The notes beneath the pieces are model-generated. The model searched no databases and had not been told where the DNA came from. It saw nothing but the letters and a program-made list of their open reading frames with translations. A stretch of DNA of 64,000 bases from Lunularia cruciata. Its lineage: Eukaryota; Streptophyta; Marchantiopsida; Lunulariales; Lunulariaceae. Numbering within the stretch: the first letter of the stretch is position 1; every line of letters begins with the position of its first letter. Position numbers and translations under genes: made by a program. Location of the stretch: positions 75,972,931 to 76,036,930 of the forward strand of contig OX419755.1 of NCBI GenBank assembly GCA_948567375.1, read 5' to 3'. Positions 1-64,000 of the stretch are shown here, one piece after another.

Positions 1-523
1 ACATGGTGCACAAACAAGTTCCCATTGGTAAAGATAATCAATGGGGCTAATAGTTGTGATTGACCTTCCTTCCTGTTGAGTTTATATTTCCAAAATGTGT
101 AGTCAACTAGACCCATGTAATGGTAACAATCCTTCATATCATACAACCCATTGTAGGAATATACTTTTCTTGATTGGGTGTTGTGCCATCTAATTTCTTT
201 ACCTCGTATCCTCTTATCACACGGACAAAGATCACAATAGTTCTTCAAGGTAAGGTTGCCTCTTATTAACTCTCGATCGTGCCCCTATCTTTTATCACCT
301 TTGTAACTGTTGCCACCCCAACCAATGGAGATTAAAATATCATCCTTGTAACCTCCTAAAGCAATTATGCTTAGGGTGACTGCAAGAGGATTGCCATTTA
401 TATTTCTATGCTTACTTTTATTCAATAGAATATGATCAATACCTCCTTGCAATTGCCTATATAAGGATATGATCAAAAATTCCTTTTGGTAATAAAGGTT
501 ATTTATTGATTTTCTCTTATCCT

Positions 524-526
<3 letters not shown>
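1..526. other. AT-rich stretch, no gene seen
   Basis: No reading frame here resembles a known protein and no RNA gene is evident. The composition matches the decayed transposon bed that follows. Confidence 0.5.

Positions 527-589
<63 letters not shown>
527..589. repeat. (AT)n microsatellite, about 63 bp
   Basis: An uninterrupted AT dinucleotide run. Such runs are length-variable and fold back on themselves; nothing ties it to a gene. Confidence 0.97.
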
Positions 590-592
<3 letters not shown>

Positions 593-1221
593 TATTTATT
601 TATTAAAGAAGTGTTGCCGTTACATTTGGGGAAAAAATTTTCATGTGTTCTGTAGCTCTACTGCTAATCTCTAAAGTCTGAATTGGTGTTGTGCTACTAT
701 TATTAAAGTAATTATACAAACTATAAAAACTCTAATTACAATGCACTTTCACTCTAATAGTTATTACTTGAACTGCAACTCTAATTGCTATCACCTGAAC
801 TGCAAAGAATCTAGAGGACCGAGGTTGGTAGAGTCTAAAGTACCAGAATTTTCACGATCAGGACATAGATATGTGAAAAGAACTCCCAATTCAAGAGGGG
901 ATGTGCAATCTTTCATATTGGCAATCTCAAATCTCTCATTAAGCAAAGCAAGTGCACTTCCTCTTTTTCCCCACTCTACTCTCCCAAAACGCTGGTGCAT
1001 ATCCAACAAAAATTACTTTGTGGTCCTAACCTCTTGGTGCCCAAAAACCTATATGGGGTTCAACAACTTTGCCTTGCTTCAAGCAGATTTCGAGTTTTCA
1101 CTAAATGTCCTTCATTGATCACCAATCTTTCTCTAGACCATGGTCCTTGTCAACCACCAATCTCTTTCTCTCTCTCAACCATGGTATGCTCCAAAAAGTG
1201 AATTAACAAAGGTGACATGAG

Positions 1222-1400
1222 GAAGAACTTGTTATTTTGGATATAGTAGACCTTGTGATCACGGGATAGATTCAATTTGAATTTCAAACAAGCTTTTATT
1301 TCCTGCCATGGAAGACCTTGTTATTTTGGATATAGTAGACTTTGAGATCACAGGATAGATTCAATATGAATTTCAAAAAAAACTTTTATTTCTTGCCATG
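1222..1400. repeat. Tandem duplication, two units of about 89 bp
   Basis: The unit 1222-1310 begins GAAGAACTTGTTATTTTGG and the unit 1311-1400 begins GAAGACCTTGTTATTTTGG. Both end in a TGCCATG string. The units differ at scattered bases, so the duplication is not very recent. The surrounding DNA (590-1868) shows no gene. Confidence 0.9.
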
Positions 1401-1868
1401 TGATACTCATTCCAGCACACCAAGTCATATAATTAAGATTAGGTTGAATGATTTTACCCCATAAATATTAATCTCTCTACATTCAAAACGGAAATGGAAA
1501 TGACACATAGGGTGATTGAGTACTTATTAAATAACTAATGGGCGTTCCTTTTTGCAGCTTCTATTTTCTACATGTACTGTAGAAACTTTATGGGTACTTG
1601 ACCATACTAGTATTCCCATCATTTCTATTATTGAAACAAAAAATTTAATTCATCATGAAGAAATCTAGTGAACCTTCCTCCACTAACAAGATACCTTATC
1701 ATGGAGAGAAAAAAAATAAAAAATTTATATATCAAATCAAAACCTCATAATCTTATTAATATTCTTGTTCCAAGGTCATAATTTTAATTAATAAACTAAA
1801 TCCCAAGGCTAAACTACTCCAACCTTCTCCTTGATAAACTCATGCCCCAAATCAAAAGGTTGAGAATG

Positions 1869-2141
1869 TGTTGGGGCACCAAGAACCTATTGATAAAGTA
1901 TCACAAGCTAGTATTCCAATGACTAGTGGTTGCAGGAAAGTTTAATCTTTAGTCACCATTTCAAATCTATGGTGAGGAGAGACTCACTATACTTGTATAG
2001 TTTCTCTTCCTATATATATTGGAGTATGACTTGTGTCTTGTAGACCATTCTCTAGTAAACTTTGGTATCTTCATCCTCATTTTTCACTTTGTAGGAGCAT
2101 AAGAGAGACTGAAGAGACCTTTGGTGAGAAGGTTTGATTCT
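1869..2141 (+). repeat. Possible LTR fragment
   Basis: The stretch starts with TGTTGGGGCACC, as many plant LTRs do, and carries a TATA-like CCTATATATATTGG near 2010. It stops where the chromovirus leader homology begins (about 2142). No partner LTR was found, so the call rests on the start and the TATA-like string only. Confidence 0.3.
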
Positions 2142-3305
2142 TACACACGGCAAATGATCAAACACTATTTCTTACTTCAATAGAGAGTTAAGATGATCAC
2201 TCAGGAAGGGGCACAGACTATAGGGAATTCCATTGGGATTTCCTAGGCTATCACTTGCTCACAATATTCCTCACCAAAATGACATACTACAAAATCTCTA
2301 AACATCACTTTTGGTCTAACCATATAGTAGATTTCTGTTTGAGTTTTGAAAGGGAGAAGATTGGGTACATTTAGATCCATTGCATCAAAAGAGGATGTAA
2401 ATTGTCAAATCCTAATCTCTATCATATATCACCATAGGTAGAATCACCGGGTTTAGTGAATTCATCACTATATCCATGAACTCTATTCCAAAATAGTAAA
2501 TAAGATATACTATCACTTGCTCATGTTGTATGTACAAAATCTTGATATGGAACCAATTCAAGAACAGAAAGAGGGGTGCAAGAAATTATCCTCTAGAGTC
2601 TCCATCCCATCCTCTCTCTAAAACACTCTTAATCTATTGATTGCACTATGGTTTATCTCCTCAAAATTACTTAGTCTCAATAGCCCATGTTCTTCCAAGA
2701 GGGGTTATCCACTCCTTTGATACCAAGGATAGGAGAATCTTCAAGAGAAACATAGGAGAAGAAACACAAAGCTTCACACTCAATACTTTGATGCTCCAAA
2801 GGAGCACCTTGTATTTATTATATAACAAAGAATATTCCTTCAAAGGAAGCTCCACTCTTGGGTCATATGTAGAGATTGGTGATATATAAGCAAGTTCCAC
2901 TCTTAGATTAGTTGCATAGATTGGTGACATGTTGGTTCTTGTCCTATTTGGCTGGTCAAGCAAGTTTGACCAGAAGGAATATTTAGGGAATATTCCTATA
3001 GAGAGCTCAAAATTGTATGGGTGAGGTGCCATTAGAAAGCTCTCAACAAGGCAAATAGTGGGATGAGAAGGCAAGTCATTTTTGCAAGAGGAGCCATCTT
3101 TCCATTTCAAGGTCTAATTCCTCTATTTAAGCTTCCAAAATTGGCTTTGAAGTTTTTAGTGTGTTTTTAGCTCCTACCCATTATTAGAAATACTCTTTTG
3201 GTGACATGTCTATCTGATCTACTTAGTCCATCATATATAACATCCTTCTAGATGTTACCAAGCAAATTTCACCTCTAGATAATATGTCTAGATAATGGTA
3301 TTACA
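2142..3305 (-). mobile_element. Chromovirus fragment: leader plus LTR
   Basis: The segment 2142-2715 matches 13463-14058 closely, which is the untranslated leader of the chromovirus described below. The string TTTGATACCA at 2716-2725 is the reverse complement of an initiator-Met tRNA primer site. The stretch 2726-3305 is the matching LTR of about 580 bp, ending in GTATTACA. On the minus strand the order is LTR, primer site, leader, i.e. the 5' end of a second copy of the same family. It is an old fragment of a broken element, with no gag or pol visible to its left. Confidence 0.8.
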
Positions 3306-3399
3306 AGGAGTTACCAATTAGACTTGCATTTGATTGAGCTTGGTTCACATTTAGAATTGTCTTATTGGACAACCAAAATGGGATTTTTAGTTTAGCGGG

Positions 3400-3518
3400 A
3401 CCTTCAAAGAATGTACAAACAAATTAAGAGTGTCTTATTAGACTTTGGTGCACAACCTCTTATGTTGAAAAGGTTTCAATTGTCAATCTTGGGCTACGGA
3501 AGGACAATTGTAGAGATG
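3400..3518 (+). pseudogene. Retroelement aspartic-protease segment (left part)
   Basis: The plus strand reads VLLDFGAQPLML near 3425, matching the LLDSGAQP active-site loop of Ty3/gypsy proteases. The similarity continues on the far side of the inserted chromovirus at 14661, in a string containing YDVLVGG. This is what identifies the insertion site. Confidence 0.7.
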
Positions 3519-4074
3519 TGTAATACTTCAAGGACAAGCAAACTCTCCAAGAGAGAAAATGCAAGTTTCACCCTCAATACTCCGATGCCTCAAAGGAGCA
3601 CCGTCTCTCTATTTATAGCAAAGAGGATCCCTTCAAAGGAAGTTCCACCCTTGGATCAGATACATGGATTGGTGACCTGTCAGCAAGCTCTATCCTTGGA
3701 TTAGTTGTTTGGATGGGTGACATGTCAATCCTTGTCCTATCTAGTTGGGGAATCTTCCTATAGGGAGCTCAAAATCATGTGGGTGAGGTACCATTGGAAA
3801 TCTCTCAATGAGAAAAATCATAGGGGGGATAAGGCAAGCTCAAACTCCCTAAGAGGAGCAAATATTTACATCTTCAAGGCCTAATTCATCCGTTTAGACC
3901 TATGAAATTGGCTCTAAAGTTTTTAGGCTCTTTTTGGCTTTTGCGCTATTAGTAGAAATACTCTTTTGGTGACATCTTTGTCTGATCTTCCTAGCCCATT
4001 GTATGAAACATCCTTTTAGATGCTACCAAGCCAATTTTCACCTCCAAATAATATGTCTAGCTACTTGTATTATA
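3519..4074 (-). repeat. Chromovirus-family LTR at the left end
   Basis: Begins TGTAATACTTCAAGG and ends GTATTATA, with the same interior as the other LTR copies (for example CTCTTTTGGTGACA near its right end and a TATA-like CTATTTATAGC). Its left flank AGATG is the outer target duplication. It is the leftmost of an array of LTR-derived pieces reaching 4909. Confidence 0.85.
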
Positions 4075-4909
4075 GACCTCTCCCTTTTAAGACGCAATGT
4101 ACCATTGGAAAGTTGTTGCTTAAAAGATTGAACTAACCATAGTGCATTGGTCAAGTTGGCTATTGGCTCTGTAATACTCCAAGGACAAGAGAAGAGAGAA
4201 AACACAGATTGCACACTCAAACATTTGATGCCCCAAAGGAGCACCTTCTCTTTATTATATAGACAAAGAGGATCTCCTCCAAGGAAGCTCCACCATAGGA
4301 TTAGGGACACATATAGGTGACATGTCAGCAAGCTCCACCCTTGGATTACTTACTTGGATGGGTGACATGTCTGGTCTAGGTCTTATCTGGTTGGTCAAAC
4401 AAGCTTTGACCAAAGGGAATCTTTTAGAGAATCTTCCTGTAGGAATCTCAGAATCACATGAGTAAGGTACCGTTGGAAAGCTCTCGACAAGACAACGCAA
4501 GGGGGAGGGAAGACCAGCCTCTCCTCCATTGGGGGGGTAATTTGCACATTTTTTAGGCCTAATTCATCCGTTTAGGCCTCCAAAATTGCCTTCAAAGATT
4601 TCAGGCATATTTCGGTACCTAATCTATTAGTAGAAGTCTCCTTTTGGTGATACCTCTTTCTGATCTATTTAGTCCATCATGTGTAACATCCTTCCAGAAT
4701 GTTACCAAACCAATTCTCACCTTTAAATCATATGTCTAGCTATTGGTTCTAAGGTTCTCAAGTCTATTTCGGTTTCTGCCATATTAGTAGAAGTACTCTT
4801 TTGGTGATACTTCTATCTTATCTATTTTGACCATCATGTATAACATCATTCTAGATGTTACCAAACCTAATTTCACATCTAGATCATCTGGCTAGCTCTT
4901 GGTATTACA
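4075..4909 (-). repeat. LTR pieces split by a second family LTR (4170-4752)
   Basis: The stretch 4170-4752 is a full family LTR starting TGTAATACTCC. Its flanks GGCTC (4165-4169) and GGTTC (4753-4757) look like an imperfect 5-bp duplication, so it appears to be a solo LTR inserted in another LTR. The outer pieces (about 4094-4169 and 4753-4909) keep LTR strings such as GTACCATTGGAAAG and end in GTATTACA. On the minus strand 4909 is where the 3' LTR begins, right after the chromodomain. Confidence 0.75.
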
Positions 4910-4914
4910 GGCTC

Positions 4915-5003
4915 CCATGTTGTCTCATATAGTGGGTACTCTTCCAATGGACCAAATATTCCACATGAGGATGGCGAGTACCACGGATGCATTTTTGGAG
5001 AAT
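4915..5003 (-). pseudogene. Chromodomain end of the chromovirus
   Basis: The minus strand reads VEYLVHWK, the core of retroelement chromodomains (EYLVKWKG). The other side of this domain is at 8853-8900 (EEYEF). The 5008-8852 element lies between them. In chromoviruses this domain targets integration to modified histones. Confidence 0.7.
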
Positions 5004-5007
5004 ACGT

Positions 5008-7219
5008 TGTCGTACTTTTCTTTTCTCTCTCTAGGAACACACGGGGTGCCTAGCTATGGAGACTACAGATTAGAGGCTAGAGGTAAACCCGTAAGGACTT
5101 GACTGAACACGCATGTGACCCTATCACCGGAATCCTCCTTTCTTGTAACTAATATTCTTGCTATCAAGAAGGTAGTACTGTGCAACCTAACCTATCATCA
5201 CAACATGCACTCTTGGTCTGCTGGTCATCACTTCCAGCATTACCAAAGAGAAATACACAGCATTCCTAGAAGGATAATCTAAGCGCAATGCCCACACACC
5301 AATCCCAACCAATTGGGCGTACAAACAGGCATACAAGCACAGAGAGGATCCAATCACAAGAATACGGCAACAACTCTCTGTACTTTGTCAGAAAAGAGCT
5401 TCAAAGCCTTCTTGCTCTATCATCAAGATCATTTCAACCTGTACTCCAAGCCTCCTCCCATCTGTACTCCAGATCTCAACAAATTTCTACTCCATGTAGG
5501 GACTTTCTATGTCTTTTTGATAAGGAAAACTGTGTGCAGCTCATATGAAAATAATTGTTTTTGTATAGCTTGGATTCTAGTGTTCTAGGATTCAATGGAA
5601 ATCATGTGAGATCATCTTTCCAATGATATAAACTAAAATTTAATCAGATCACTAAAAACTCTCCTGACATGCTCTCAAAGTTGGCCAGGTTTTTGCAACT
5701 TTCACCCTAATTTTAAAATCTCCTTTTTAGGGTTTGCTCTTGGTTCTTGGAAAATTTTCCCCAGATTTCTGATTCAAAAATACACTTGATCCTCAAAAAC
5801 ATTCTGGAAACCTGAAACTCCCAATCATAGTCACAAGATAGGAGAATTGATATCCAATCTAGATAAAAGATAAAACTGCTCTACCAAGCTTATGACAGCA
5901 TAATGTTTTGTATCAGATATCACTCTTCACAAACCTGGAGCCAAATAAAAATTTCACAATAGCTAATTGTATTCTTTTCTAAACTCCTGCAATTTTTGGT
6001 AGCCTAATCTAACCCCAATTCCAAGATGCGTATCAATTCTTGAGTTGAGCTAACTTGTGAGCTCTACAAACCCAGGTATACTTGATCCAAGACCTAGAGT
6101 TCTCTATTTGAAGAATTCACATGAAACCTTAATATAAAGGTGAAAACCCTACCCACCAACAACCTTGGAAATTTTTATAAGGAAATTTGAACCACAACTT
6201 GGGGAGTGACCAAAACTCCGAACCTGATCATTAGCTCTTCTCCAACACCTTACATCCGATAAGCTTCAACTTCAATCAATTGGATCTGATTTGAGATTGA
6301 CCCAAAACTAGAATTTATTGTGCTTAGTACTATAAGCACTTTGTCTACTCTCCAATACCACTAATAGATAGTGAAAATGTCTCAAGAAGCTCTCCCAATT
6401 GCCTACTTTGTGCTCCTGGGCATGAATTTTACCCCCCTTGACTCAATTGATCATATCCCTCTCATATTAAGCTTAAATTGTGTGATTTTTGTCTTTGAAT
6501 TGTAGTCTGTCATCTCTTCTTTCCAACATTGCTCTTTGTTCTCCCAATGGCTTCCCAAAACTCCCTTGATAGTCAAAAAACTCCAGTCTTCTCTCTTGGG
6601 ACCCAGTCTCTTCCACATCTGTCATTTATTCTTTTTACTTTTTGACAAATGGACCCCACAACTCCACCTTGAAGCTTATGAGCAAAAATTTAGGCATTCC
6701 CTAACTATAAAAGTACATATATTGGCAATTCCTAGACACTTTCATAAGTAAGCACCGGAAGGACAATAAGATTTAGGTTTCACATCATTGACTCTACAAA
6801 TACCACCCCGAAACATGCCACCAACCAATCTTGTAAGTCGTCACAATGTAAAATCTGAAGCCTGATGAGAAAAGGATTTGGGAGTGGCAGATCAGACGCA
6901 TGGGACATCTCATGCTTGAATGCTTCCTCTAATGCTCTAACACTTGCTCTCTGCTACAACTCTCACTCCAAATGTCTTCCTCCTCCTCAAGACTCCTCAA
7001 CTAAAACACACCCGTCTCTCCACTCACTCTCATCTTTATTCATCAGATCCCTCAAACATGATAAGATTGTAACCCACATGGCCAATCACATACATATACA
7101 AAGATGGCTCACATGGCAACATCTCATCCGTTGGATCTAGCATACAACCTACCCCACTAACGTCAAGATAAACTATTATAAGTCATTTTTTTATGGCCCA
7201 CACAAACCACAACACGACA
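5008..7219 (-). repeat. 3' LTR of the second gypsy element, 2.2 kb
   Basis: Ends are TGTCG and CGACA, a 5-bp inverted pair, with the polypurine tract directly outside. The length of about 2.2 kb is long but seen in some gypsy lineages. No protein is recognisable inside it. Confidence 0.7.
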
Positions 7220-7289
7220 TCAACCCCCTCTAAACTTGTGCATCCTCCGATATGCACCAACTGATCAGACTGTACATTGTAGTCAGATT

Positions 7290-8640
7290 CATACTACCTC
7301 CTTGTCTGATTGATGAGACTCATCATCCTCCAATAGTAGATCCTCATCTTGGAATTGAAAGAGATCCAACTCTTTGTTGACTTCATCCGTGTTCCAACTT
7401 CCTTCTCGCTGTTTGAAGAGCTTGACATGCTTGCCAGCAATTGGAACCTTGAGTTTGCATCCATCCAACTCTCAAAGAGAGTAAGTAGCATTATCCAATG
7501 CACTTACAACCACATACGGTCCAAACCCACGCTTTGAGACTTTTCTCACAATGTTATGTTGGTTATCTAGACTACTATCGTAGAATAGCATCCAATCTCC
7601 TTCTTTAACATCTCTTGGTCTCAAGCGGTGGCATTTGTAAAATCTGTCCTTGTTCCCAAGGTGCACTTTCTTAAGCCTCTCAATTGCAAACTCCACATCC
7701 TCTGGCCTTTTCTGCAATTGGCAAATCCTAAGTGCTAGAGCTCCTCCCTAGATATGTGATCTTCCCAAATCCAAGTGAGCATTTTGCTCCTCAATTGGCA
7801 TAATTGGTTTCTGCCCATGTATCAACTCCGTGGGCATGTAACCAGTAACTGAACTATGAGTGGTGCGATCTGCCCATAGAGCAAAAGGTAAGAGCCTTGG
7901 CCGCTCTTTCACTCTCCCTTGGCATGCTTTCACAATGGCTTTCACAATGGGCGGATGACCTTGCTCACTCTTGGCATTTCCTTCCGGGTTGTAAGCAGTT
8001 GTAAGAGCCAATTTGACTCCACACCTCTCAAAGAAAGCCTTGGCTTCTTGTGTATTCAGCTCTCCTCAATCCGTTGTAATTTTTCCCACACACCCGTATC
8101 TACAAACCACGTCCTCTAACAGAAATCTGCAAATTCCCTCACTGGTTTTGGTCCTCAAGGCTTGTCCTTCCACCTGGTTAGACAAATCCTCTCGTGCCAA
8201 AACCAAGTATCGCATCTGCCATATCCTAACCGGCATAGTACCCAGATCCACCACCCACTTGAAATGCATTGCAAGCGGATAGGTAGGATGTAATCCATCT
8301 CTATGTCAAATATCTGAGTATGTTTGGCAGATTTTACACGTCTCCACAAACCAAACTACATCTCTGTACATATTGTGCCACCAATACCTTTCCTTCAGTT
8401 TGGTAAAGGTAGCATAAATACCCCTATATCCAGCCTATAAGCTCTCATGGAATTCTTTGTTAGTAGCTCCCTTGTCTCCTCCTTGCACACAACGCATTGT
8501 GGAGGCTCGCCACTCCATCTAGCTTTCTTCTACAAATAACTCCCTTCCAAAAGTTAGTTGTATGCTTTCTGCCTCAATTGTTTGTACCAAGCGTCATTCC
8601 ATTTTGTTGCTTGGTCAAGGAGCAAAGGTAACGCTCGATA
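7290..8640 (-). pseudogene. Integrase segment of the second gypsy element
   Basis: The minus strand carries an integrase zinc-binding part near 8340-8400 (ERYWWHNMY, then ETCKICQ), core strings LVLAREDLSNQVEG (about 8165-8220) and LTTAYNPEGNAKSEQGHP (about 7950-8010), then ADRTTHSSVTGYMPTELIHG (about 7810-7870). The last run is typical of gypsy integrases just before their C-terminal domain. The remnant is broken. Confidence 0.85.
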
Positions 8641-8645
8641 TCCAA

Positions 8646-8852
8646 CCATTCTCCACTCGCCCTCATCTTTATTCATCAAAGCCCTCAAACATGATAAGAT
8701 TATAACCCACATGGCCAATCACATACATGTACATAGATGGCTCACATGGCAACATCTCATCCGTTGGATCTAGCATACAACCTACCCCACTAATGTGAAG
8801 ATAAATTATGATAAGTCACTTTTTTACGGCCCACGCAAACCACAACAGGACA
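8646..8852 (-). repeat. 5' LTR piece of the second gypsy element
   Basis: Matches 7016-7219 along nearly its whole length, including GATGGCTCACATGGCAACAT and CATCCGTTGGATCTAGCATA. Its right edge starts TGTCCTGTTG on the minus strand, the same terminus as the long LTR. Confidence 0.8.
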
Positions 8853-9392
8853 ATGTTTGAACTCATACTCCTCTACCTCATCAACAAAGACAAGGTCTAC
8901 TTTCTTGGAAGGAAGAGAAGTGGGATGGCGGGGAGTGTATCAGCTTAATAAGGAAACATGAAACACCGAGTGGATCTTCATATGTGGCGGTAGCTCAAGG
9001 TGATAAGCCATACGACACTGATGCAACAAAGGATGGAGAAAGGTCCAATGAAACAAGGTCTAAGCTTATGAGAACTAACAAACTTGAGGTTGGTGGTTGA
9101 CAGCCAAACTTGATCTCCCACATTAAACTTCATGTGTTGGCGGTGTGCATTTGCATATTGCTTTTGCTAATTTTGAGCAATTTGCAACATGTGCTTGGCG
9201 TTCTTCACACTCTATTGCATTCTAGAAGCAAAAGTGATAATAGCGTCAACCTTGGTAGCCATCATACGGACCTTCATCAGGCTTGAAGGTGTGAAAGGAT
9301 GCTCTCCATACATGAGGAAGAACAGTTTGACTTGTGTAGAGGTATTCACTAAATTGTTGTAAGCAAATTCTACTAATAGGAGTAAGGTGTCC
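8853..9392 (-). pseudogene. Chromovirus integrase end and start of chromodomain
   Basis: Reading the minus strand from 9392: LLLLVEFAYNN and FLMYGEHPFTPSS (integrase core end), then MKFNVGDQVWL and IHSVFHVSLLS (C-terminal domain) and EEYEF (chromodomain start). It follows on from the integrase segment beyond the solo LTR. Confidence 0.85.
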
Positions 9393-10084
9393 TGTGAGCC
9401 GGCCTGTCTCTCACTCAGGATGAACCTCTGATGGCTATTATGGTAACGCACCATGGACTAAGAAGGCAAAGAACCTGAACTCCATCATACTCCTCCAAGG
9501 CTAACACTCCAAGACTCAAGACATTGCTCACTAGAGAACTCAATGAGAGAGAGATAGTTGCAAATGAAAAGATGATGAGTACCTCCTCACCCCTTGTTTA
9601 TATACTTGTAAAATAGTTACGTACCAAAGTTACTAATTACCGGAGTAACTCAAGTTACTAGACTAAAAGTCAAGTCAAGTCAAAAAGTAGAAAGGAATAT
9701 CCATTCACATGGGCATATTCCCCTAAGCATGTGGTCTTATCTTGACCCAACCACTAAGTCAAGGATTCCTTCACATGGGCTATCCTTGGACTAAAGAAGA
9801 ATCCAAAACAAAAAGGCTTGCGGGCCCAAGAGTTCTCAACTCTTTCCTCAAAGCCAAACACCTAGGAATAATACCAAGTCAACACACTAAAATCCAAAAT
9901 AGTGGTGCTCATCTTTTCTACTTCGTCTAAAGTAAGGTCCCATCTATCTTAGCTATGACTAACTTTAGCTAACCATGACTAATATAGAACCATCCTTTAT
10001 CTCTATATAAATAATATCTCTTAAGTACTTGTAATACCAAGCTAAATATCACAATACCACACACATGCACAAATGGGTGTTACA
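9393..10084 (-). repeat. Solo LTR inside the chromovirus integrase
   Basis: On the minus strand it starts TGTAACACCC and ends GGCTCACA. The same four bases GTCC flank it (plus strand 9389-9392 and 10085-10088). Integrase similarity stops at one edge and resumes at the other. A TATA-like TATTATTTATATAGAG lies about 80 bp from its start. No internal coding part is present, so recombination to a solo LTR is the simplest reading. Confidence 0.8.
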
Positions 10085-12300
10085 GTCCCAACTCTCTTGC
10101 TCATCCAAAGCAAAGCCCCAAACCATGTCCTCAATAGTGCAATTTTCTTGCTCTATTTTTCCATTGGTCTTTGGATGGTGAGCTATGGATATGGCCAATT
10201 TGGTTTTGAAGAACACAAAGAGTGTTCCCCAAAACAAACTAGTGAATTGAGTGCCTCTATTATGATGAGCACTAGAGACATGCCATGATAGGAAAAGGCT
10301 ACATCTAAGTACAATTGTGCTAGTTGCGGAGCAATCACATCCTTGGTGGTAGGATGCACATGATTCATTTTGTTGAGTCGGTCTACAAAGACTATGATGG
10401 AGTCAAACCCAAAGGTAGTCTTGGGCAATTCACAAACTAGATCCATGCTTACCTATTCCCAACGTTGTGTAGGAGTGGAGAGAGGTTGGAGTAGTCCTAT
10501 GGGAGCTTGATTAGAAGCCTTATTTTTTTGACAAAGTAGGTAGCTCCAAACATATTCCATCACATCATTACTCATCTTGGGCCAATAACAATGGCATTTG
10601 ACCGCATCCAAGGTCATGTTCCCTCCAACATGACCTGCAATGGCAGAATCATGACATTCTGCTAGGATGGCGGTTCTTATATCTGTATCATCTAGGATCC
10701 ATAACCTACCATCATTGAAGGTGAGTCCTTGGGTGCCGGTGATGCCTTTGGATGATTGAGCACCTACAATTTGTGGATCAATTTTTGTAGCAATAAGAAT
10801 CTTGGGCCAAAATTCAAGGTTCATCTTGATTTCTACCACCAAATTGTTTGCCATTGGCATTTGGGTGAATACATCTTTTTGCTTTTTGAATACATCTACA
10901 AGTTGCTTTCCACATATCTTGGAGAACTCCTTGACAAATCAACTATAAAAGCCCATCAATCCCAAGAAACTCTTGAGTTGAGTCTGATCTTCTAGAGCAT
11001 TCCATTTTTGAATGACCTTTATTTTATCTATTAACACTTGGATACCCTTTGCACTTACTCTACGCCTTAAGTAGTCTACTTCAGATTTGCCAAACTCGCA
11101 CTTTGAGATTTTGGCATACAATTGATTTTGTTGGAAAATCTAGAGGACTTCTTGTAGATGTTGCTTGTGCTCTATCAACGTCCTACTATAGACTAAGATG
11201 TCATCAAGAAGCATGATAATAAATTTACCCAAGTACGGACAAAATATGTCATTCATCAAACTCTCATGAAAGTGGCTGGAGCATTGGTGAGGCCAAACGG
11301 CATCACCAAGTACTCAAAGTGACCATACTTTGTTCAAAAGGCCATTTTTGTATGTCTCTTCCACAATTTTAATTTGGTTGTAACCGCTCTGCAAATTGAG
11401 TGTGGTGAAGTGCCTTTCCTAATTTAGTTAATCAGACAAGTCATCCATACAAGGTAATGGATATTTTTTCTTCATTGTTTGTTGATTCAGTCCCTGGTAA
11501 TCAATGCACATGCGCATTGTTCCATCCTTCTTCTTCACAAAAAATTCAAGGGCCCTACATGGTGATACGTTGGGTTGGATAAACCTCTTCTACAACATAT
11601 CCTTGATTTGAACCTTACACTCCTCCAACTCATAAGGTGATAGTCAATATGGGGCCTTACAAGGAGGCGTCTTCCTAAGAAGTATCTCAATTGTATGATC
11701 TACTCTCCTTTTTGGTGGTAAACTTGTGGGTAATTCATCTGAAAAGACATCTTGGAACTCATTGACCACATCTTTCAATTTCTCAAGAATTTTTCCATTA
11801 TGTTGGGCACTTTGGACTTGTCTTATTAAACCCATGAAACATCTATTGTCTTACTAGTAGATGTGGTCCTTATGATATACAAAGGTAGCTCTTGCTTTTG
11901 TGATCTTCCTTTAACCCCAAATATCATCCATTGACTAGTTTTCACTACTTTCTTTCTCCAATCCACAGTATGGTTGTAGTTCTCCATCCACGGCATACCT
12001 AAGATCACATCATAACAAGCTAGTGGTATCACTCACCACTTGATTACCTCTTAATACCCTCCTAAAAAAAAGTATTACCTTTCTAGGTAATGACTCAATC
12101 CTCTTTGTTTGACCATTAGATAACTCTACTTTGTCCTTCTCATCCTTCTTTAGTTCCATCTCCAACCTTATTGCAACAAAGTGTGACAAGATATTCTCTA
12201 TTGCCCTAAGATCTATCAACACTCTCATCGGATTGCCTTCTAGCAGTCTATTTACAACAATTAATTGTGAGTTTATCTTCCTTCCTCTACACACTTGTCT
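10085..12300 (-). pseudogene. Chromovirus pol segments
   Basis: On the minus strand, from high to low coordinates: protease-like segment (about 12010-12290), linker to reverse transcriptase ending in VDHTIEI (about 11690), reverse transcriptase with MPFGLTNAPATFM (about 11270-11310) and LLDDILVYS (about 11190-11215), integrase zinc-binding part with HVGGNMTLDAVKCHCYWPKM (about 10570-10630), and core with MDLVCELPKT and HPKTNGKIEQEN. The order is that of Ty3/gypsy. It is a broken fossil. Confidence 0.88.
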
Positions 12301-13461
12301 TATTCCTTCCCTTGCTTTTACTCTTCTTCACCAAGCCAATAGGGCCACAAGGTACATTTATTGGTGATCTTCATTTTCCAATGTGGTTTCTATATCCTCC
12401 TCTTCAATTTGTCTCCTCATGTGGTTTAGAGATGGCTTGTATGGCGGCTAAGGGCCTTTAAGATGACAAGCACAACAATTGTTGGTTATGTGCCCAATTT
12501 GGCCACAATTGTAACATCATCATTGTTCTAATTAAGCCCCTTCTCCCCATGGGACTTCTTCTCTCCTTTCTTTGACCTATCCTATTCTCCTTGGAGAGGT
12601 CTTGCTCCTTGGTCTTGGAATCATATGTTGCCCAATTCCATAGGAACTAGTCCACCAAAATGGTGTGTCTCAACCGGATAGTACTGCATTGGTGTTATCA
12701 CTTCACCTCCTCCAAGTGCCCCTACTATTCTTTGAGCACAAGCAAGGGCTTCAAAAACCATACAAGGATTTTTCACCATTACCACTTGACAAATCTACTC
12801 TTTTTTTTCTCTCTTGAAATTATCAAGAGTTTCAGCTGGACTCATATCTGTTATCACAACCTGCAGATCCAAAAATGCCTCCACTTACTCTTGTATGCTA
12901 TTCTTTTGCTTCAATCCCCAGAGTATGGTTCAAGCCATTTGCACAAAATCCACAGATTAGAATTCTTGGGCAGCCCTTCTTGCATGGCTGTCCAAGTGAT
13001 GTCTCTTCCTTCTACTAGCAATGATTGTTCCCAAGAGTTATACCATGTGCGGACTTTATCAATCAAGTACCCGCACGCAAACACACCTGTAGATGATTAG
13101 TGGTCTCTATTGTAAACAATCAAAGGTATCAATTCATTCTTGAAATCCAATTTTCCACTACTTCCATGGAATGCTATCTCTTGTAAGGCTTGATCTTGCA
13201 CATCTTTTTCATTTGTAGTAACAATGTGGCTTGGTTGTTGATTGGAATCGATGTAATCGGTATGCATAACTCTCCAGGTACTTTGATTGTTGGTGTTGGT
13301 TTTTGAGATGACTTCCCTTCTTGCATTACTCAATCATTCTTCATAGTATATATTTGATTTTGCAATTCCTCAATGGTAATCTTGATTTCCCAAAACTTGT
13401 TCAACATCCCCTGCATTCCTTGCATTCCTTGCATCAACTCTTGCAACTGCGGATCCATGAT
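12301..13461 (-). pseudogene. Chromovirus gag segment with CCHC knuckle
   Basis: The minus strand begins with MDPQLQELMQGMQGM near 13459, just inside the leader. Near its end it carries the perfect zinc knuckle CYNCGQIGHITNNC (12463-12504; CX2CX4HX4C), which binds RNA in retroelement Gag proteins. It is broken. Confidence 0.8.
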
Positions 13462-14069
13462 TGCTACACATGGCCAATGTTCATTTGTTACTTCCTACTT
13501 CAATAGAGGGTTAGAATGATCACTTGGGAGAGAGCACAAACTATGTGGACTACCATTGAGACCTCATAGACTATCACTCATTGATAATACCTCTCACCAA
13601 AATTGTGGACTACAAAATCCCAGAACATCACTTTTGGTCTAACTACATAATAGATTTCTACTTGTGTGTTAAAAGGGTGAGGATTTGGTACATTTAGATC
13701 CATAACATCATAATAGAATGTAGATTGTCAAATCCCACTCTTTATCATATACCACCAATGGTAGAATCACCAAGTTTGGTAAATTCATCACTCTGTACAT
13801 GAATTCTACTCCAAAGTGATAAACAAGAGATTCTCTCATTTGCTCACGCTAAATGTACATAATCTTGATGTGGAATGGGTTCAAGAATGGGTAGCTAGGT
13901 GCAAGAAATTATCCTCTTGGTGCTTCCATCCCATTTGCTCTCTAAAACACTTCCCAAGTCTAGTGACTGCATTATGTTTTCTCCTCTCAAATGACTGAGT
14001 TTCAATAGCTCGTATTCTTCCAAGAGGGGTGATCCACTCTCTTGGATTAAAACACCTACTATGATACCA
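13462..14069 (-). other. Chromovirus leader and primer-binding site
   Basis: Untranslated leader between LTR and gag, also present at 2142-2725. Next to the LTR the minus strand reads TGGTATCATAG, close to the initiator-Met tRNA complement TGGTATCAGAG. This sets the direction of the element. Confidence 0.8.
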
Positions 14070-14655
14070 TTATAATACTCCAAGGACACAAGAACTCTCC
14101 AAGAGAGACACAAGATAGAAAACACAAGTTTCACCCTCAATACTCCAATGCCCTAAAGGAGCACCTTCTCTTTATTATATAGCAAAGAGAATAATCTTAA
14201 AGGAAACTCCAGCCTTGGATCACATACATGGATTGGTGACCTATCAGCAAGCTCCATCCTTGGATTAGTTTTCTGGATGGGTGACATGTCAATCCTTGTC
14301 CTATCTAGTTGGTACAAAGGGAATTTTTAGTGAATCTTCCTATAGGGAGCTAAGAATCATGTGGGTGAGTTACCATTGGAAAGCTCTCAACAAGGTGAAT
14401 CATAAAAGGGAGAAAGCAAGCCTAACCCCTTGAGGGAAAAGAATACTTCTATTTTTTAAGCCTAATTCATGTATTTAAGCCTCCAAAATTAGCTCTAAAG
14501 TTTTCAGGCTATTTCAAGCTTCTGCCCTATTAGTAGAAGTACTCTTTTGGTGACACCTCTATTTGATCTTTGTAGCCCATTTTACACAAAATCCTTTTAG
14601 ATCTTACCAAGCTAATTTTCACATCTAGATAATATGTTTAGCTACTTGTATTACA
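14070..14655 (-). repeat. 5' LTR of the chromovirus
   Basis: About 586 bp, with termini TTATAATAC (family start TGTAATAC) and GTATTACA. It contains a TATA-like CTTTATTATATAGC near 14170. Its right flank AGATG equals the left flank of 3519. Confidence 0.88.
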
Positions 14656-14660
14656 AGATG

Positions 14661-14870
14661 TCCATTTCAAATCTAGACATCTTTAGGGAGTGGTTCTATA
14701 TAGTACATCACATATGGGGAGCTCATTGTCCAGATTCAATTTGATCATCTGATTAATAGCTCTATGGTGACAGCTCAAGACATTGAAATAGTAGCAAAGT
14801 TATATGATGTGCTAGTTGGTGGAGAAGTGATATACTCCATGGGTTTCAACATTGACTATTAGGTGGAGAT
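14661..14870 (+). pseudogene. Protease continuation of the methyltransferase-bearing element
   Basis: The plus strand reads AKLYDVLVGGEVIYSMGFN at about 14788-14845. This is the hydrophobic core of the protease begun at 3400-3518, on the far side of the inserted chromovirus. Confidence 0.65.
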
Positions 14871-15179
14871 AGCTTCCTATTGGCTAGGTTTGCAATTAGA
14901 TGAGGATATGTATGTTGCCTAAAAGTGTGCTTTAGTAGTGGTAAACTTGGCTCACTATAGTCAAGGACCGTGCCATCAATTTTAGCTTTTAGTGGTTTTG
15001 TTACTTTGTCTGGTGACTTATTTGCAGAGAATCCCCATGCAAAGGATACCTTTATACTAGAGGAGATCATTGAGATTTGGAGTACAAGTAGGGTTTTTCC
15101 ATCCACATTGGATGTTCTATTGTTGAGTTTTGAGGAAGCATTGCAATAGCATGTGGATTAGTTGGTGCAATAAGCTTGA

Positions 15180-16420
15180 AGTGGAGCCTTTATATCACCA
15201 AGAGACCAATGTGAGGATGAGTCTCTAGAATCTATTACCTTGTCACCTTTGGACACCACATTTATTTCTTGGAAGTATCCAAGAAACAAGTATCCAATAA
15301 CAAAGTATGCCTATTGGAGTTGTTTGGTGGAATCAACACTAGACTAACTATAGTGTTGCATGTACTTGTATGTGGAGAGAGATGCAATAGCTAGGTAAGT
15401 CTCTCTACATTACATGGCACACTTGGCCTATTGGCATTTTGAATCATTACCAATATCAACAGTCAAGGATTACCAAAAGACCTTGCTAGTAGACATTTCT
15501 TTATTGGGTGCATAAGATTTGGAGAGATATGATCTTATTTGTTTGGTGATTTCAAGATGGTCATGTCAAGGACATACCCATTCAATCTAAGGTTAAGGTC
15601 TACAAAATTCTCATTTTGGTGTGGTTTAGGAGATGTTACATATACTATGACATCTCTAGGTTCATCACGTTGTTTCTATAGCCTACATTTGGAGAACATC
15701 TCTTTGATGGGTGATTCTTGCACATGGGTGGTGGTGAGTACAGATCAAGTCCATTCTTGGATGGGACATATCATGTTGTTGGGTGTAGCCAGAGTTAGAC
15801 CATGGACTCATCATCTTCATCTTTGGTAGACAAACCTCTTACCTAACAGTTTTTACAACATGCTTACATGGGATTCACTGACTAGCCTACCTTATTGTTA
15901 ATGATATTTTAGATGTTGGTTGCTAATCTCAAACAATGGTAGTGATTGATAGGCTACTTATGGTATTGGTAAATCTTGTTAGACAGCCCAAAGCCACTTT
16001 ACCCACACTCATGAGTTTCATAGGCTCCCATGCTTTCTAAGAAGGAGGTCTTGGACTTGTTTAGAACTGATAGTTATAATAATTAGTGGAGCCCAATGCC
16101 AATGAGAGAGAGAGAGAGCAAGCAATGGGTTTTTGTAGTGGTATTACCACCATTTTAGCAATGTTAGAGGCATTTAGGCATCAAAGAATGGACTTGAACT
16201 ATTTGACTTGGATTGTGAGCCTTGGATTGGTTGAGCAATGTAGGATGTGGTTGATAGATATCACCACTTGGACACTTGTGAGCTATGTTCCTATTGAGAC
16301 AATTCAAGCACTTGTTGGGGATGATGGACCAAGTTTGCATGGTATTCTTAGGACACAATTAGGGAGTACTAGTGAGAGTGGTCTACATGGGATATATCTA
16401 GGTGAGCATGGTCTACTTGG
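15180..16420 (+). pseudogene. Cytosine-5 DNA methyltransferase domain of a Ty3/gypsy element
   Basis: C5-methyltransferases add a methyl group from S-adenosylmethionine to cytosine in DNA. The plus strand shows most of the family motifs, in the right order: LLELFGGIN (motif I, cofactor binding, about 15311-15337), YVERDAIAR (motif II, about 15369-15395), WSCQGH (motif IV, the catalytic-cysteine loop, 15558-15575), LENISLMGD (motif VI, about 15689-15715), ARVRPW (motif VIII, about 15788) and ERERE followed by AMGF (motif IX/X, about 16104-16133). The segment ends with DLNYLTWIVSLGL. It lies between protease and integrase parts of the same element, so it was part of that element's polyprotein. 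It is a decayed copy with several disruptions and is not a host methyltransferase gene: no introns, no chromatin-targeting domains. Confidence 0.85.
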
Positions 16421-16439
16421 GTTACTCTCTTGGTCTACT

Positions 16440-16960
16440 TGAGATGTAGCTAGAGGACATGTGGAGCTTGCAACCAAAGCAAAGGGAGTTCTTTGCTTTG
16501 AGGTTGGAGATTCTAGTGGTAAGGTTATGGCATTATTTCTTCCAAGGGCCCAAAGTAGTAACCAGTTGGTACATCTTCCACTTTGACATCAATTATAGAT
16601 GATACTTGAGAGCCAAACATTGGAGGAGAAAGATAAAGAGTTTGGAGCTTTTTTAGGAGCTACACAATGTTGTGGGTGGCACAATTTGTGCCAATGAGAG
16701 AAACCATGTCCTTTTGCAAGCTAGGAGGTTTAGATTGGAGGGTAGATATCATCTTCATGTATGAGAAGATAGTAGAGTGTGAGTAGTACTTCTTCTATCT
16801 TAGAGACCACAATTTGTATGACATGCTCATGAGGAGCTAGGACATTTTAGAGTAAAGTAGACATATAGCATACTCCAAAGTCATTATTGGTGGTGTGGTA
16901 TGCAGATCAATATACAAAATTTTATTGCCTAAGGTATGTTTTTTTTATTGATTTAGAGTG
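16440..16960 (+). pseudogene. Integrase zinc-binding part of the methyltransferase-bearing element
   Basis: The plus strand shows HEELGHFRVK (about 16828-16857) followed by a YWWCGMQ string (about 16885), the HHCC-type domain that precedes the integrase core. Upstream is a short linker joined directly to the methyltransferase end. The 4.1-kb insertion begins at 16961. Confidence 0.75.
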
Positions 16961-19900
16961 TGATAACCCAATGTTAACATATTAATAATAAAATGGTAAG
17001 AATGAGTCAATCCCATGAGTATACATGTCAAAATTGGCTAGAAGTGAAATGAAAGTGTCATAAAATTTAGTTCATTTATCGTTTGCTATTTAACCTCTTG
17101 GGAAAAAACCACTCCTAGTATGAGGGTAGAGGAACCCACTATGATACTCTATAAAAATCTGAAAATATCCTAAATCACTCTCAAAACTACATGTAATGAA
17201 ACTTACCTTTAAGGTGATGATGCACTTTGCCCTAAAGCCTCCAACCTTGATATCATGTTGTAACTTTCCTTGAAGGTATGACAGCAAAGGGGCTGAACTA
17301 GCAAGTGAATGTCCTTGAGTTTTGATTCCATGTTATTGATGGCACTTAGGACTAATCTAATCCATCATTGGGCAATTCTTCACATTTAGACTCCAAATTG
17401 TCACCCTGCCTCCTAGATTCAGCAACTATAATTCTTTAGCAAGATTCATACCTCTACACTGACAAGGGCACTTAAAGCCAGATACTATGTGAATACAAAT
17501 TGATCATAGTAGACTTCAATGCAATTCAAAGTTGTCTGGAAAATTAGACTTATTCATTATTGGTCCCAAAGCCTTATGTACAGTTTCCTATTGCTACTCC
17601 ACTTTGCCCTAAAGGGTCTCCAATGGCTAAGCAGGTTCCTTGCCAAACCTAACTACTCTATTGCCACCAATTATGGTTTTAATTTCTATCTTGTCCTACT
17701 CTTAATTCCCTAATGAGACTTGGTCAAGTGACATAGAAGCTATTAATTCTTCCACTAAGCATGCACTACAAGTAATGAATGTCTACCTAATCTACCACAC
17801 CAAAGGGTTCTTTGGCCAGAACTTGGCCATATGCCATTCATCTTGGAAATTGTATTGGGTTGAAGCCTTCAATCTAGTTCCTACTTTAAAATTTTAGAAA
17901 GAATATCCACATCTAAAAGGATGTATTGGGAGTTCTTGCAAGAAAGAGCTAAGTCCTATGTATAGTTGCTAGAAAAGATGAAAGAATATACACTAGTTTA
18001 ACACTATGGTTCCTTCTAATATATTGGTTGTCTTTAGCTCTATACTCTATTAGGAAGAACATCCTTTTCCCTTTGAGTGGTGAAAGGACTTCTTTGGTTT
18101 GCTCCTTCTAATCTGCAATCATCAGCAAGTACAAGTTCTTCACTTTGTTGAACTTTTGGTCCACATGTCTCCAAAGTTGGAGATCAAGTTGGTCTATCAA
18201 TTCTTCTTTGTACTTCTTCTCCTTCAACCTTTGGGCTTGAAACCACAGTTTGTGAACTTGGCAATTGGTTTTTCTCCCTTTGACTTCTTCTTGGAGCATC
18301 TCCACAAATTATGCTTGGACTTCTTCCACTTGCTAGAGTTCCTCCTTCTTCTCTTCAATCTGCAGGCACTTTGCTTGAAATCCAACTTCTTGTGCAAATG
18401 CTCTTATTTGGCCTCTTTCTCCATGGCCAAAGTCAATTCCTTAGCTTGGGCCTCCAACTATGCTACTACTTCCTTCCAATATTCAAGCATCTACAAGTCC
18501 AAAGTTGCATTCTGAACCGTGGTGTTATTTACTTCTTGACGCCTGCTCTTTACTTCTTATTCTTAAGCTTGGAGCTGATCTTAGTAGTTGACCTCCTTCT
18601 CCTTCTTCTCCATTTGCAACTTCCCTAACTCTAATTGCAATCTGCCCGATTCCTTCTCTTGACCTTGGAGCACGGTGGCCAAACAAGCCTTCTACTTTGA
18701 CTCGTTGAGCACTTCTTATATCAGGGAGTTTACCTTCTTTGCTTCTCCCTTGTAGCAATCTTGACTGTGGATCACTTCCTCCTAGAGCTTACTTTCTTAG
18801 GCTTTCCTTTCTTTGTGCATCCTCTACACCAAGGTGACGCAATCTACAATCTCTAGACACTCATGCTTGTACTAGGGTAGCAAAAGTTCCATCAATTGCA
18901 AAACCAACCCCACCAAATAAATAATGAAGTGGGCTTGGTTGGTAATGGTTTGGCTAAGTCTTTCCTCCTTGTCTTGCAAGATTTGGACTTATGCTTCTTC
19001 TGCAATCTACACTAGAGTCTCTTCTTCCTCAACATATATGTCTTCTTTAGATTTGGCCTTGTCTTTGTCCTTGTCTTTGGGCTGAATTGCATTTGGAACT
19101 TTGCGCTGAATTTTATCTCCTTCTTCTAGGTGCTTTTCCTTCTTCTCCAAAGATGGGGATCAAAGAGTGGGCTTCAAGGATTTGAACTCTAGGCCAATCA
19201 CCTCCTCTTTGGTTTCATTGTCCTTCTTGTCATCCTCTTTTGCTCCTTCAAAGTCTTTTGAATACTAGGAGTTTACGGGCAGATTGTGCATCCTGAAATT
19301 TTTCTTCTTCTCCATGGTCCTCCTCCTCCAATTGCAAAGTGAAAGACCCTTCTTCTTCTTCTTCTATTTCTTCCTTCAAACCAACTTCTTCCTCCTCTAT
19401 AGTTTTGGAGGCTATGTTGATGATCAGAGGGTTCTTCTTTGCTTGCTTCTTTGTTGGAATAGCAATTTGGGCCAATGGTGCTTGCTTCTTCTTTGGCTTG
19501 GTGTTCACCACCTCTTCTTCCATAGGCATAAACTTGATTGTTTGGGCAAATTTTGCATCTGCCTCTTGATATTTCTTGATCATACACTTTCCCTTGGATT
19601 GGGAAGCAAAGTAATTCTCAAAAGGACAATGATTCAAGAATATCATGTTCCTCCTCATTCACCAAGTTGAGACCCATGTAGAAATGGTCAAAAAGAGAGC
19701 TAGCTAAGTGGCTCCTATCTCATCTAAGAAATCATGATGAATGGTTTGGGCCTATAAATAGAACATGCAAGCCCAATTTACCAGCTCACCTTCATACATC
19801 TTATGAAAGAAGATGGCTTGGGATTGGTTAAGTAAGTTGTCCATTTATGATGAAACAACTTCATAATTTCTTCTACAATTGATAATTGAGTTGGGTCTTT

Positions 19901-21082
19901 ATAATTGAGAGCTTTCCAACTATTATTGCGATTGCAAGGTTCCCCAAAAGTGTCCTTGATCTCTTGGGTCAACTCTTGATCATAAAACTTAGTGTCAATT
20001 GTCATTTCCCTTGTTAGGCCCACAATCGAACCAAGGATATTCCTCCAATTTCTTTTGTCCGTCACATGAGGTTCCTCTCAGGTGCTCGCTACTTCTCACC
20101 TTCCAGCTCATGGTCTCATGGATGATCTTGAAGTTGGATGCATCTCAATCCAAGAGCAAGAATTCCATATGCTTGCTTTGAATTATCTCTCTCCTAGAAT
20201 ACACTACCCATGCATTCATTCCTGGGCTTTGAAGGATTGCTTTGGGGACCTTCCTCATGGTTTTTGAACAAATATCATTCTCTCAAAGATTATGGAAGGG
20301 AAGCAATGGGTGGTTCAGCTTTGAAGACTAGAAAACTACTCCAACAAAGGCTCAAATTTGGGATTGAATACACTTAATCAATCTCTTGCAATTCAAAAAG
20401 TGAGAATGGCCATTCTCTACTTTGTTTTATAGGAAAAGTCCTCAATCATTCTTTGGTCAAAAAGTGGTTGGATCATCCTTGTTCCTTGTCACACAATCAA
20501 TATCAAATATTACTTGCACATGCAAACTATCACTCTCCCCCAATGGTTCAAGTTCCAATGTAGGCATAGGGTCAAATGCCAACAATCCTCCTCAGAGTGC
20601 AAACCACTCTTCTTGATTTGGAACGGTTGTCCTTAAATTTGTTAGCAATGCATCTAAATTAGTGTATGGTGCTTGCTATGTGTTGGGTCCGGAAAGAAAT
20701 GCAATAGTGTGAGCTCATTTGGCTTAGTGCAACCAGGCAGAATGACATTCTATATGGATACCTTGTGGCCAAAGTCCTTCTCTCTCAAACCATGTGTCTT
20801 TGAGCACCCCTTGCTCCCAAGTTGGTTTCTTACATTCTTCCTCCAAGTGTTCCTCTGATCCCAACTCTATCATTCAGATTATTGGCTCTAGAGTCACAAC
20901 TCAAAAAATGCACTATTTCCAAAAAAATTTATCTTATTGGTAGAACAAACTAGACTTCCTTACTAACAAAGTTGAAATTAATCAAAAAAAATTAACACAA
21001 AATAGTGGGCACCACATTGAGCATTATTTAATGCTCCCATGCCATAATTGCACTCATTACCTATCATGGGGTTAGGTTATCA
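16961..21082 (-). mobile_element. Inserted element with TGATAACC / GGTTATCA ends
   Basis: The left edge is TGATAACCCAATG and the right edge is GGTTAGGTTATCA, an 8-bp inverted pair of the LTR type (TG...CA). It lies between the zinc-binding and core parts of the outer integrase. I found no long direct repeat between its two ends and no pol motif, so it may be a non-autonomous LTR derivative or some other terminal-inverted-repeat element. On the minus strand it holds a lysine- and glutamate-rich coding remnant. A target duplication could not be recognised. It is broken and its age is unclear. Confidence 0.5.
18100..20065 (-). pseudogene. Lysine/glutamate-rich coding remnant, unknown family
   Basis: Not recognised. 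Minus-strand frames read MTDKRNWRNILGSIVGLTR near the 5' end (20065), then FMPMEEEVVNTKPKKKQAPL and VGLKEEIEEEEEGSF (about 19330-19540), then charged stretches such as EKKYKEELIDQLDLQLWRH (about 18165-18220). Such charged, probably coiled-coil proteins occur as Gag-like products of some plant retroelements, but I see no zinc knuckle, protease or polymerase. It belongs to the 16961-21082 insertion and is decayed. Confidence 0.4.
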
Positions 21083-21300
21083 CTAAAGTTTGGACTTTTG
21101 TGGACCTTTAGCATTGATAGTGAAACATCATCGCTATGTTTTGGTTATAGTGGAGTACTTCTCCAAGTGGATTAAGTTGGTGGTATTTCTTGACAAGTCC
21201 AATGCAAGTATAGATTACTTGTTCTTGGCTTGGATTCATAGTCATTTTGGTGCACAAGCCGAGGTCTTGATTGATCAGGGTACATAGTTCTATGATTGCA
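21083..21300 (+). pseudogene. Integrase core of the methyltransferase-bearing element
   Basis: The plus strand reads SLDFCGPLALIVKHHRYVLV then VEYFSKWIKL and AEVLIDQG, the first half of a gypsy integrase core (the DF-GPL and D-QG strings hold catalytic acids). Similarity stops at about 21300, where an inverted repeat begins. Confidence 0.8.
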
Positions 21301-22569
21301 AGGTCAATGCTGGTCATTGGATCGTATGATTTTCCTCACTGAATGGTGCTGCAGATGTGGAACTTCTCGCAAGGTTGAATACGCTGAAAAGCAAAGCAGG
21401 AACAGTAAGCTTTTAATGTGCACATGTACTAGGGTTTAGTCTTGTTTTCAGCATTATAATTATAGCTCGCCAGGTTTCAGAAAAAAAAAGATATTTAGCT
21501 TCAACAATATCACTATCTCCGACTTTAATGTCACCTGCTTTTCACACTAAATGACCTGTTTAAAGTTTTGTGACCTGCTTCAAGAAAGAATTAATGGGAC
21601 TCCCAATATGTTTCTCTCAGTGAATAGAGTATAAAAGGTTTTCACCCTCAAGTATTGAAGACAAAATTCCAATCTTCATCAACAACAAAATATGCGGTTC
21701 GTAACGTGACTTGTGCATCAACCTATAACCAAAATTGTTAAATACGAACCCAAAGCTTGCTCCCGATAACTTGGTTTATAAAAGGATTGAAATTGTGTAA
21801 CCACTCCATCTCACATAACGAGTAGCTCTACCACTGCTATGAAAGTCAGCAAGAGCCAGGAAATTTGGTCTGTATATACATGCAATCGCAATGCATGTAT
21901 AGCTAGACATGTGCATGAGTCATGGCTAAAAGTATTCATCTAAGTTTTTCTGAGTTTCTCTTTGTCTTCCGTGGATTGATGAAAACAATAAACGACTTTC
22001 TTAGTATCTTTGTGGAATTATAGTACATATAATATTAATAATTCTAAAAACAATAAGATTATCAATAATCTTATGTGTAGAGAGTTGAATATATTTTATG
22101 TTTAATAGAATAATATGTACCATTTGTATTTGACAGAGAGTGATGACTATTTGTATTTGATAGAGAGTATTGTCTCATGCAATCCATGGGAGAACAATCA
22201 CCTCAAATGATTCTTCTTCGACTTCTTCAATTGCTTTTAATCATATGACTTGCATAACTTAGATATTTTAAATACTGTAATGCAAATTTCTCTTCTCGAT
22301 ACGATGATATTGGGACTTAGTCCCATTTTACCCTTTGTCTTTTCCTTGTCCGGGCTTGATGGGTTTTCATCCTTCTTGTTTTCAGACGCGATCTCCTTCT
22401 TCTGATTGGTAGAATGCCACGTATCATTTGATCATATCAAAAAACTAGACTAAACCATAGTACAGGTGCACATCTGAAAGCTTACTGTTAATGTGTTTCA
22501 GGGTATCCACCCTTGCAAAGAAGTTCCACATCTGCAACACCATGCACCGAGGAATATCATTCGATCGAT
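21297..22569. repeat. Long inverted repeat, arms about 135-150 bp
   Basis: The left arm (about 21297-21455) contains GCAGATGTGGAACTTCTC and AACAGTAAGCTTTTAATGTG. The right arm (about 22432-22569) contains the reverse complements with scattered differences (GAAGTTCCACATCTGCAACA, CTGAAAGCTTACTGTTAATG). About 980 bp lie between, including a LINE-tail copy. No transposase is visible. It could be a fold-back or terminal-inverted-repeat element, or an inverted duplication of the tandem unit that follows. Confidence 0.8.
22173..22396 (+). mobile_element. LINE 3'-tail copy
   Basis: Matches the 3' end of the LINE at 43470-43759, including CAATCCATGGGAGAACAATC, GGGCTTGATGGG and CCTTCTTGTTTTC, and stops near GCGATCTCC (family end GCGGTCGCC). 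A 5'-truncated copy, the longest of the dispersed tails here. Confidence 0.85.
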
Positions 22570-23310
22570 CCCTTGAAAATCCTTGACCTTTGGAAAAGAG
22601 CATGGTGCTAAAATTCAAAGACAGTATTGTCTTTTAATAAATGCATGGACAGCCATTCATGACATTGTGCAGATATTTGTAAGATGGAGTTTAGAGCAGC
22701 CAGTAGTTACACCACCGTTTGGAAACTCAGTTCAATACAGAGTTCCAAACTCTCTGATTGTCCATATCTGGATGTGTCAACATTTCCCACGAAATGTTTG
22801 GACATCTGAAATCAGAAGGTCATGTTTGTGAGATAGTTGTGGATATTAGATTACTTTAGGTTCGTAAACGTGTAATATCAATACACCTTATGAGCTTCAA
22901 CACTACAGCACTATGGCCAAGCTGCAGTAAGGATCACACGATCCATTGAAAACCATAAACCTTAGGATAAGAGCATGGTGCTAACATTTAAAGCAGAACA
23001 TAGTTCTGTCTTCTGATAGTGCATGTAACTTTGATAATACATGTACAGCATTCATAACATTGTGCAGATATTTTTTATATTGGGTTTCGAGCAGCCAGAA
23101 CGTACACCATTTCGAAACTCAGATGAATACACAGTTCCAAACTCTGATTATCTATATCCGAATGTTTTAACGTTTTCCACAAAATGTTTAAGACACTTGA
23201 AATCAGAAGGTTATGTTTGTGAGATAGTTGTGGATATTAGATTACTTCAGATTCATAAACGTTAACATATCAATAAACCTTGTGAGCTTCAACACAGCAG
23301 ATTCTTACTT
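22566..23310. repeat. Tandem duplication, two units of about 373 bp
   Basis: GAGCATGGTGCTAA starts at 22598 and again at 22971. Long runs recur, such as GAAATCAGAAGG, GTTTGTGAGATAGTTGTGGA and TATTAGATTACTT. The copies differ at many sites. No reading frame is kept in both, so this looks non-coding. Confidence 0.9.
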
Positions 23311-25640
23311 CATCAAGATGGTCCTTAGTAGACGTACTTCTTTCTCCATTGTATCACCTGAAACAGTTAACCAGGACTACAACTTGGTCTTGATCAAAAA
23401 CCAAGATCCTCTAAACCCTCTACTTGCTAAGCTAAGCGCACAATTTGGATGAAGCACGTTAAGCTGAACTTGTTTCCATTATTTGCAGTTATGATCGTAC
23501 AATTGTTCGGTAGTAACGGAGGTCAAGTTCCACAACCTGCTGTCTGGACCTTGACATTTGATTCAAAATAACCGTATACACAAGGTGAGTTTATTAAAAG
23601 CTGAATCACCTATGCACAAGTGCCAAGGTCAAAGCTACCACTAGGGTAATGGTCCAGTTCGTTGGTAACGATTCAATTGCATGTACCAAAACTAGTTGTG
23701 AAGTATGACAACTGCTTCAATTTTTCCAATTTGTGTGCATCACGGTCAGGAATTTGGAAGGACAAATCTCAACGATCAAGTGACCCAATCAAGCTGGAAC
23801 TATTGACTGCTCCTAATGAATTCTTTCCAGAACTATAAAGAGTTATAAGTGCGATACGCATACTGAAGAGACCCACAGTTCAATTTCATTAATCAGAGCA
23901 AACTTTATTCATATTAGGTATAAAGTTAGTCTTTATTCATATATGCGTGTATATGTATATATATATGCCAACTTGGCCATGTCTGGCCTTTTATGAGAGG
24001 TGATATCCAGAGTATCTGAAGAGTAGGAGGTGCGGAGAAGATGGGACACTAATATGAATTTGCATCATAATATTGGAGGACGTGAAGAAATGGTGGACAT
24101 CTAGTTTCTCCACTAAGTCCAAAGGAATTGGAGGAGACGGGAATTTTTCTTTCTCGATATTTCTGAGATTGAGATTGTCGGATAACTAGTGCTTAGGACT
24201 TAGTTTTGTATGCATACTAGTAAGTATACCTCCAGTTCTTCAAAAGGCCTCAAAGTTTAAATTATGGCTAATTTTTGTCTAAATACGACACTGATTTGGA
24301 ATTGAATGGTATCAATGCTCTGATGGCTTCTTCCTCGTTTGTCAAGATGCAGTTTCTTTTCGGTGCAGGTTGCCTCTCTCTTGCCGATCTTGGTCAGAGA
24401 TCGCGATCGTGTCACAAGTAGAAAAGTTGAGTCACCAGGCGGTGATAATAATACAGCAGGAACTGTGGGGAACACTTTCGGTATTTTAGGTTTCGGAATC
24501 CTTATTGAACTTGCAAGTGGAGTTCTTGAAAGATTGCGATTGGACTTGATTGTTTAAATCAGAACTGTAGTAGCAAGCCGACGTACATGTCTGTTGACAT
24601 CTACAGCTGCATGCGTCTGTTGGCTAATCGGCCAGGATAATTGAAATGCATTTTAAATGTCCCTATGTTGAGTTTGAGAGCGGAAACCGAGAATGTTACA
24701 TACATACTTTTGAACTCCATATGCGTTCTCTTTGCTTCCTTTGATAGTGAAGAGTAAGATACTTAAGTAGAAAATAACTGGCGCTACCGAAACATTGGGA
24801 AACACTTTTGGTTCTTTATTGAGCTTACAAAATGGATTTCTTAAAAGATATATGCCATGCCCCTTTTCAAAATTGACCGTATATTGGGAACTTGGATTGA
24901 TAGTTTACTTCAGTACTGTAAGTACTATAGTGGAAAAATAGACCATATAAGTAATGAGGATATATGTATCAATGAGCATGGAATAAGGGTACGAGTGTGC
25001 ATATGCTCACTAAGGTTCACATGAATTTTCTGAAGTCTAGGGATAAGAAGTTGATGAAAGTAGAGAGGGTTGTGTAAGTAAGGCCAAGTAATAGATCAAG
25101 AGTCAAACAAAGATATGATAAAAAATTACAAGTACTTGAATCTACTATCATAATAAGTGCTAAAAACAAATTGATACTCATGGTATAATAATATATTTGC
25201 TAGTAGAGGCCACTACAGCCCATGCTTATAAAGAAGTTGCTAATGCAATAACCTCTTGTAATGTGAGATCACATCCTCCAATAGTTATCAGAAAAGCTAT
25301 ATGTAGCCTAGACTACTCTTTTGATAGTTATAAGAGTATATGCATAGCCCTAACAAAGTGAAGAAAGTTTAGTATATGTACCAAATGTACACAAATATGA
25401 TAGGAATGCATCTATAGATGGGCAAGTTAAGTGCAAGAGGAGAAGGTATATGGATATAACATCTTATCAAAATGAACTAGATCACTTGTGTGCTCCCCAA
25501 ATAAGAGAGTAATGTGCATAGTTGGTAGCCTAGACCAAAGTGTTTGAGACAAATGTCTCAAAAAGAGTTACAAAAATCATCCTTCCAAAAGAGAGCACAA
25601 AATACTCAAACCCCTACTTGAAATTGGAACCTTGGTGGGA
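23311..25640. other. No gene recognised
   Basis: Short frames only. Around 24470-24540 and again at 24800-24850 a string like AACACTTTCGGT...TTATTGA recurs in degenerate form, and 24590-24760 resembles 29140-29370. These suggest old dispersed repeats rather than genes. Confidence 0.5.
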
Positions 25641-25649
25641 ATTTTGAGG

Positions 25650-26420
25650 GAGTGAGGATTTCATTTGGACTCCAAACCATGCATTTACAAGTCTAGATTT
25701 ACAAACCTTAGGTCTCTAAGTATATGTTAAAAGCATATAGAGCTCTAATTATATCCTCCAAAGGCCCACAATGTGTGATTCATCTAGAAATGAGGAGGAG
25801 AGGCAAGCATGAAAAGCATCTACAACCTCACTGAAGGCAATGAAATGAACTAGGGGAAATCAAGGCCCACTTAAGGAATCTCCTTGGTATGTGCCCTTGG
25901 CAGATGCCAACTATGTGAAATCCGCTATAGTATGGTGGCTAAACAACAAAGGTATCTTTATACCACAAAAAGTATGCACAAATTGAATCAATGAGGGAAT
26001 CTGATCTCCTCTTGAGCAAAGTGCACTAAATACAAGCAAAAAATAATGGTATTGAAGGCATTTGAGACATCCAATTTGACAACTACACAATTGGGATGGA
26101 TGTCCAAGGAAGCTTGGATACCACCAATAACCATCTTGCAACCTCTAGAGGTAGACATGGCAAATTGATGTGGAGATAAAAAAAATTCAAAAAGGATTGA
26201 ACAAATAGTACAAGAGACTATATATAAGAAAAAGTCCCCAATAACAATGGGGCAAACACTATATGTCTCCGCTGAAAGTGTAAGGAGATAAGAAGCACCA
26301 AATAAACATGTAGCTCTAAGTGGCACTATGCCCAAAGTAATATGTTGACAAAAAACAAAGAGAAGAAGAAAATAAAATTTTGATATATCCAATAAGAGAA
26401 GATCACATATGCTCAAAACT
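25650..26420 (-). mobile_element. LINE reverse-transcriptase fragment, same family as 40450-43759
   Basis: The minus strand reads LSPHQFAMSTSRGCKMVIGG, then GIQASLDIHP and KLDVSNAFNTI (about 26030-26150). This is the run leading into reverse-transcriptase motif A (D..NAFN). Below it a decayed match to motif B (near 25895) and then a string resembling the motif C region (near 25780) follow in order, but frames shift and stops intervene. It lacks the zinc-finger, knuckle and endonuclease parts. It is a pseudogenised internal piece of a second LINE copy. Confidence 0.75.
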
Positions 26421-27046
26421 CAATCTCAATGCCACTCACAAAGAAACATATAGAATGGAGTAATGTATGATAAAGAAGGACCCTCTAAGCTATAGCTCCT
26501 CATTTGGGTGATAGTCATCGAGGAAAGGAAGAAGGTTATAAGTTGTAGTTGGATAGAGATTTTATATGGTAGATAAATTATTTGAGGAGAAGAATGATCC
26601 TCTTGGCTACTACATAAGCCCATATAATATAATTAGTTTGTGACACTAACTAATCACCATGAAAAACATTATAATCCTAAAAGCAATCTCTTGATGTCTT
26701 GATGTATCACGTGGGCTAAGAGAAGTAAGGTCCATTGTGGGAACAAGGCTAATAAGGTCTAAGTGGAAACATACATATCTCCCATGGTCATATGACAAGA
26801 TAGCCCATGAAATAAGGAGACACAAAGCCCACTATATGATGTGAAGGCAAAGGGGTCAAATCTTAGTATACATATGTAATCTAAGTAAACCAAGCAAAGA
26901 AAGCCTAAATAAGGTCAAAAAATATAGCTTTAAGTAGGAGTCTAGTGTGGCTTCATGTGATATGAATATAATACAAAGAATTTATAGCAAGATAGGAAGA
27001 GAGATGGATTCTCATCTCATCCATAAGCATCTAGATCTCTATCTAT
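26421..27046. other. No gene recognised
   Basis: AT-rich sequence. Some may be the upstream part of the LINE fragment, but no motif is clear. Confidence 0.4.
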
Positions 27047-27667
27047 TGTTATACCAATAGCTAAAAAAATTATCTAAAGGTGAAAATTGGCTTGGTAACA
27101 TGTGGGAGGATGTTATGTATGATGGGCTAGGTAGATCAGATAGAGTTGTCACCAAATTAGTACTTTTACTAATAGGGCAGAGCCAAAAACAGCCTAAAGA
27201 CTTCATAGCCAATTTTGAAGGTCTAAACGGAGGGAATTAGGCCTCAAAAATATGCAGATTCCCATGCCCAACCCCAACCCCAACCCCAACCCCAAAAGGG
27301 AAGGTTTTTTCCTTCCCTCCCTCCATGTTTGTCTCATTGAGAGCTTTCCAATGGTAACTCACCCACACAATTCTAAGATTCTTGTAGGAAGATTCTCTAA
27401 AGATTCCCTTTGGTCAAAGATGATTTGACCAACCAGATAGGATCAGAACAACATGTCACCCATGCATGCAACTAATCTATGGGTAGAGTTCATTGACATG
27501 TCACCAATCTATGTATTTGATCCAAGGGTGGAGCTTCCTTTGAGGAAATCCTCTTTGCTATATAGTAGTGACAAGGTGCTCCTTTGGGGCATTGGACTAT
27601 TGAGTGTGAAGCTTTGTGTTTCTTCTCCTTTGTTTCTCTTAAGGTCTCCTATCCTTGGAAGATTACA
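27047..27667 (+). repeat. Solo LTR of the chromovirus family
   Basis: Reverse-complement orientation to the 3519-14655 LTRs. It starts TGTTATACCAATAGCT and ends CCTTGGAAGATTACA. The interior shares GGTGACATGTC-type and CCTTTGGGGCATT strings with the other copies. Flanks TCTAT and TTTGT agree at three of five bases. No primer site or coding part lies next to it. Confidence 0.8.
27267..27296. repeat. (CCCCAA)n simple repeat
   Basis: Five near-perfect hexamers inside the solo LTR. The unit differs from the plant telomere repeat CCCTAAA and the run is short, so I read it as a local expansion. Confidence 0.9.
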
Positions 27668-28652
27668 TTTGTGGTGAGCTTAAGTAATCCCTATATGTGG
27701 AAAATTTAGATAAGATTATGTGGATCATTGATGAGAGTGGAATATAAGGACTTGTTGAGGAGGGAAGTGGTGGGTTTATAGAACTAGGAGGAGGAAGCAT
27801 AGTAGGAGAAAAAAGAATGGATTTAAGAAAGAGTATGGAATTCTCCATATAATAATAAACATATGCAGGATCTTCTCCTAGTAAGGACAAAGTATATGCC
27901 GTGGGAGTCCGTGGGATCCAAAGGACTCTATCTAAATGGACTTGATGAATGATATGGCCAAATAGTCAATGATAGGATTTAAACCTTGATTGCACATAAA
28001 GTGTACAAGGTGCTAGATAAGGATTTTTTCTTATGGTAATCCATCTATATCTTCTTACAAAAAACAAAAAAGAGGCATTGTATTAGATATTATTTAGGTT
28101 TCCTCACAAATTATAAGAAACACAACAAACCAAAAACAGAAAGTAAAAAGAGAGAATAATATAAGGATAAAGAATGAAAATGGAAGAAGGATGTGAGAGT
28201 GGCCTATACATGACCAAAGATATCACCTCTCCTTTAATCTCAACTCCACTCTTAGGTCCAAACACAATTAAAATTTTCTCCTACTCATAGTTCCTTCTTC
28301 AATCTTACTCCACTCTCAAATCCAAACACAACTGCAAATTGAGTGCCAGTCACAACCTCTATCACCACTCTAAATGAATTTTGAAAATCTAGGTCTCACT
28401 CTAAACCCTTAGCTCAATTGCCAATACCATGCTTCCAAGTCTCCAGAGCCTGTTTGACTCATATACAACTCATATTATAGCTCCTACTCTTGCTCTAGTT
28501 GTGTTCAGCTCCACCTATGGTGAAAGGGTTTGTTGAGTTCAAGCTATGCATCTTTTATGCTTAATTCATCTTGAGATTGAATAATCTTCAACCTTTGATG
28601 AACCTCAACTCCATCATTTGATGAACTTTAACTATAGAATGCTTACTACTTT

Positions 28653-29000
28653 AATTAATTCCTTGGCCTTGCAAAAGAAGCTATCCACTTTGATTTCAAT
28701 CCTAATTATCATCTTGTTGCTAGTCTCAATACTTTGTTTACTTTGTTCGAAAAAATTATCCAAACTCCTTTTGACCAAAAAATGGTTTAATGCACTCTAG
28801 GCTTCTGAATTTGATCTCAATTTTATTGATTATTCTTTGGTCCTACAAAAGAAATTATCCATTCTGATTTCTATCTTGATTGTAATTTGGTTAGTTGCTC
28901 CTACACTTTGTTTACTTTATTTTCATGAAAATTTTGGAATCCTTTAAACCAAAAATTGGCTTGATGTGCTCTAGGATAGGAATTTTATCTCAATTTCTAC
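28653..29000. repeat. Tandem dimer, unit about 174 bp
   Basis: The string TTGGCCTTGCAAAAGAAGC at 28663 recurs as TTGGTCCTACAAAAGAAAT at 28837, with the following 150 bp alike (for example ACTTTGTTTACTTT). The unit is non-coding and close to a nucleosome length. Only two units are present, so it is not a satellite array here. Confidence 0.85.
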
Positions 29001-32000
29001 TGAATCCACCCTAACAACCACTTTAAACACTTCAACTAAAACCTTAGGAGAATGAACCAATAGAAAAATCTGGATAAAGAATGAAGAATCTAGATCTTTG
29101 AATTTGTTCAAGTTAGAAGTAGCATACAAATATCATTTATTTGACATCCACATCTACATGATCTATTGCTAATTGGTTAGGGTAATTCAAGTGTAGTTGA
29201 ATTGAACTTTGTTCCTTGTTGACATGTAGATCTATATGCTAATAATAGGCCAAGATAATAGAGTTGAAATGAAGTTTGTTATATGTAGTTTGAGATCAAA
29301 CTCTTGCATAGATACTATTTATTAGACTCGATTTGCATTCTCTTTTCATCTTTTGATTGTGAAGTCACTTATGCTATAATTGAGAATGAAACAATCCCTA
29401 GGACATATCATTGTATTGACTAGATATACACTTTCATATCAATATTATTAACATAAGATGGGTTCTCCATTTAAGCCAACTAGAGTGTATGTAGATCACC
29501 CTATTTCATTTATTTTGGACAATGTAAATTCTTTCTTTTCATAAGTCCAAATATGAATTGTAAAATTTCCATAAACACAAACCCAAAGCCTAACTCATAT
29601 TCTAGATATTCCCAGAGCTTATAAAATAAAGAATATAAGAGTTTAAAGAGATTGAAAATTATTCTATTAGATTGAAATACATGTGCATACTGCAATACAT
29701 GATACTGGCACTTTGTAAATATGATAAAATTGTTGGATCATTCCATTCTAGTTGAGGTCAAAGAAAACTAAATAGAAAAGTGCATCTTATGAACTCATTT
29801 GGTTCCAAGGGGTGAATATTGCTCACTTACTTCCTACTTACATCTTGCAAATACTATAAAATATATGTTTGGAAAAATAAATAGCATGAGTTTAGTATAC
29901 AATACTTTGTCTTGAATTGTTTGACAACTCATTGTAATTGTACTTTTATAACATAGACCAATAAGCTTCAAATGGTGCAATGATAATATGTGAAAGGTAA
30001 GGCTAAATTTATCCATGAGGGATATCAAAGAAATCATCATACACATACATCAAAAGCTCATTTTGAAATGTTTGAAAGTATCATTGTTAGACTAAAAATG
30101 TTATTAGATCATTCTAGAAATGTACTCAAATGTTTAAAATTGAGTTGTATGCACAACTTAGTCCTGCATAAAAATGCATCAAGTATTGAAGGATTCTTCT
30201 TTTGTTCATTGATATTTGAAACACTTAAATGTTGAAGAGTATGAAATGAAAAATATATTTTATAATGATTCTATAAGCTATGCAAATAATGTACTCTGTA
30301 TACCAAAATCAAAGAGAAATAACAATTAAGATAGGAAAAAAAGTGAATTCCTTTACATATGAGTGAGATTCAAAAATATAGTATACTTAATATAAAATTG
30401 GCATACTAGCAATATGGCAGGTTTAGGGTTGTTCTATATGAGATTATAGAACAACAAGAAATCAAAATATTAAGCTTGCATGGCTATTCTAACTCATTAA
30501 GGTAAATTTTTAGTATTTATTTTGTATCTTTTAAAACCAAATATTGCAATTAGAAGCTTGCTAGACCTTGCTAGCTTGTTAAGCAACGCAATAAAAGCAA
30601 AGAATCTTGTGGAGCAAAAAGGCAAAAGTAAAGACAAGTGATTCGGCAAAAGGAAGCTTATAGAGCTGAAAGGCATAAGAAAGCTTGTGGAGGAAAAGAA
30701 AAGGAAAAAGCAAAGAGAAACACAGTTTCAAAAGAAAGATTTGGATAAAGGGGCAAAAGAAAAAAAAGAAAAAAAAACACATTAACTATAAGAAGATGGA
30801 TGGACAAATATAAAAGCTAATGTACTTATTATATATAGATAAATTTAATGGCATCCTTTGGTACCTAAAATTAAAATATAAGCAAAGGAGAGTAGCCACT
30901 TTTTGTATATACATGGGGTTACTCACCAACATGAGCATTAAAGTAATGGAATTTTATATAAATTACATTTTAAGGGGATAGTTCCTTAACGAGTTAAGCC
31001 CCTAGTCAAGAGTTATGAGCTAGTGAGAGGTTGAGCATTGCTTCTTCTGTCCTCTTAATTATGTTTCTTTGCATGTTAAATCTAAAATTTGATATATTTG
31101 TATACAAATATTTATTACCTTATGAACATTCTAGAACATGATTTTGATTAGATTTACCTTGGTATTTTAATTTATACCCCTCTTACATTTTGATAAAAAG
31201 ATGTATTAAATATTTTCAAGAAAATTCTTTAGTAGAAAATTATAATTAATAATATATTTTAATTATTAACAGAAAAAAGTTAATAAAATTTTAAAATATT
31301 TCTTACATACTTTAGATAACTTTGCTTCATAAAAACCTCTCATTCTTAAGCATTTTCAAAACTTAACATTTCTTTTGTAATTTTGATGAGCAAATATACG
31401 ATACAAACACGCATTTTATTTTAGGATTAGTTTTGGAAGTTTTTCATAAAGAAGGATCATAATGTGCTTTTTTCATAGAGTTACTAGACTATAATCTTTA
31501 TGCAAAGCGTTTGCAAAGTAATTTTATAAAACTGCATTATACAATTTGAGATCAATTTAATTTCTTTTATCTTTTATGAAAGCCAAATTCAAATTTTTTT
31601 AGGAGTAAGTGTTAAATAAATGATCAAGCAGATCATATTACGCACATGCTCTAACATTTTAAAAAACTGTTCCCAAGGCTAATAAGGGAAAACAGACTAA
31701 AAGCTAGAGTGAGGTAAACGAGAAGAGAAGAGACACCAAAACTGAGTTGAAGAAAATAGGTTATATTATCAATATAAGGTAAGAGGTGACTTAAGATAAC
31801 TTGTAGAAAGGGATCACCAACATCTAGTGTAGTTTCATTCGCTATATGAGATAGTTGTACTTGATTTAAACTGAAACAGTCTGCTCCGTAAAATAAACTC
31901 GCAAGTTTTTTAAACTTTTTCAAGTCAATATCATTTTATCTTTTTGCTACTTTCTTGATTTGAGTCCAAAAACAAAAGTTCAATCCGATGGGAATCAAAG

Positions 32001-32755
32001 TGAGTTTCTCTATCTCTTATATACACAAAGCATCAAGATGATTATACACCCCGCTAATGTATTGAGGGTGTTCTTGTCCCTGGTTTTGAGATATATAGAA
32101 ATAGATCACACTATTTTAAAATTTGCCATGTTAATTGTGTATAATATTTATCAGGTATCATTTTCTGTTTCTTTTTTCTCCGGAGAAATACAATTCATGA
32201 AATTATGGAATTTGATTAACTTTGATCTTCTTCCTTGGATTAAACCAAAGTTTGCTATGCTAAAATGAAATCAGTTTACAGTTATTTATTGGTATTATCA
32301 TCGTCTGCTATGTTATGAAGTATTTCCATGAAATACTATACTATAAATACACTATGGTTGTATCTTTATATGTTTCTAGGTTAGATGTCAAGGATTACAC
32401 CATGGATTAATCATTGCATTCAAAGAAGACGAGGCTCGTTATTTTTGTGTCATATTCAATCAAATAAACTAATCAATTTTCTTTTTTAGTATGGGTGTAA
32501 GAGACGGTTGGTTAAAACCAGTAACCATCTAGCATCTACTAGATTTGCCATTACCTATCTTTCATAATAAGTTCATGTTCAGTACGCTTTGATATGTTTT
32601 TTTGCAGGAAGAAATTTGATCCCGAAACCTCGAAATGAGATGACTCGAGCTACCGTGATGTTATCCAATAAGATAATGAAAATAATTCTGTGTCTTGGTG
32701 ATATATTTGATTCCATGTCTTGGCGATACTTTAGAGCAACGCATAATTTTAAAGG
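29001..32755. other. AT-rich, no gene recognised
   Basis: Frames are short and low-complexity. Degenerate repeats of a GTTGACATGTAGATCTATATGC-like string (split across 29140-29280) resemble 24590-24680. No RNA gene is evident. Confidence 0.5.
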
Positions 32756-32795
32756 GGCGACCGCGTAGGATAACAAGAAGGGTGGGAAGACAACG
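32756..32795 (-). mobile_element. LINE 3'-tail copy, very short
   Basis: Reads GGCGACCGCGTAGGATAACA on the plus strand, the reverse complement of the LINE 3' end. Only about 40 bp remain. Confidence 0.6.
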
Positions 32796-32799
32796 CACA

Positions 32800-35460
32800 T
32801 TTAATGTTACTCATTTTTCTACTAAACCAATTTGCCCCGAAAGCTGAATTTATATAAGTTCAAAATTGCAATTTAATTTGGATACGTTACTTCCTGTCTT
32901 TCCACAGGAAAGAAATACTTGGATGCTGAGATGAGACTTCCAAATAAGACCTTTCCTCATGAATACAAGCAATCAGAGGAAAATTCGATTCCGGTTCCGG
33001 AGTTTAAGATATGGTATGTGATCTTTGGACGATAAAGATGCGAAATCAAGCAAGAACTCATTGGCAAGATGAAAGAATCATATGCAGTACCTGTATGGTA
33101 ATGCATATGAGTCCTTGTAGTTACAGGTGTTTCCCGCTTCTGCCGCTTCGAATTCACACGCCACAAGAACTGACTTCAGTGTTGAGATCGAAAGGCAAAT
33201 TGGATTGGGAGAATCGGGGGGATGCGGAGAATGAATGTGAATGTAAACGATGGAGAACTTTGGTAGAGAATCCCTCGGGGTCACTAACGGCAGCCTTTAA
33301 GAGCTGAAGAGGACGGACAGTTTATGCGTCTTAATTTTCTTGGCTTGTATTTCTACCATAGTAAGACACAGAAATTTCAAGAACTGAACTCATTCCATCC
33401 GGTTGCAAGTGTACTCAAGCAAGAATTTCAAGGAGCAGAATAACACAGACATGGCCAAGGCGTGTCCTCCACCCGGCGCTGAGTTTCGGGAGTTGTGCGT
33501 GCGCCTGTCGTCTCTGCCCGGCCCACAGGTACCTACATTTTAAATGCAGTCTTGTGTGTCTAGCAGGCGGAGAATAACATTGCAATTTATATCCCTGTAA
33601 ACAGAGCACTGAGAAGAAGGACGACAGCGTAGAAAGCACTAAGAGCTGCAGCGAAGTCTTCTCATCCTCTGTATTTGTCGGTTTGAGGAAGAGGCCACGA
33701 AATGAATTGGAAACCTGTATATCAGGATGAACACGACGACTTATTTGGTTTCTTGCAAGAAAGAGCTAGATGGTGGTTGTTCGACATGTTCACTGTTTAT
33801 TGTCTGATTGTTCGCATGTTTGCTCCCAAGCGTCAGTCCATGATGTCTGTGCATCCGTTGCTGGGGAAGCGAGACGAGTGCTGTGAAGTTGAGTCTCTTG
33901 AGGTAATCGAGGAGCCCAACTAACTTCATTTCCTCTGGAAAAGGAGCAGATACACACAGCTATTTGTCTCTATGTATTTTTAAGTGTTCAACAAGGTCCC
34001 TTACCGCTTTTTTTCAACTTGGATTCTTCTAGCCTCGAATTCAGCTTGATTGACGCCCGTCCGAGGGCAGCCACAGGTGAGTGGAAAAAAATCTCTGTTT
34101 TAACAGCTTTGAGATAGACTTTCACATCCCTCCCCCCCCCCAGGCTAAAACTTGAGACTGGACAGAGTCTTGCGAATGATGTTAGGAGCTCCCTCAATTG
34201 CAATTGAACTATCAGGTTTCAAGACTTATGGAGATCAACTAATGCTTCTGAATGCGTAAGACGGCAATACCCATTACTTCCAATTGCAACCTAGGCTAGC
34301 AACTACCGACTACTGTCACCTGTGGTGTCGCGTTGAGAGTTATAAGTTGTGACGGAGCAGTGTCTTTTTTTCACCAGAATCCGCGTGGGCTGAATTCTCC
34401 CTCTGTAGACTTAAAATTCATGGACCATATGGGTCTTTTCGCAGACCTTAGAACAGACACAAAACAAGCACATGCACAACTGCCAGCTTCGAACTCCCCA
34501 GATACTTTCCCCTGTGGTAAACAACAACGAATGGCCGAACCGTGTAATACACGAGAAGCGAAGAAAGTGGGAATTTGCTCTTCGTGTCCTGAAACGAGCT
34601 TCACGGTCAGGTTGGAGATGTCGTGTTCATTCAAACTTGTTCATCTCATTTACCAGCTAGGCTTCATCAAACTCCTGTACTCTGTTCGACATCTGGAAAT
34701 GGAGCCTATATACGGCTCTTTGCCCCCAAAAGAATATCCGAGCCATCCGCTGACACGGTCTACCGTGAGAACCGAAGTCGAAAGTTAAAACGTTCGACAT
34801 CTTCGGCATAAGTCCTAATAACACTTCCTGCAAACTATCTCGCGATGTTTTGCAATTTCTTACCTTCCATGAGGTAACAGCCTCCTTGTATTTTATCTAA
34901 CATCGCGATGAAGGCACATCCTACACCTCTACTCCTACTGTAGACACTTCAATTACAGAGGCTCAAAACATTCTGCCAGACCCACATCGATGGCTGCTTT
35001 CGAGGATTCCATGGCGCCCGTAGAAAGTTGCATAATTCTGTGCCTTGTTTTAGTTTTCTCGTACCATCATTCTGACAGTGGGCAGACGTTTGAAATCTTA
35101 AGCTGTCTGCAGATGACGGACGGTGTCACAGAACGATAGAATGGTAAGATATATGTGGTCTAAAAGTACCAGCACTGCTGACGGATTCCTCTAGTCCTCA
35201 CCTAACCGTCGGATGCCGATGCGCTTGGTTGCGACCGTCAGATGACCGTCTGGTCGACACATTCGACAAACATCCAGCACGGTTTGTTGGCACCCGGAAT
35301 AGGATGGGGTTGCTGTGTGTCAAGACATGACGCCCGTTCCTTGCGGAGGAATAACTTTCTTTTTAAATATGTGTACCGCGTCATCATGTGAAACAGGACC
35401 CTTCGTTGTGGAGAATCAATCCTGCGTTAATTATAGGTGTTTAAGCGAGGAATGGGTGGA
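32800..35460. other. Gene-poor stretch before the peroxiredoxin gene
   Basis: Composition becomes less AT-rich. A 73-codon plus frame at 33702-33923 (MNWKPVYQDEHDDLFG...) has no family I recognise and could be chance. Nothing else stands out apart from a C9 run near 34132. Confidence 0.4.
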
Positions 35461-35469
35461 CGTCGCTCG

Positions 35470-35519
35470 TCTATTAGCGGATAATCGAGGTGGAATGTTA
35501 ATTATCTGGGATTATCTAG
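35470..35519 (+). promoter_or_regulatory. Cluster of GATAAT/ATTATC boxes
   Basis: GGATAATCG, TTAATTATCTGG and GGATTATCTAGG lie within 50 bp, about 190-240 bp upstream of the peroxiredoxin start codon. GATAA is the core of the I-box/GATA motif, frequent in light-responsive plant promoters. This fits a plastid redox gene but is only a motif match. Confidence 0.35.
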
Positions 35520-35707
35520 GTTGAGCGAGCTCGCGCGCACGGTTCGTGTTGTTGACTATAGCTATGGCTGGCCATGCCTGATCTTTTCGAGGAGAAGAAG
35601 GGTGGGTTTCTACTCGGCTCTGCTACTCGTATTCGGTCATTCTCTCGTCGCCTCGTCATTCTCTCGTTCTACTTCGATTCGCCCTTCACTGCCTTAAGGC
35701 AGCAAAG

Positions 35708-38563
35708 ATGGCAACTGCCTGTGCAGCAAGGTCGGTCGTGGCTGCGTTTCCCGTTGCGTCTGTAGCTTCCCCCGCTGCCTCCTCTTCTTCATCAGCAGCA
35801 CCATTCGTTGCCATCCCCAGGGTTTACGAGGGTTTGAGCAAATCCTTCGGCGCGGGGTTGGCCACCCGATCCTTCGGCAAGCCCGTTTCCGGAGTCACGC
35901 TCAAGCAGTTACCCAAGAGATTAGCCGTCTCTGCGGTGAGTTCACTGTCTTCATTTGGTCTTCTTATTCACTAGCTAGCCACGACAAAGTTGAATTTAAT
36001 TGCGGGGAAATACTCGAACAGAACCGCGGAGACGTGCCGTAGAATGATGTTTTGATTTGGTGCACGCAACGGCGTGTCTTGACTACAATGCTTAAGCTCC
36101 TAGCTTAACCGTTGAGAATTGGTCGAATCTAGTGTATAATCTTGGTAAGTTGGATGCCACGTTGATTTCTGTTTGTGTCTCTCTATTTCTCTCGGTTCCA
36201 TTTCAAATGATCGGGATTGAACGATTACATTTTTCTGTATCTGTTCAACAGCTAATCCTACATTACAAATCTAGAAATGGTCAAGCCACAGAGTTTGCCT
36301 CACACGGAAGATGGGTTTGCTGCATCACGCGTGTTATCCGGACTGATGATTTACTGTTGCATTGAGGCGCATTGGTGTCGTCAGGCTTCAAATTCCTTCA
36401 TGCATGTTTTCAACGAGCTTGTCTCTGTGACAGAACTGCAAGGAGGTACCTCTCGTCGGAAATGTAGCCCCCGACTTTGAAGCCGAGGCGGTCTTCGACC
36501 AAGAGTTTGTCAAGGTAAAGTCTGGAGGTTCCTCTTTTCGACCTGCTCACTCACATTGGTGGATACTTTATGGTATCAGAGGTCACATTGTCCTCATTAT
36601 GCTTGCTGTAGATTTGGTGAGAGGTGGGCTTGGTGAGAGCCCGCCTCTCACCAAATGTCTCTAATTATCATGTTTGAAGATGTCACCTCGGATTACGAAT
36701 CTATTTCAATGCCCACGATGGAAAAGTTGATTGTGTATTTTGCATTTCAATCGCCTGGACTCCAAAGAAATTTGCTCATTATAGCCATTCTCACAGACCA
36801 AGCTTTCTTAGTACATTGGAAAGAAGTACGCCCCTCTCTTCTTCTATTTTGCATTTCAATCGCCTGGTCTCCAAAGAAATTTGCTCATTATAGCCATTCG
36901 TACAGATCAAGCTTTCAGAGTACATTGGAAAGAAGTATGTCGTTCTCTTCTTCTATCCTTTGGACTTCACCTTCGTCTGCCCAACTGGTAAGATTTCTCA
37001 ATTTCTAAAGTGGGTTGGTGTAGGTGTTTTTATGATTTTTACACACAGGAGGAAAAAAGCTGAAGAGAGTGCTTCATGACTTTGAGATTATAACGACCTT
37101 AGATAAGGGCGTCTTTGATTGCCTACTAAACAGATCATAGACACCTAAAACCGCTAATTTGAGTTAAAGGGGATCACACGATGTGACTTGCACCCCTTGC
37201 AAATGCTCTCTGACTGACTACTTACACTTTTTAACGTACCTCAGAAATTACTGCCTTCAGCGACAAGCATGCCGAATTTGACAAGTTGAACACAGAAGTC
37301 ATTGGAATCTCTACCGACAGTGTGGTAAGCATCTAATTAGGGATCTTGAGAGTGGGAGAGAGACTCGATTTGGTTATTTCAGTCATTGCTGTGTGCAGTA
37401 ATGAATAAATCAGTTGGAAGTATTTTAACATTTCATCGTGTGCAGTTCTCCCACCTTGCCTGGATCCAAACCGAGAGGACGTCTGGAGGACTAGGAGACT
37501 TGAACTACCCACTTGTCTCCGATTTGACTAAGAAGATTTCAAAGGACTTCGGTGTGTTGATCCCCGACCAGGTGCGTTATTCGATCTTGAACCAGATTTA
37601 TGGAAAAGCCAAAAGTGCACTAAGTCTAGATCTTCCCCTGTCATGAAAAGAGATTGATGATCTGATCATGTTCCACAGAAAATATATGGACATGAGGTCA
37701 GAGAAAAGCCAATGAAGAACTTGGAAAAAAATGTATCCCCCAAGAGCGGACTTATGCAGGTAGAGAAGAACCTCTTGCACACCGTAAGCCTTGAAATCAT
37801 ACTGTCAGTTGGACCTCTTTCGAAAGTTCCAGCTTCTTCAGTCTCCCCATCATCACTCACGGTTAACGTTTCACCTCGCTTTGACACATGCCCCACCTAT
37901 CTACTGTAGAGTAGAACATTATCAAACATTTGTACCCTTTTAATGACTATGTTCCTGGTTCCCCAAAGAAGTATCTATCTGAATGTGACGAGGCTTTACC
38001 TGTCCCAATGGCTGGTGCACATTGCGACTTCGTTGAAGCCTTCTTTCCATTACATCGGCTCTCCCGCTGATCTTAACCGGTGATAAGCCTCACTGGTCAA
38101 TTGCGGAGTGGTGCCTTTAGGGAACCGTATCTGATTTTGAACGCTTTTGAAACAGGGTATTGCTCTACGTGGACTGTTCATCATCGACAAAGAGGGTGTT
38201 ATACAGCACGCAACTATCAACAACTTGGCCATTGGGAGAAGCGTTGAAGAGACTCTTCGAACTCTCCAGGTATTACTCCTGCGTTCGTTTTTCTCCTACA
38301 AACTTGTGAAGCCTTCGTCCATCAAAGCATTGCGGTTATAACGTGCAACTTGTATGGATAGGATTTTCGATTATGTCCTGCACAGTTTAGTCCTGGTGTT
38401 TCAACGCCGTGTCGCACTAATTATTTCTGATTTCTTCTTTTTCCAGGCCGTACAATACGTTCAGGAGAACCCAGATGAGGTCTGCCCTGCAGGCTGGAAG
38501 CCAGGTGAAAAGACAATGAAGCCTGACACAAAGCTCAGCAAGGAGTACTTTGCTGCTATCTAA
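35708..38563 (+). CDS. 2-Cys Prx: Chloroplast 2-Cys peroxiredoxin, 7 exons
   Basis: Thiol peroxidase that reduces hydrogen peroxide and organic peroxides in the plastid stroma, re-reduced by NTRC or thioredoxins. Exons: 35708-35935, 36443-36514 (acceptor at 36434 also possible, adding three residues), 36906-36987, 37245-37324, 37446-37571, 38156-38269, 38447-38563. All introns are GT-AG and phases agree, giving 272 residues (275 with the other acceptor). The first 76 residues are rich in Ala/Ser/Val without an acidic block, as in transit peptides. The mature part shows [16 protein letters not shown], the peroxidatic-Cys loop [22 protein letters not shown], and the resolving-Cys site [11 protein letters not shown] ending in [12 protein letters not shown] and YF are the motifs that make this class sensitive to overoxidation. 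All key residues are intact and length is normal. The start is the first ATG in frame with the transit peptide. Confidence 0.97.
36612..36656 (+). repeat. Perfect-length intronic hairpin, 19-bp arms
   Basis: In intron 2 of the peroxiredoxin gene. The arms are ATTTGGTGAGAGGTGGGCT (36612-36630) and AGCCCGCCTCTCACCAAAT (36638-36656), with a 7-nt loop. They pair fully in RNA, with one G-U pair. It is too short for a typical plant microRNA precursor. Confidence 0.9.
36741..36958 (+). repeat. Tandem duplication across the exon 3 acceptor
   Basis: Units 36741-36849 and 36850-36958 (109 bp each) are closely similar. Each holds the end of intron 2, an AG acceptor (36796 and 36905) and the first codons of exon 3. 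The right copy carries the working exon. The left copy has an in-frame stop soon after its acceptor, so splicing there would truncate the protein. Confidence 0.92.
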
Positions 38564-39461
38564 ATGGGAACTATGAATTCGGTTACATTTTAGGAGATAG
38601 ACTCACCTTGAGGTAGGCAACTTGTAATAACGCAGTGTAAGTGTCGTCCAGCGAACGCGACAATTCAAGTGCACAATTTTGTGGTTCTTGTTTGGAAACA
38701 GTAAATAGTAAAATCTCAACGCTGGAAGAGGACCCAGCCCCACTTCATGGAGTGATCTTTTCTTCGTACCCCCCATCGGATGTGGTCTCATTTGTTGATC
38801 TAGATTTGTCTCAGCGATCAGGTGCTGTTCGAACACGTTGGTAATTATCCTGGTTGCTCAAATCTACGGCAGGATTGTTTTACATCCTTCTGTACGTTTT
38901 GTGATGTACAATGATGGATAATTTGTTCACGTATGTTATGCGTTCCTTTTATCGAACTCAACAATAGGATGGAAGAACCTCATCCGTCTTAGTCACGGTT
39001 CGCCTTCCACTCACGACTTTCTACACCAGAACCTGTCTATTGTGAGGTGTGTAAAATTGAATCTTTAGACAATACTTTCTACACACCGATGTTGGTACGG
39101 TATATATGCCATCTCAATGTGGTGGGCCATCATGGATAGACTGACTATCCAAAACTGTCTTTTCATGTCATTAGATGACGTAGGGAAGAGTGGTTCGCAT
39201 CTTCAGTGTTTAGTGCGTGTTTCTCCAGAGAAGCAGAAAAGGAAAGCTTAACTCCACCGGCAGTGGATTGCCTTCGGAATCCAACCATATCTTGGAAGAA
39301 TCCTAAAGATGTGATCTCCGGAGAGGTTATTAGACCATCTACTAGGATCTTATATGTTTCTCATGTAAGAAAATTTAGAATGAGGTACGAACTCATGCGT
39401 TGCATAAAGACGCCAGTATGTCCGGAACTCCTCATTTTGTTAAGCAGATGAGAGAGTGAGA

Positions 39462-39541
39462 GGCGACCACGTAGGATAACAAGATGGATGGAAAATCCAA
39501 TCAAGCCATACAAGAGCAAAACCCGGAAAATGGAAATCAGT
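39462..39541 (-). mobile_element. LINE 3'-tail copy
   Basis: Plus strand starts GGCGACCACGTAGGATAACA and continues with CAAGCCATACAAGAG, the reverse complement of the LINE tail. 5'-truncated. Confidence 0.75.
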
Positions 39542-39787
39542 CACACAAAGATGGATCCCGTAAAATGAAGTTAAATCGCACTAGTTTAGGAAAGTCTATC
39601 GTATTGCATCCAAGAGACCGGAGTGAATTACGCAAATCAAGCTATCTGTTATCGGACACTCCGACGAAAAACTATTTCATGTGATTACCTTCCTAGGGAC
39701 TGTACCAGAACTATTGTTTGATGTGATTGAACCAGCCAAGTATATCTATTGTAAAGCAATAGATTTGTTACCTTTTCTGTTACCTAT

Positions 39788-39860
39788 TGTTACCTTTTTT
39801 TCTCTCCCTTCTACGGCTTGATGGGGACTTCCCCTCCTTCGTTTTTCCTACGCGGTCGCC
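39788..39860 (+). mobile_element. LINE 3'-tail copy
   Basis: Reads CTCTCCCTTCTACGGCTTG and TTTTTCCTACGCGGTCGCC, ending at the family 3' terminus. Downstream repeats such as TAGGCTACGAAGTAAC (39893) and TAGACTACGCAGTAAC (39991) resemble TAGGTTACGAAATAGC beyond the LINE at 43810, so some copies may extend past this end. Confidence 0.8.
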
Positions 39861-40449
39861 TTTCTTTGTAAAGCAATAGATATACTTGTCTAAAGTAGGC
39901 TACGAAGTAACTATAAACTTTTAGTTTCTCGAGATCACTTTTAAATGGATTACACCAAGCGGTGTTCTCCACCAAGAGAGACACATAGGTAGTAGACTAC
40001 GCAGTAACAATAGATACAATAGTGTCTCCGGTAACAATAAACTGGCGGGAGAGTGTGGAGACGGGAGAGGAGAAGGGAAGACATTTATAATTTCGGAGTG
40101 CTCTCTAGCATATAGCACTCCAATGAATAGTTGATTCTTTTAGTTTTTCAATTTTGGTTCTATTGGTACCTAGATCGAAGACTATAGAGAATGGAGTAGA
40201 AAGTTATAAGTATTTTTAGTTTTTTCAAGGATTAGAGTGATCATTATATATTGAGAATGCAAATTGTGAATTTTCATTTCTAATTTCTTGATTTTCATGA
40301 TTAAGTTACATAAGAATTTAGTTTAAAATTTTTGGAAATATAAATTGAAAGTTATGAGAGTTTATAGATTGAAGAGTTTGAAGAGATTATTTTCTTATAT
40401 GAGTTGAGATGTGAGGGGTTGTGGTTTTGCAAATACGGGGAGATATAGA
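39861..40449. other. No gene recognised
   Basis: AT-rich sequence between a LINE tail and the start of the long LINE. It may hold the LINE 5' untranslated part, but the boundary is unknown. Confidence 0.4.
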
Positions 40450-43400
40450 GAGGAGCATCATGTATTATTATCATTATTCTTGTGCTAGCCATGGCTACAC
40501 TTTCCCATGTGGGGTTGTCTAGAGCGGCTCGGGATATACCATGCCCGGTGTATCATCGATGCTTTACCTCGTAAGGGGTAAAGACCCATATGGGAAGGAT
40601 GCACAAGGACTATGATTAGATCACTTGGGATGCCAACGTGAGACGAACGACCACATCAACAACAATGACACTTGGGATTATGCACGTTTCTTCTATCCCT
40701 TCGTTTAGTGTTCTATGGATACCGATCGAGTCGTGGGAGTGGTTAGTTTCTCAAGCGGGTTGCATTTCAGGGTTATTTGAGACTAATTTTCCATGTCCAC
40801 GTCTATTCCACAAGCTACCCTACACACTCCATGATGAGGCTAGATAGACTTTTCGTCTACCACTTGATCGTTTTGCACGTGATCCCTTGGACAAGTTAGG
40901 ATGGTTCCTATTCCTCTTACTCCCTTGATGGTGTCTTTGTTATGCTAGAGGGGGACGTGCAGTGCATAGAGAGGTGGCTGCTAGATTTTGTGGATTTAGA
41001 GTGGGGGATTGGGCGGCCCTTCAGGAGGAGTCGGTTAGGGCTACACGATTTAGGAGACAAGCATCACCATAGGATACCACAGAGTCCACTCGATTATGAT
41101 GGTGTAGGATATTGGGTCAAGCAAGAGAGTTTAGTAGAGCGGAATGAGCGCTACACCCTTTGTCTATGATGAGTCCTATTGATGATACTATCTCTTCCCT
41201 ATGCTCACTACATCCTAGAGCAATAGAGGGACTACCACTAGAGGTCTTAGATTATCAGCCTGAGCAGCCTTTATGTCTTGATAGGTCACTATTTGCACAA
41301 ATATTGTGCACTACCCCTCGCCTTTCCTAAGGAGGCTTGTTAGGGATGGTTTATGAGCACCTTAGAGATTGCTTCCAGGCAGATCCTTCTAGTGGTTTTA
41401 CCAAGTTGTTTCAGGTGGCTGCAATAGTAGCGAGAGGAGACATTCCTATGTTTGTTAGTTGGGTGTTAGGTGCTAGTCTACTTCTCGCAATAGAGAAGGA
41501 CATGGGGTCATTAGATCTATTGCTATTGGAAAGATCTTTTTGTGTTTGGTCAGTCATACCATTTTTCTTCAACATCGTTCTCACTTTTGACAGCACCTCA
41601 GTCTACATCAGTTTGGAGTAGCTACACCTGGAGGATGTGAGGCTATATCTCTAGGCATTAGAGCACTCATAGATAGCCATCCTAAAGGTGGATGTTGAGA
41701 ATGATTTTAATAGTGTCTCATAGGCATCCATCTTTAGAGAGCTTAGAGAGGCTGGTGGATCCTTGGTGAGTCTCATTCTTTTGTGCGGTCTTTTTATGGC
41801 TCTCTTGTTTCCCTTTAAATACCAACATGGTGGTTCACAAGAGGGAGTCAGTGTCTTGGAGTTAGCTATTGGTACACGTCAGGGAGATCCTTTGGGGGGC
41901 CCTTATTCTCCATGGCTCACTTTAGAGCTCTCCTATCTACTACTTTAGCCATGCCAGGTTGTGTATTTCTCTCCTTGTCAGATGATACACACATTGTAGG
42001 CCCTATAGATCAGATAGGCAGGCCTTTGACTACCAAGCTACATCTAGTAGGCTTGAGCGTCAAGGTGTCAAAGTGTAGGGCATGGTCCCCTTTAGGTATC
42101 ACTCCCCACCTTGAGCTTCCAAAGGGTTGTATCACATCCACATATGGACTTTGTGTTCATGGAGTGCCAATAGGATCGGAGGATTTTGTCACACGCTTCT
42201 TAGATGCTACCCTTATAGAGGATGTTCTCCATGTGGATGACCTTCCATTATTAGGAATTCCATTGGTGACATTTGGTATACTCTCCTCCAGTATTGCTCA
42301 TCAACCATCTTACCTCATCCATATAGTTCCTCCCTCACCGCTCTTCCTATTACGTCTAAGAGCATTTGATAGGACGATTATGGGGGCCTTTGGTGGTATT
42401 ATTGGACCAAGGACTTTTGAGTGTGTGACGAGGGATATGGCACATAGACAAATGGCTCTGCCAATCTCATGTGGTGGGGTTGGCTTGCTATCTATGGAGG
42501 AGACGACACATATAGCATTTTTGGGTAGTTGGGCTCTCTCAGCACCCCTACTTTCCTCTCGTTTTGTGGTTGCTAATAGGCCAGTTTTGGAGATTTATGT
42601 GATAGAGGTGGAGGGAGGATCCTTTTCTTTCCAGGTGTTATTGTGGCAGACAAGAGATAGTGTATCTCCATGAGCACGAGAGGATTTTCCACCTTTTGCT
42701 TCACTATCGTCAGATTGGAATGGAGATTTACAGTCTTCCTTGATAGAGCGATAGTGTGAGCATATGCTACATTCTCTCTTAGTTGACTCATCCATTCCTC
42801 AAGCTACTAGAGCACATCTTTGCTCTTGCTTTGGCAAGGGTGCCCATGCTCTTGGATCCTAGCTCGATCATGCATTAGGGTATTCCGACTCGCACCAACT
42901 ACTTTCTCTACAGTGATGAAGTTTCGCTTAGGTTTGGTCCACCCATCTGCATCTTCATTATTCACTTGTGAGTGTGGTTCCACACTAGATGCAACAGTGG
43001 TCCACATGACACGGTGTCCTTTTGGAGGACAGAGGATAGCTACCCATGATGCCATTAGGGACATAGTGTTTGCTATGGCATGAGAGAATAGATAGTTGGC
43101 TTGGAGGGAGCTTTTGTATGCTTTGTAGACGACGTGTCAGGGCAGACTTATATTTGGTCCGAGATGACCAGGTGACACTAGTTATGGACCTTATGCGGGA
43201 TACAGTTTTGGAAGGAGTGATTACCCATCCCCTTGGATGGGCGGTGAGTGCAACAGCAGATCTTAAGGTCTCCAAGTATAGAGACATGCAGTGAAGTTAT
43301 CTCTTTGTTCCTCTAGCCTTGAAATTATATGGAGTGATGGACATGATATTTGACACATTTGTCAAGGAGTGCACGAGAGCTTATCATGTTAGGTGTTAGG

Positions 43401-43759
43401 GGGTACCACTCTCACTCTCATACTTTGTAGCATAATTTAAATAGCGTGTATCCATTGCTCTACAAAGGGTAGTGGTTGGTGCAATCCATAAGGGAACAAT
43501 CACATTAGATGATGTTTCTTAGGATGCTCCAGTTGTGTGTAGACCATCCGGACTTGCATAGCTCAAGATATCTTAGGTGCACTAGGGTAGAGTTTTTCAT
43601 ATAGACCGTCCGACTTGGCATAACTCGGATATCTTAGGTGCGGTAGGGCAGATTTTTCATTTAGACTCCATTGGGGCTTAGCACCATGTTACCTTTTTTG
43701 TCTCTCCCTTGTACGGCTTGATGGGTCTTCCCATCCTTCGTTTCTCCTATGCTGTCGCC
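40450..43759 (+). mobile_element. RLE-type LINE, nearly full length, decayed
   Basis: A non-LTR retrotransposon with the R2/NeSL-like order. First comes an N-terminal C2H2 zinc-finger remnant (40542-40604, CPVYHRCF then GVKTHMGRMH, one Cys replaced by Tyr and one in-frame stop). Reverse transcriptase follows: YEHLRDCF (about 41345), FGVATPGGCE leading to motif A DVENDFN (about 41600-41720), motif B GTRQGDPLGG (41871-41900), motif C SDDTHIVG (41978-42001), motif D GLSVKVSKC, and HGVPIGS. Then a knuckle CECGSTLDATVVHMTRC (42967-43017) and an endonuclease-like part with RADLYL, VMDL and KVSKYRD (about 43125-43285). Frameshifts between motif A, B and C, and between the reverse transcriptase and the knuckle, show it is dead. 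The 3' end is GCTGTCGCC at 43759. No APE endonuclease was seen upstream. Confidence 0.82.
41912..42673 (+). pseudogene. LINE reverse transcriptase, longest open segment
   Basis: A 253-codon open stretch covering reverse-transcriptase motifs C to E and the thumb. SLSDDTHIVGP holds the two catalytic aspartates (with Ser where Ala is usual), then GLSVKVSKCRAWSP, CVHGVPIGSEDF, and LPISCGGVGLLSM with FLGSWALSAPL. The first residues overlap the end of motif B in another frame (41763-41948), so the true protein once ran through without this start. The run is open by survival, not as a separate gene. Confidence 0.85.
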
Positions 43760-43930
43760 TTCTTTCTCTTTCTCAGGAACAATAAACCCTCAACTCCACG
43801 CTATCTAAAATAGGTTACGAAATAGCAACAAGGCTTCAGTCCTCGGGAATTGTGACACAGAGCATATGAGAAGATCATCTCGCAGTGCGAGCTCCCTCTG
43901 AATACCGCTTGGGACGTAAAGTGATCAAGC

Positions 43931-44046
43931 CGCAATGTACAGAACACACACCCTGGTGTAGTATTCACACAAGCTGGACGTTCTCCATCGCAATGTACAC
44001 AACACACACCCTGGTGTAGTATTCACACAAGCTGGACGTTCTCCAT
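43931..44046. repeat. Near-perfect tandem duplication, unit 58 bp
   Basis: CGCAATGTACAGAACACACA (43931) repeats as CGCAATGTACACAACACACA (43989), with one mismatch in 58 bases, so it is recent. Non-coding. Confidence 0.96.
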
Positions 44047-44408
44047 CGGACAGTTTAGGAAACCATTAGACTTGCCCAAACCAGAGTCGTCGGGCGCTGT
44101 GAGAGGCGACGCGGACAGATACCGCTATTTCAAGGGGAACTCTGCTCTGACCAGCTTGACTGAGTAGTAACCCCGAACCGAGCAACGACCTCAGATATCA
44201 TCCGTGCAGATGGTCAGAAAGAACCCTTAGTAAAATGATAAAAGTATTTCACTGTTACGGGCCTAGTGGTTCCGATTTAGCCGAACAAGGAAAATTTAAC
44301 TGTCAAAACTTAACGTGTGTATATCTTGCCAGCTTAAAGTGCACGATATGGCAAATGTCCGTGTAGTATATACATCACAACGCATCTACTCTACTGCATG
44401 GTTCCTGC

Positions 44409-44469
44409 GTTGAGGAATATGGCATGTAAGTATGTTGAGGAATATGTTGAGGAATATGGCATGTAAGTA
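44409..44469. repeat. Short tandem repeat, GTTGAGGAATAT units
   Basis: GTTGAGGAATATGGCATGTA occurs at 44409 and 44446, with a partial GTTGAGGAATAT unit between them. It lies just before a LINE-tail copy. Confidence 0.9.
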
Positions 44470-44486
44470 CACCGCCGATAACCTAG

Positions 44487-44627
44487 TACGAGATAACTTA
44501 GGTGCAGTAGAGCAGATTTTTCATACCGAAACTATTGGGCATAGCCCCATTTTACCTCTTATGTCTTATCCTTGTACGGGGCTTGATGGGGTGTTCCAAT
44601 CCTTCTTGTTTTCCTACAGTGGTCACC
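44487..44627 (+). mobile_element. LINE 3'-tail copy
   Basis: Reads CTTAGGTGCAGTAGAGCAGA, GGGGCTTGATGGGG and TTCCTACAGTGGTCACC, matching 43630-43759. 5'-truncated, ending at the family terminus. Confidence 0.85.
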
Positions 44628-44639
44628 CTCTCATCGTGT

Positions 44640-46740
44640 GAGGAATTAGGATATCGTGGAATCCAGCATATGACATTATACCAATAAACCTTCGACATTC
44701 TGCGCGTGCCCATCACATATTGACGAATGTGCAGCGAAACACGATTGTAAATTCTTCAATAGTCAGTTAGTTTTTGTCTCAACTGCCCACATCATTCCTA
44801 CACTGTTGCTTCAATTAGCCATTGGCTGGAGTCGGCTGATACAGAGCATGGATGCCTGTGCTTGTTTCTCGACGCGAGAGATCGATTACACGATCAATAC
44901 AACTCCGATGCTACAGACAGCAGCGATTAGCAAACCAACCTTACCCAAAACCGACACCCAGGAAAGTCGGGCTTCTCTTGTGTTCTCATCATGAGCTGCA
45001 GTCAAGGTTGCCTGCTGTTGCAAGTGAGCAATTTGATGGCCTTCGTGAAAAGACTCTCCAGAAGGTGTATATGGTCTTCGTTTTGTACCACCCGAAGTTT
45101 GGGAAGGAGTAGCGGAGCAAATTAGATGTATTGCGCAGGACGAGTTGCGCGCACGATTTGAGATCAGATTGCTGATATGTCACGCTCGACGTAACGATAA
45201 CTTTCACCGGATCCACGTAGGAATCGAAGAGGGAATTCGCGACCATGGACAAAGGAAATTTCTGCACAACGTTTACTTCTCCGGTCCATTTTGTATTCCT
45301 CACATAAATAAGTCGATCACTTTATCATGAAGTCCAGGAAACGCTGATTAGTGCAGCTGTATAAATGCAGTCTACACAACAGATTAGAAACAAGTCTGAG
45401 TCTGATGTGCTCAGAGGCACTTCCATGTCTTGACGTGGAACTGCCGAAATAGAAGATATGTCCACACTCAACAAGGTAAAGTCAATCCCAGATCAGGGCT
45501 AGAGATCGAAGAAACAAAATCGTGAACACAATGAATACTTCGGAAGAATATGTACTACCCGGATCACTGAGCCTCGGAAGACTCAAAATACATTGTAGGC
45601 ACATCTCTAGGCAATGTATACTCCACGGGGGTAGTTTATATTGCCAATGAAGTTCCAACAAATGAACAGATGTCCCGTGAACTCACTTCCGAGCTGGACA
45701 GTTTAGTCAGGAATGACTGGAGCTGTGCAGTTTGCACACGAAAGTAAGGCTCTTATTTCTTTAAAATCATTTTATTTCACGTAGCATTACACAGAACTAG
45801 TACTTCTGACAGGTGCAATGCAAGCCAGTGCTTACAACTACAACCTTACCAGTTGCAGTAGTGCACCCACTTCCAGGGGGCACCTTGAATATCCTTGGAG
45901 TCACAGTCTAGTGACAATCGGTTATCCCTGTAGAATGATGTTATTCTCTGTACTAGGGAGTCTTCTAGGTATAGATTCCTGAATACTCACTCATCAGCAC
46001 TGCTTCTATTTTCTCCATGAAACATGCCTGCTTCTCAACGTATACTAGGTTACCTTTATATCCTAGATCTCCTATGATACTTAGTTTCTACCGAAACAAA
46101 ACCCTTCCTGCAGCTTTAACGCCAATTGGAGGGAAGTGTAGTAAGACGTAATTCTCTGAATCATTCGAGTTGAGAATCTCCAGAGGTTGGTCGATGGTGC
46201 TCGCTGGTCCCTCACTAAGACCCTGAAAATTCTTCCACTACAAACGTAATGCCATGAATTACGGGCCTCCTTGTAGGAAATTAAACCTCGGGGATTTAAG
46301 AGTTCCAAAGAAATTATCAGATCCTGAAGAATGGTCCGGATCAAATTGACCGCGTCATCTAAACAAACTGTAGAAAGCTCGCCTCCTGGTTTCAGTTAAT
46401 TTGTGCTTAGCCTAGACAAATTCATGCTGTTAATTCTTCAAGACCTTATAGTCAACTGAAAGTTGTGCATGAAAATTTCCACTGAGGCTGGAAATGACAA
46501 TTTTACATGGTTAAGTAAGAAGCAATCCCTTGCATGGGATACATGTAATTAGTTCCCCTTTGAAAAACTGATGATCGCCACAATGTACGTGCAGGTGTAG
46601 GTGTAGGTTCTTTATCGGTGTCGATGCTCGATTTCAGAGCACCTTCATCTGCATACGATGATCTTGAGGACTGTCACCTGCAACGCTTCTCATGATTAGT
46701 TGCGTCTATACCTCCAGTCCGATCCGTAGGCCCGATCATT
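44640..46740. other. No gene recognised
   Basis: Only short frames on both strands; none resembles a known family. It probably includes the 3' flank of the extensin gene. Confidence 0.5.
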
Positions 46741-46744
46741 GTCC

Positions 46745-48094
46745 TTAATATCCACAGAGACTGAATTCACATTTTCCTGGCCCATATCTAGTATAAGGAC
46801 ACGGATTCCCACACTTTCCACAATTGAAAGCATTGGACTTCAAGTCCACACATCTACCAGCGCAGCAAGAGTAACCAAAGCTGCAAGCCTTCCCGCATCT
46901 TCCGCAATTGTTTTCATCGGTTATCAAGTTCGTACATATGCCAGAACAGCATGTAACGCCCTCCCCAGATTTCAAACAGAAGAATGGATTATTGGTGCAG
47001 GTGTTGGTCCTTGGAGGAGGAGGAGGTGAACGAATTGGAGGAGGAGGAGGAGCTCTGTTAGGAGTGCCTGACGAATCATTCTTCGGTGGGGGAGGAGGAG
47101 AAGCCTTTGGTGGGGGTGGAGGAGAAGCTTTGGGTGGGGGGGGAGGAGAAGCTTTGGGTGGGGGAGGAGGAGAAGCCTTCGGTGGTGGTGGAGATGGGTA
47201 CGAGTATTTCGGTGGTGGGGGAGGAGAAGCTTTGGGTGGGGGAGGAGGAGAAGCTTTGGGTGGGGGTGGAGGAGAAGCTTTGGGTGGGGGAGGAGGAGAA
47301 GCCTTTGGTGGGGGTGGAGGAGAAGCTTTGGGTGGGGGAGGAGGAGAAGCTTTGGGTGGGGGAGGAGGAGAAGCCTTCGGTGGTGGTGGAGATGGGTACG
47401 AGTATTTTGGTGGTGGGGGAGGAGAAGCCTTTGGTGGGGGAGGAGGAGAAGCTTTGGGTGGGGGAGGAGGAGAAGCCTTTGGTGGGGGTGGAGGAGAAGC
47501 CTTTGGTGGGGGTGGAGGAGAAGCTTTGGGTGGGGGAGGGGGAGAAGCATTTGGTGGTGGGGGAGAAGCATTTGGTGGTGGGGGAGGAGAAGCCTTGGGT
47601 GGGGGTGGAGGAGAAGCTTTGGGTGGGGGAGGAGGAGAAGCCTTCGGTGGTGGTGGAGATGGGTGCGAGTACATTGGTGGTGGGGGTGGAGAAGTCTTGG
47701 GTGGGGGAGGAGGAGAAGCATTTGGTGGTGGGGGAGGAGAAGCCTTGGGTGGAGGAGGAGAAGCATTTGGTGGTGGGGGAGGAGAAGCCTTGGGTGGAGG
47801 AGGAGAAGCCTTTGGTGGGGGAGGAGGAGAAGCCTTTGGTGGTGGTGGAGGAGAAGCATTGGGAGGGGGAGGAGGAGAAGCTTTTGGTGGGGGAGGAGAA
47901 GCCTTCGGGGGAGGAGGAGCTTGAGAACCGTAGGTCAATAGAGACCTAGTGCCAAATCGCCCCTCTTGAATAGAATCCTCCTGCGCCATGTCCACAGCTC
48001 CTGTAGCTGCCACTCCTACCATCAAAAGCGCAAATGTAGCTGCTAAACCCAGTAACCTTGCTCGATTGCTCGAGCTCATATTAGACCTCGTCAT
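46745..48094 (-). CDS. Chimeric extensin with C-terminal Stig1 domain
   Basis: Single-exon, 449-residue secreted wall protein. Residues 12-33 form a hydrophobic signal peptide (LLGLAATFALLMVGVAATGA). Residues about 59-350 are Pro-rich modules of the form SPPPPPKA/NA. Two copies of KYSYPSPPPP and one MYSHPSPPPP interrupt them. Ser-Pro(n) blocks are hydroxylated and arabinosylated in extensins, and YSY-type motifs can cross-link. Residues 366-449 are a Stig1 domain with 16 cysteines (CTNNPFFC, CCSGIC, NCGRCGKAC, CCAGRC, NCGKCGNPC). Stig1 proteins are small secreted Cys-rich proteins, known from stigma exudate and lipid or receptor binding. The fusion suggests a wall-anchored Cys-rich domain. 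The start fits well (GCCATG); a second ATG five codons later would also keep the signal peptide. Repeat number probably varies between individuals. Confidence 0.93.
   Translation of the reverse strand: MTRSNMSSSNRARLLGLAATFALLMVGVAATGAVDMAQEDSIQEGRFGTRSLLTYGSQAPPPPKASPPPPKASPPPPPNASPPPPPKASPPPPPKASPPPPKASPPPPPNASPPPPKASPPPPPNASPPPPPKTSPPPPPMYSHPSPPPPKASPPPPPKASPPPPPKASPPPPPNASPPPPNASPPPPPKASPPPPPKASPPPPPKASPPPPPKASPPPPPKASPPPPPKYSYPSPPPPKASPPPPPKASPPPPPKASPPPPPKASPPPPPKASPPPPPKASPPPPPKASPPPPPKYSYPSPPPPKASPPPPPKASPPPPPKASPPPPPKASPPPPPKNDSSGTPNRAPPPPPIRSPPPPPRTNTCTNNPFFCLKSGEGVTCCSGICTNLITDENNCGRCGKACSFGYSCCAGRCVDLKSNAFNCGKCGNPCPYTRYGPGKCEFSLCGY
47045..47920 (-). repeat. G-rich coding minisatellite of the extensin
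   Basis: Units of about 21-24 bp of the type GGTGGGGGAGGAGGAGAAGC repeat for almost 900 bp on the plus strand. This is the template strand of the extensin gene, so runs of four to seven G lie in the transcribed strand. Units are imperfect but locally identical, as expected from unequal exchange. Confidence 0.93.
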
Positions 48095-48267
48095 GGCGAC
48101 ACCAATGCTTGCTGTGAATTCACTTCCTGAAGTTGAATGAGACTGAGACCTGACTCAAAAATATTGTACGAGAAACGAGAAATGTACTCAAAAGAACGAA
48201 TGCAACTACGACTATCCAAAGCAACTTCACAGACAACACAGAGCAAGAGGCGGAGATCGTCAGTCCC

Positions 48268-48290
48268 TCTCTCCGTCTCTCTCTCTCTCT
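48268..48290 (-). promoter_or_regulatory. GA/CT-rich tract upstream of the extensin
   Basis: GTCTCTCTCTCTCTCT on the plus strand, GAGAGA on the coding side, about 175-195 bp before the start codon. GA-rich tracts are common in plant 5' leaders and core promoters. Position and composition are the only evidence. Confidence 0.3.
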
Positions 48291-48399
48291 GATTGATTGA
48301 TGGACTGCCGCTTCGGCTGAAGCTCTGTGTACTTCCCCTTGAATGTTTGTGCCCTCTTTATTGCAACTCAAATGTGAAAGGGACAAGCAGCACTCCCGT

Positions 48400-51300
48400 G
48401 TCGCCGGGGAGCTCTCGGCACACGCCGCCTAAGCCTGCGTACAATTCGTGTCCCATCCTTGCCTAGTCGTGACGACTACGTAGATTTGTTTTGACATCCT
48501 CGTACCAATCGTGCAGCCGTATTCACGGGAGGCCTTCCCTTCGATCGTCTCCTCCCTCCCCTCACCTCCCCTGCCCTGGAAAAAGCAACAAACTCGTTAC
48601 TGTCAACCCACTGTATTGATCTGAATATCCATGCAGACGTCTTGACGTCTTGACGTCACTCCTCCGTCGTCTGAATTATGCTGTCTTGCGCCACATTCCC
48701 TCTAATCCAGGTGTTGGTGGGACATCCGTTTGTAAGGAGAACACCATCACATCAATTGCAGGCACAACTAGCACCACAGTCCAGTAGCAGGCTCTCGAAT
48801 TTTGTCCGGGGGCCCACTTACCGAGCACATTCCGAGGACGTTGCTCCCGACAGCAAGTATGTTCACACCAGTACTCACAAACCAAGCAACACGAGCAGAA
48901 CCATGAAAACCATGCCTTGCCAAACAGCCCATACGAGGTATTGTCTGCTTGGCATCGCGTGGATTCCAGATCCATTATCTGGAATTTAGCCACAGAGGAG
49001 TTGATATTGGAAGCATAACATATTCTTTCGACATCATTCCGAGAGCCCGGTTTCATTCTATCTATTACTAGGTGTAACAGTTCCAGTGAGATAATTGAAA
49101 GATTCGGAATCAGCAATTATTGCACTAAACAATTTAGAAACTCATTCCACCAGAAGTGACACAGGCTTCTTGATTTAACCATGTTCATCGTCAATTCAGC
49201 AATCAAGCCCAAAATAAGTAAAGAACATGATGCTTATTCGAGGCCTCGTAATACAGTACAATTGTTGGGGAGCTCACGCGTACGAACAGAAGTTGCAACA
49301 TCCGAGGTTCCTTCCTTTTTTCTTTCCTCACATCCTGTACTTTTAGTTAATGTCCCTTACCTACTGTTAACAATCCCGTCTCCTGATTATGAAGCATTAC
49401 ACAAGTTCCGCTTAGTCGATGTCGATCCTGTTGGGTTATTCGCTACGTAGGGTTGACAGGGAACTCCAGCCATGCAATCGACTTTCCCCTTTCGGAGAGG
49501 AATGAGCTTTTGGATCTGATTTTTTGGTTTTCTTTCGAATAAAACCCATGTTTAGGTAGGGTGACTGTTTGATCATTTGAGATTCTATCTCGTATCCTGG
49601 ATCGCTGATTCAGCTATAGCTTGCAAACGGAGCCTGAGCGCATCTATTGGAGTTTGTCGATGAACCGGAAAAATACAAGTCACTCCATACTGTTACATGG
49701 ATCCGCGACTGTTCGGCAAACCTTCATCATTGTATCTTCCCAGACCAGATCGAGGCAACCGACCACCAGAGCTGGAATTGCTCTACTTTAATTCACTGTG
49801 GGAGTTGAGTCAATCTCTCCCCTTAGTCTAAGATTTACTAAGAAAAATACAGAAGTAAGGTCGATCTATCAGGCAAAGGAGATCTCTTAATTCTGAACGT
49901 GCGAGACCAACTTCTCCTGCGGCCTGGTCATGTTTCACTCCTCTACTGAGAAGGAAAAGCAATTTGATTTCGTGTCTACTAAGGTAAGTCGTTCACAATT
50001 CCGGCATAGCGGCAATCATGTCTCGACTCATCAACAAACATTCTATTTGTCCACTTTCGATTCATACCTGTCATTACCTGAGCCCTCCCTCCGCGAAAAG
50101 AACAATCTAAAGTGAACGGGATCCAATTGTCAACGGGTTGAGTTTAGCACTTCGCCCCCACCTTGCCTCATTTCTTCTACATGATAGAATCTGATTCACA
50201 GCATTCTAATTTTCGATGGAAGTGGGAAATCTAGATCTGGACACATTTCATCTATCGCCTGACTTACAGACCGGCCCCGTCTATTGGTTCCTGTGGTCAA
50301 CACGGGCTCGATCGGCCTTATCTTTAGACCTACTAGCAATCCACAGTGCAAAATCTCAGTAATCTCTGTGATCCTTTGTTTCATGCACGATGATGCTCCG
50401 ACCGATCTGTCCACTTCTCGTGTTTGTTCCGCTTTCTATTTCCGCGCGGAAGGTACACTGCAAGTACATGAACTTTGAAGAAATGGGATTGTAACAGGTT
50501 GTAGCTCCCAAATGGAGCAAACAGTGATTTCTTCTGTCTTTAGTTTGACATCGAAGGACCAAAATATTTGGAGCGGAGTCCCCATAACCTCAGAGAGAGC
50601 TCAGCCTAACTTTCTACAAGAGCTCTGTTGACTAATTTAAGCAGTTCCGTACTTCTGTGGGCTAATTGGACTTCATGGTGTTTCATGTTCTCACACTTAG
50701 TACAAGTTAAGAAGTTTACTATATTGAAACTAAGCAGGGAGATTAGAATCCAGCTCTAAGTAGGTTGTATTGAATTCCTAGCGTGACCGTAGTTAATTAT
50801 TCGATGACTAATTTCATCATACACATCATGATTCATCAAAGAAAGGGAGGCCCTCAATCTGCATGGGTATGCTTAAGAATAAACTTAAGTCAAGGAAGTC
50901 AGACAATTGCATTATCGATATTAATCTTTATAGAATTTTGATCGCCATCCATTGTTACAATAGTGTTTACATCAATTTTGGGATCATGTAGTCCATGTTC
51001 AAATTGTCGGTTGACGGGGGATCCATAACTAGAGACGCCTGTGATATTATGGATTATATTGTGAGGGCGGTTGTACTTGCACCTTGAATAAATGTAATGT
51101 CTATGTGTTTCACGATCAAAATCTAATTGCAGGACTTTTTTTCTTGTAAAGACATGAGTAAATAGGTTCTATACACCAATTTTAGTGCGAGAATTTTCTT
51201 TACATCAAGACCAAATGTGGATGATATATATTGGCATTAAATCCTAAACCTATGAGTTTTATATCAGCTATATATAGATATATTTATATATAGTCAGGAA

Positions 51301-52790
51301 TCTTATGACTTCCCTTTATTCCAATTTAAATGGAACAGCAGAGTGTCAACGGATTTACTAAAAAGTACGTCTAACTCAATACTTACTTTTTATTACCATT
51401 CAAAAGTCAACCTAGTATAGATTCTTCGCAGTTTCATTAGACGTCAATTTTTTATCCGTCACAGCCATGAAAAAGACTTTGCAAGAGAATAACAACATCC
51501 TACGATAAAAGAATTTGCGGTGTACGTAACGCATAAATTTAACATATTAGTAAATACGACTATATTACCCGCAGACTTCTCAATTCTCAATCCTACGGGC
51601 CATGGCCAGATACTAAAACTCAATTGAAATAATTTTTTATGTTTTCTGATTATGTTGTTGTTGTCTAAACAACCTCCTTTCTCCACAGTTCTCACATTTT
51701 CCTCAAGATTCTCCTAAAGAATCTGATTTCCTTCTCTTCGGCTTCACCTGTTTGGCAAACAACTTCAGAGCTGATTGCCTCTTCCAAATGCTGATAAGTC
51801 AAGACTGTTCTGATACGTGGGCAATTATGTAATATGATGAAGAGCCATGATTAGTGTAACCCGGCTGTCACCAATAGAGCAGTAAACTGATCCTTCCAAG
51901 GGATCAATTCCTCTTAGGGTCAGTGTACGCACTTATCACTCAAGTGCCAGAAGTACTGTGCTTAAAGTTTCAATCTTCGCAGGAAAGCCAAAACTATTTG
52001 CTGCGCTCGAGCATTTGGGGTTATCAATCTAATCTTAGCAGTCTCCTGGACGTGATTTATAAGAACTACGAAATGCTGTGGACACTTGCTTCAACACATT
52101 TTTCTGCTATGATTTTGAGCGAGCTCCTTTGCTTTTGCACCACGCCAAATGTACCATGTACACATATCCAGGTTTCATGGGATCCAGAGCAAATAAGACC
52201 TATCTAGCTTTTGTGATGGTTTTGTCTTGTCCGTCAGACCAGCTAAACTGTGCAGCTTCTGGTTAGTGTAGTTCTGTGTCTTTTAGAAGTTCTGGCACCC
52301 ACGTTCTCGCCGATGCCGCACATTACGATTCACAGATCTTTGGGCTCTTCGTGTCAATTTATTGCTGGATCGACACACAAAAATATGTTTATCCACTGAC
52401 TACGGTAATACCCGTTCTAGGATAACAGCAGTGGGTTGGGGTAAGTAGAAGAGCTCGAGGCTGAGACAAAACGTTGAAGAGTAGAAACTGCCGAAAATGA
52501 ATAGCCATTGCGATCATTCACGATGGATGGTTGTCATGATAAAGTGAGTACCAATAGTACCTGGTTAGATCTCTCTGTGATAGGTTCAAATTAAACTTCA
52601 TCATGCCGTTTCGCACCTAGCATATATCTTTATTAGGCACACGCAAGGTGAACTTTGGCACATCAATCACACACTCATACTCGAAACAATCTACTATAAT
52701 AGCACTGTTCAGTGGGACAAGGATCTTGACATGACAAGTGACCTCTTCCTTCAGTTATGATCTTGCTGCGTCCTTGGGAAGGATCTAGCA
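48400..52790. other. No gene recognised
   Basis: Several open frames of 60-146 codons overlap on both strands without recognisable domains or shared splice logic. No repeats of note. Probably intergenic between the extensin and the next LINE-tail copy. Confidence 0.5.
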
Positions 52791-52818
52791 AGGAGCGTAT
52801 TGATCAAAATCCGAAGAC

Positions 52819-52914
52819 CGCGACCGCGTGTGAAAACAAGTAGGATAGGAAGGCCCCCATCAAGCCGTACAAGGAAAAGAAAAACGGGGTAAAATGGAGC
52901 TAAGCCCCAATATG
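52819..52914 (-). mobile_element. LINE 3'-tail copy
   Basis: Plus strand carries CGCGACCGCGTG, CCCATCAAGCCGTACAAGG and GGGGTAAAATGGAGCTAAGC, reverse complement of the LINE tail. It ends directly against the left arm of the hairpin at 52915. Confidence 0.85.
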
Positions 52915-52990
52915 GAGTTGCAAGTTGCAGAGTATGGCTTCTTCTCACATAATAATAAGAACAACAGCTAATCTCTGCAACTTGCAACTC
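52915..52990. repeat. Perfect 18-bp inverted repeat with 40-nt loop
   Basis: Arms GAGTTGCAAGTTGCAGAG (52915-52932) and CTCTGCAACTTGCAACTC (52973-52990) pair without mismatch. It lies immediately next to a LINE-tail copy. Function unknown. Confidence 0.93.
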
Positions 52991-54590
52991 GATGATATGT
53001 TTCACAAGTTCAACAGTAGGATACCTAAGCTACTTAAGCATCGTCGGTCACGAATAAGATCTGGAATCAAGGGAAGACGTTACAAGAGACTTGCCAAGAC
53101 TTTCTATAGTATATATCACTGGAGCAGAAAAGCCATTCAAGCCTCGAAGTTAGGATGGAGATTCGGTCCTCGGAAGTGGTACACATTTGACCTCTCTTGT
53201 ATCCAAATAGAACATTGGCTATCTATCTTTGTCAAGGACAGACGAATTAAATGCATGGTCAAAGTCTAGGTGGCCAATCAAGTTCGATGTGACTACTTCA
53301 AGACATAGCAAGAGGAAATTCCTTTCTTCTGTCGTGGGAATGGACCAGCAAATAAGTATAGTATATGTCACTCGTCCAGCAACGATACGCAAACCCGCCA
53401 CCAGTACAGCAACAAATCCGAATGGACATACATCTGTGCTCCTCAAAACCAGATCCTGAACGTCCATAAATAATACTCTTCACTCCAATTGAATCTAGAT
53501 GCTGTCACTCAGTGATTGAGCGTGACTGTTTTCCTATTGGAAATGCCCCTGGATAGCCATCCCACGAGCTTGCTCATTTTGGTTACGTTGTCTATATTGC
53601 ATAATTCTGTCTTTATTTCAGTTGTGATCATTGTAAATGAGAACAAAATGTATACATAACAGCAGCTCATAACAACCAGGAGGTAAATTATTGTTCTTGG
53701 TTTTTAAATATAATTCTTCATTATTTAGAAGTGTTAGGTGATAAATACTGTTAGAAATGACCTTCTAAGGAAATTTACAAAGTTACATTTCAGGTCTATT
53801 TAAAGAATCATTTTGAATAGAATGTTTTTAGAAGAATATATATTCGTTAAAGTGGATTTTATTGATAAAATTACCAATTCATGAGAAATGCATGGGGTTC
53901 CGGGCATGCCTCTCTGTAGTGATTTGCACCAAAAATCTTGCATAAAGTAAAGAAATGTTTAAAAATCTCAAATTGAGGAATTTGGATTTTGAAAATTTTT
54001 TCAAATTTTTTCAAAATCTCAGAAAAAGGAATTCTATATCAAAGCATGATACACATGGTTCATCCTCCTTAAACATAATTTTCAAGGATATGCCTAGAAA
54101 CCTTGAGAAATTTTTATCTAAAAAATAAAAAATAAAAATAGAATTCTACAATAAGGTATAACACGGATGACTCTCCTTTATCCTTTAAAGAATTTAGAAT
54201 TATTCTATGAATGGTAAAGTAGAGACACTCTTACTAGATCCACGCAAAGTTAAGTACCCACGCTTGTATTGCAAACTTAGCCATCCACTTATATAAGTTG
54301 TATTAGTACTTGCAAGATGAACTTGGGTGCTCAACTATGCAAAGCAAATTCAGACATTCTGCATGGAAAACCTAAACATATACCTATGCACATCAAACCT
54401 AGCCGTCCTATGCATAACATAGTAATGATTCATATAGAGGCAAAATTTGTAAATAGGAAAGGAACATGCATTTTTGTTAGTAACTTTACTTCTTCCTTCA
54501 ATACAAAATAAAAAATTTATTTTTTCTCAAGGAAAGGTTAAAAGAGGTAAGATGGAGAAAAAAATAAAAGTAAGAGACTACAAGATCACC
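52991..54590. other. No gene recognised
   Basis: A basic 114-codon plus frame (52925-53269) starts inside the hairpin and LINE junction and resembles nothing I know. The remainder is AT-rich. Confidence 0.4.
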
Positions 54591-54599
54591 ACAAAGACT

Positions 54600-55735
54600 T
54601 GGTGAGTGGGATTACAATAAGACATCTTATGATTACTTTGTTGCAACTAAGATTGAAAGAGGAGATGTAGATTCATATCCTATTTATTTCAAAGATGCAA
54701 TGCAATCACCTGAAAGTGTGAAGGCCATGGATGAAGGATTCAAGTCATTGAAGCAGAACAAGACTTGGAAGTTGACAATACTGCCAAAAGGAAGAAAAGT
54801 AGCAAAATGTAAGTGGGTACACACTTACATTATGTTATAAAAAAAGCTTGATGCTAAGTGCAACATCTCAAGGTACAAGGCTAGACTTGTAGCAAAGGAA
54901 TATTCACAACTTGCATGAATTGAGTAAGAGGTGACATTTGCTCCAGTAGTTAGATTTGATTCCATCAGATCTGTTCTTTCACTAGCTTTATTGGAAGACA
55001 TGGAGATAGCTCAATTTGACATCAAGAAATTTTTTTCTTAATGTAGATTTTCATGAGGAAATTTACATGGAGCAACCACAAGGATACATAGAAGTTGGAA
55101 ATGAGAAGATTGTTTGCAGATTGCTGAGAAGCCTTTATGGCTTAAAGCAAGCCTCAAGAAACTCAAACCAGAATTTTGATGACTTCCTAATGAGGTCACT
55201 CCAAGGAATTGCAGTTTGGACAAGATGGTCCAACTCCAATATCTAGTAATTATTAGAGTGCTATCAAAGTAATGTATAATCTATAATTCCACAAGATAAT
55301 CAAGCACATAGAGATCCAGTATCACTATGTGAGAAAGAAGCAAAAGAAACATGAGATCTGTTCAGCTAAATCAACACAAACAATCAGGTTGCAGATATTT
55401 TTTGAAAGCTTTACCAAGAGATAAGTTTGATTTGATTGATAGAAATTTGATTGGAGTACTATCATTGCTTCAGTGAGTAGGAGTGTTGAAAGTACATTTC
55501 ATATGGTAGTACATGTGGCATTGATATAGCATGTACCTATACTATAGGTGTTAGGGTTTTTACATAGCACCTGGTGGCAGTGTCAATTAGTATTAGAGTA
55601 TATAGGTCTTTTCTTGCAACAAGCAGTTTGTTTATTCCATCAGGATGCTGGCGACATAGTCAAGAAGCTTGAGCAGTGTTATGTGTGAGCAGCAGTCTGG
55701 AGAAGCAATGCCAAGCAATAAAACCAAGTGTTTAG
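54600..55735 (+). mobile_element. Ty1/copia fossil: polymerase segments and LTR start
   Basis: The plus strand reads AMDEGFKSLKQNKTWKL, LPKGRKVAKCKWV, then RYKARLVAKEYSQ, VTFAPVVRFDSIRSVL and EIAQFDIK (54720-55030), the copia reverse-transcriptase N-terminal half. Next come EEIYMEQPQGYIEVGNEKIV and LLRSLYGLKQASR (about 55050-55155). Near 55410-55450 there is ALPRDKFDLID, the RNase H end. At 55484 TGTTGAAAGTAC begins a probable LTR, with a TATA-like AGTATATAGG near 55597. It is a broken, old element; its 5' half was not found. Confidence 0.85.
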
Positions 55736-57300
55736 AACCTGCATACTTAGCCCACATGAATTCCACTTCTCACTTCATGCGTTTAGATTTGCAATAAGAG
55801 AAAGTCAGAAGAAGTGCTTTATATACCCTTTTATGTTCTTTGTATGTTGTAGATTTGCATCATTATTTATGATAGTTTTCAACACTCAATACTATACATT
55901 ATTGAGATTTATTCCACTAGTATTAAAATATTGTCCTTTTCTAATTTTATTAAGTCTATTATTAATAGAAACACTACAATTGTAAATATTTCTGCACAAA
56001 TTTTTTTTTTATTAAAGGTTAAAATAATAGTGCAGAAGAATAAGGTACTCAAGAATAGTAGAAGAGGACATTCAAGAAGTGGTAAAATCTTGGCTCAATA
56101 TCTATAGAAAACTTTAGCATAAATTTTGTTCAAAATTTGAATTGCATACGAGAGTAAATACATGTAAGCTATGGGACATATACTCACCTGGTATTGTATG
56201 ATGTAAATTTTCATTTTTATATTAATATTCTTCATTTACAAGTTGGTAATGAGAATATTTAAGAAGAAGGTCCTAGAGAAATAGAACAAGATACTAGGTT
56301 ACCCAAACGTACAATCGATTATAGAGGTGTTGTATAAAGAGTTTGTTGAGATGAAGGTAGAGGTGTATGATCCATAGGATTCCATCGTTGGTAACCTTCA
56401 TTATTACTTCATTTTCTTATGAGTATTCCTATTTTGTTAGAGATTTGATTGAAACTCAACTTCTTACATTAAAAATACTAGTATATGACTTACAAGATGC
56501 AACTCTTAGCAAGCTACATTGACATAAATTTTGCCAAAATAAATGAATTTCTCTAATATTGAGCTCAAAGAATATGATAATCAATTTTCCCTTACTCTTT
56601 TCCTAATGTCTAATGAAATTATATTAGGAAAATTACTTAATGGTCTAAATGTTTCACTTAAGATGATTATTAACACAATTTAATTTAATCATAAAAGAAT
56701 TAAAATTCAGAAATCAAAATAATTTGGAAAGAAGTATTTTATAGTAAGAAATGGGTGCTATGTTTAGAAAAAAACTAATTTAGAATTTAGAATAACCAAA
56801 AAGAATAAAATTTCCCTAAAATGAATAAAAAGTTTTTGAACATTGATTTAGTCCTAGTTGTTATCAGAGAGTATTCCAAATAAACATCAAACACAATATA
56901 TTAAAATTATTGTGTAAGATAGATTGTGTTTAGATCAAATGGCCCGTTGCCCGTTTTCATGTAGAAAGTGTGATCAGGGGTTAATAACAAACCCAAGGGA
57001 GAGATTACTCAATTATCCTACGCATGCGGCTTGAAAAATATCACACATTCTAGGGAATAGTTCCACCGTACAGTGCTGTTTTCTTTGTTTCTACTAGACT
57101 ACGAAGGGACTTCGCAAGGAACTTAAAGGTATGAAAGACTACATCCTCTAGTAGTCTCCTCATGACAATCATAATTAACAAAGTGGAGGGAATTTATGTG
57201 ATAACTGCTCTGAAATAATTTCGTCGACAACTTAGCACCGAGTCCGAACCGATCACTTTAAGAGCCAGCCGCAACCTTATAATTTCATCACTAACTGTAC
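55736..57300. other. AT-rich, no gene recognised
   Basis: No frame with a known domain. Searched by eye for kinase exons following the receptor-like gene (minus strand) and none were seen. Confidence 0.5.
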
Positions 57301-57317
57301 CCAAAGTTCAAAGACTA

Positions 57318-60300
57318 TTACGCACTATGGTCCTTGGCTATTGGCTTTGGAGCAACCATAGATATGGGTTCATTTTCACGATTCGTAGTGGTTGGCATTG
57401 CAGTAGTATCTTCTCTAACTCCATCATGCTCGGGAATGCTGTCCCCTCTATTCTCACGATCATGAGTATTGTCATCTCTAACAGGATCCGATTCGACACT
57501 TCCATGATCATCTTCAGTGTGCTCATTTTGCACAGCCCGTGGATCTTCTGTTCTATTTCCGGTATCACCTTCTTCTTCGTCGACAACAGGGCAAAGGTCT
57601 CGTCTAGTTTGATGATATATCACAACAGTGATCGCTATCAGCACAAAATACGCTAAAACGGATGCGACTGCAATAAAAGCTGTAGAGTTCAGAACTCTTT
57701 TCCAAAGTGCCTGCTTTCCTGTTTCGGATGGAGGATTTGTGGGCCTTGCTATGCATCCCGTTTGATTACTACCTTGGAGATTGGGATTGCATTCAATCCT
57801 GCGCGACCAAAACAACCGAACTTGGTCAGGCTTAAGCACTCCCAAGCTTCAGCGTGTTCTGAATTTGCTTCAATCGTACAGCATGTCTTCTCATTACTAG
57901 GCTTACCAAGCTTTTTTACCAGCCAGAAGTTCACACGAATTTGAGGGTAGTTCTTTGCCGTTGCTTGGAGCACATATCAAAGACCAATTCTAATTCATAC
58001 GTGACTGCTAGTGGCATTTAAGACTAAATCCTTGACTCAGAACACACAGCACAAAATTGACATTAACGTTTGCCACCTCAGTATGAGATTTTTCAAATCT
58101 CCATCATTCTCTCAAGCTTTTATGCTAACCAAAAGCTCGTAGTAAGATACCAAGAAGGGAGAACATCTCACGCAAGTTTAAGACTAGGCTTTCGAAAAGC
58201 GATGGGTACTTCTCCACTCAAGTTATTGTCGTTTAAATATCTGCATCAAGATTGATGTTTAATTAGGAAATTATTAATTACAGCATAAACAACTTTTGAT
58301 ATATAGAGAAAGTAAATCAAGGATGTAGGTAAAGGAATACCAGTATGAAGAAACTAAATGTTTACGCGAAAATAAACGAAAGCTTCATAAGACCTACCAG
58401 GTTGATGTGAGAACAAATATGCAATAGATTGAGAAAAGTCTCCACGAATAGCTTCCAATCCAATTAACATTCTTTTATATTTCACCGCAAGACAAGGTAG
58501 GCATTATGATTTCATATTGTAAAACTAAACTCACAATGCGACCAGATATGAGATATTAGCCAAGTTGAAGGGTATGTTTCCAGTGAAGTTGTTTTGCTCC
58601 AAGTGCCTGGTCACATAACGCAGTCATCAACATGTCGTTATTATAAATATGAGACTATTAATTATATAGATTCCGGTAAGCACATGAACTTCTGTGTCCA
58701 TAAGCTTCAAACTCATGAATTAGAATTATATTACTTACTTCTACTCACTTAAAAATAATTTGGTGGCATGGAGAGCCAAGGACTTAGTTAGTGACTGATA
58801 TCAAGTAAGATTTTACTTACAGAATTTCAAGTTTCTCCAGATCACAAAATACTGGAATGTCGCCCACCAAACCTTTCTTCTCTAATAACCTGAGGCGTCA
58901 CCATAAAAGATACGTGATTTCCATAGGCAGCTTTTTAGGATCATACTAGCTTTCTCCCTCCACAAATCACTCAGCGAGAAGAATATAAATTATTGCGCAC
59001 CAGTAATAAACCTCAGTCAAAACGTAAGACATTTTCTCAGTAATATTGAATCAAAATTATCAAATCTAGATTTCTGCCTGAACATTTTTCTAAAATATAA
59101 TTTTTTAATTTTGTAATCTCAATGACATTCGCTCTGAAAATTATCACATAATTCTCATTAGTTTATTCTACTACTTGTTGAGAAATGAAAAATATAGCCA
59201 TCTGGCATATGAAGTCCCAATTAATAGGAAATTGTCATTTTTCATGTAGATCTGACGAATAGAGAAAAACTTAGTCTAACTTGCTTTACCCAATATGACT
59301 CGAGGAAAAGGGTGGGAGGCAAATAAAACAATTAATAAAGCGCTTAATTAGATCTCCTGGACTCCTTTGTCCAAGAAAACAGCAATTTGCCTGAAATGGC
59401 GTAGTAAACTATCGTTCCTACAGTCGAACAGTTAACTTAAGATCCCTCCATTGTTGACATGGGCAAACTCTAATTAAAGTAAAGGAAATCAAGTAAGTGA
59501 GATAAATTAGTTGTTAATCATTAGTTTTCTGGTCTAGCGCGAAATCTGTACATTAGCTTGCTGTTACACATCGAAATCATAGCCGATTCTACGCGCAAAA
59601 ATCGCATCTTGCAGGCCAACGTGACTTACCTCGTCCATGAAAGATATGACGAATGTCAGCGCATGCGCTGTACAAAGAGGGTGGATAATTTCGACTCGTG
59701 GGAATGTAAGACAGAGTTCATGAAGGAGGAACCAGGCATGGTACCGATAATGGTGGGCAGGAAGCTTGCGGGAAATGGAATTAGATAACTTGAACCATCA
59801 TGGAGGAAATGGGATTTGGATTGACTAAGATATGGACAACTGAGGAGGAGGGGTGTCGGTGAGTATAACGTTCGATGAGTTGATCATGCGGGAAGGGGAA
59901 ATAAGAATCGCTGTGGACGTGGAAAGTTTGATCGATCAGGGCTTCAATCTTGGTGTGGACGGATTGATCGTGATCATGGAGCACGGGAAGATATGCTAGG
60001 GCATATGGAACAAAAAAGAGAAAAACTTCGGGGAGTTGGGTGCGTACACTTGGATAACTCTTGGTGGATCGCTGTAGTCGCATAGAATCCAATCCCAGGG
60101 TACAGGTAAGCAAGGATCTCCCGTCCAGACGATGGGGAAATTCAGTTGCCGCTGAATGCTGGAAAGCGCATTTACTGTAGAACAATGAGAGCAATCACGG
60201 AGCAGACTGTGAGTACTACTTATGCCTGAAAATTTTTCCACTTCAACCCGCTGCGAAGGGATTAACAAGGCAAGGTGGTATACCATCGTTCTCGTCAGTT

Positions 60301-61533
60301 CGGGATGCCAAGGAGTTGATGGAGAAGAACTCCGCAGCGTTGAGCACAGCAGGTGCGCCCTCCAAGATGGATCTGATTTCCCACTTGCTTCGGACGAAAT
60401 CCAATGGGGTACTCATAGTGCGGACGTCCGAGAAAGTAATCTCGTTTGTTGTTCTGTTGTCCGGGAACAATTCTCTATCTTCGAAGTAGATAGACTGTCG
60501 AGTAAACATTGGTGTCTGGAAATCGTCCAACATGTATAGTATCGAGAGGAAGCTGGTGGTTTCTCGGGTGTTGAGCATGTCTCTTTCGCTCAATCCTATC
60601 TGATCTAGCTGGAAGCTGACTGCGGGCTGAACTGACCAGCCTGTGTGCATAACAGACACTGGTGGGTCAGACACAGAGGGAACTCGTGTGATATTAATCT
60701 CGTCGAATACCCTGCTCGAGATGTCATTTCTTACAAGCCAAATGCGGTCGAAACGATCGTCAGGATACCTGCTTCAATGCCCACGGAGCGTGACTGATTA
60801 GCTCCAAAGCCGTTCCCATTTTTCCCTCACATTTCGTCGTTATAAACTTGCTTTGATGATTATTTTCGTGGCAACTATGGATGAAAAGCATCGGTATGAT
60901 ACAGAAAGTCACGTTCGAGAGAGTTTACCTTAAAGAACTCTGGCCCTCGGAGCCCCCACAGTCGATTCTACTCAGTAAGGATAGGAAGTTTCGTCCCATT
61001 AACAACTCGCCATATATGGTGTCTTTCAGTGGTCGTAACTCTAAGGACGATATGAATGGGTCACCCTCTCCAATGTTGATGAGACAAAAGTACATGTTGT
61101 TGCTCTGAGCAGTCAAAATACCTTCTTTCGTGAGCGTATCTGCAGACATGTAGACTGTGATCCAGAGAGTAGTATCCACGGATATATTGAAACGAAGAAA
61201 ACTGCTGACCTGGGAATTGTCCGGATGAAACATAGCTCGAAGAAGATATGTTTCTCGTTCCTTCGCCGGCAGAATGTAGCAGTTTTTCGTTCTAGAGGTG
61301 GCTGTGGGGAAATATCTTACAGTTTGCAGTGCTCGAGAGGGGAACCCAGCGCTGCATGTCTTAAGCAGCTGGTCAGTTCCTGTTTTAATGTACTCATCAT
61401 CCATGACCCAGTTAATTCCCGTCATCTCATCAGTGTAATTTTCTTGGCTTCCACAATCAATGCTAATAAATCCTGCACATGTACAAAACACAATCACCTC
61501 AACAAGTTTGAGAACCTTTCCACATAATTGCAT
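57318..61533 (-). CDS. Malectin-like/LRR receptor-like protein without kinase (RLP4-like)
   Basis: Cell-surface receptor-like protein. Exons (minus): 61533-60929, 60768-60284, 60174-60048, 58889-58821, 58606-58535, 58240-58172, 57798-57318. All are GT-AG and in phase, giving 635 residues. A malectin-like ectodomain begins FISIDCGSQENYTDE and includes RYPDDRFDRIW; malectin-like domains resemble sugar-binding folds. Then WTGDPCLPVPWDWILCDY, the conserved link to the LRRs, and three LRRs (GLVGDIPVFCDLEKLEIL; NNFTGNIPFNLANISYL; NNLSGEVPIAF). A transmembrane helix (57615-57686) is followed by an acidic tail of about 95 residues ending in a stop. The LRR exons of 69-72 bp are typical. The closest relatives I know are plant malectin/LRR kinases such as At1g67720 and kinase-less RLP4-like proteins. 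Here no kinase exon is seen. The N-terminus is uncertain: GTGCAG at 61473-61478 could be a splice acceptor with the signal-peptide exon further upstream. One LRR exon found in relatives was not located. Confidence 0.88.
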
Positions 61534-61539
61534 TTCCAG

Positions 61540-61860
61540 TACTAAACCTGGTGAATCACGTCTAAATGCTAATTAGGCTTCTAAAGACACCATTATCCTG
61601 AGCGAAGCTCCAATGTTTGGTCTGCAGTCTTCCTTCTAGAGGGTACCAATCTCAACGCTAGATCTGGCGAAGCACGCCTTAAATGTCGGTACGCATCTAG
61701 TGCTGAACATATTTTTGAGGCCCTTAGAGTGGTTCGACGTTAAGTCCACATTCTAAACTTGTATCTGGAAACAATTTCGGCACTAGACCTGGAGAATCAC
61801 GTCGAAGTTCTAGCTAAGCTTCTAGTGCCATACCATTTTCTTGAGCAAATGCTTCAATTT
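61540..61860. repeat. Degenerate tandem repeat, about 120-bp unit, 2.6 copies
   Basis: Units start near 61540 (ACTAAACCTGGTGAATCACG), 61660 (GCTAGATCTGGCGAAGCACG) and 61781 (ACTAGACCTGGAGAATCACG). They abut the 5' end of the receptor-like gene, so they fall in its promoter or first intron. Confidence 0.8.
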
Positions 61861-63450
61861 GAATTCGAAGTACGAAGTACAAAGTCACTATCTTCCACTG
61901 AATCCCCATCGCAACACGGTCGTGCTTCTCGATTCTATATTCTCAGTCACTGTGGTTCTCTCTACCCGAAAGTCCAGACATCAAATTGGATTTGAGGACT
62001 GGCCCTCTTCTTCACGACTTGAATAGCTTAAATACTTATCGCTCAAACAGTATGCAGTAGATGTTGTGATCAGTTGAACATCCACTGCATACGGGTGGCG
62101 TATTAAGGCATCAGGCACGAGTGTGATGCACACGTGTCTCTTTTCAAACTTGACCCGAGAGTTTCAAGTGGTACATGCTGCTGAAAATTGTCGAGGTGTA
62201 GTTAGAAGGATCGGATGATCAGGCAGGTGCTTAATTTGTACTGGTGGACCCTAACCAAAGAGAGGATCTAACAATTCATACAGTCCCGATAGCAGGTTAG
62301 GAATCCGCTCTCTCACTCCCTAGATGTTTCTATGAAGGTGTGATGATTCTTGTAAGCGAGCAGATAAAGTGAACAATGGGGCATTGACCTTAAGAAACTT
62401 TCAAAACTTGGTTACCACCGTATCAAGCTGTTGCATCTAAATAGTTCACCGATGAACCTCCTTTCCATCCGGGGGCTGCGCGAACAGGCTATTATAGTTC
62501 CTTTCATGCATATTGCAATATGCATGGACATAGTATTTGGCTGCAGAAGTGAAGGTTGCAAAGGGAAACTATACAGGATTATGTACATCAGTATTGAGGT
62601 TTAGACAGAGACAAAAATCGACGGAGAGATGTTCATTTGTACTCCAGGGCATGTTATGGGTGTGCCCAATACAGAGAAGCGACGACGAGTCCAAAGGACT
62701 CAGGATTCTCTCCCCTGATATCCTCATGTGTCACAGATTCTCATACAGCCAGCACGACAGCATCTCGAGGTCCTAAGTGTCCAGTTCAAATGAGGTTCGA
62801 TGGTACCCCTTGGCCATCCTTCTCTTTTGTTTGTCCTGAAGATCGCTAGAATCTCATGCCATCCATGAAGATCGATACATTATCGGATCACAGAGGGACA
62901 CATCGAGTTTCATCAACCTTCTGTTGTGTACAGAAGCTCGGTCCCTAGCTCGATGTGGAAATAACTAAGTGTACGTTTACAGTCAATAGATATATGTACC
63001 GAATTCCATCTCTTTCTTGCTTACTGTCGACTACAAGGAGGGGACAAAAAGATCTCAGTATTTGCAGTTCCGTATCCATCATTGATGTATCGATTTGCGT
63101 CTGTAGCGCGCGCCAGATTGCCCCACATGCTGAAGTGCTGTAATAATTCCTCCTCTATTTCACGTTTCACGTTATACTATACAGCGCACGCGCTCATACA
63201 CTATGTGGATGTCATCGACGTATTTCACTACCAATTACCACTCTTCCTAAACTTGTAATTGTTCATGTATATTGATGTGCTATCCATCGATTGGCAAATC
63301 TCGAGAACTTATTAACGAAACCGATAAGATCCTCGAGGACCCACTTCCAATTCCGAAATCTTGAGATGGTTCCATCAAGAACTACTTCTGATCTATTTTA
63401 ATGATTGTACCGCGTCACCAGGTACTTGAACAGGAAGGTCAGCGAGAGAA
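61861..63450. other. No gene recognised
   Basis: Short frames only. This may contain the promoter, and possibly the first exon, of the receptor-like gene, but no signal-peptide exon could be picked out with confidence. Confidence 0.4.
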
Positions 63451-63511
63451 TAATATGTTGGACTAGGTTTTCTAATATGTTGGACTTTTCTAATATGTTG
63501 GACTAGGTTTT
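63451..63511. repeat. Short tandem repeat TAATATGTTGGACT
   Basis: Three units of 18-22 bp, TAATATGTTGGACTAGGTTT and a shorter form between two longer ones. Confidence 0.9.
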
Positions 63512-63589
63512 AAAGGTTCTTCCAGAGTCTTCTGTTTAAAGTCTTTGAGTTTGACTTGTAAGATGGTTTTTTTTTTTGAGTATGGAGAT

Positions 63590-63670
63590 ACACTACATCT
63601 ATATATGTATCTATATTATACTATAGATGTTAAGGTTTGTACATAGCACCTAGTGTTGGGATCCCTTCTG
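63590..63670 (+). repeat. Copia-LTR-like fragment
   Basis: GTATCTATATTATACTATAG and GTACATAGCACCTAGTG match 55530-55575 of the copia LTR (ACTATAGGTGTTAGG, TACATAGCACCTGGTG). The sequence up to the window end shows no gene. Confidence 0.6.
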
Positions 63671-64000
63671 ATTTATCTCTTACTCTTACTTACAATCTTC
63701 AATTATTGAAATCAGTCCTGTAGGAAAGAAAGACATATAGGGAAAAAGAGAGAGGTAGAAAAATATACTCACAAACATAAATAGATGCACAAGAATTACC
63801 CTGGTTAATCGTCACTTGCTCCTCCGCCCAAGCAACATGGATAAAAGAATTTTACTCCCTCTCAATTCAGGTTATCAAAATCAATGGGAAGCTCCGTCTC
63901 AACCAACTCTTTCCCTATCCAATCTGTTCAAGAGTCTATCTTGATCCGCCCTTTTCTTGATTATCTCTTTCTCATATGATCTGATCATACCTCTCATGGT

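What the first reader, a model, noticed from the sequence alone, without database searches (positions are those of the whole stretch)
15180..16420. Cytosine-5 DNA methyltransferase carried by a Ty3/gypsy retrotransposon in a land plant
Seen: C5-methyltransferase motifs I, II, IV, VI, VIII and IX/X occur in canonical order (ELFGGI, YVERD, SCQGH, LENI, ARVRPW, AMGF) between a retroviral-type protease and a gypsy integrase, all on the plus strand. Known: retrotransposons with captured C5-methyltransferases have been reported in a charophyte alga (Klebsormidium) and in dinoflagellates. I know of no well-described land-plant case. Inference: this lineage once copied itself together with a tool that could mark DNA, perhaps to hide new copies, and it reached or persisted in land plants.
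Basis: partly seen in the sequence, partly recalled or inferred. Interest (0 to 1): 0.92.

Follow-up and report, generated by a model that had tools for sequence, protein, structure and literature searches.

The report
Fossil plant retrotransposon carrying a DNA-methylating enzyme
This stretch of a land-plant genome holds the badly decayed remains of a jumping gene that once carried its own DNA-methylating enzyme, and relatives with open reading frames sit in liverworts and peat moss, so land plants, not only algae, have hosted such elements.

Summary
A decayed C5-methyltransferase coding region lies at about 15.3-16.3 kb, after a protease end and before a Ty3/gypsy integrase, all on the plus strand. 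Window frames alone give no PF00145 match. A frame-stitched, stop-masked read hits Marchantia proteins at E=5.7e-102; tblastn HSPs score 77-201 bits against at most 28 in 200 shuffles. The copy is dead: 11 frameshifts and 15 stops against P0005.

It is one element cut by two nested insertions (3519-14655, TSD AGATG; 16959-21016, flanks TAGAG/TTGAG); RT and RNase H are missing. The enzyme type is DNMT3 by sequence and predicted fold of relatives. The window copy falls in a clade with Marchantia, Calypogeia and unnamed, partly Sphagnum-like, protease-methyltransferase proteins. Relative L014 has open frames for PR-DNMT3 / RT-RH-IN-PHD.

DNMT3 capture by gypsy is published for Klebsormidium; eight searches of an open-access library showed me no land-plant report. 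Host species and genome-wide copy number remain unknown. Catalysis and any self-marking role are inferred.

The parts
3311..3518 (+). 5' surviving part of the element: pre-protease and protease active-site region (LLDFGAQPLML at 3435-3467); ends in TSD AGATG 3514-3518
   Evidence: tblastn of P0003/P0006/P0034; motif position
3519..14655 (+). Nested LTR retrotransposon A inserted in the protease; LTRs 3519-c.4074 and c.14071-14655 (K2P 0.199; 460 of 555 compared sites identical); TSD AGATG on both sides. Not part of the methyltransferase element
   Evidence: self-blastn; TSD and empty site; LTR divergence
14656..14958 (+). Protease C-terminal part and linker to the methyltransferase (CPFQI at 14659; DVLVGG at 14806); begins with the second TSD copy
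   Evidence: tblastn; motif positions
14961..16409 (+). Decayed DNMT3-type C5-methyltransferase with its N-terminal linker and ORF1-like tail; core about 15314-16260 (motifs I, II, IV, VI, degraded VIII, IX, X)
16410..16662 (+). End of the ORF1-like tail and junction of an inferred internal deletion: RT and RNase H expected here from relatives are absent
   Evidence: no RT/RH hit here; order in relatives
16663..16958 (+). Integrase N-terminal part with H2C2 zinc-binding domain (Pfam 16801-16929)
   Evidence: E 2.1e-8; tblastn L014 ORF2 566-654, (E 1.05e-9)
16959..21016 (.). Second nested insertion, TG...CA ends, flanked by TAGAG / TTGAG (4 of 5 bases alike); its class was not determined
   Evidence: no LTR pair found
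21022..21297 (+). Integrase catalytic core, truncated; no PHD finger found in the window by tblastn
   Evidence: tblastn 21027-21290 L014 ORF2 (E 1.5e-19) and 21069-21290 P0034 (62% identity, E 2.3e-22); end read by eye
46745..48094 (-). Host gene: proline-rich protein with STIG1 domain (evidence of land-plant host; not part of the element)
   Evidence: PF04885 E 9.8e-16
60925..61533 (-). Host gene piece: malectin-like ectodomain (evidence of land-plant host; not part of the element)
   Evidence: PF12819 E 2e-42

Best explanation
It is the fossil of a Ty3/gypsy LTR retrotransposon whose protease reading frame continued into a DNMT3-type cytosine-5 DNA methyltransferase, followed by RT-RNase H-integrase. 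SHOWN: homology, element linkage, order PR-methyltransferase-(RT/RH lost)-integrase, nesting, pseudogene state, and DNMT3-type sequence and predicted fold of relatives. INFERRED: in a living element the methyltransferase is made as part of a Gag-PR-MTase polyprotein, hence in Gag-like amounts and packaged with the particle, is released by the element's protease, and methylates the element's own cDNA or the chromatin where it integrates. The integrase of relatives ends in a PHD finger, which would steer integration to particular histone tails. Setting methylation at once would let a new copy sit quietly, lowering host damage and loss. This functional chain is my choice among several, at about 0.35; the confidence below is for the identity.
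Against: No PF00145 hit on the window's own frames. RT/RH are absent from this copy, and gag and the element's own LTRs were not found, so this copy alone does not show a full element. Gag and protease are weak by Pfam even in relatives (Retrotrans_gag below cut-off in P0001, P0003, P0007; Asp_protease_2 below cut-off in P0025 and L014). No test of catalysis. Loss of CpG and CHG in the remnant (14661-16500: CpG o/e 0.029, CAG 0.22, CTG 0.13) fits heavy methylation, but other repeats in the window are alike (3' LTR of A: CpG 0.00), so it says nothing special about self-marking.
Confidence: 0.85

Rival explanations
1. Processed or translocated copy of a host plant DNMT3 gene that landed in an unrelated gypsy element by chance.
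For: Plant DNMT3 genes exist outside angiosperms (passages of PMC6453930) and the enzyme is DNMT3-like.
Against: Protease runs straight into the methyltransferase, and the same order is in 41 of 41 proteins with both domains. Plant host DNMT3s carry a C-terminal DUF3444 (PMC6453930 passage); it was not listed for the 10-20 kb plus-strand frames or for the relatives scanned. Trees put the window with element copies, but no plant host DNMT3 was in them.
Confidence: 0.04
2. The enzyme is carried but is a scaffold or RNA methyltransferase, acting on the element's RNA or in particle assembly rather than marking DNA.
For: It sits in the protease-bearing first frame (L014, P0003). RNA methylation was suggested as a possibility for LINE-borne enzymes (PMC5890265 discussion passage).
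Against: Best match by sequence and fold is DNMT3, a DNA enzyme, rather than DNMT2; the motif IV Cys and motif VI Glu-Asn columns are invariant or nearly so in the relatives aligned (A1, A2).
Confidence: 0.2
3. Counter-defence: the element enzyme titrates or misdirects host methylation factors, or methylates host or competitor sequences, instead of quieting itself.
For: Purifying selection on DNMT domains in published elements shows some benefit to the element (PMC5890265 passages). A PHD reader on the integrase of relatives could direct it elsewhere in chromatin.
Confidence: 0.25
4. Two independent captures of DNMT3 by related gypsy elements (one between PR and RT, one between RNase H and integrase), not one capture that later moved.
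For: In 41 of 41 proteins with both, the enzyme follows PR; in 19 of 23 with RNase H it follows RNase H. The PR-type rows form one group (94/81, not starred).
Against: All 25 element enzymes used, the window and human DNMT3A group apart from phage-type enzymes (100/100), with DNMT3A's place inside left open on a long branch; both types carry a PHD after integrase. So one capture is not shown either.
Confidence: 0.35
5. Chance motif matches in A+T-rich DNA.
For: Motifs lie in two frames among many stops.
Confidence: 0.001

Closest known systems
KnitGypsy-Dnmt3 of Klebsormidium nitens (de Mendoza et al. 2018, PMC5890265; section 9 and passages seen)
   Same: Ty3/gypsy domain set with an intronless DNMT3-related enzyme inside the coding region; several copies.
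   Different: Published for a charophyte alga, in the Pol ORF, with DIRS-like repeat structure. The window family has the enzyme straight after the protease. No named Klebsormidium protein appeared among the hits listed (61; 120 of 224), so sequence kinship was not tested. The paper's main text has no match for 'PHD'.
SymbioDIRS-Dnmt3 and SymbioLINE-Dnmt of dinoflagellates (PMC5890265, passages)
   Same: Retrotransposons with captured DNMTs.
   Different: DIRS and LINE elements, not LTR gypsy; the paper calls the captures independent.
Bryophyte proteins, mostly annotated as hypothetical or unnamed products (Marchantia Mp_8g17980, Mp_4g09160; Calypogeia; Sphagnum)
   Same: Same family: 41% identity over 69-73% of the stitched window read for the best three; protease then DNMT3.
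   Different: Open frames (several database entries are marked partial); the window copy is a pseudogene.
Metagenomic RT-RH-DNMT3-IN-PHD polyproteins (P0035, P0044, P0055 and others)
   Same: Homologous enzyme (29-42% identity to the P0003 region for P0035-P0063), gypsy integrase, PHD in most.
   Different: Enzyme lies between RNase H and integrase; hosts unnamed.
Plant Tat-lineage elements with an extra RNase H (PMC6317226, passages)
   Same: An extra domain sits between PR and RT in some clades and between RH and INT in others.
   Different: The extra domain is an RNase H; that paper's main text has no match for 'methyltransferase' or 'PHD'.

Membership tests
Ty3/gypsy LTR retrotransposon | Pol order PR-RT-RH-IN | tested here: inconclusive
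   PR and IN present in order; RT/RH absent from this copy, present in order in relative L014
Ty3/gypsy LTR retrotransposon | H2C2 plus rve integrase | tested here: met
   Pfam H2C2; core by tblastn
Ty3/gypsy LTR retrotransposon | Two LTRs and target-site duplication of this element | tested here: inconclusive
   None seen for this element; its 5' part is cut by element B near the window edge, the 3' part is lost after 21297
C5 cytosine methyltransferase | Ordered motifs I, II, IV, VI, VIII, IX, X | tested here: met
   Order met by alignment to relatives; VIII degraded and PC changed to SC in this copy; motif numbers recalled
C5 cytosine methyltransferase | Pfam PF00145 match | tested here: not met
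   None on the window's frames at E 1; met by relatives P0001-P0007, P0025, P0035, P0044, L014. I therefore call the window copy a decayed descendant, not an enzyme
DNMT3 | Closer to DNMT3 than to other C5 enzymes | tested here: met
   On relatives. CMT and MET1/DNMT1 were not among the matches listed and were not put in a tree
DNMT3 | DNA methylation activity | not testable with these tools
   No assay
Plant host DNMT3 gene | C-terminal DUF3444 | tested here: not met
   Not listed in Pfam scans; definition from a PMC6453930 passage
KnitGypsy-Dnmt3 | Enzyme in Pol ORF, DIRS-like repeats, sequence kinship | not tested
   No Klebsormidium element sequence obtained

The most novel reading that the evidence does not exclude
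One gypsy lineage has carried a de novo-type DNA methyltransferase through streptophyte evolution into several land-plant groups, moving the enzyme between two slots of its coding region, and pairs it with a PHD chromatin reader on its integrase: a mobile element that both chooses and writes the epigenetic state of its insertion sites.
Probability: 0.3. Interest if true: 0.85.

Novelty: new variant of a known kind. Interest (0 to 1): 0.62.

Why it matters
In the literature I saw, methyltransferase-carrying retrotransposons are described from dinoflagellates and a charophyte. Several open-frame relatives in genetically tractable Marchantia would allow a direct test of why an element would carry the kind of enzyme that hosts use to silence it. 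The fossil shows that a land-plant genome once hosted such an element, and that a plain profile scan misses decayed ones.

Tried and rejected
Chance match, working gene and host DNMT3 copy were considered and rejected (see rivals). A self-marking signature in the remnant was sought in CpG/CHG loss: strong, but shared with neighbouring repeats, so rejected as evidence. A scan of IMG/VR with P0005 gave no relative; with profile A2 it gave 13 loci matching over 40-142 residues, which I treated as phage-type C5 enzymes; 9 of these 13 plus the Streptomyces locus L015 were extracted as an outgroup, and 9 of these 10 passed my length filter (L004 dropped). Frames around those matches were cut mechanically and not curated; one (L001) was looked at as an ORF. 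Foldseek/VIA rows shown include no CMT or DNMT1; that is no exclusion. Rows dropped: the first tree used 47 rows of 280-345 residues out of 64 proteins plus the window, so Sphagnum fallax P0034 and P0001 were not in it, and its domain cut left out motif I; the second took 25 chosen element enzymes; P0062 and DNMT3A have long branches. The window with P0005 had 88/92 in the first tree and was unresolved in the second. The window's letter make-up departs from the alignments' in both trees. No tRNA or Rfam hit in the window.

Papers: PMC5890265 section 9 and passages; PMC12344493, PMC6453930, PMC5784723, PMC6317226, PMC9033089 passages only; others as search listings. Searches: not all aimed at land plants. 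[quoted passage not shown] The library lacks most subscription papers and preprints, so a published land-plant case may exist.

Full report
CHECK. Pfam finds no DNA_methylase on the stop-masked frames but does find Integrase_H2C2 at 16801-16929 (E 2.1e-8). Because the frames are broken, I made a stop-masked, frame-stitched read of 14704-16929 and searched about 5.8 billion proteins (7992 candidates scored): 13 hits, E 5.7e-102 for the best; 11 of the 13 carry PF00145, P0012 carries PHD and P0013 has no precomputed domain. Stitching follows the motifs and so is biased; two checks without it agree. Plain tblastn of the 13 hits onto the untouched window gives, as the best E per protein, 1.3e-17 to 1.6e-73 within 14629-16496, and 200 dinucleotide shuffles never exceed 28.1 bits where the real DNA gives 76.6-201 for four relatives. 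A frame-aware alignment finds 207 of 441 residues identical to P0005 with 11 frameshifts and 15 stops, and 228 of 521 to P0002 with 8 and 19. The copy cannot be a working gene.

ANATOMY. Self-comparison shows several copies of one LTR family around the element. The LTR pair 3519-c.4074 and c.14071-14655 flanks an 11.1 kb element (A) with a perfect 5-bp duplication, AGATG, at 3514-3518 and 14656-14660. The flanks outside it are the two parts of one protease: relatives' matches abut at the join (P0003 635-662 | 664-744). A's LTRs differ by K2P 0.199 (555 sites), so the methyltransferase element is older still. Downstream, RT and RNase H, which lie after the methyltransferase in L014, P0006 and P0019, gave no hit between 16410 and 16662; then comes the integrase zinc domain. 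A second insertion, 16959-21016, has TG...CA ends and flanks TAGAG/TTGAG; the integrase core resumes at 21022 and stops near 21297. Gag, the element's own LTRs and the end of integrase were not found. Element B, whose 3' LTR ends at about 3306, cuts the 5' side.

RELATIVES. A search with the methyltransferase part of P0003 gave 61 proteins: 15 named Marchantia polymorpha, one Calypogeia, one Sphagnum fallax, one from a Spirochaetia MAG, and 43 without an organism name. A profile search gave 224, of which 120 were listed; 12 of the 120 bear organism names, all bryophytes: Calypogeia (5), Marchantia polymorpha (3), Sphagnum troendelagicum (2), M. paleacea (1), Riccia (1). No vascular plant or alga was named in what was listed; 104 hits were not seen. 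P0005, the nearest to the window, is unnamed but 82% identical to the Sphagnum fallax protein P0034. Of 181 sequences scanned with domains of L014, 180 carry the methyltransferase and 72 of these also carry an element domain on the same protein; many others are short. Protease precedes the methyltransferase in 41 of 41; RNase H precedes it in 19 of 23; 31 have methyltransferase and integrase together; 24 of 181 show the PHD finger. L014, a contig filed under an uncultured Synechococcales genome, most likely stray eukaryotic DNA, has 57 identical bases at its ends; its first frame runs over those ends. Pfam names DNA_methylase and, below cut-off, aspartyl protease in the first frame, and RVT_1, RNase H, H2C2, rve and PHD in the second. 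Gag is by position and a zinc-knuckle-like motif read by eye; Pfam calls zf-CCHC in the relative P0025, and Retrotrans_gag stays below cut-off in Marchantia copies.

HOST. Stig1 (E 9.8e-16) and malectin-like (E 2e-42) genes lie in the same window. From general knowledge these mark a land plant. The species is unknown, and the copy number in its genome is unknown because the genome search did not complete.

FUNCTION. Nothing here shows activity. The position in the protease-bearing first frame suggests an enzyme made in Gag-like amounts and packaged; the PHD finger suggests chromatin targeting. I choose methylation of the element's own cDNA or integration site, at about 0.35. The remnant is stripped of CpG (2 CG in 14661-16958) and CHG, a sign of past heavy methylation, but neighbouring repeats are alike.

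NOVELTY. DNMT3 capture by gypsy elements is known from Klebsormidium (PMC5890265, section and passages). I saw no report in land plants in eight library searches, and a reference classification of plant LTR elements has no match for 'methyltransferase' in its main text (PMC6317226). A new variant of a known kind, in a new host range and probably in a different slot.

Noticed in passing
window 3519-14655, 2723-3306, 4171-4909, 27046-27665 (-): At least five copies or part copies of one LTR family (ends TGTAATAC...TTGTATTACA), 70-84% alike, some nested in each other: a very old, slowly cleared repeat bed.
   Followed up: partly
window 14661-16958 and 14071-14655: Near-total loss of CpG (2 in 2.3 kb; none in the 3' LTR of A) and strong loss of CAG/CTG, against CpG o/e 0.65-0.69 in 33-64 kb.
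   Followed up: partly
P0035-P0063: Metagenomic gypsy polyproteins carry the methyltransferase between RNase H and integrase, most with a PHD finger after integrase; P0062 has it before RT.
   Followed up: partly
L014 1-9215: A complete-looking eukaryotic LTR element is filed in a cyanobacterial metagenome-assembled genome, with repeated contig ends; P0064 is similarly filed under Spirochaetia.
   Followed up: partly
window 46745-48094 (-): STIG1-domain protein preceded by a long tandem PPPPPKAS repeat.
   Followed up: no
window 10369-11781 (-) and 7796-8512 (-): Another gypsy RT and integrase remnant on the minus strand inside element A.
   Followed up: no
window 21320-22566: Inverted repeat arms (48 nt, 88%) about 1.15 kb apart begin just after the integrase core breaks off; possibly a DNA transposon that truncated it.
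   Followed up: no
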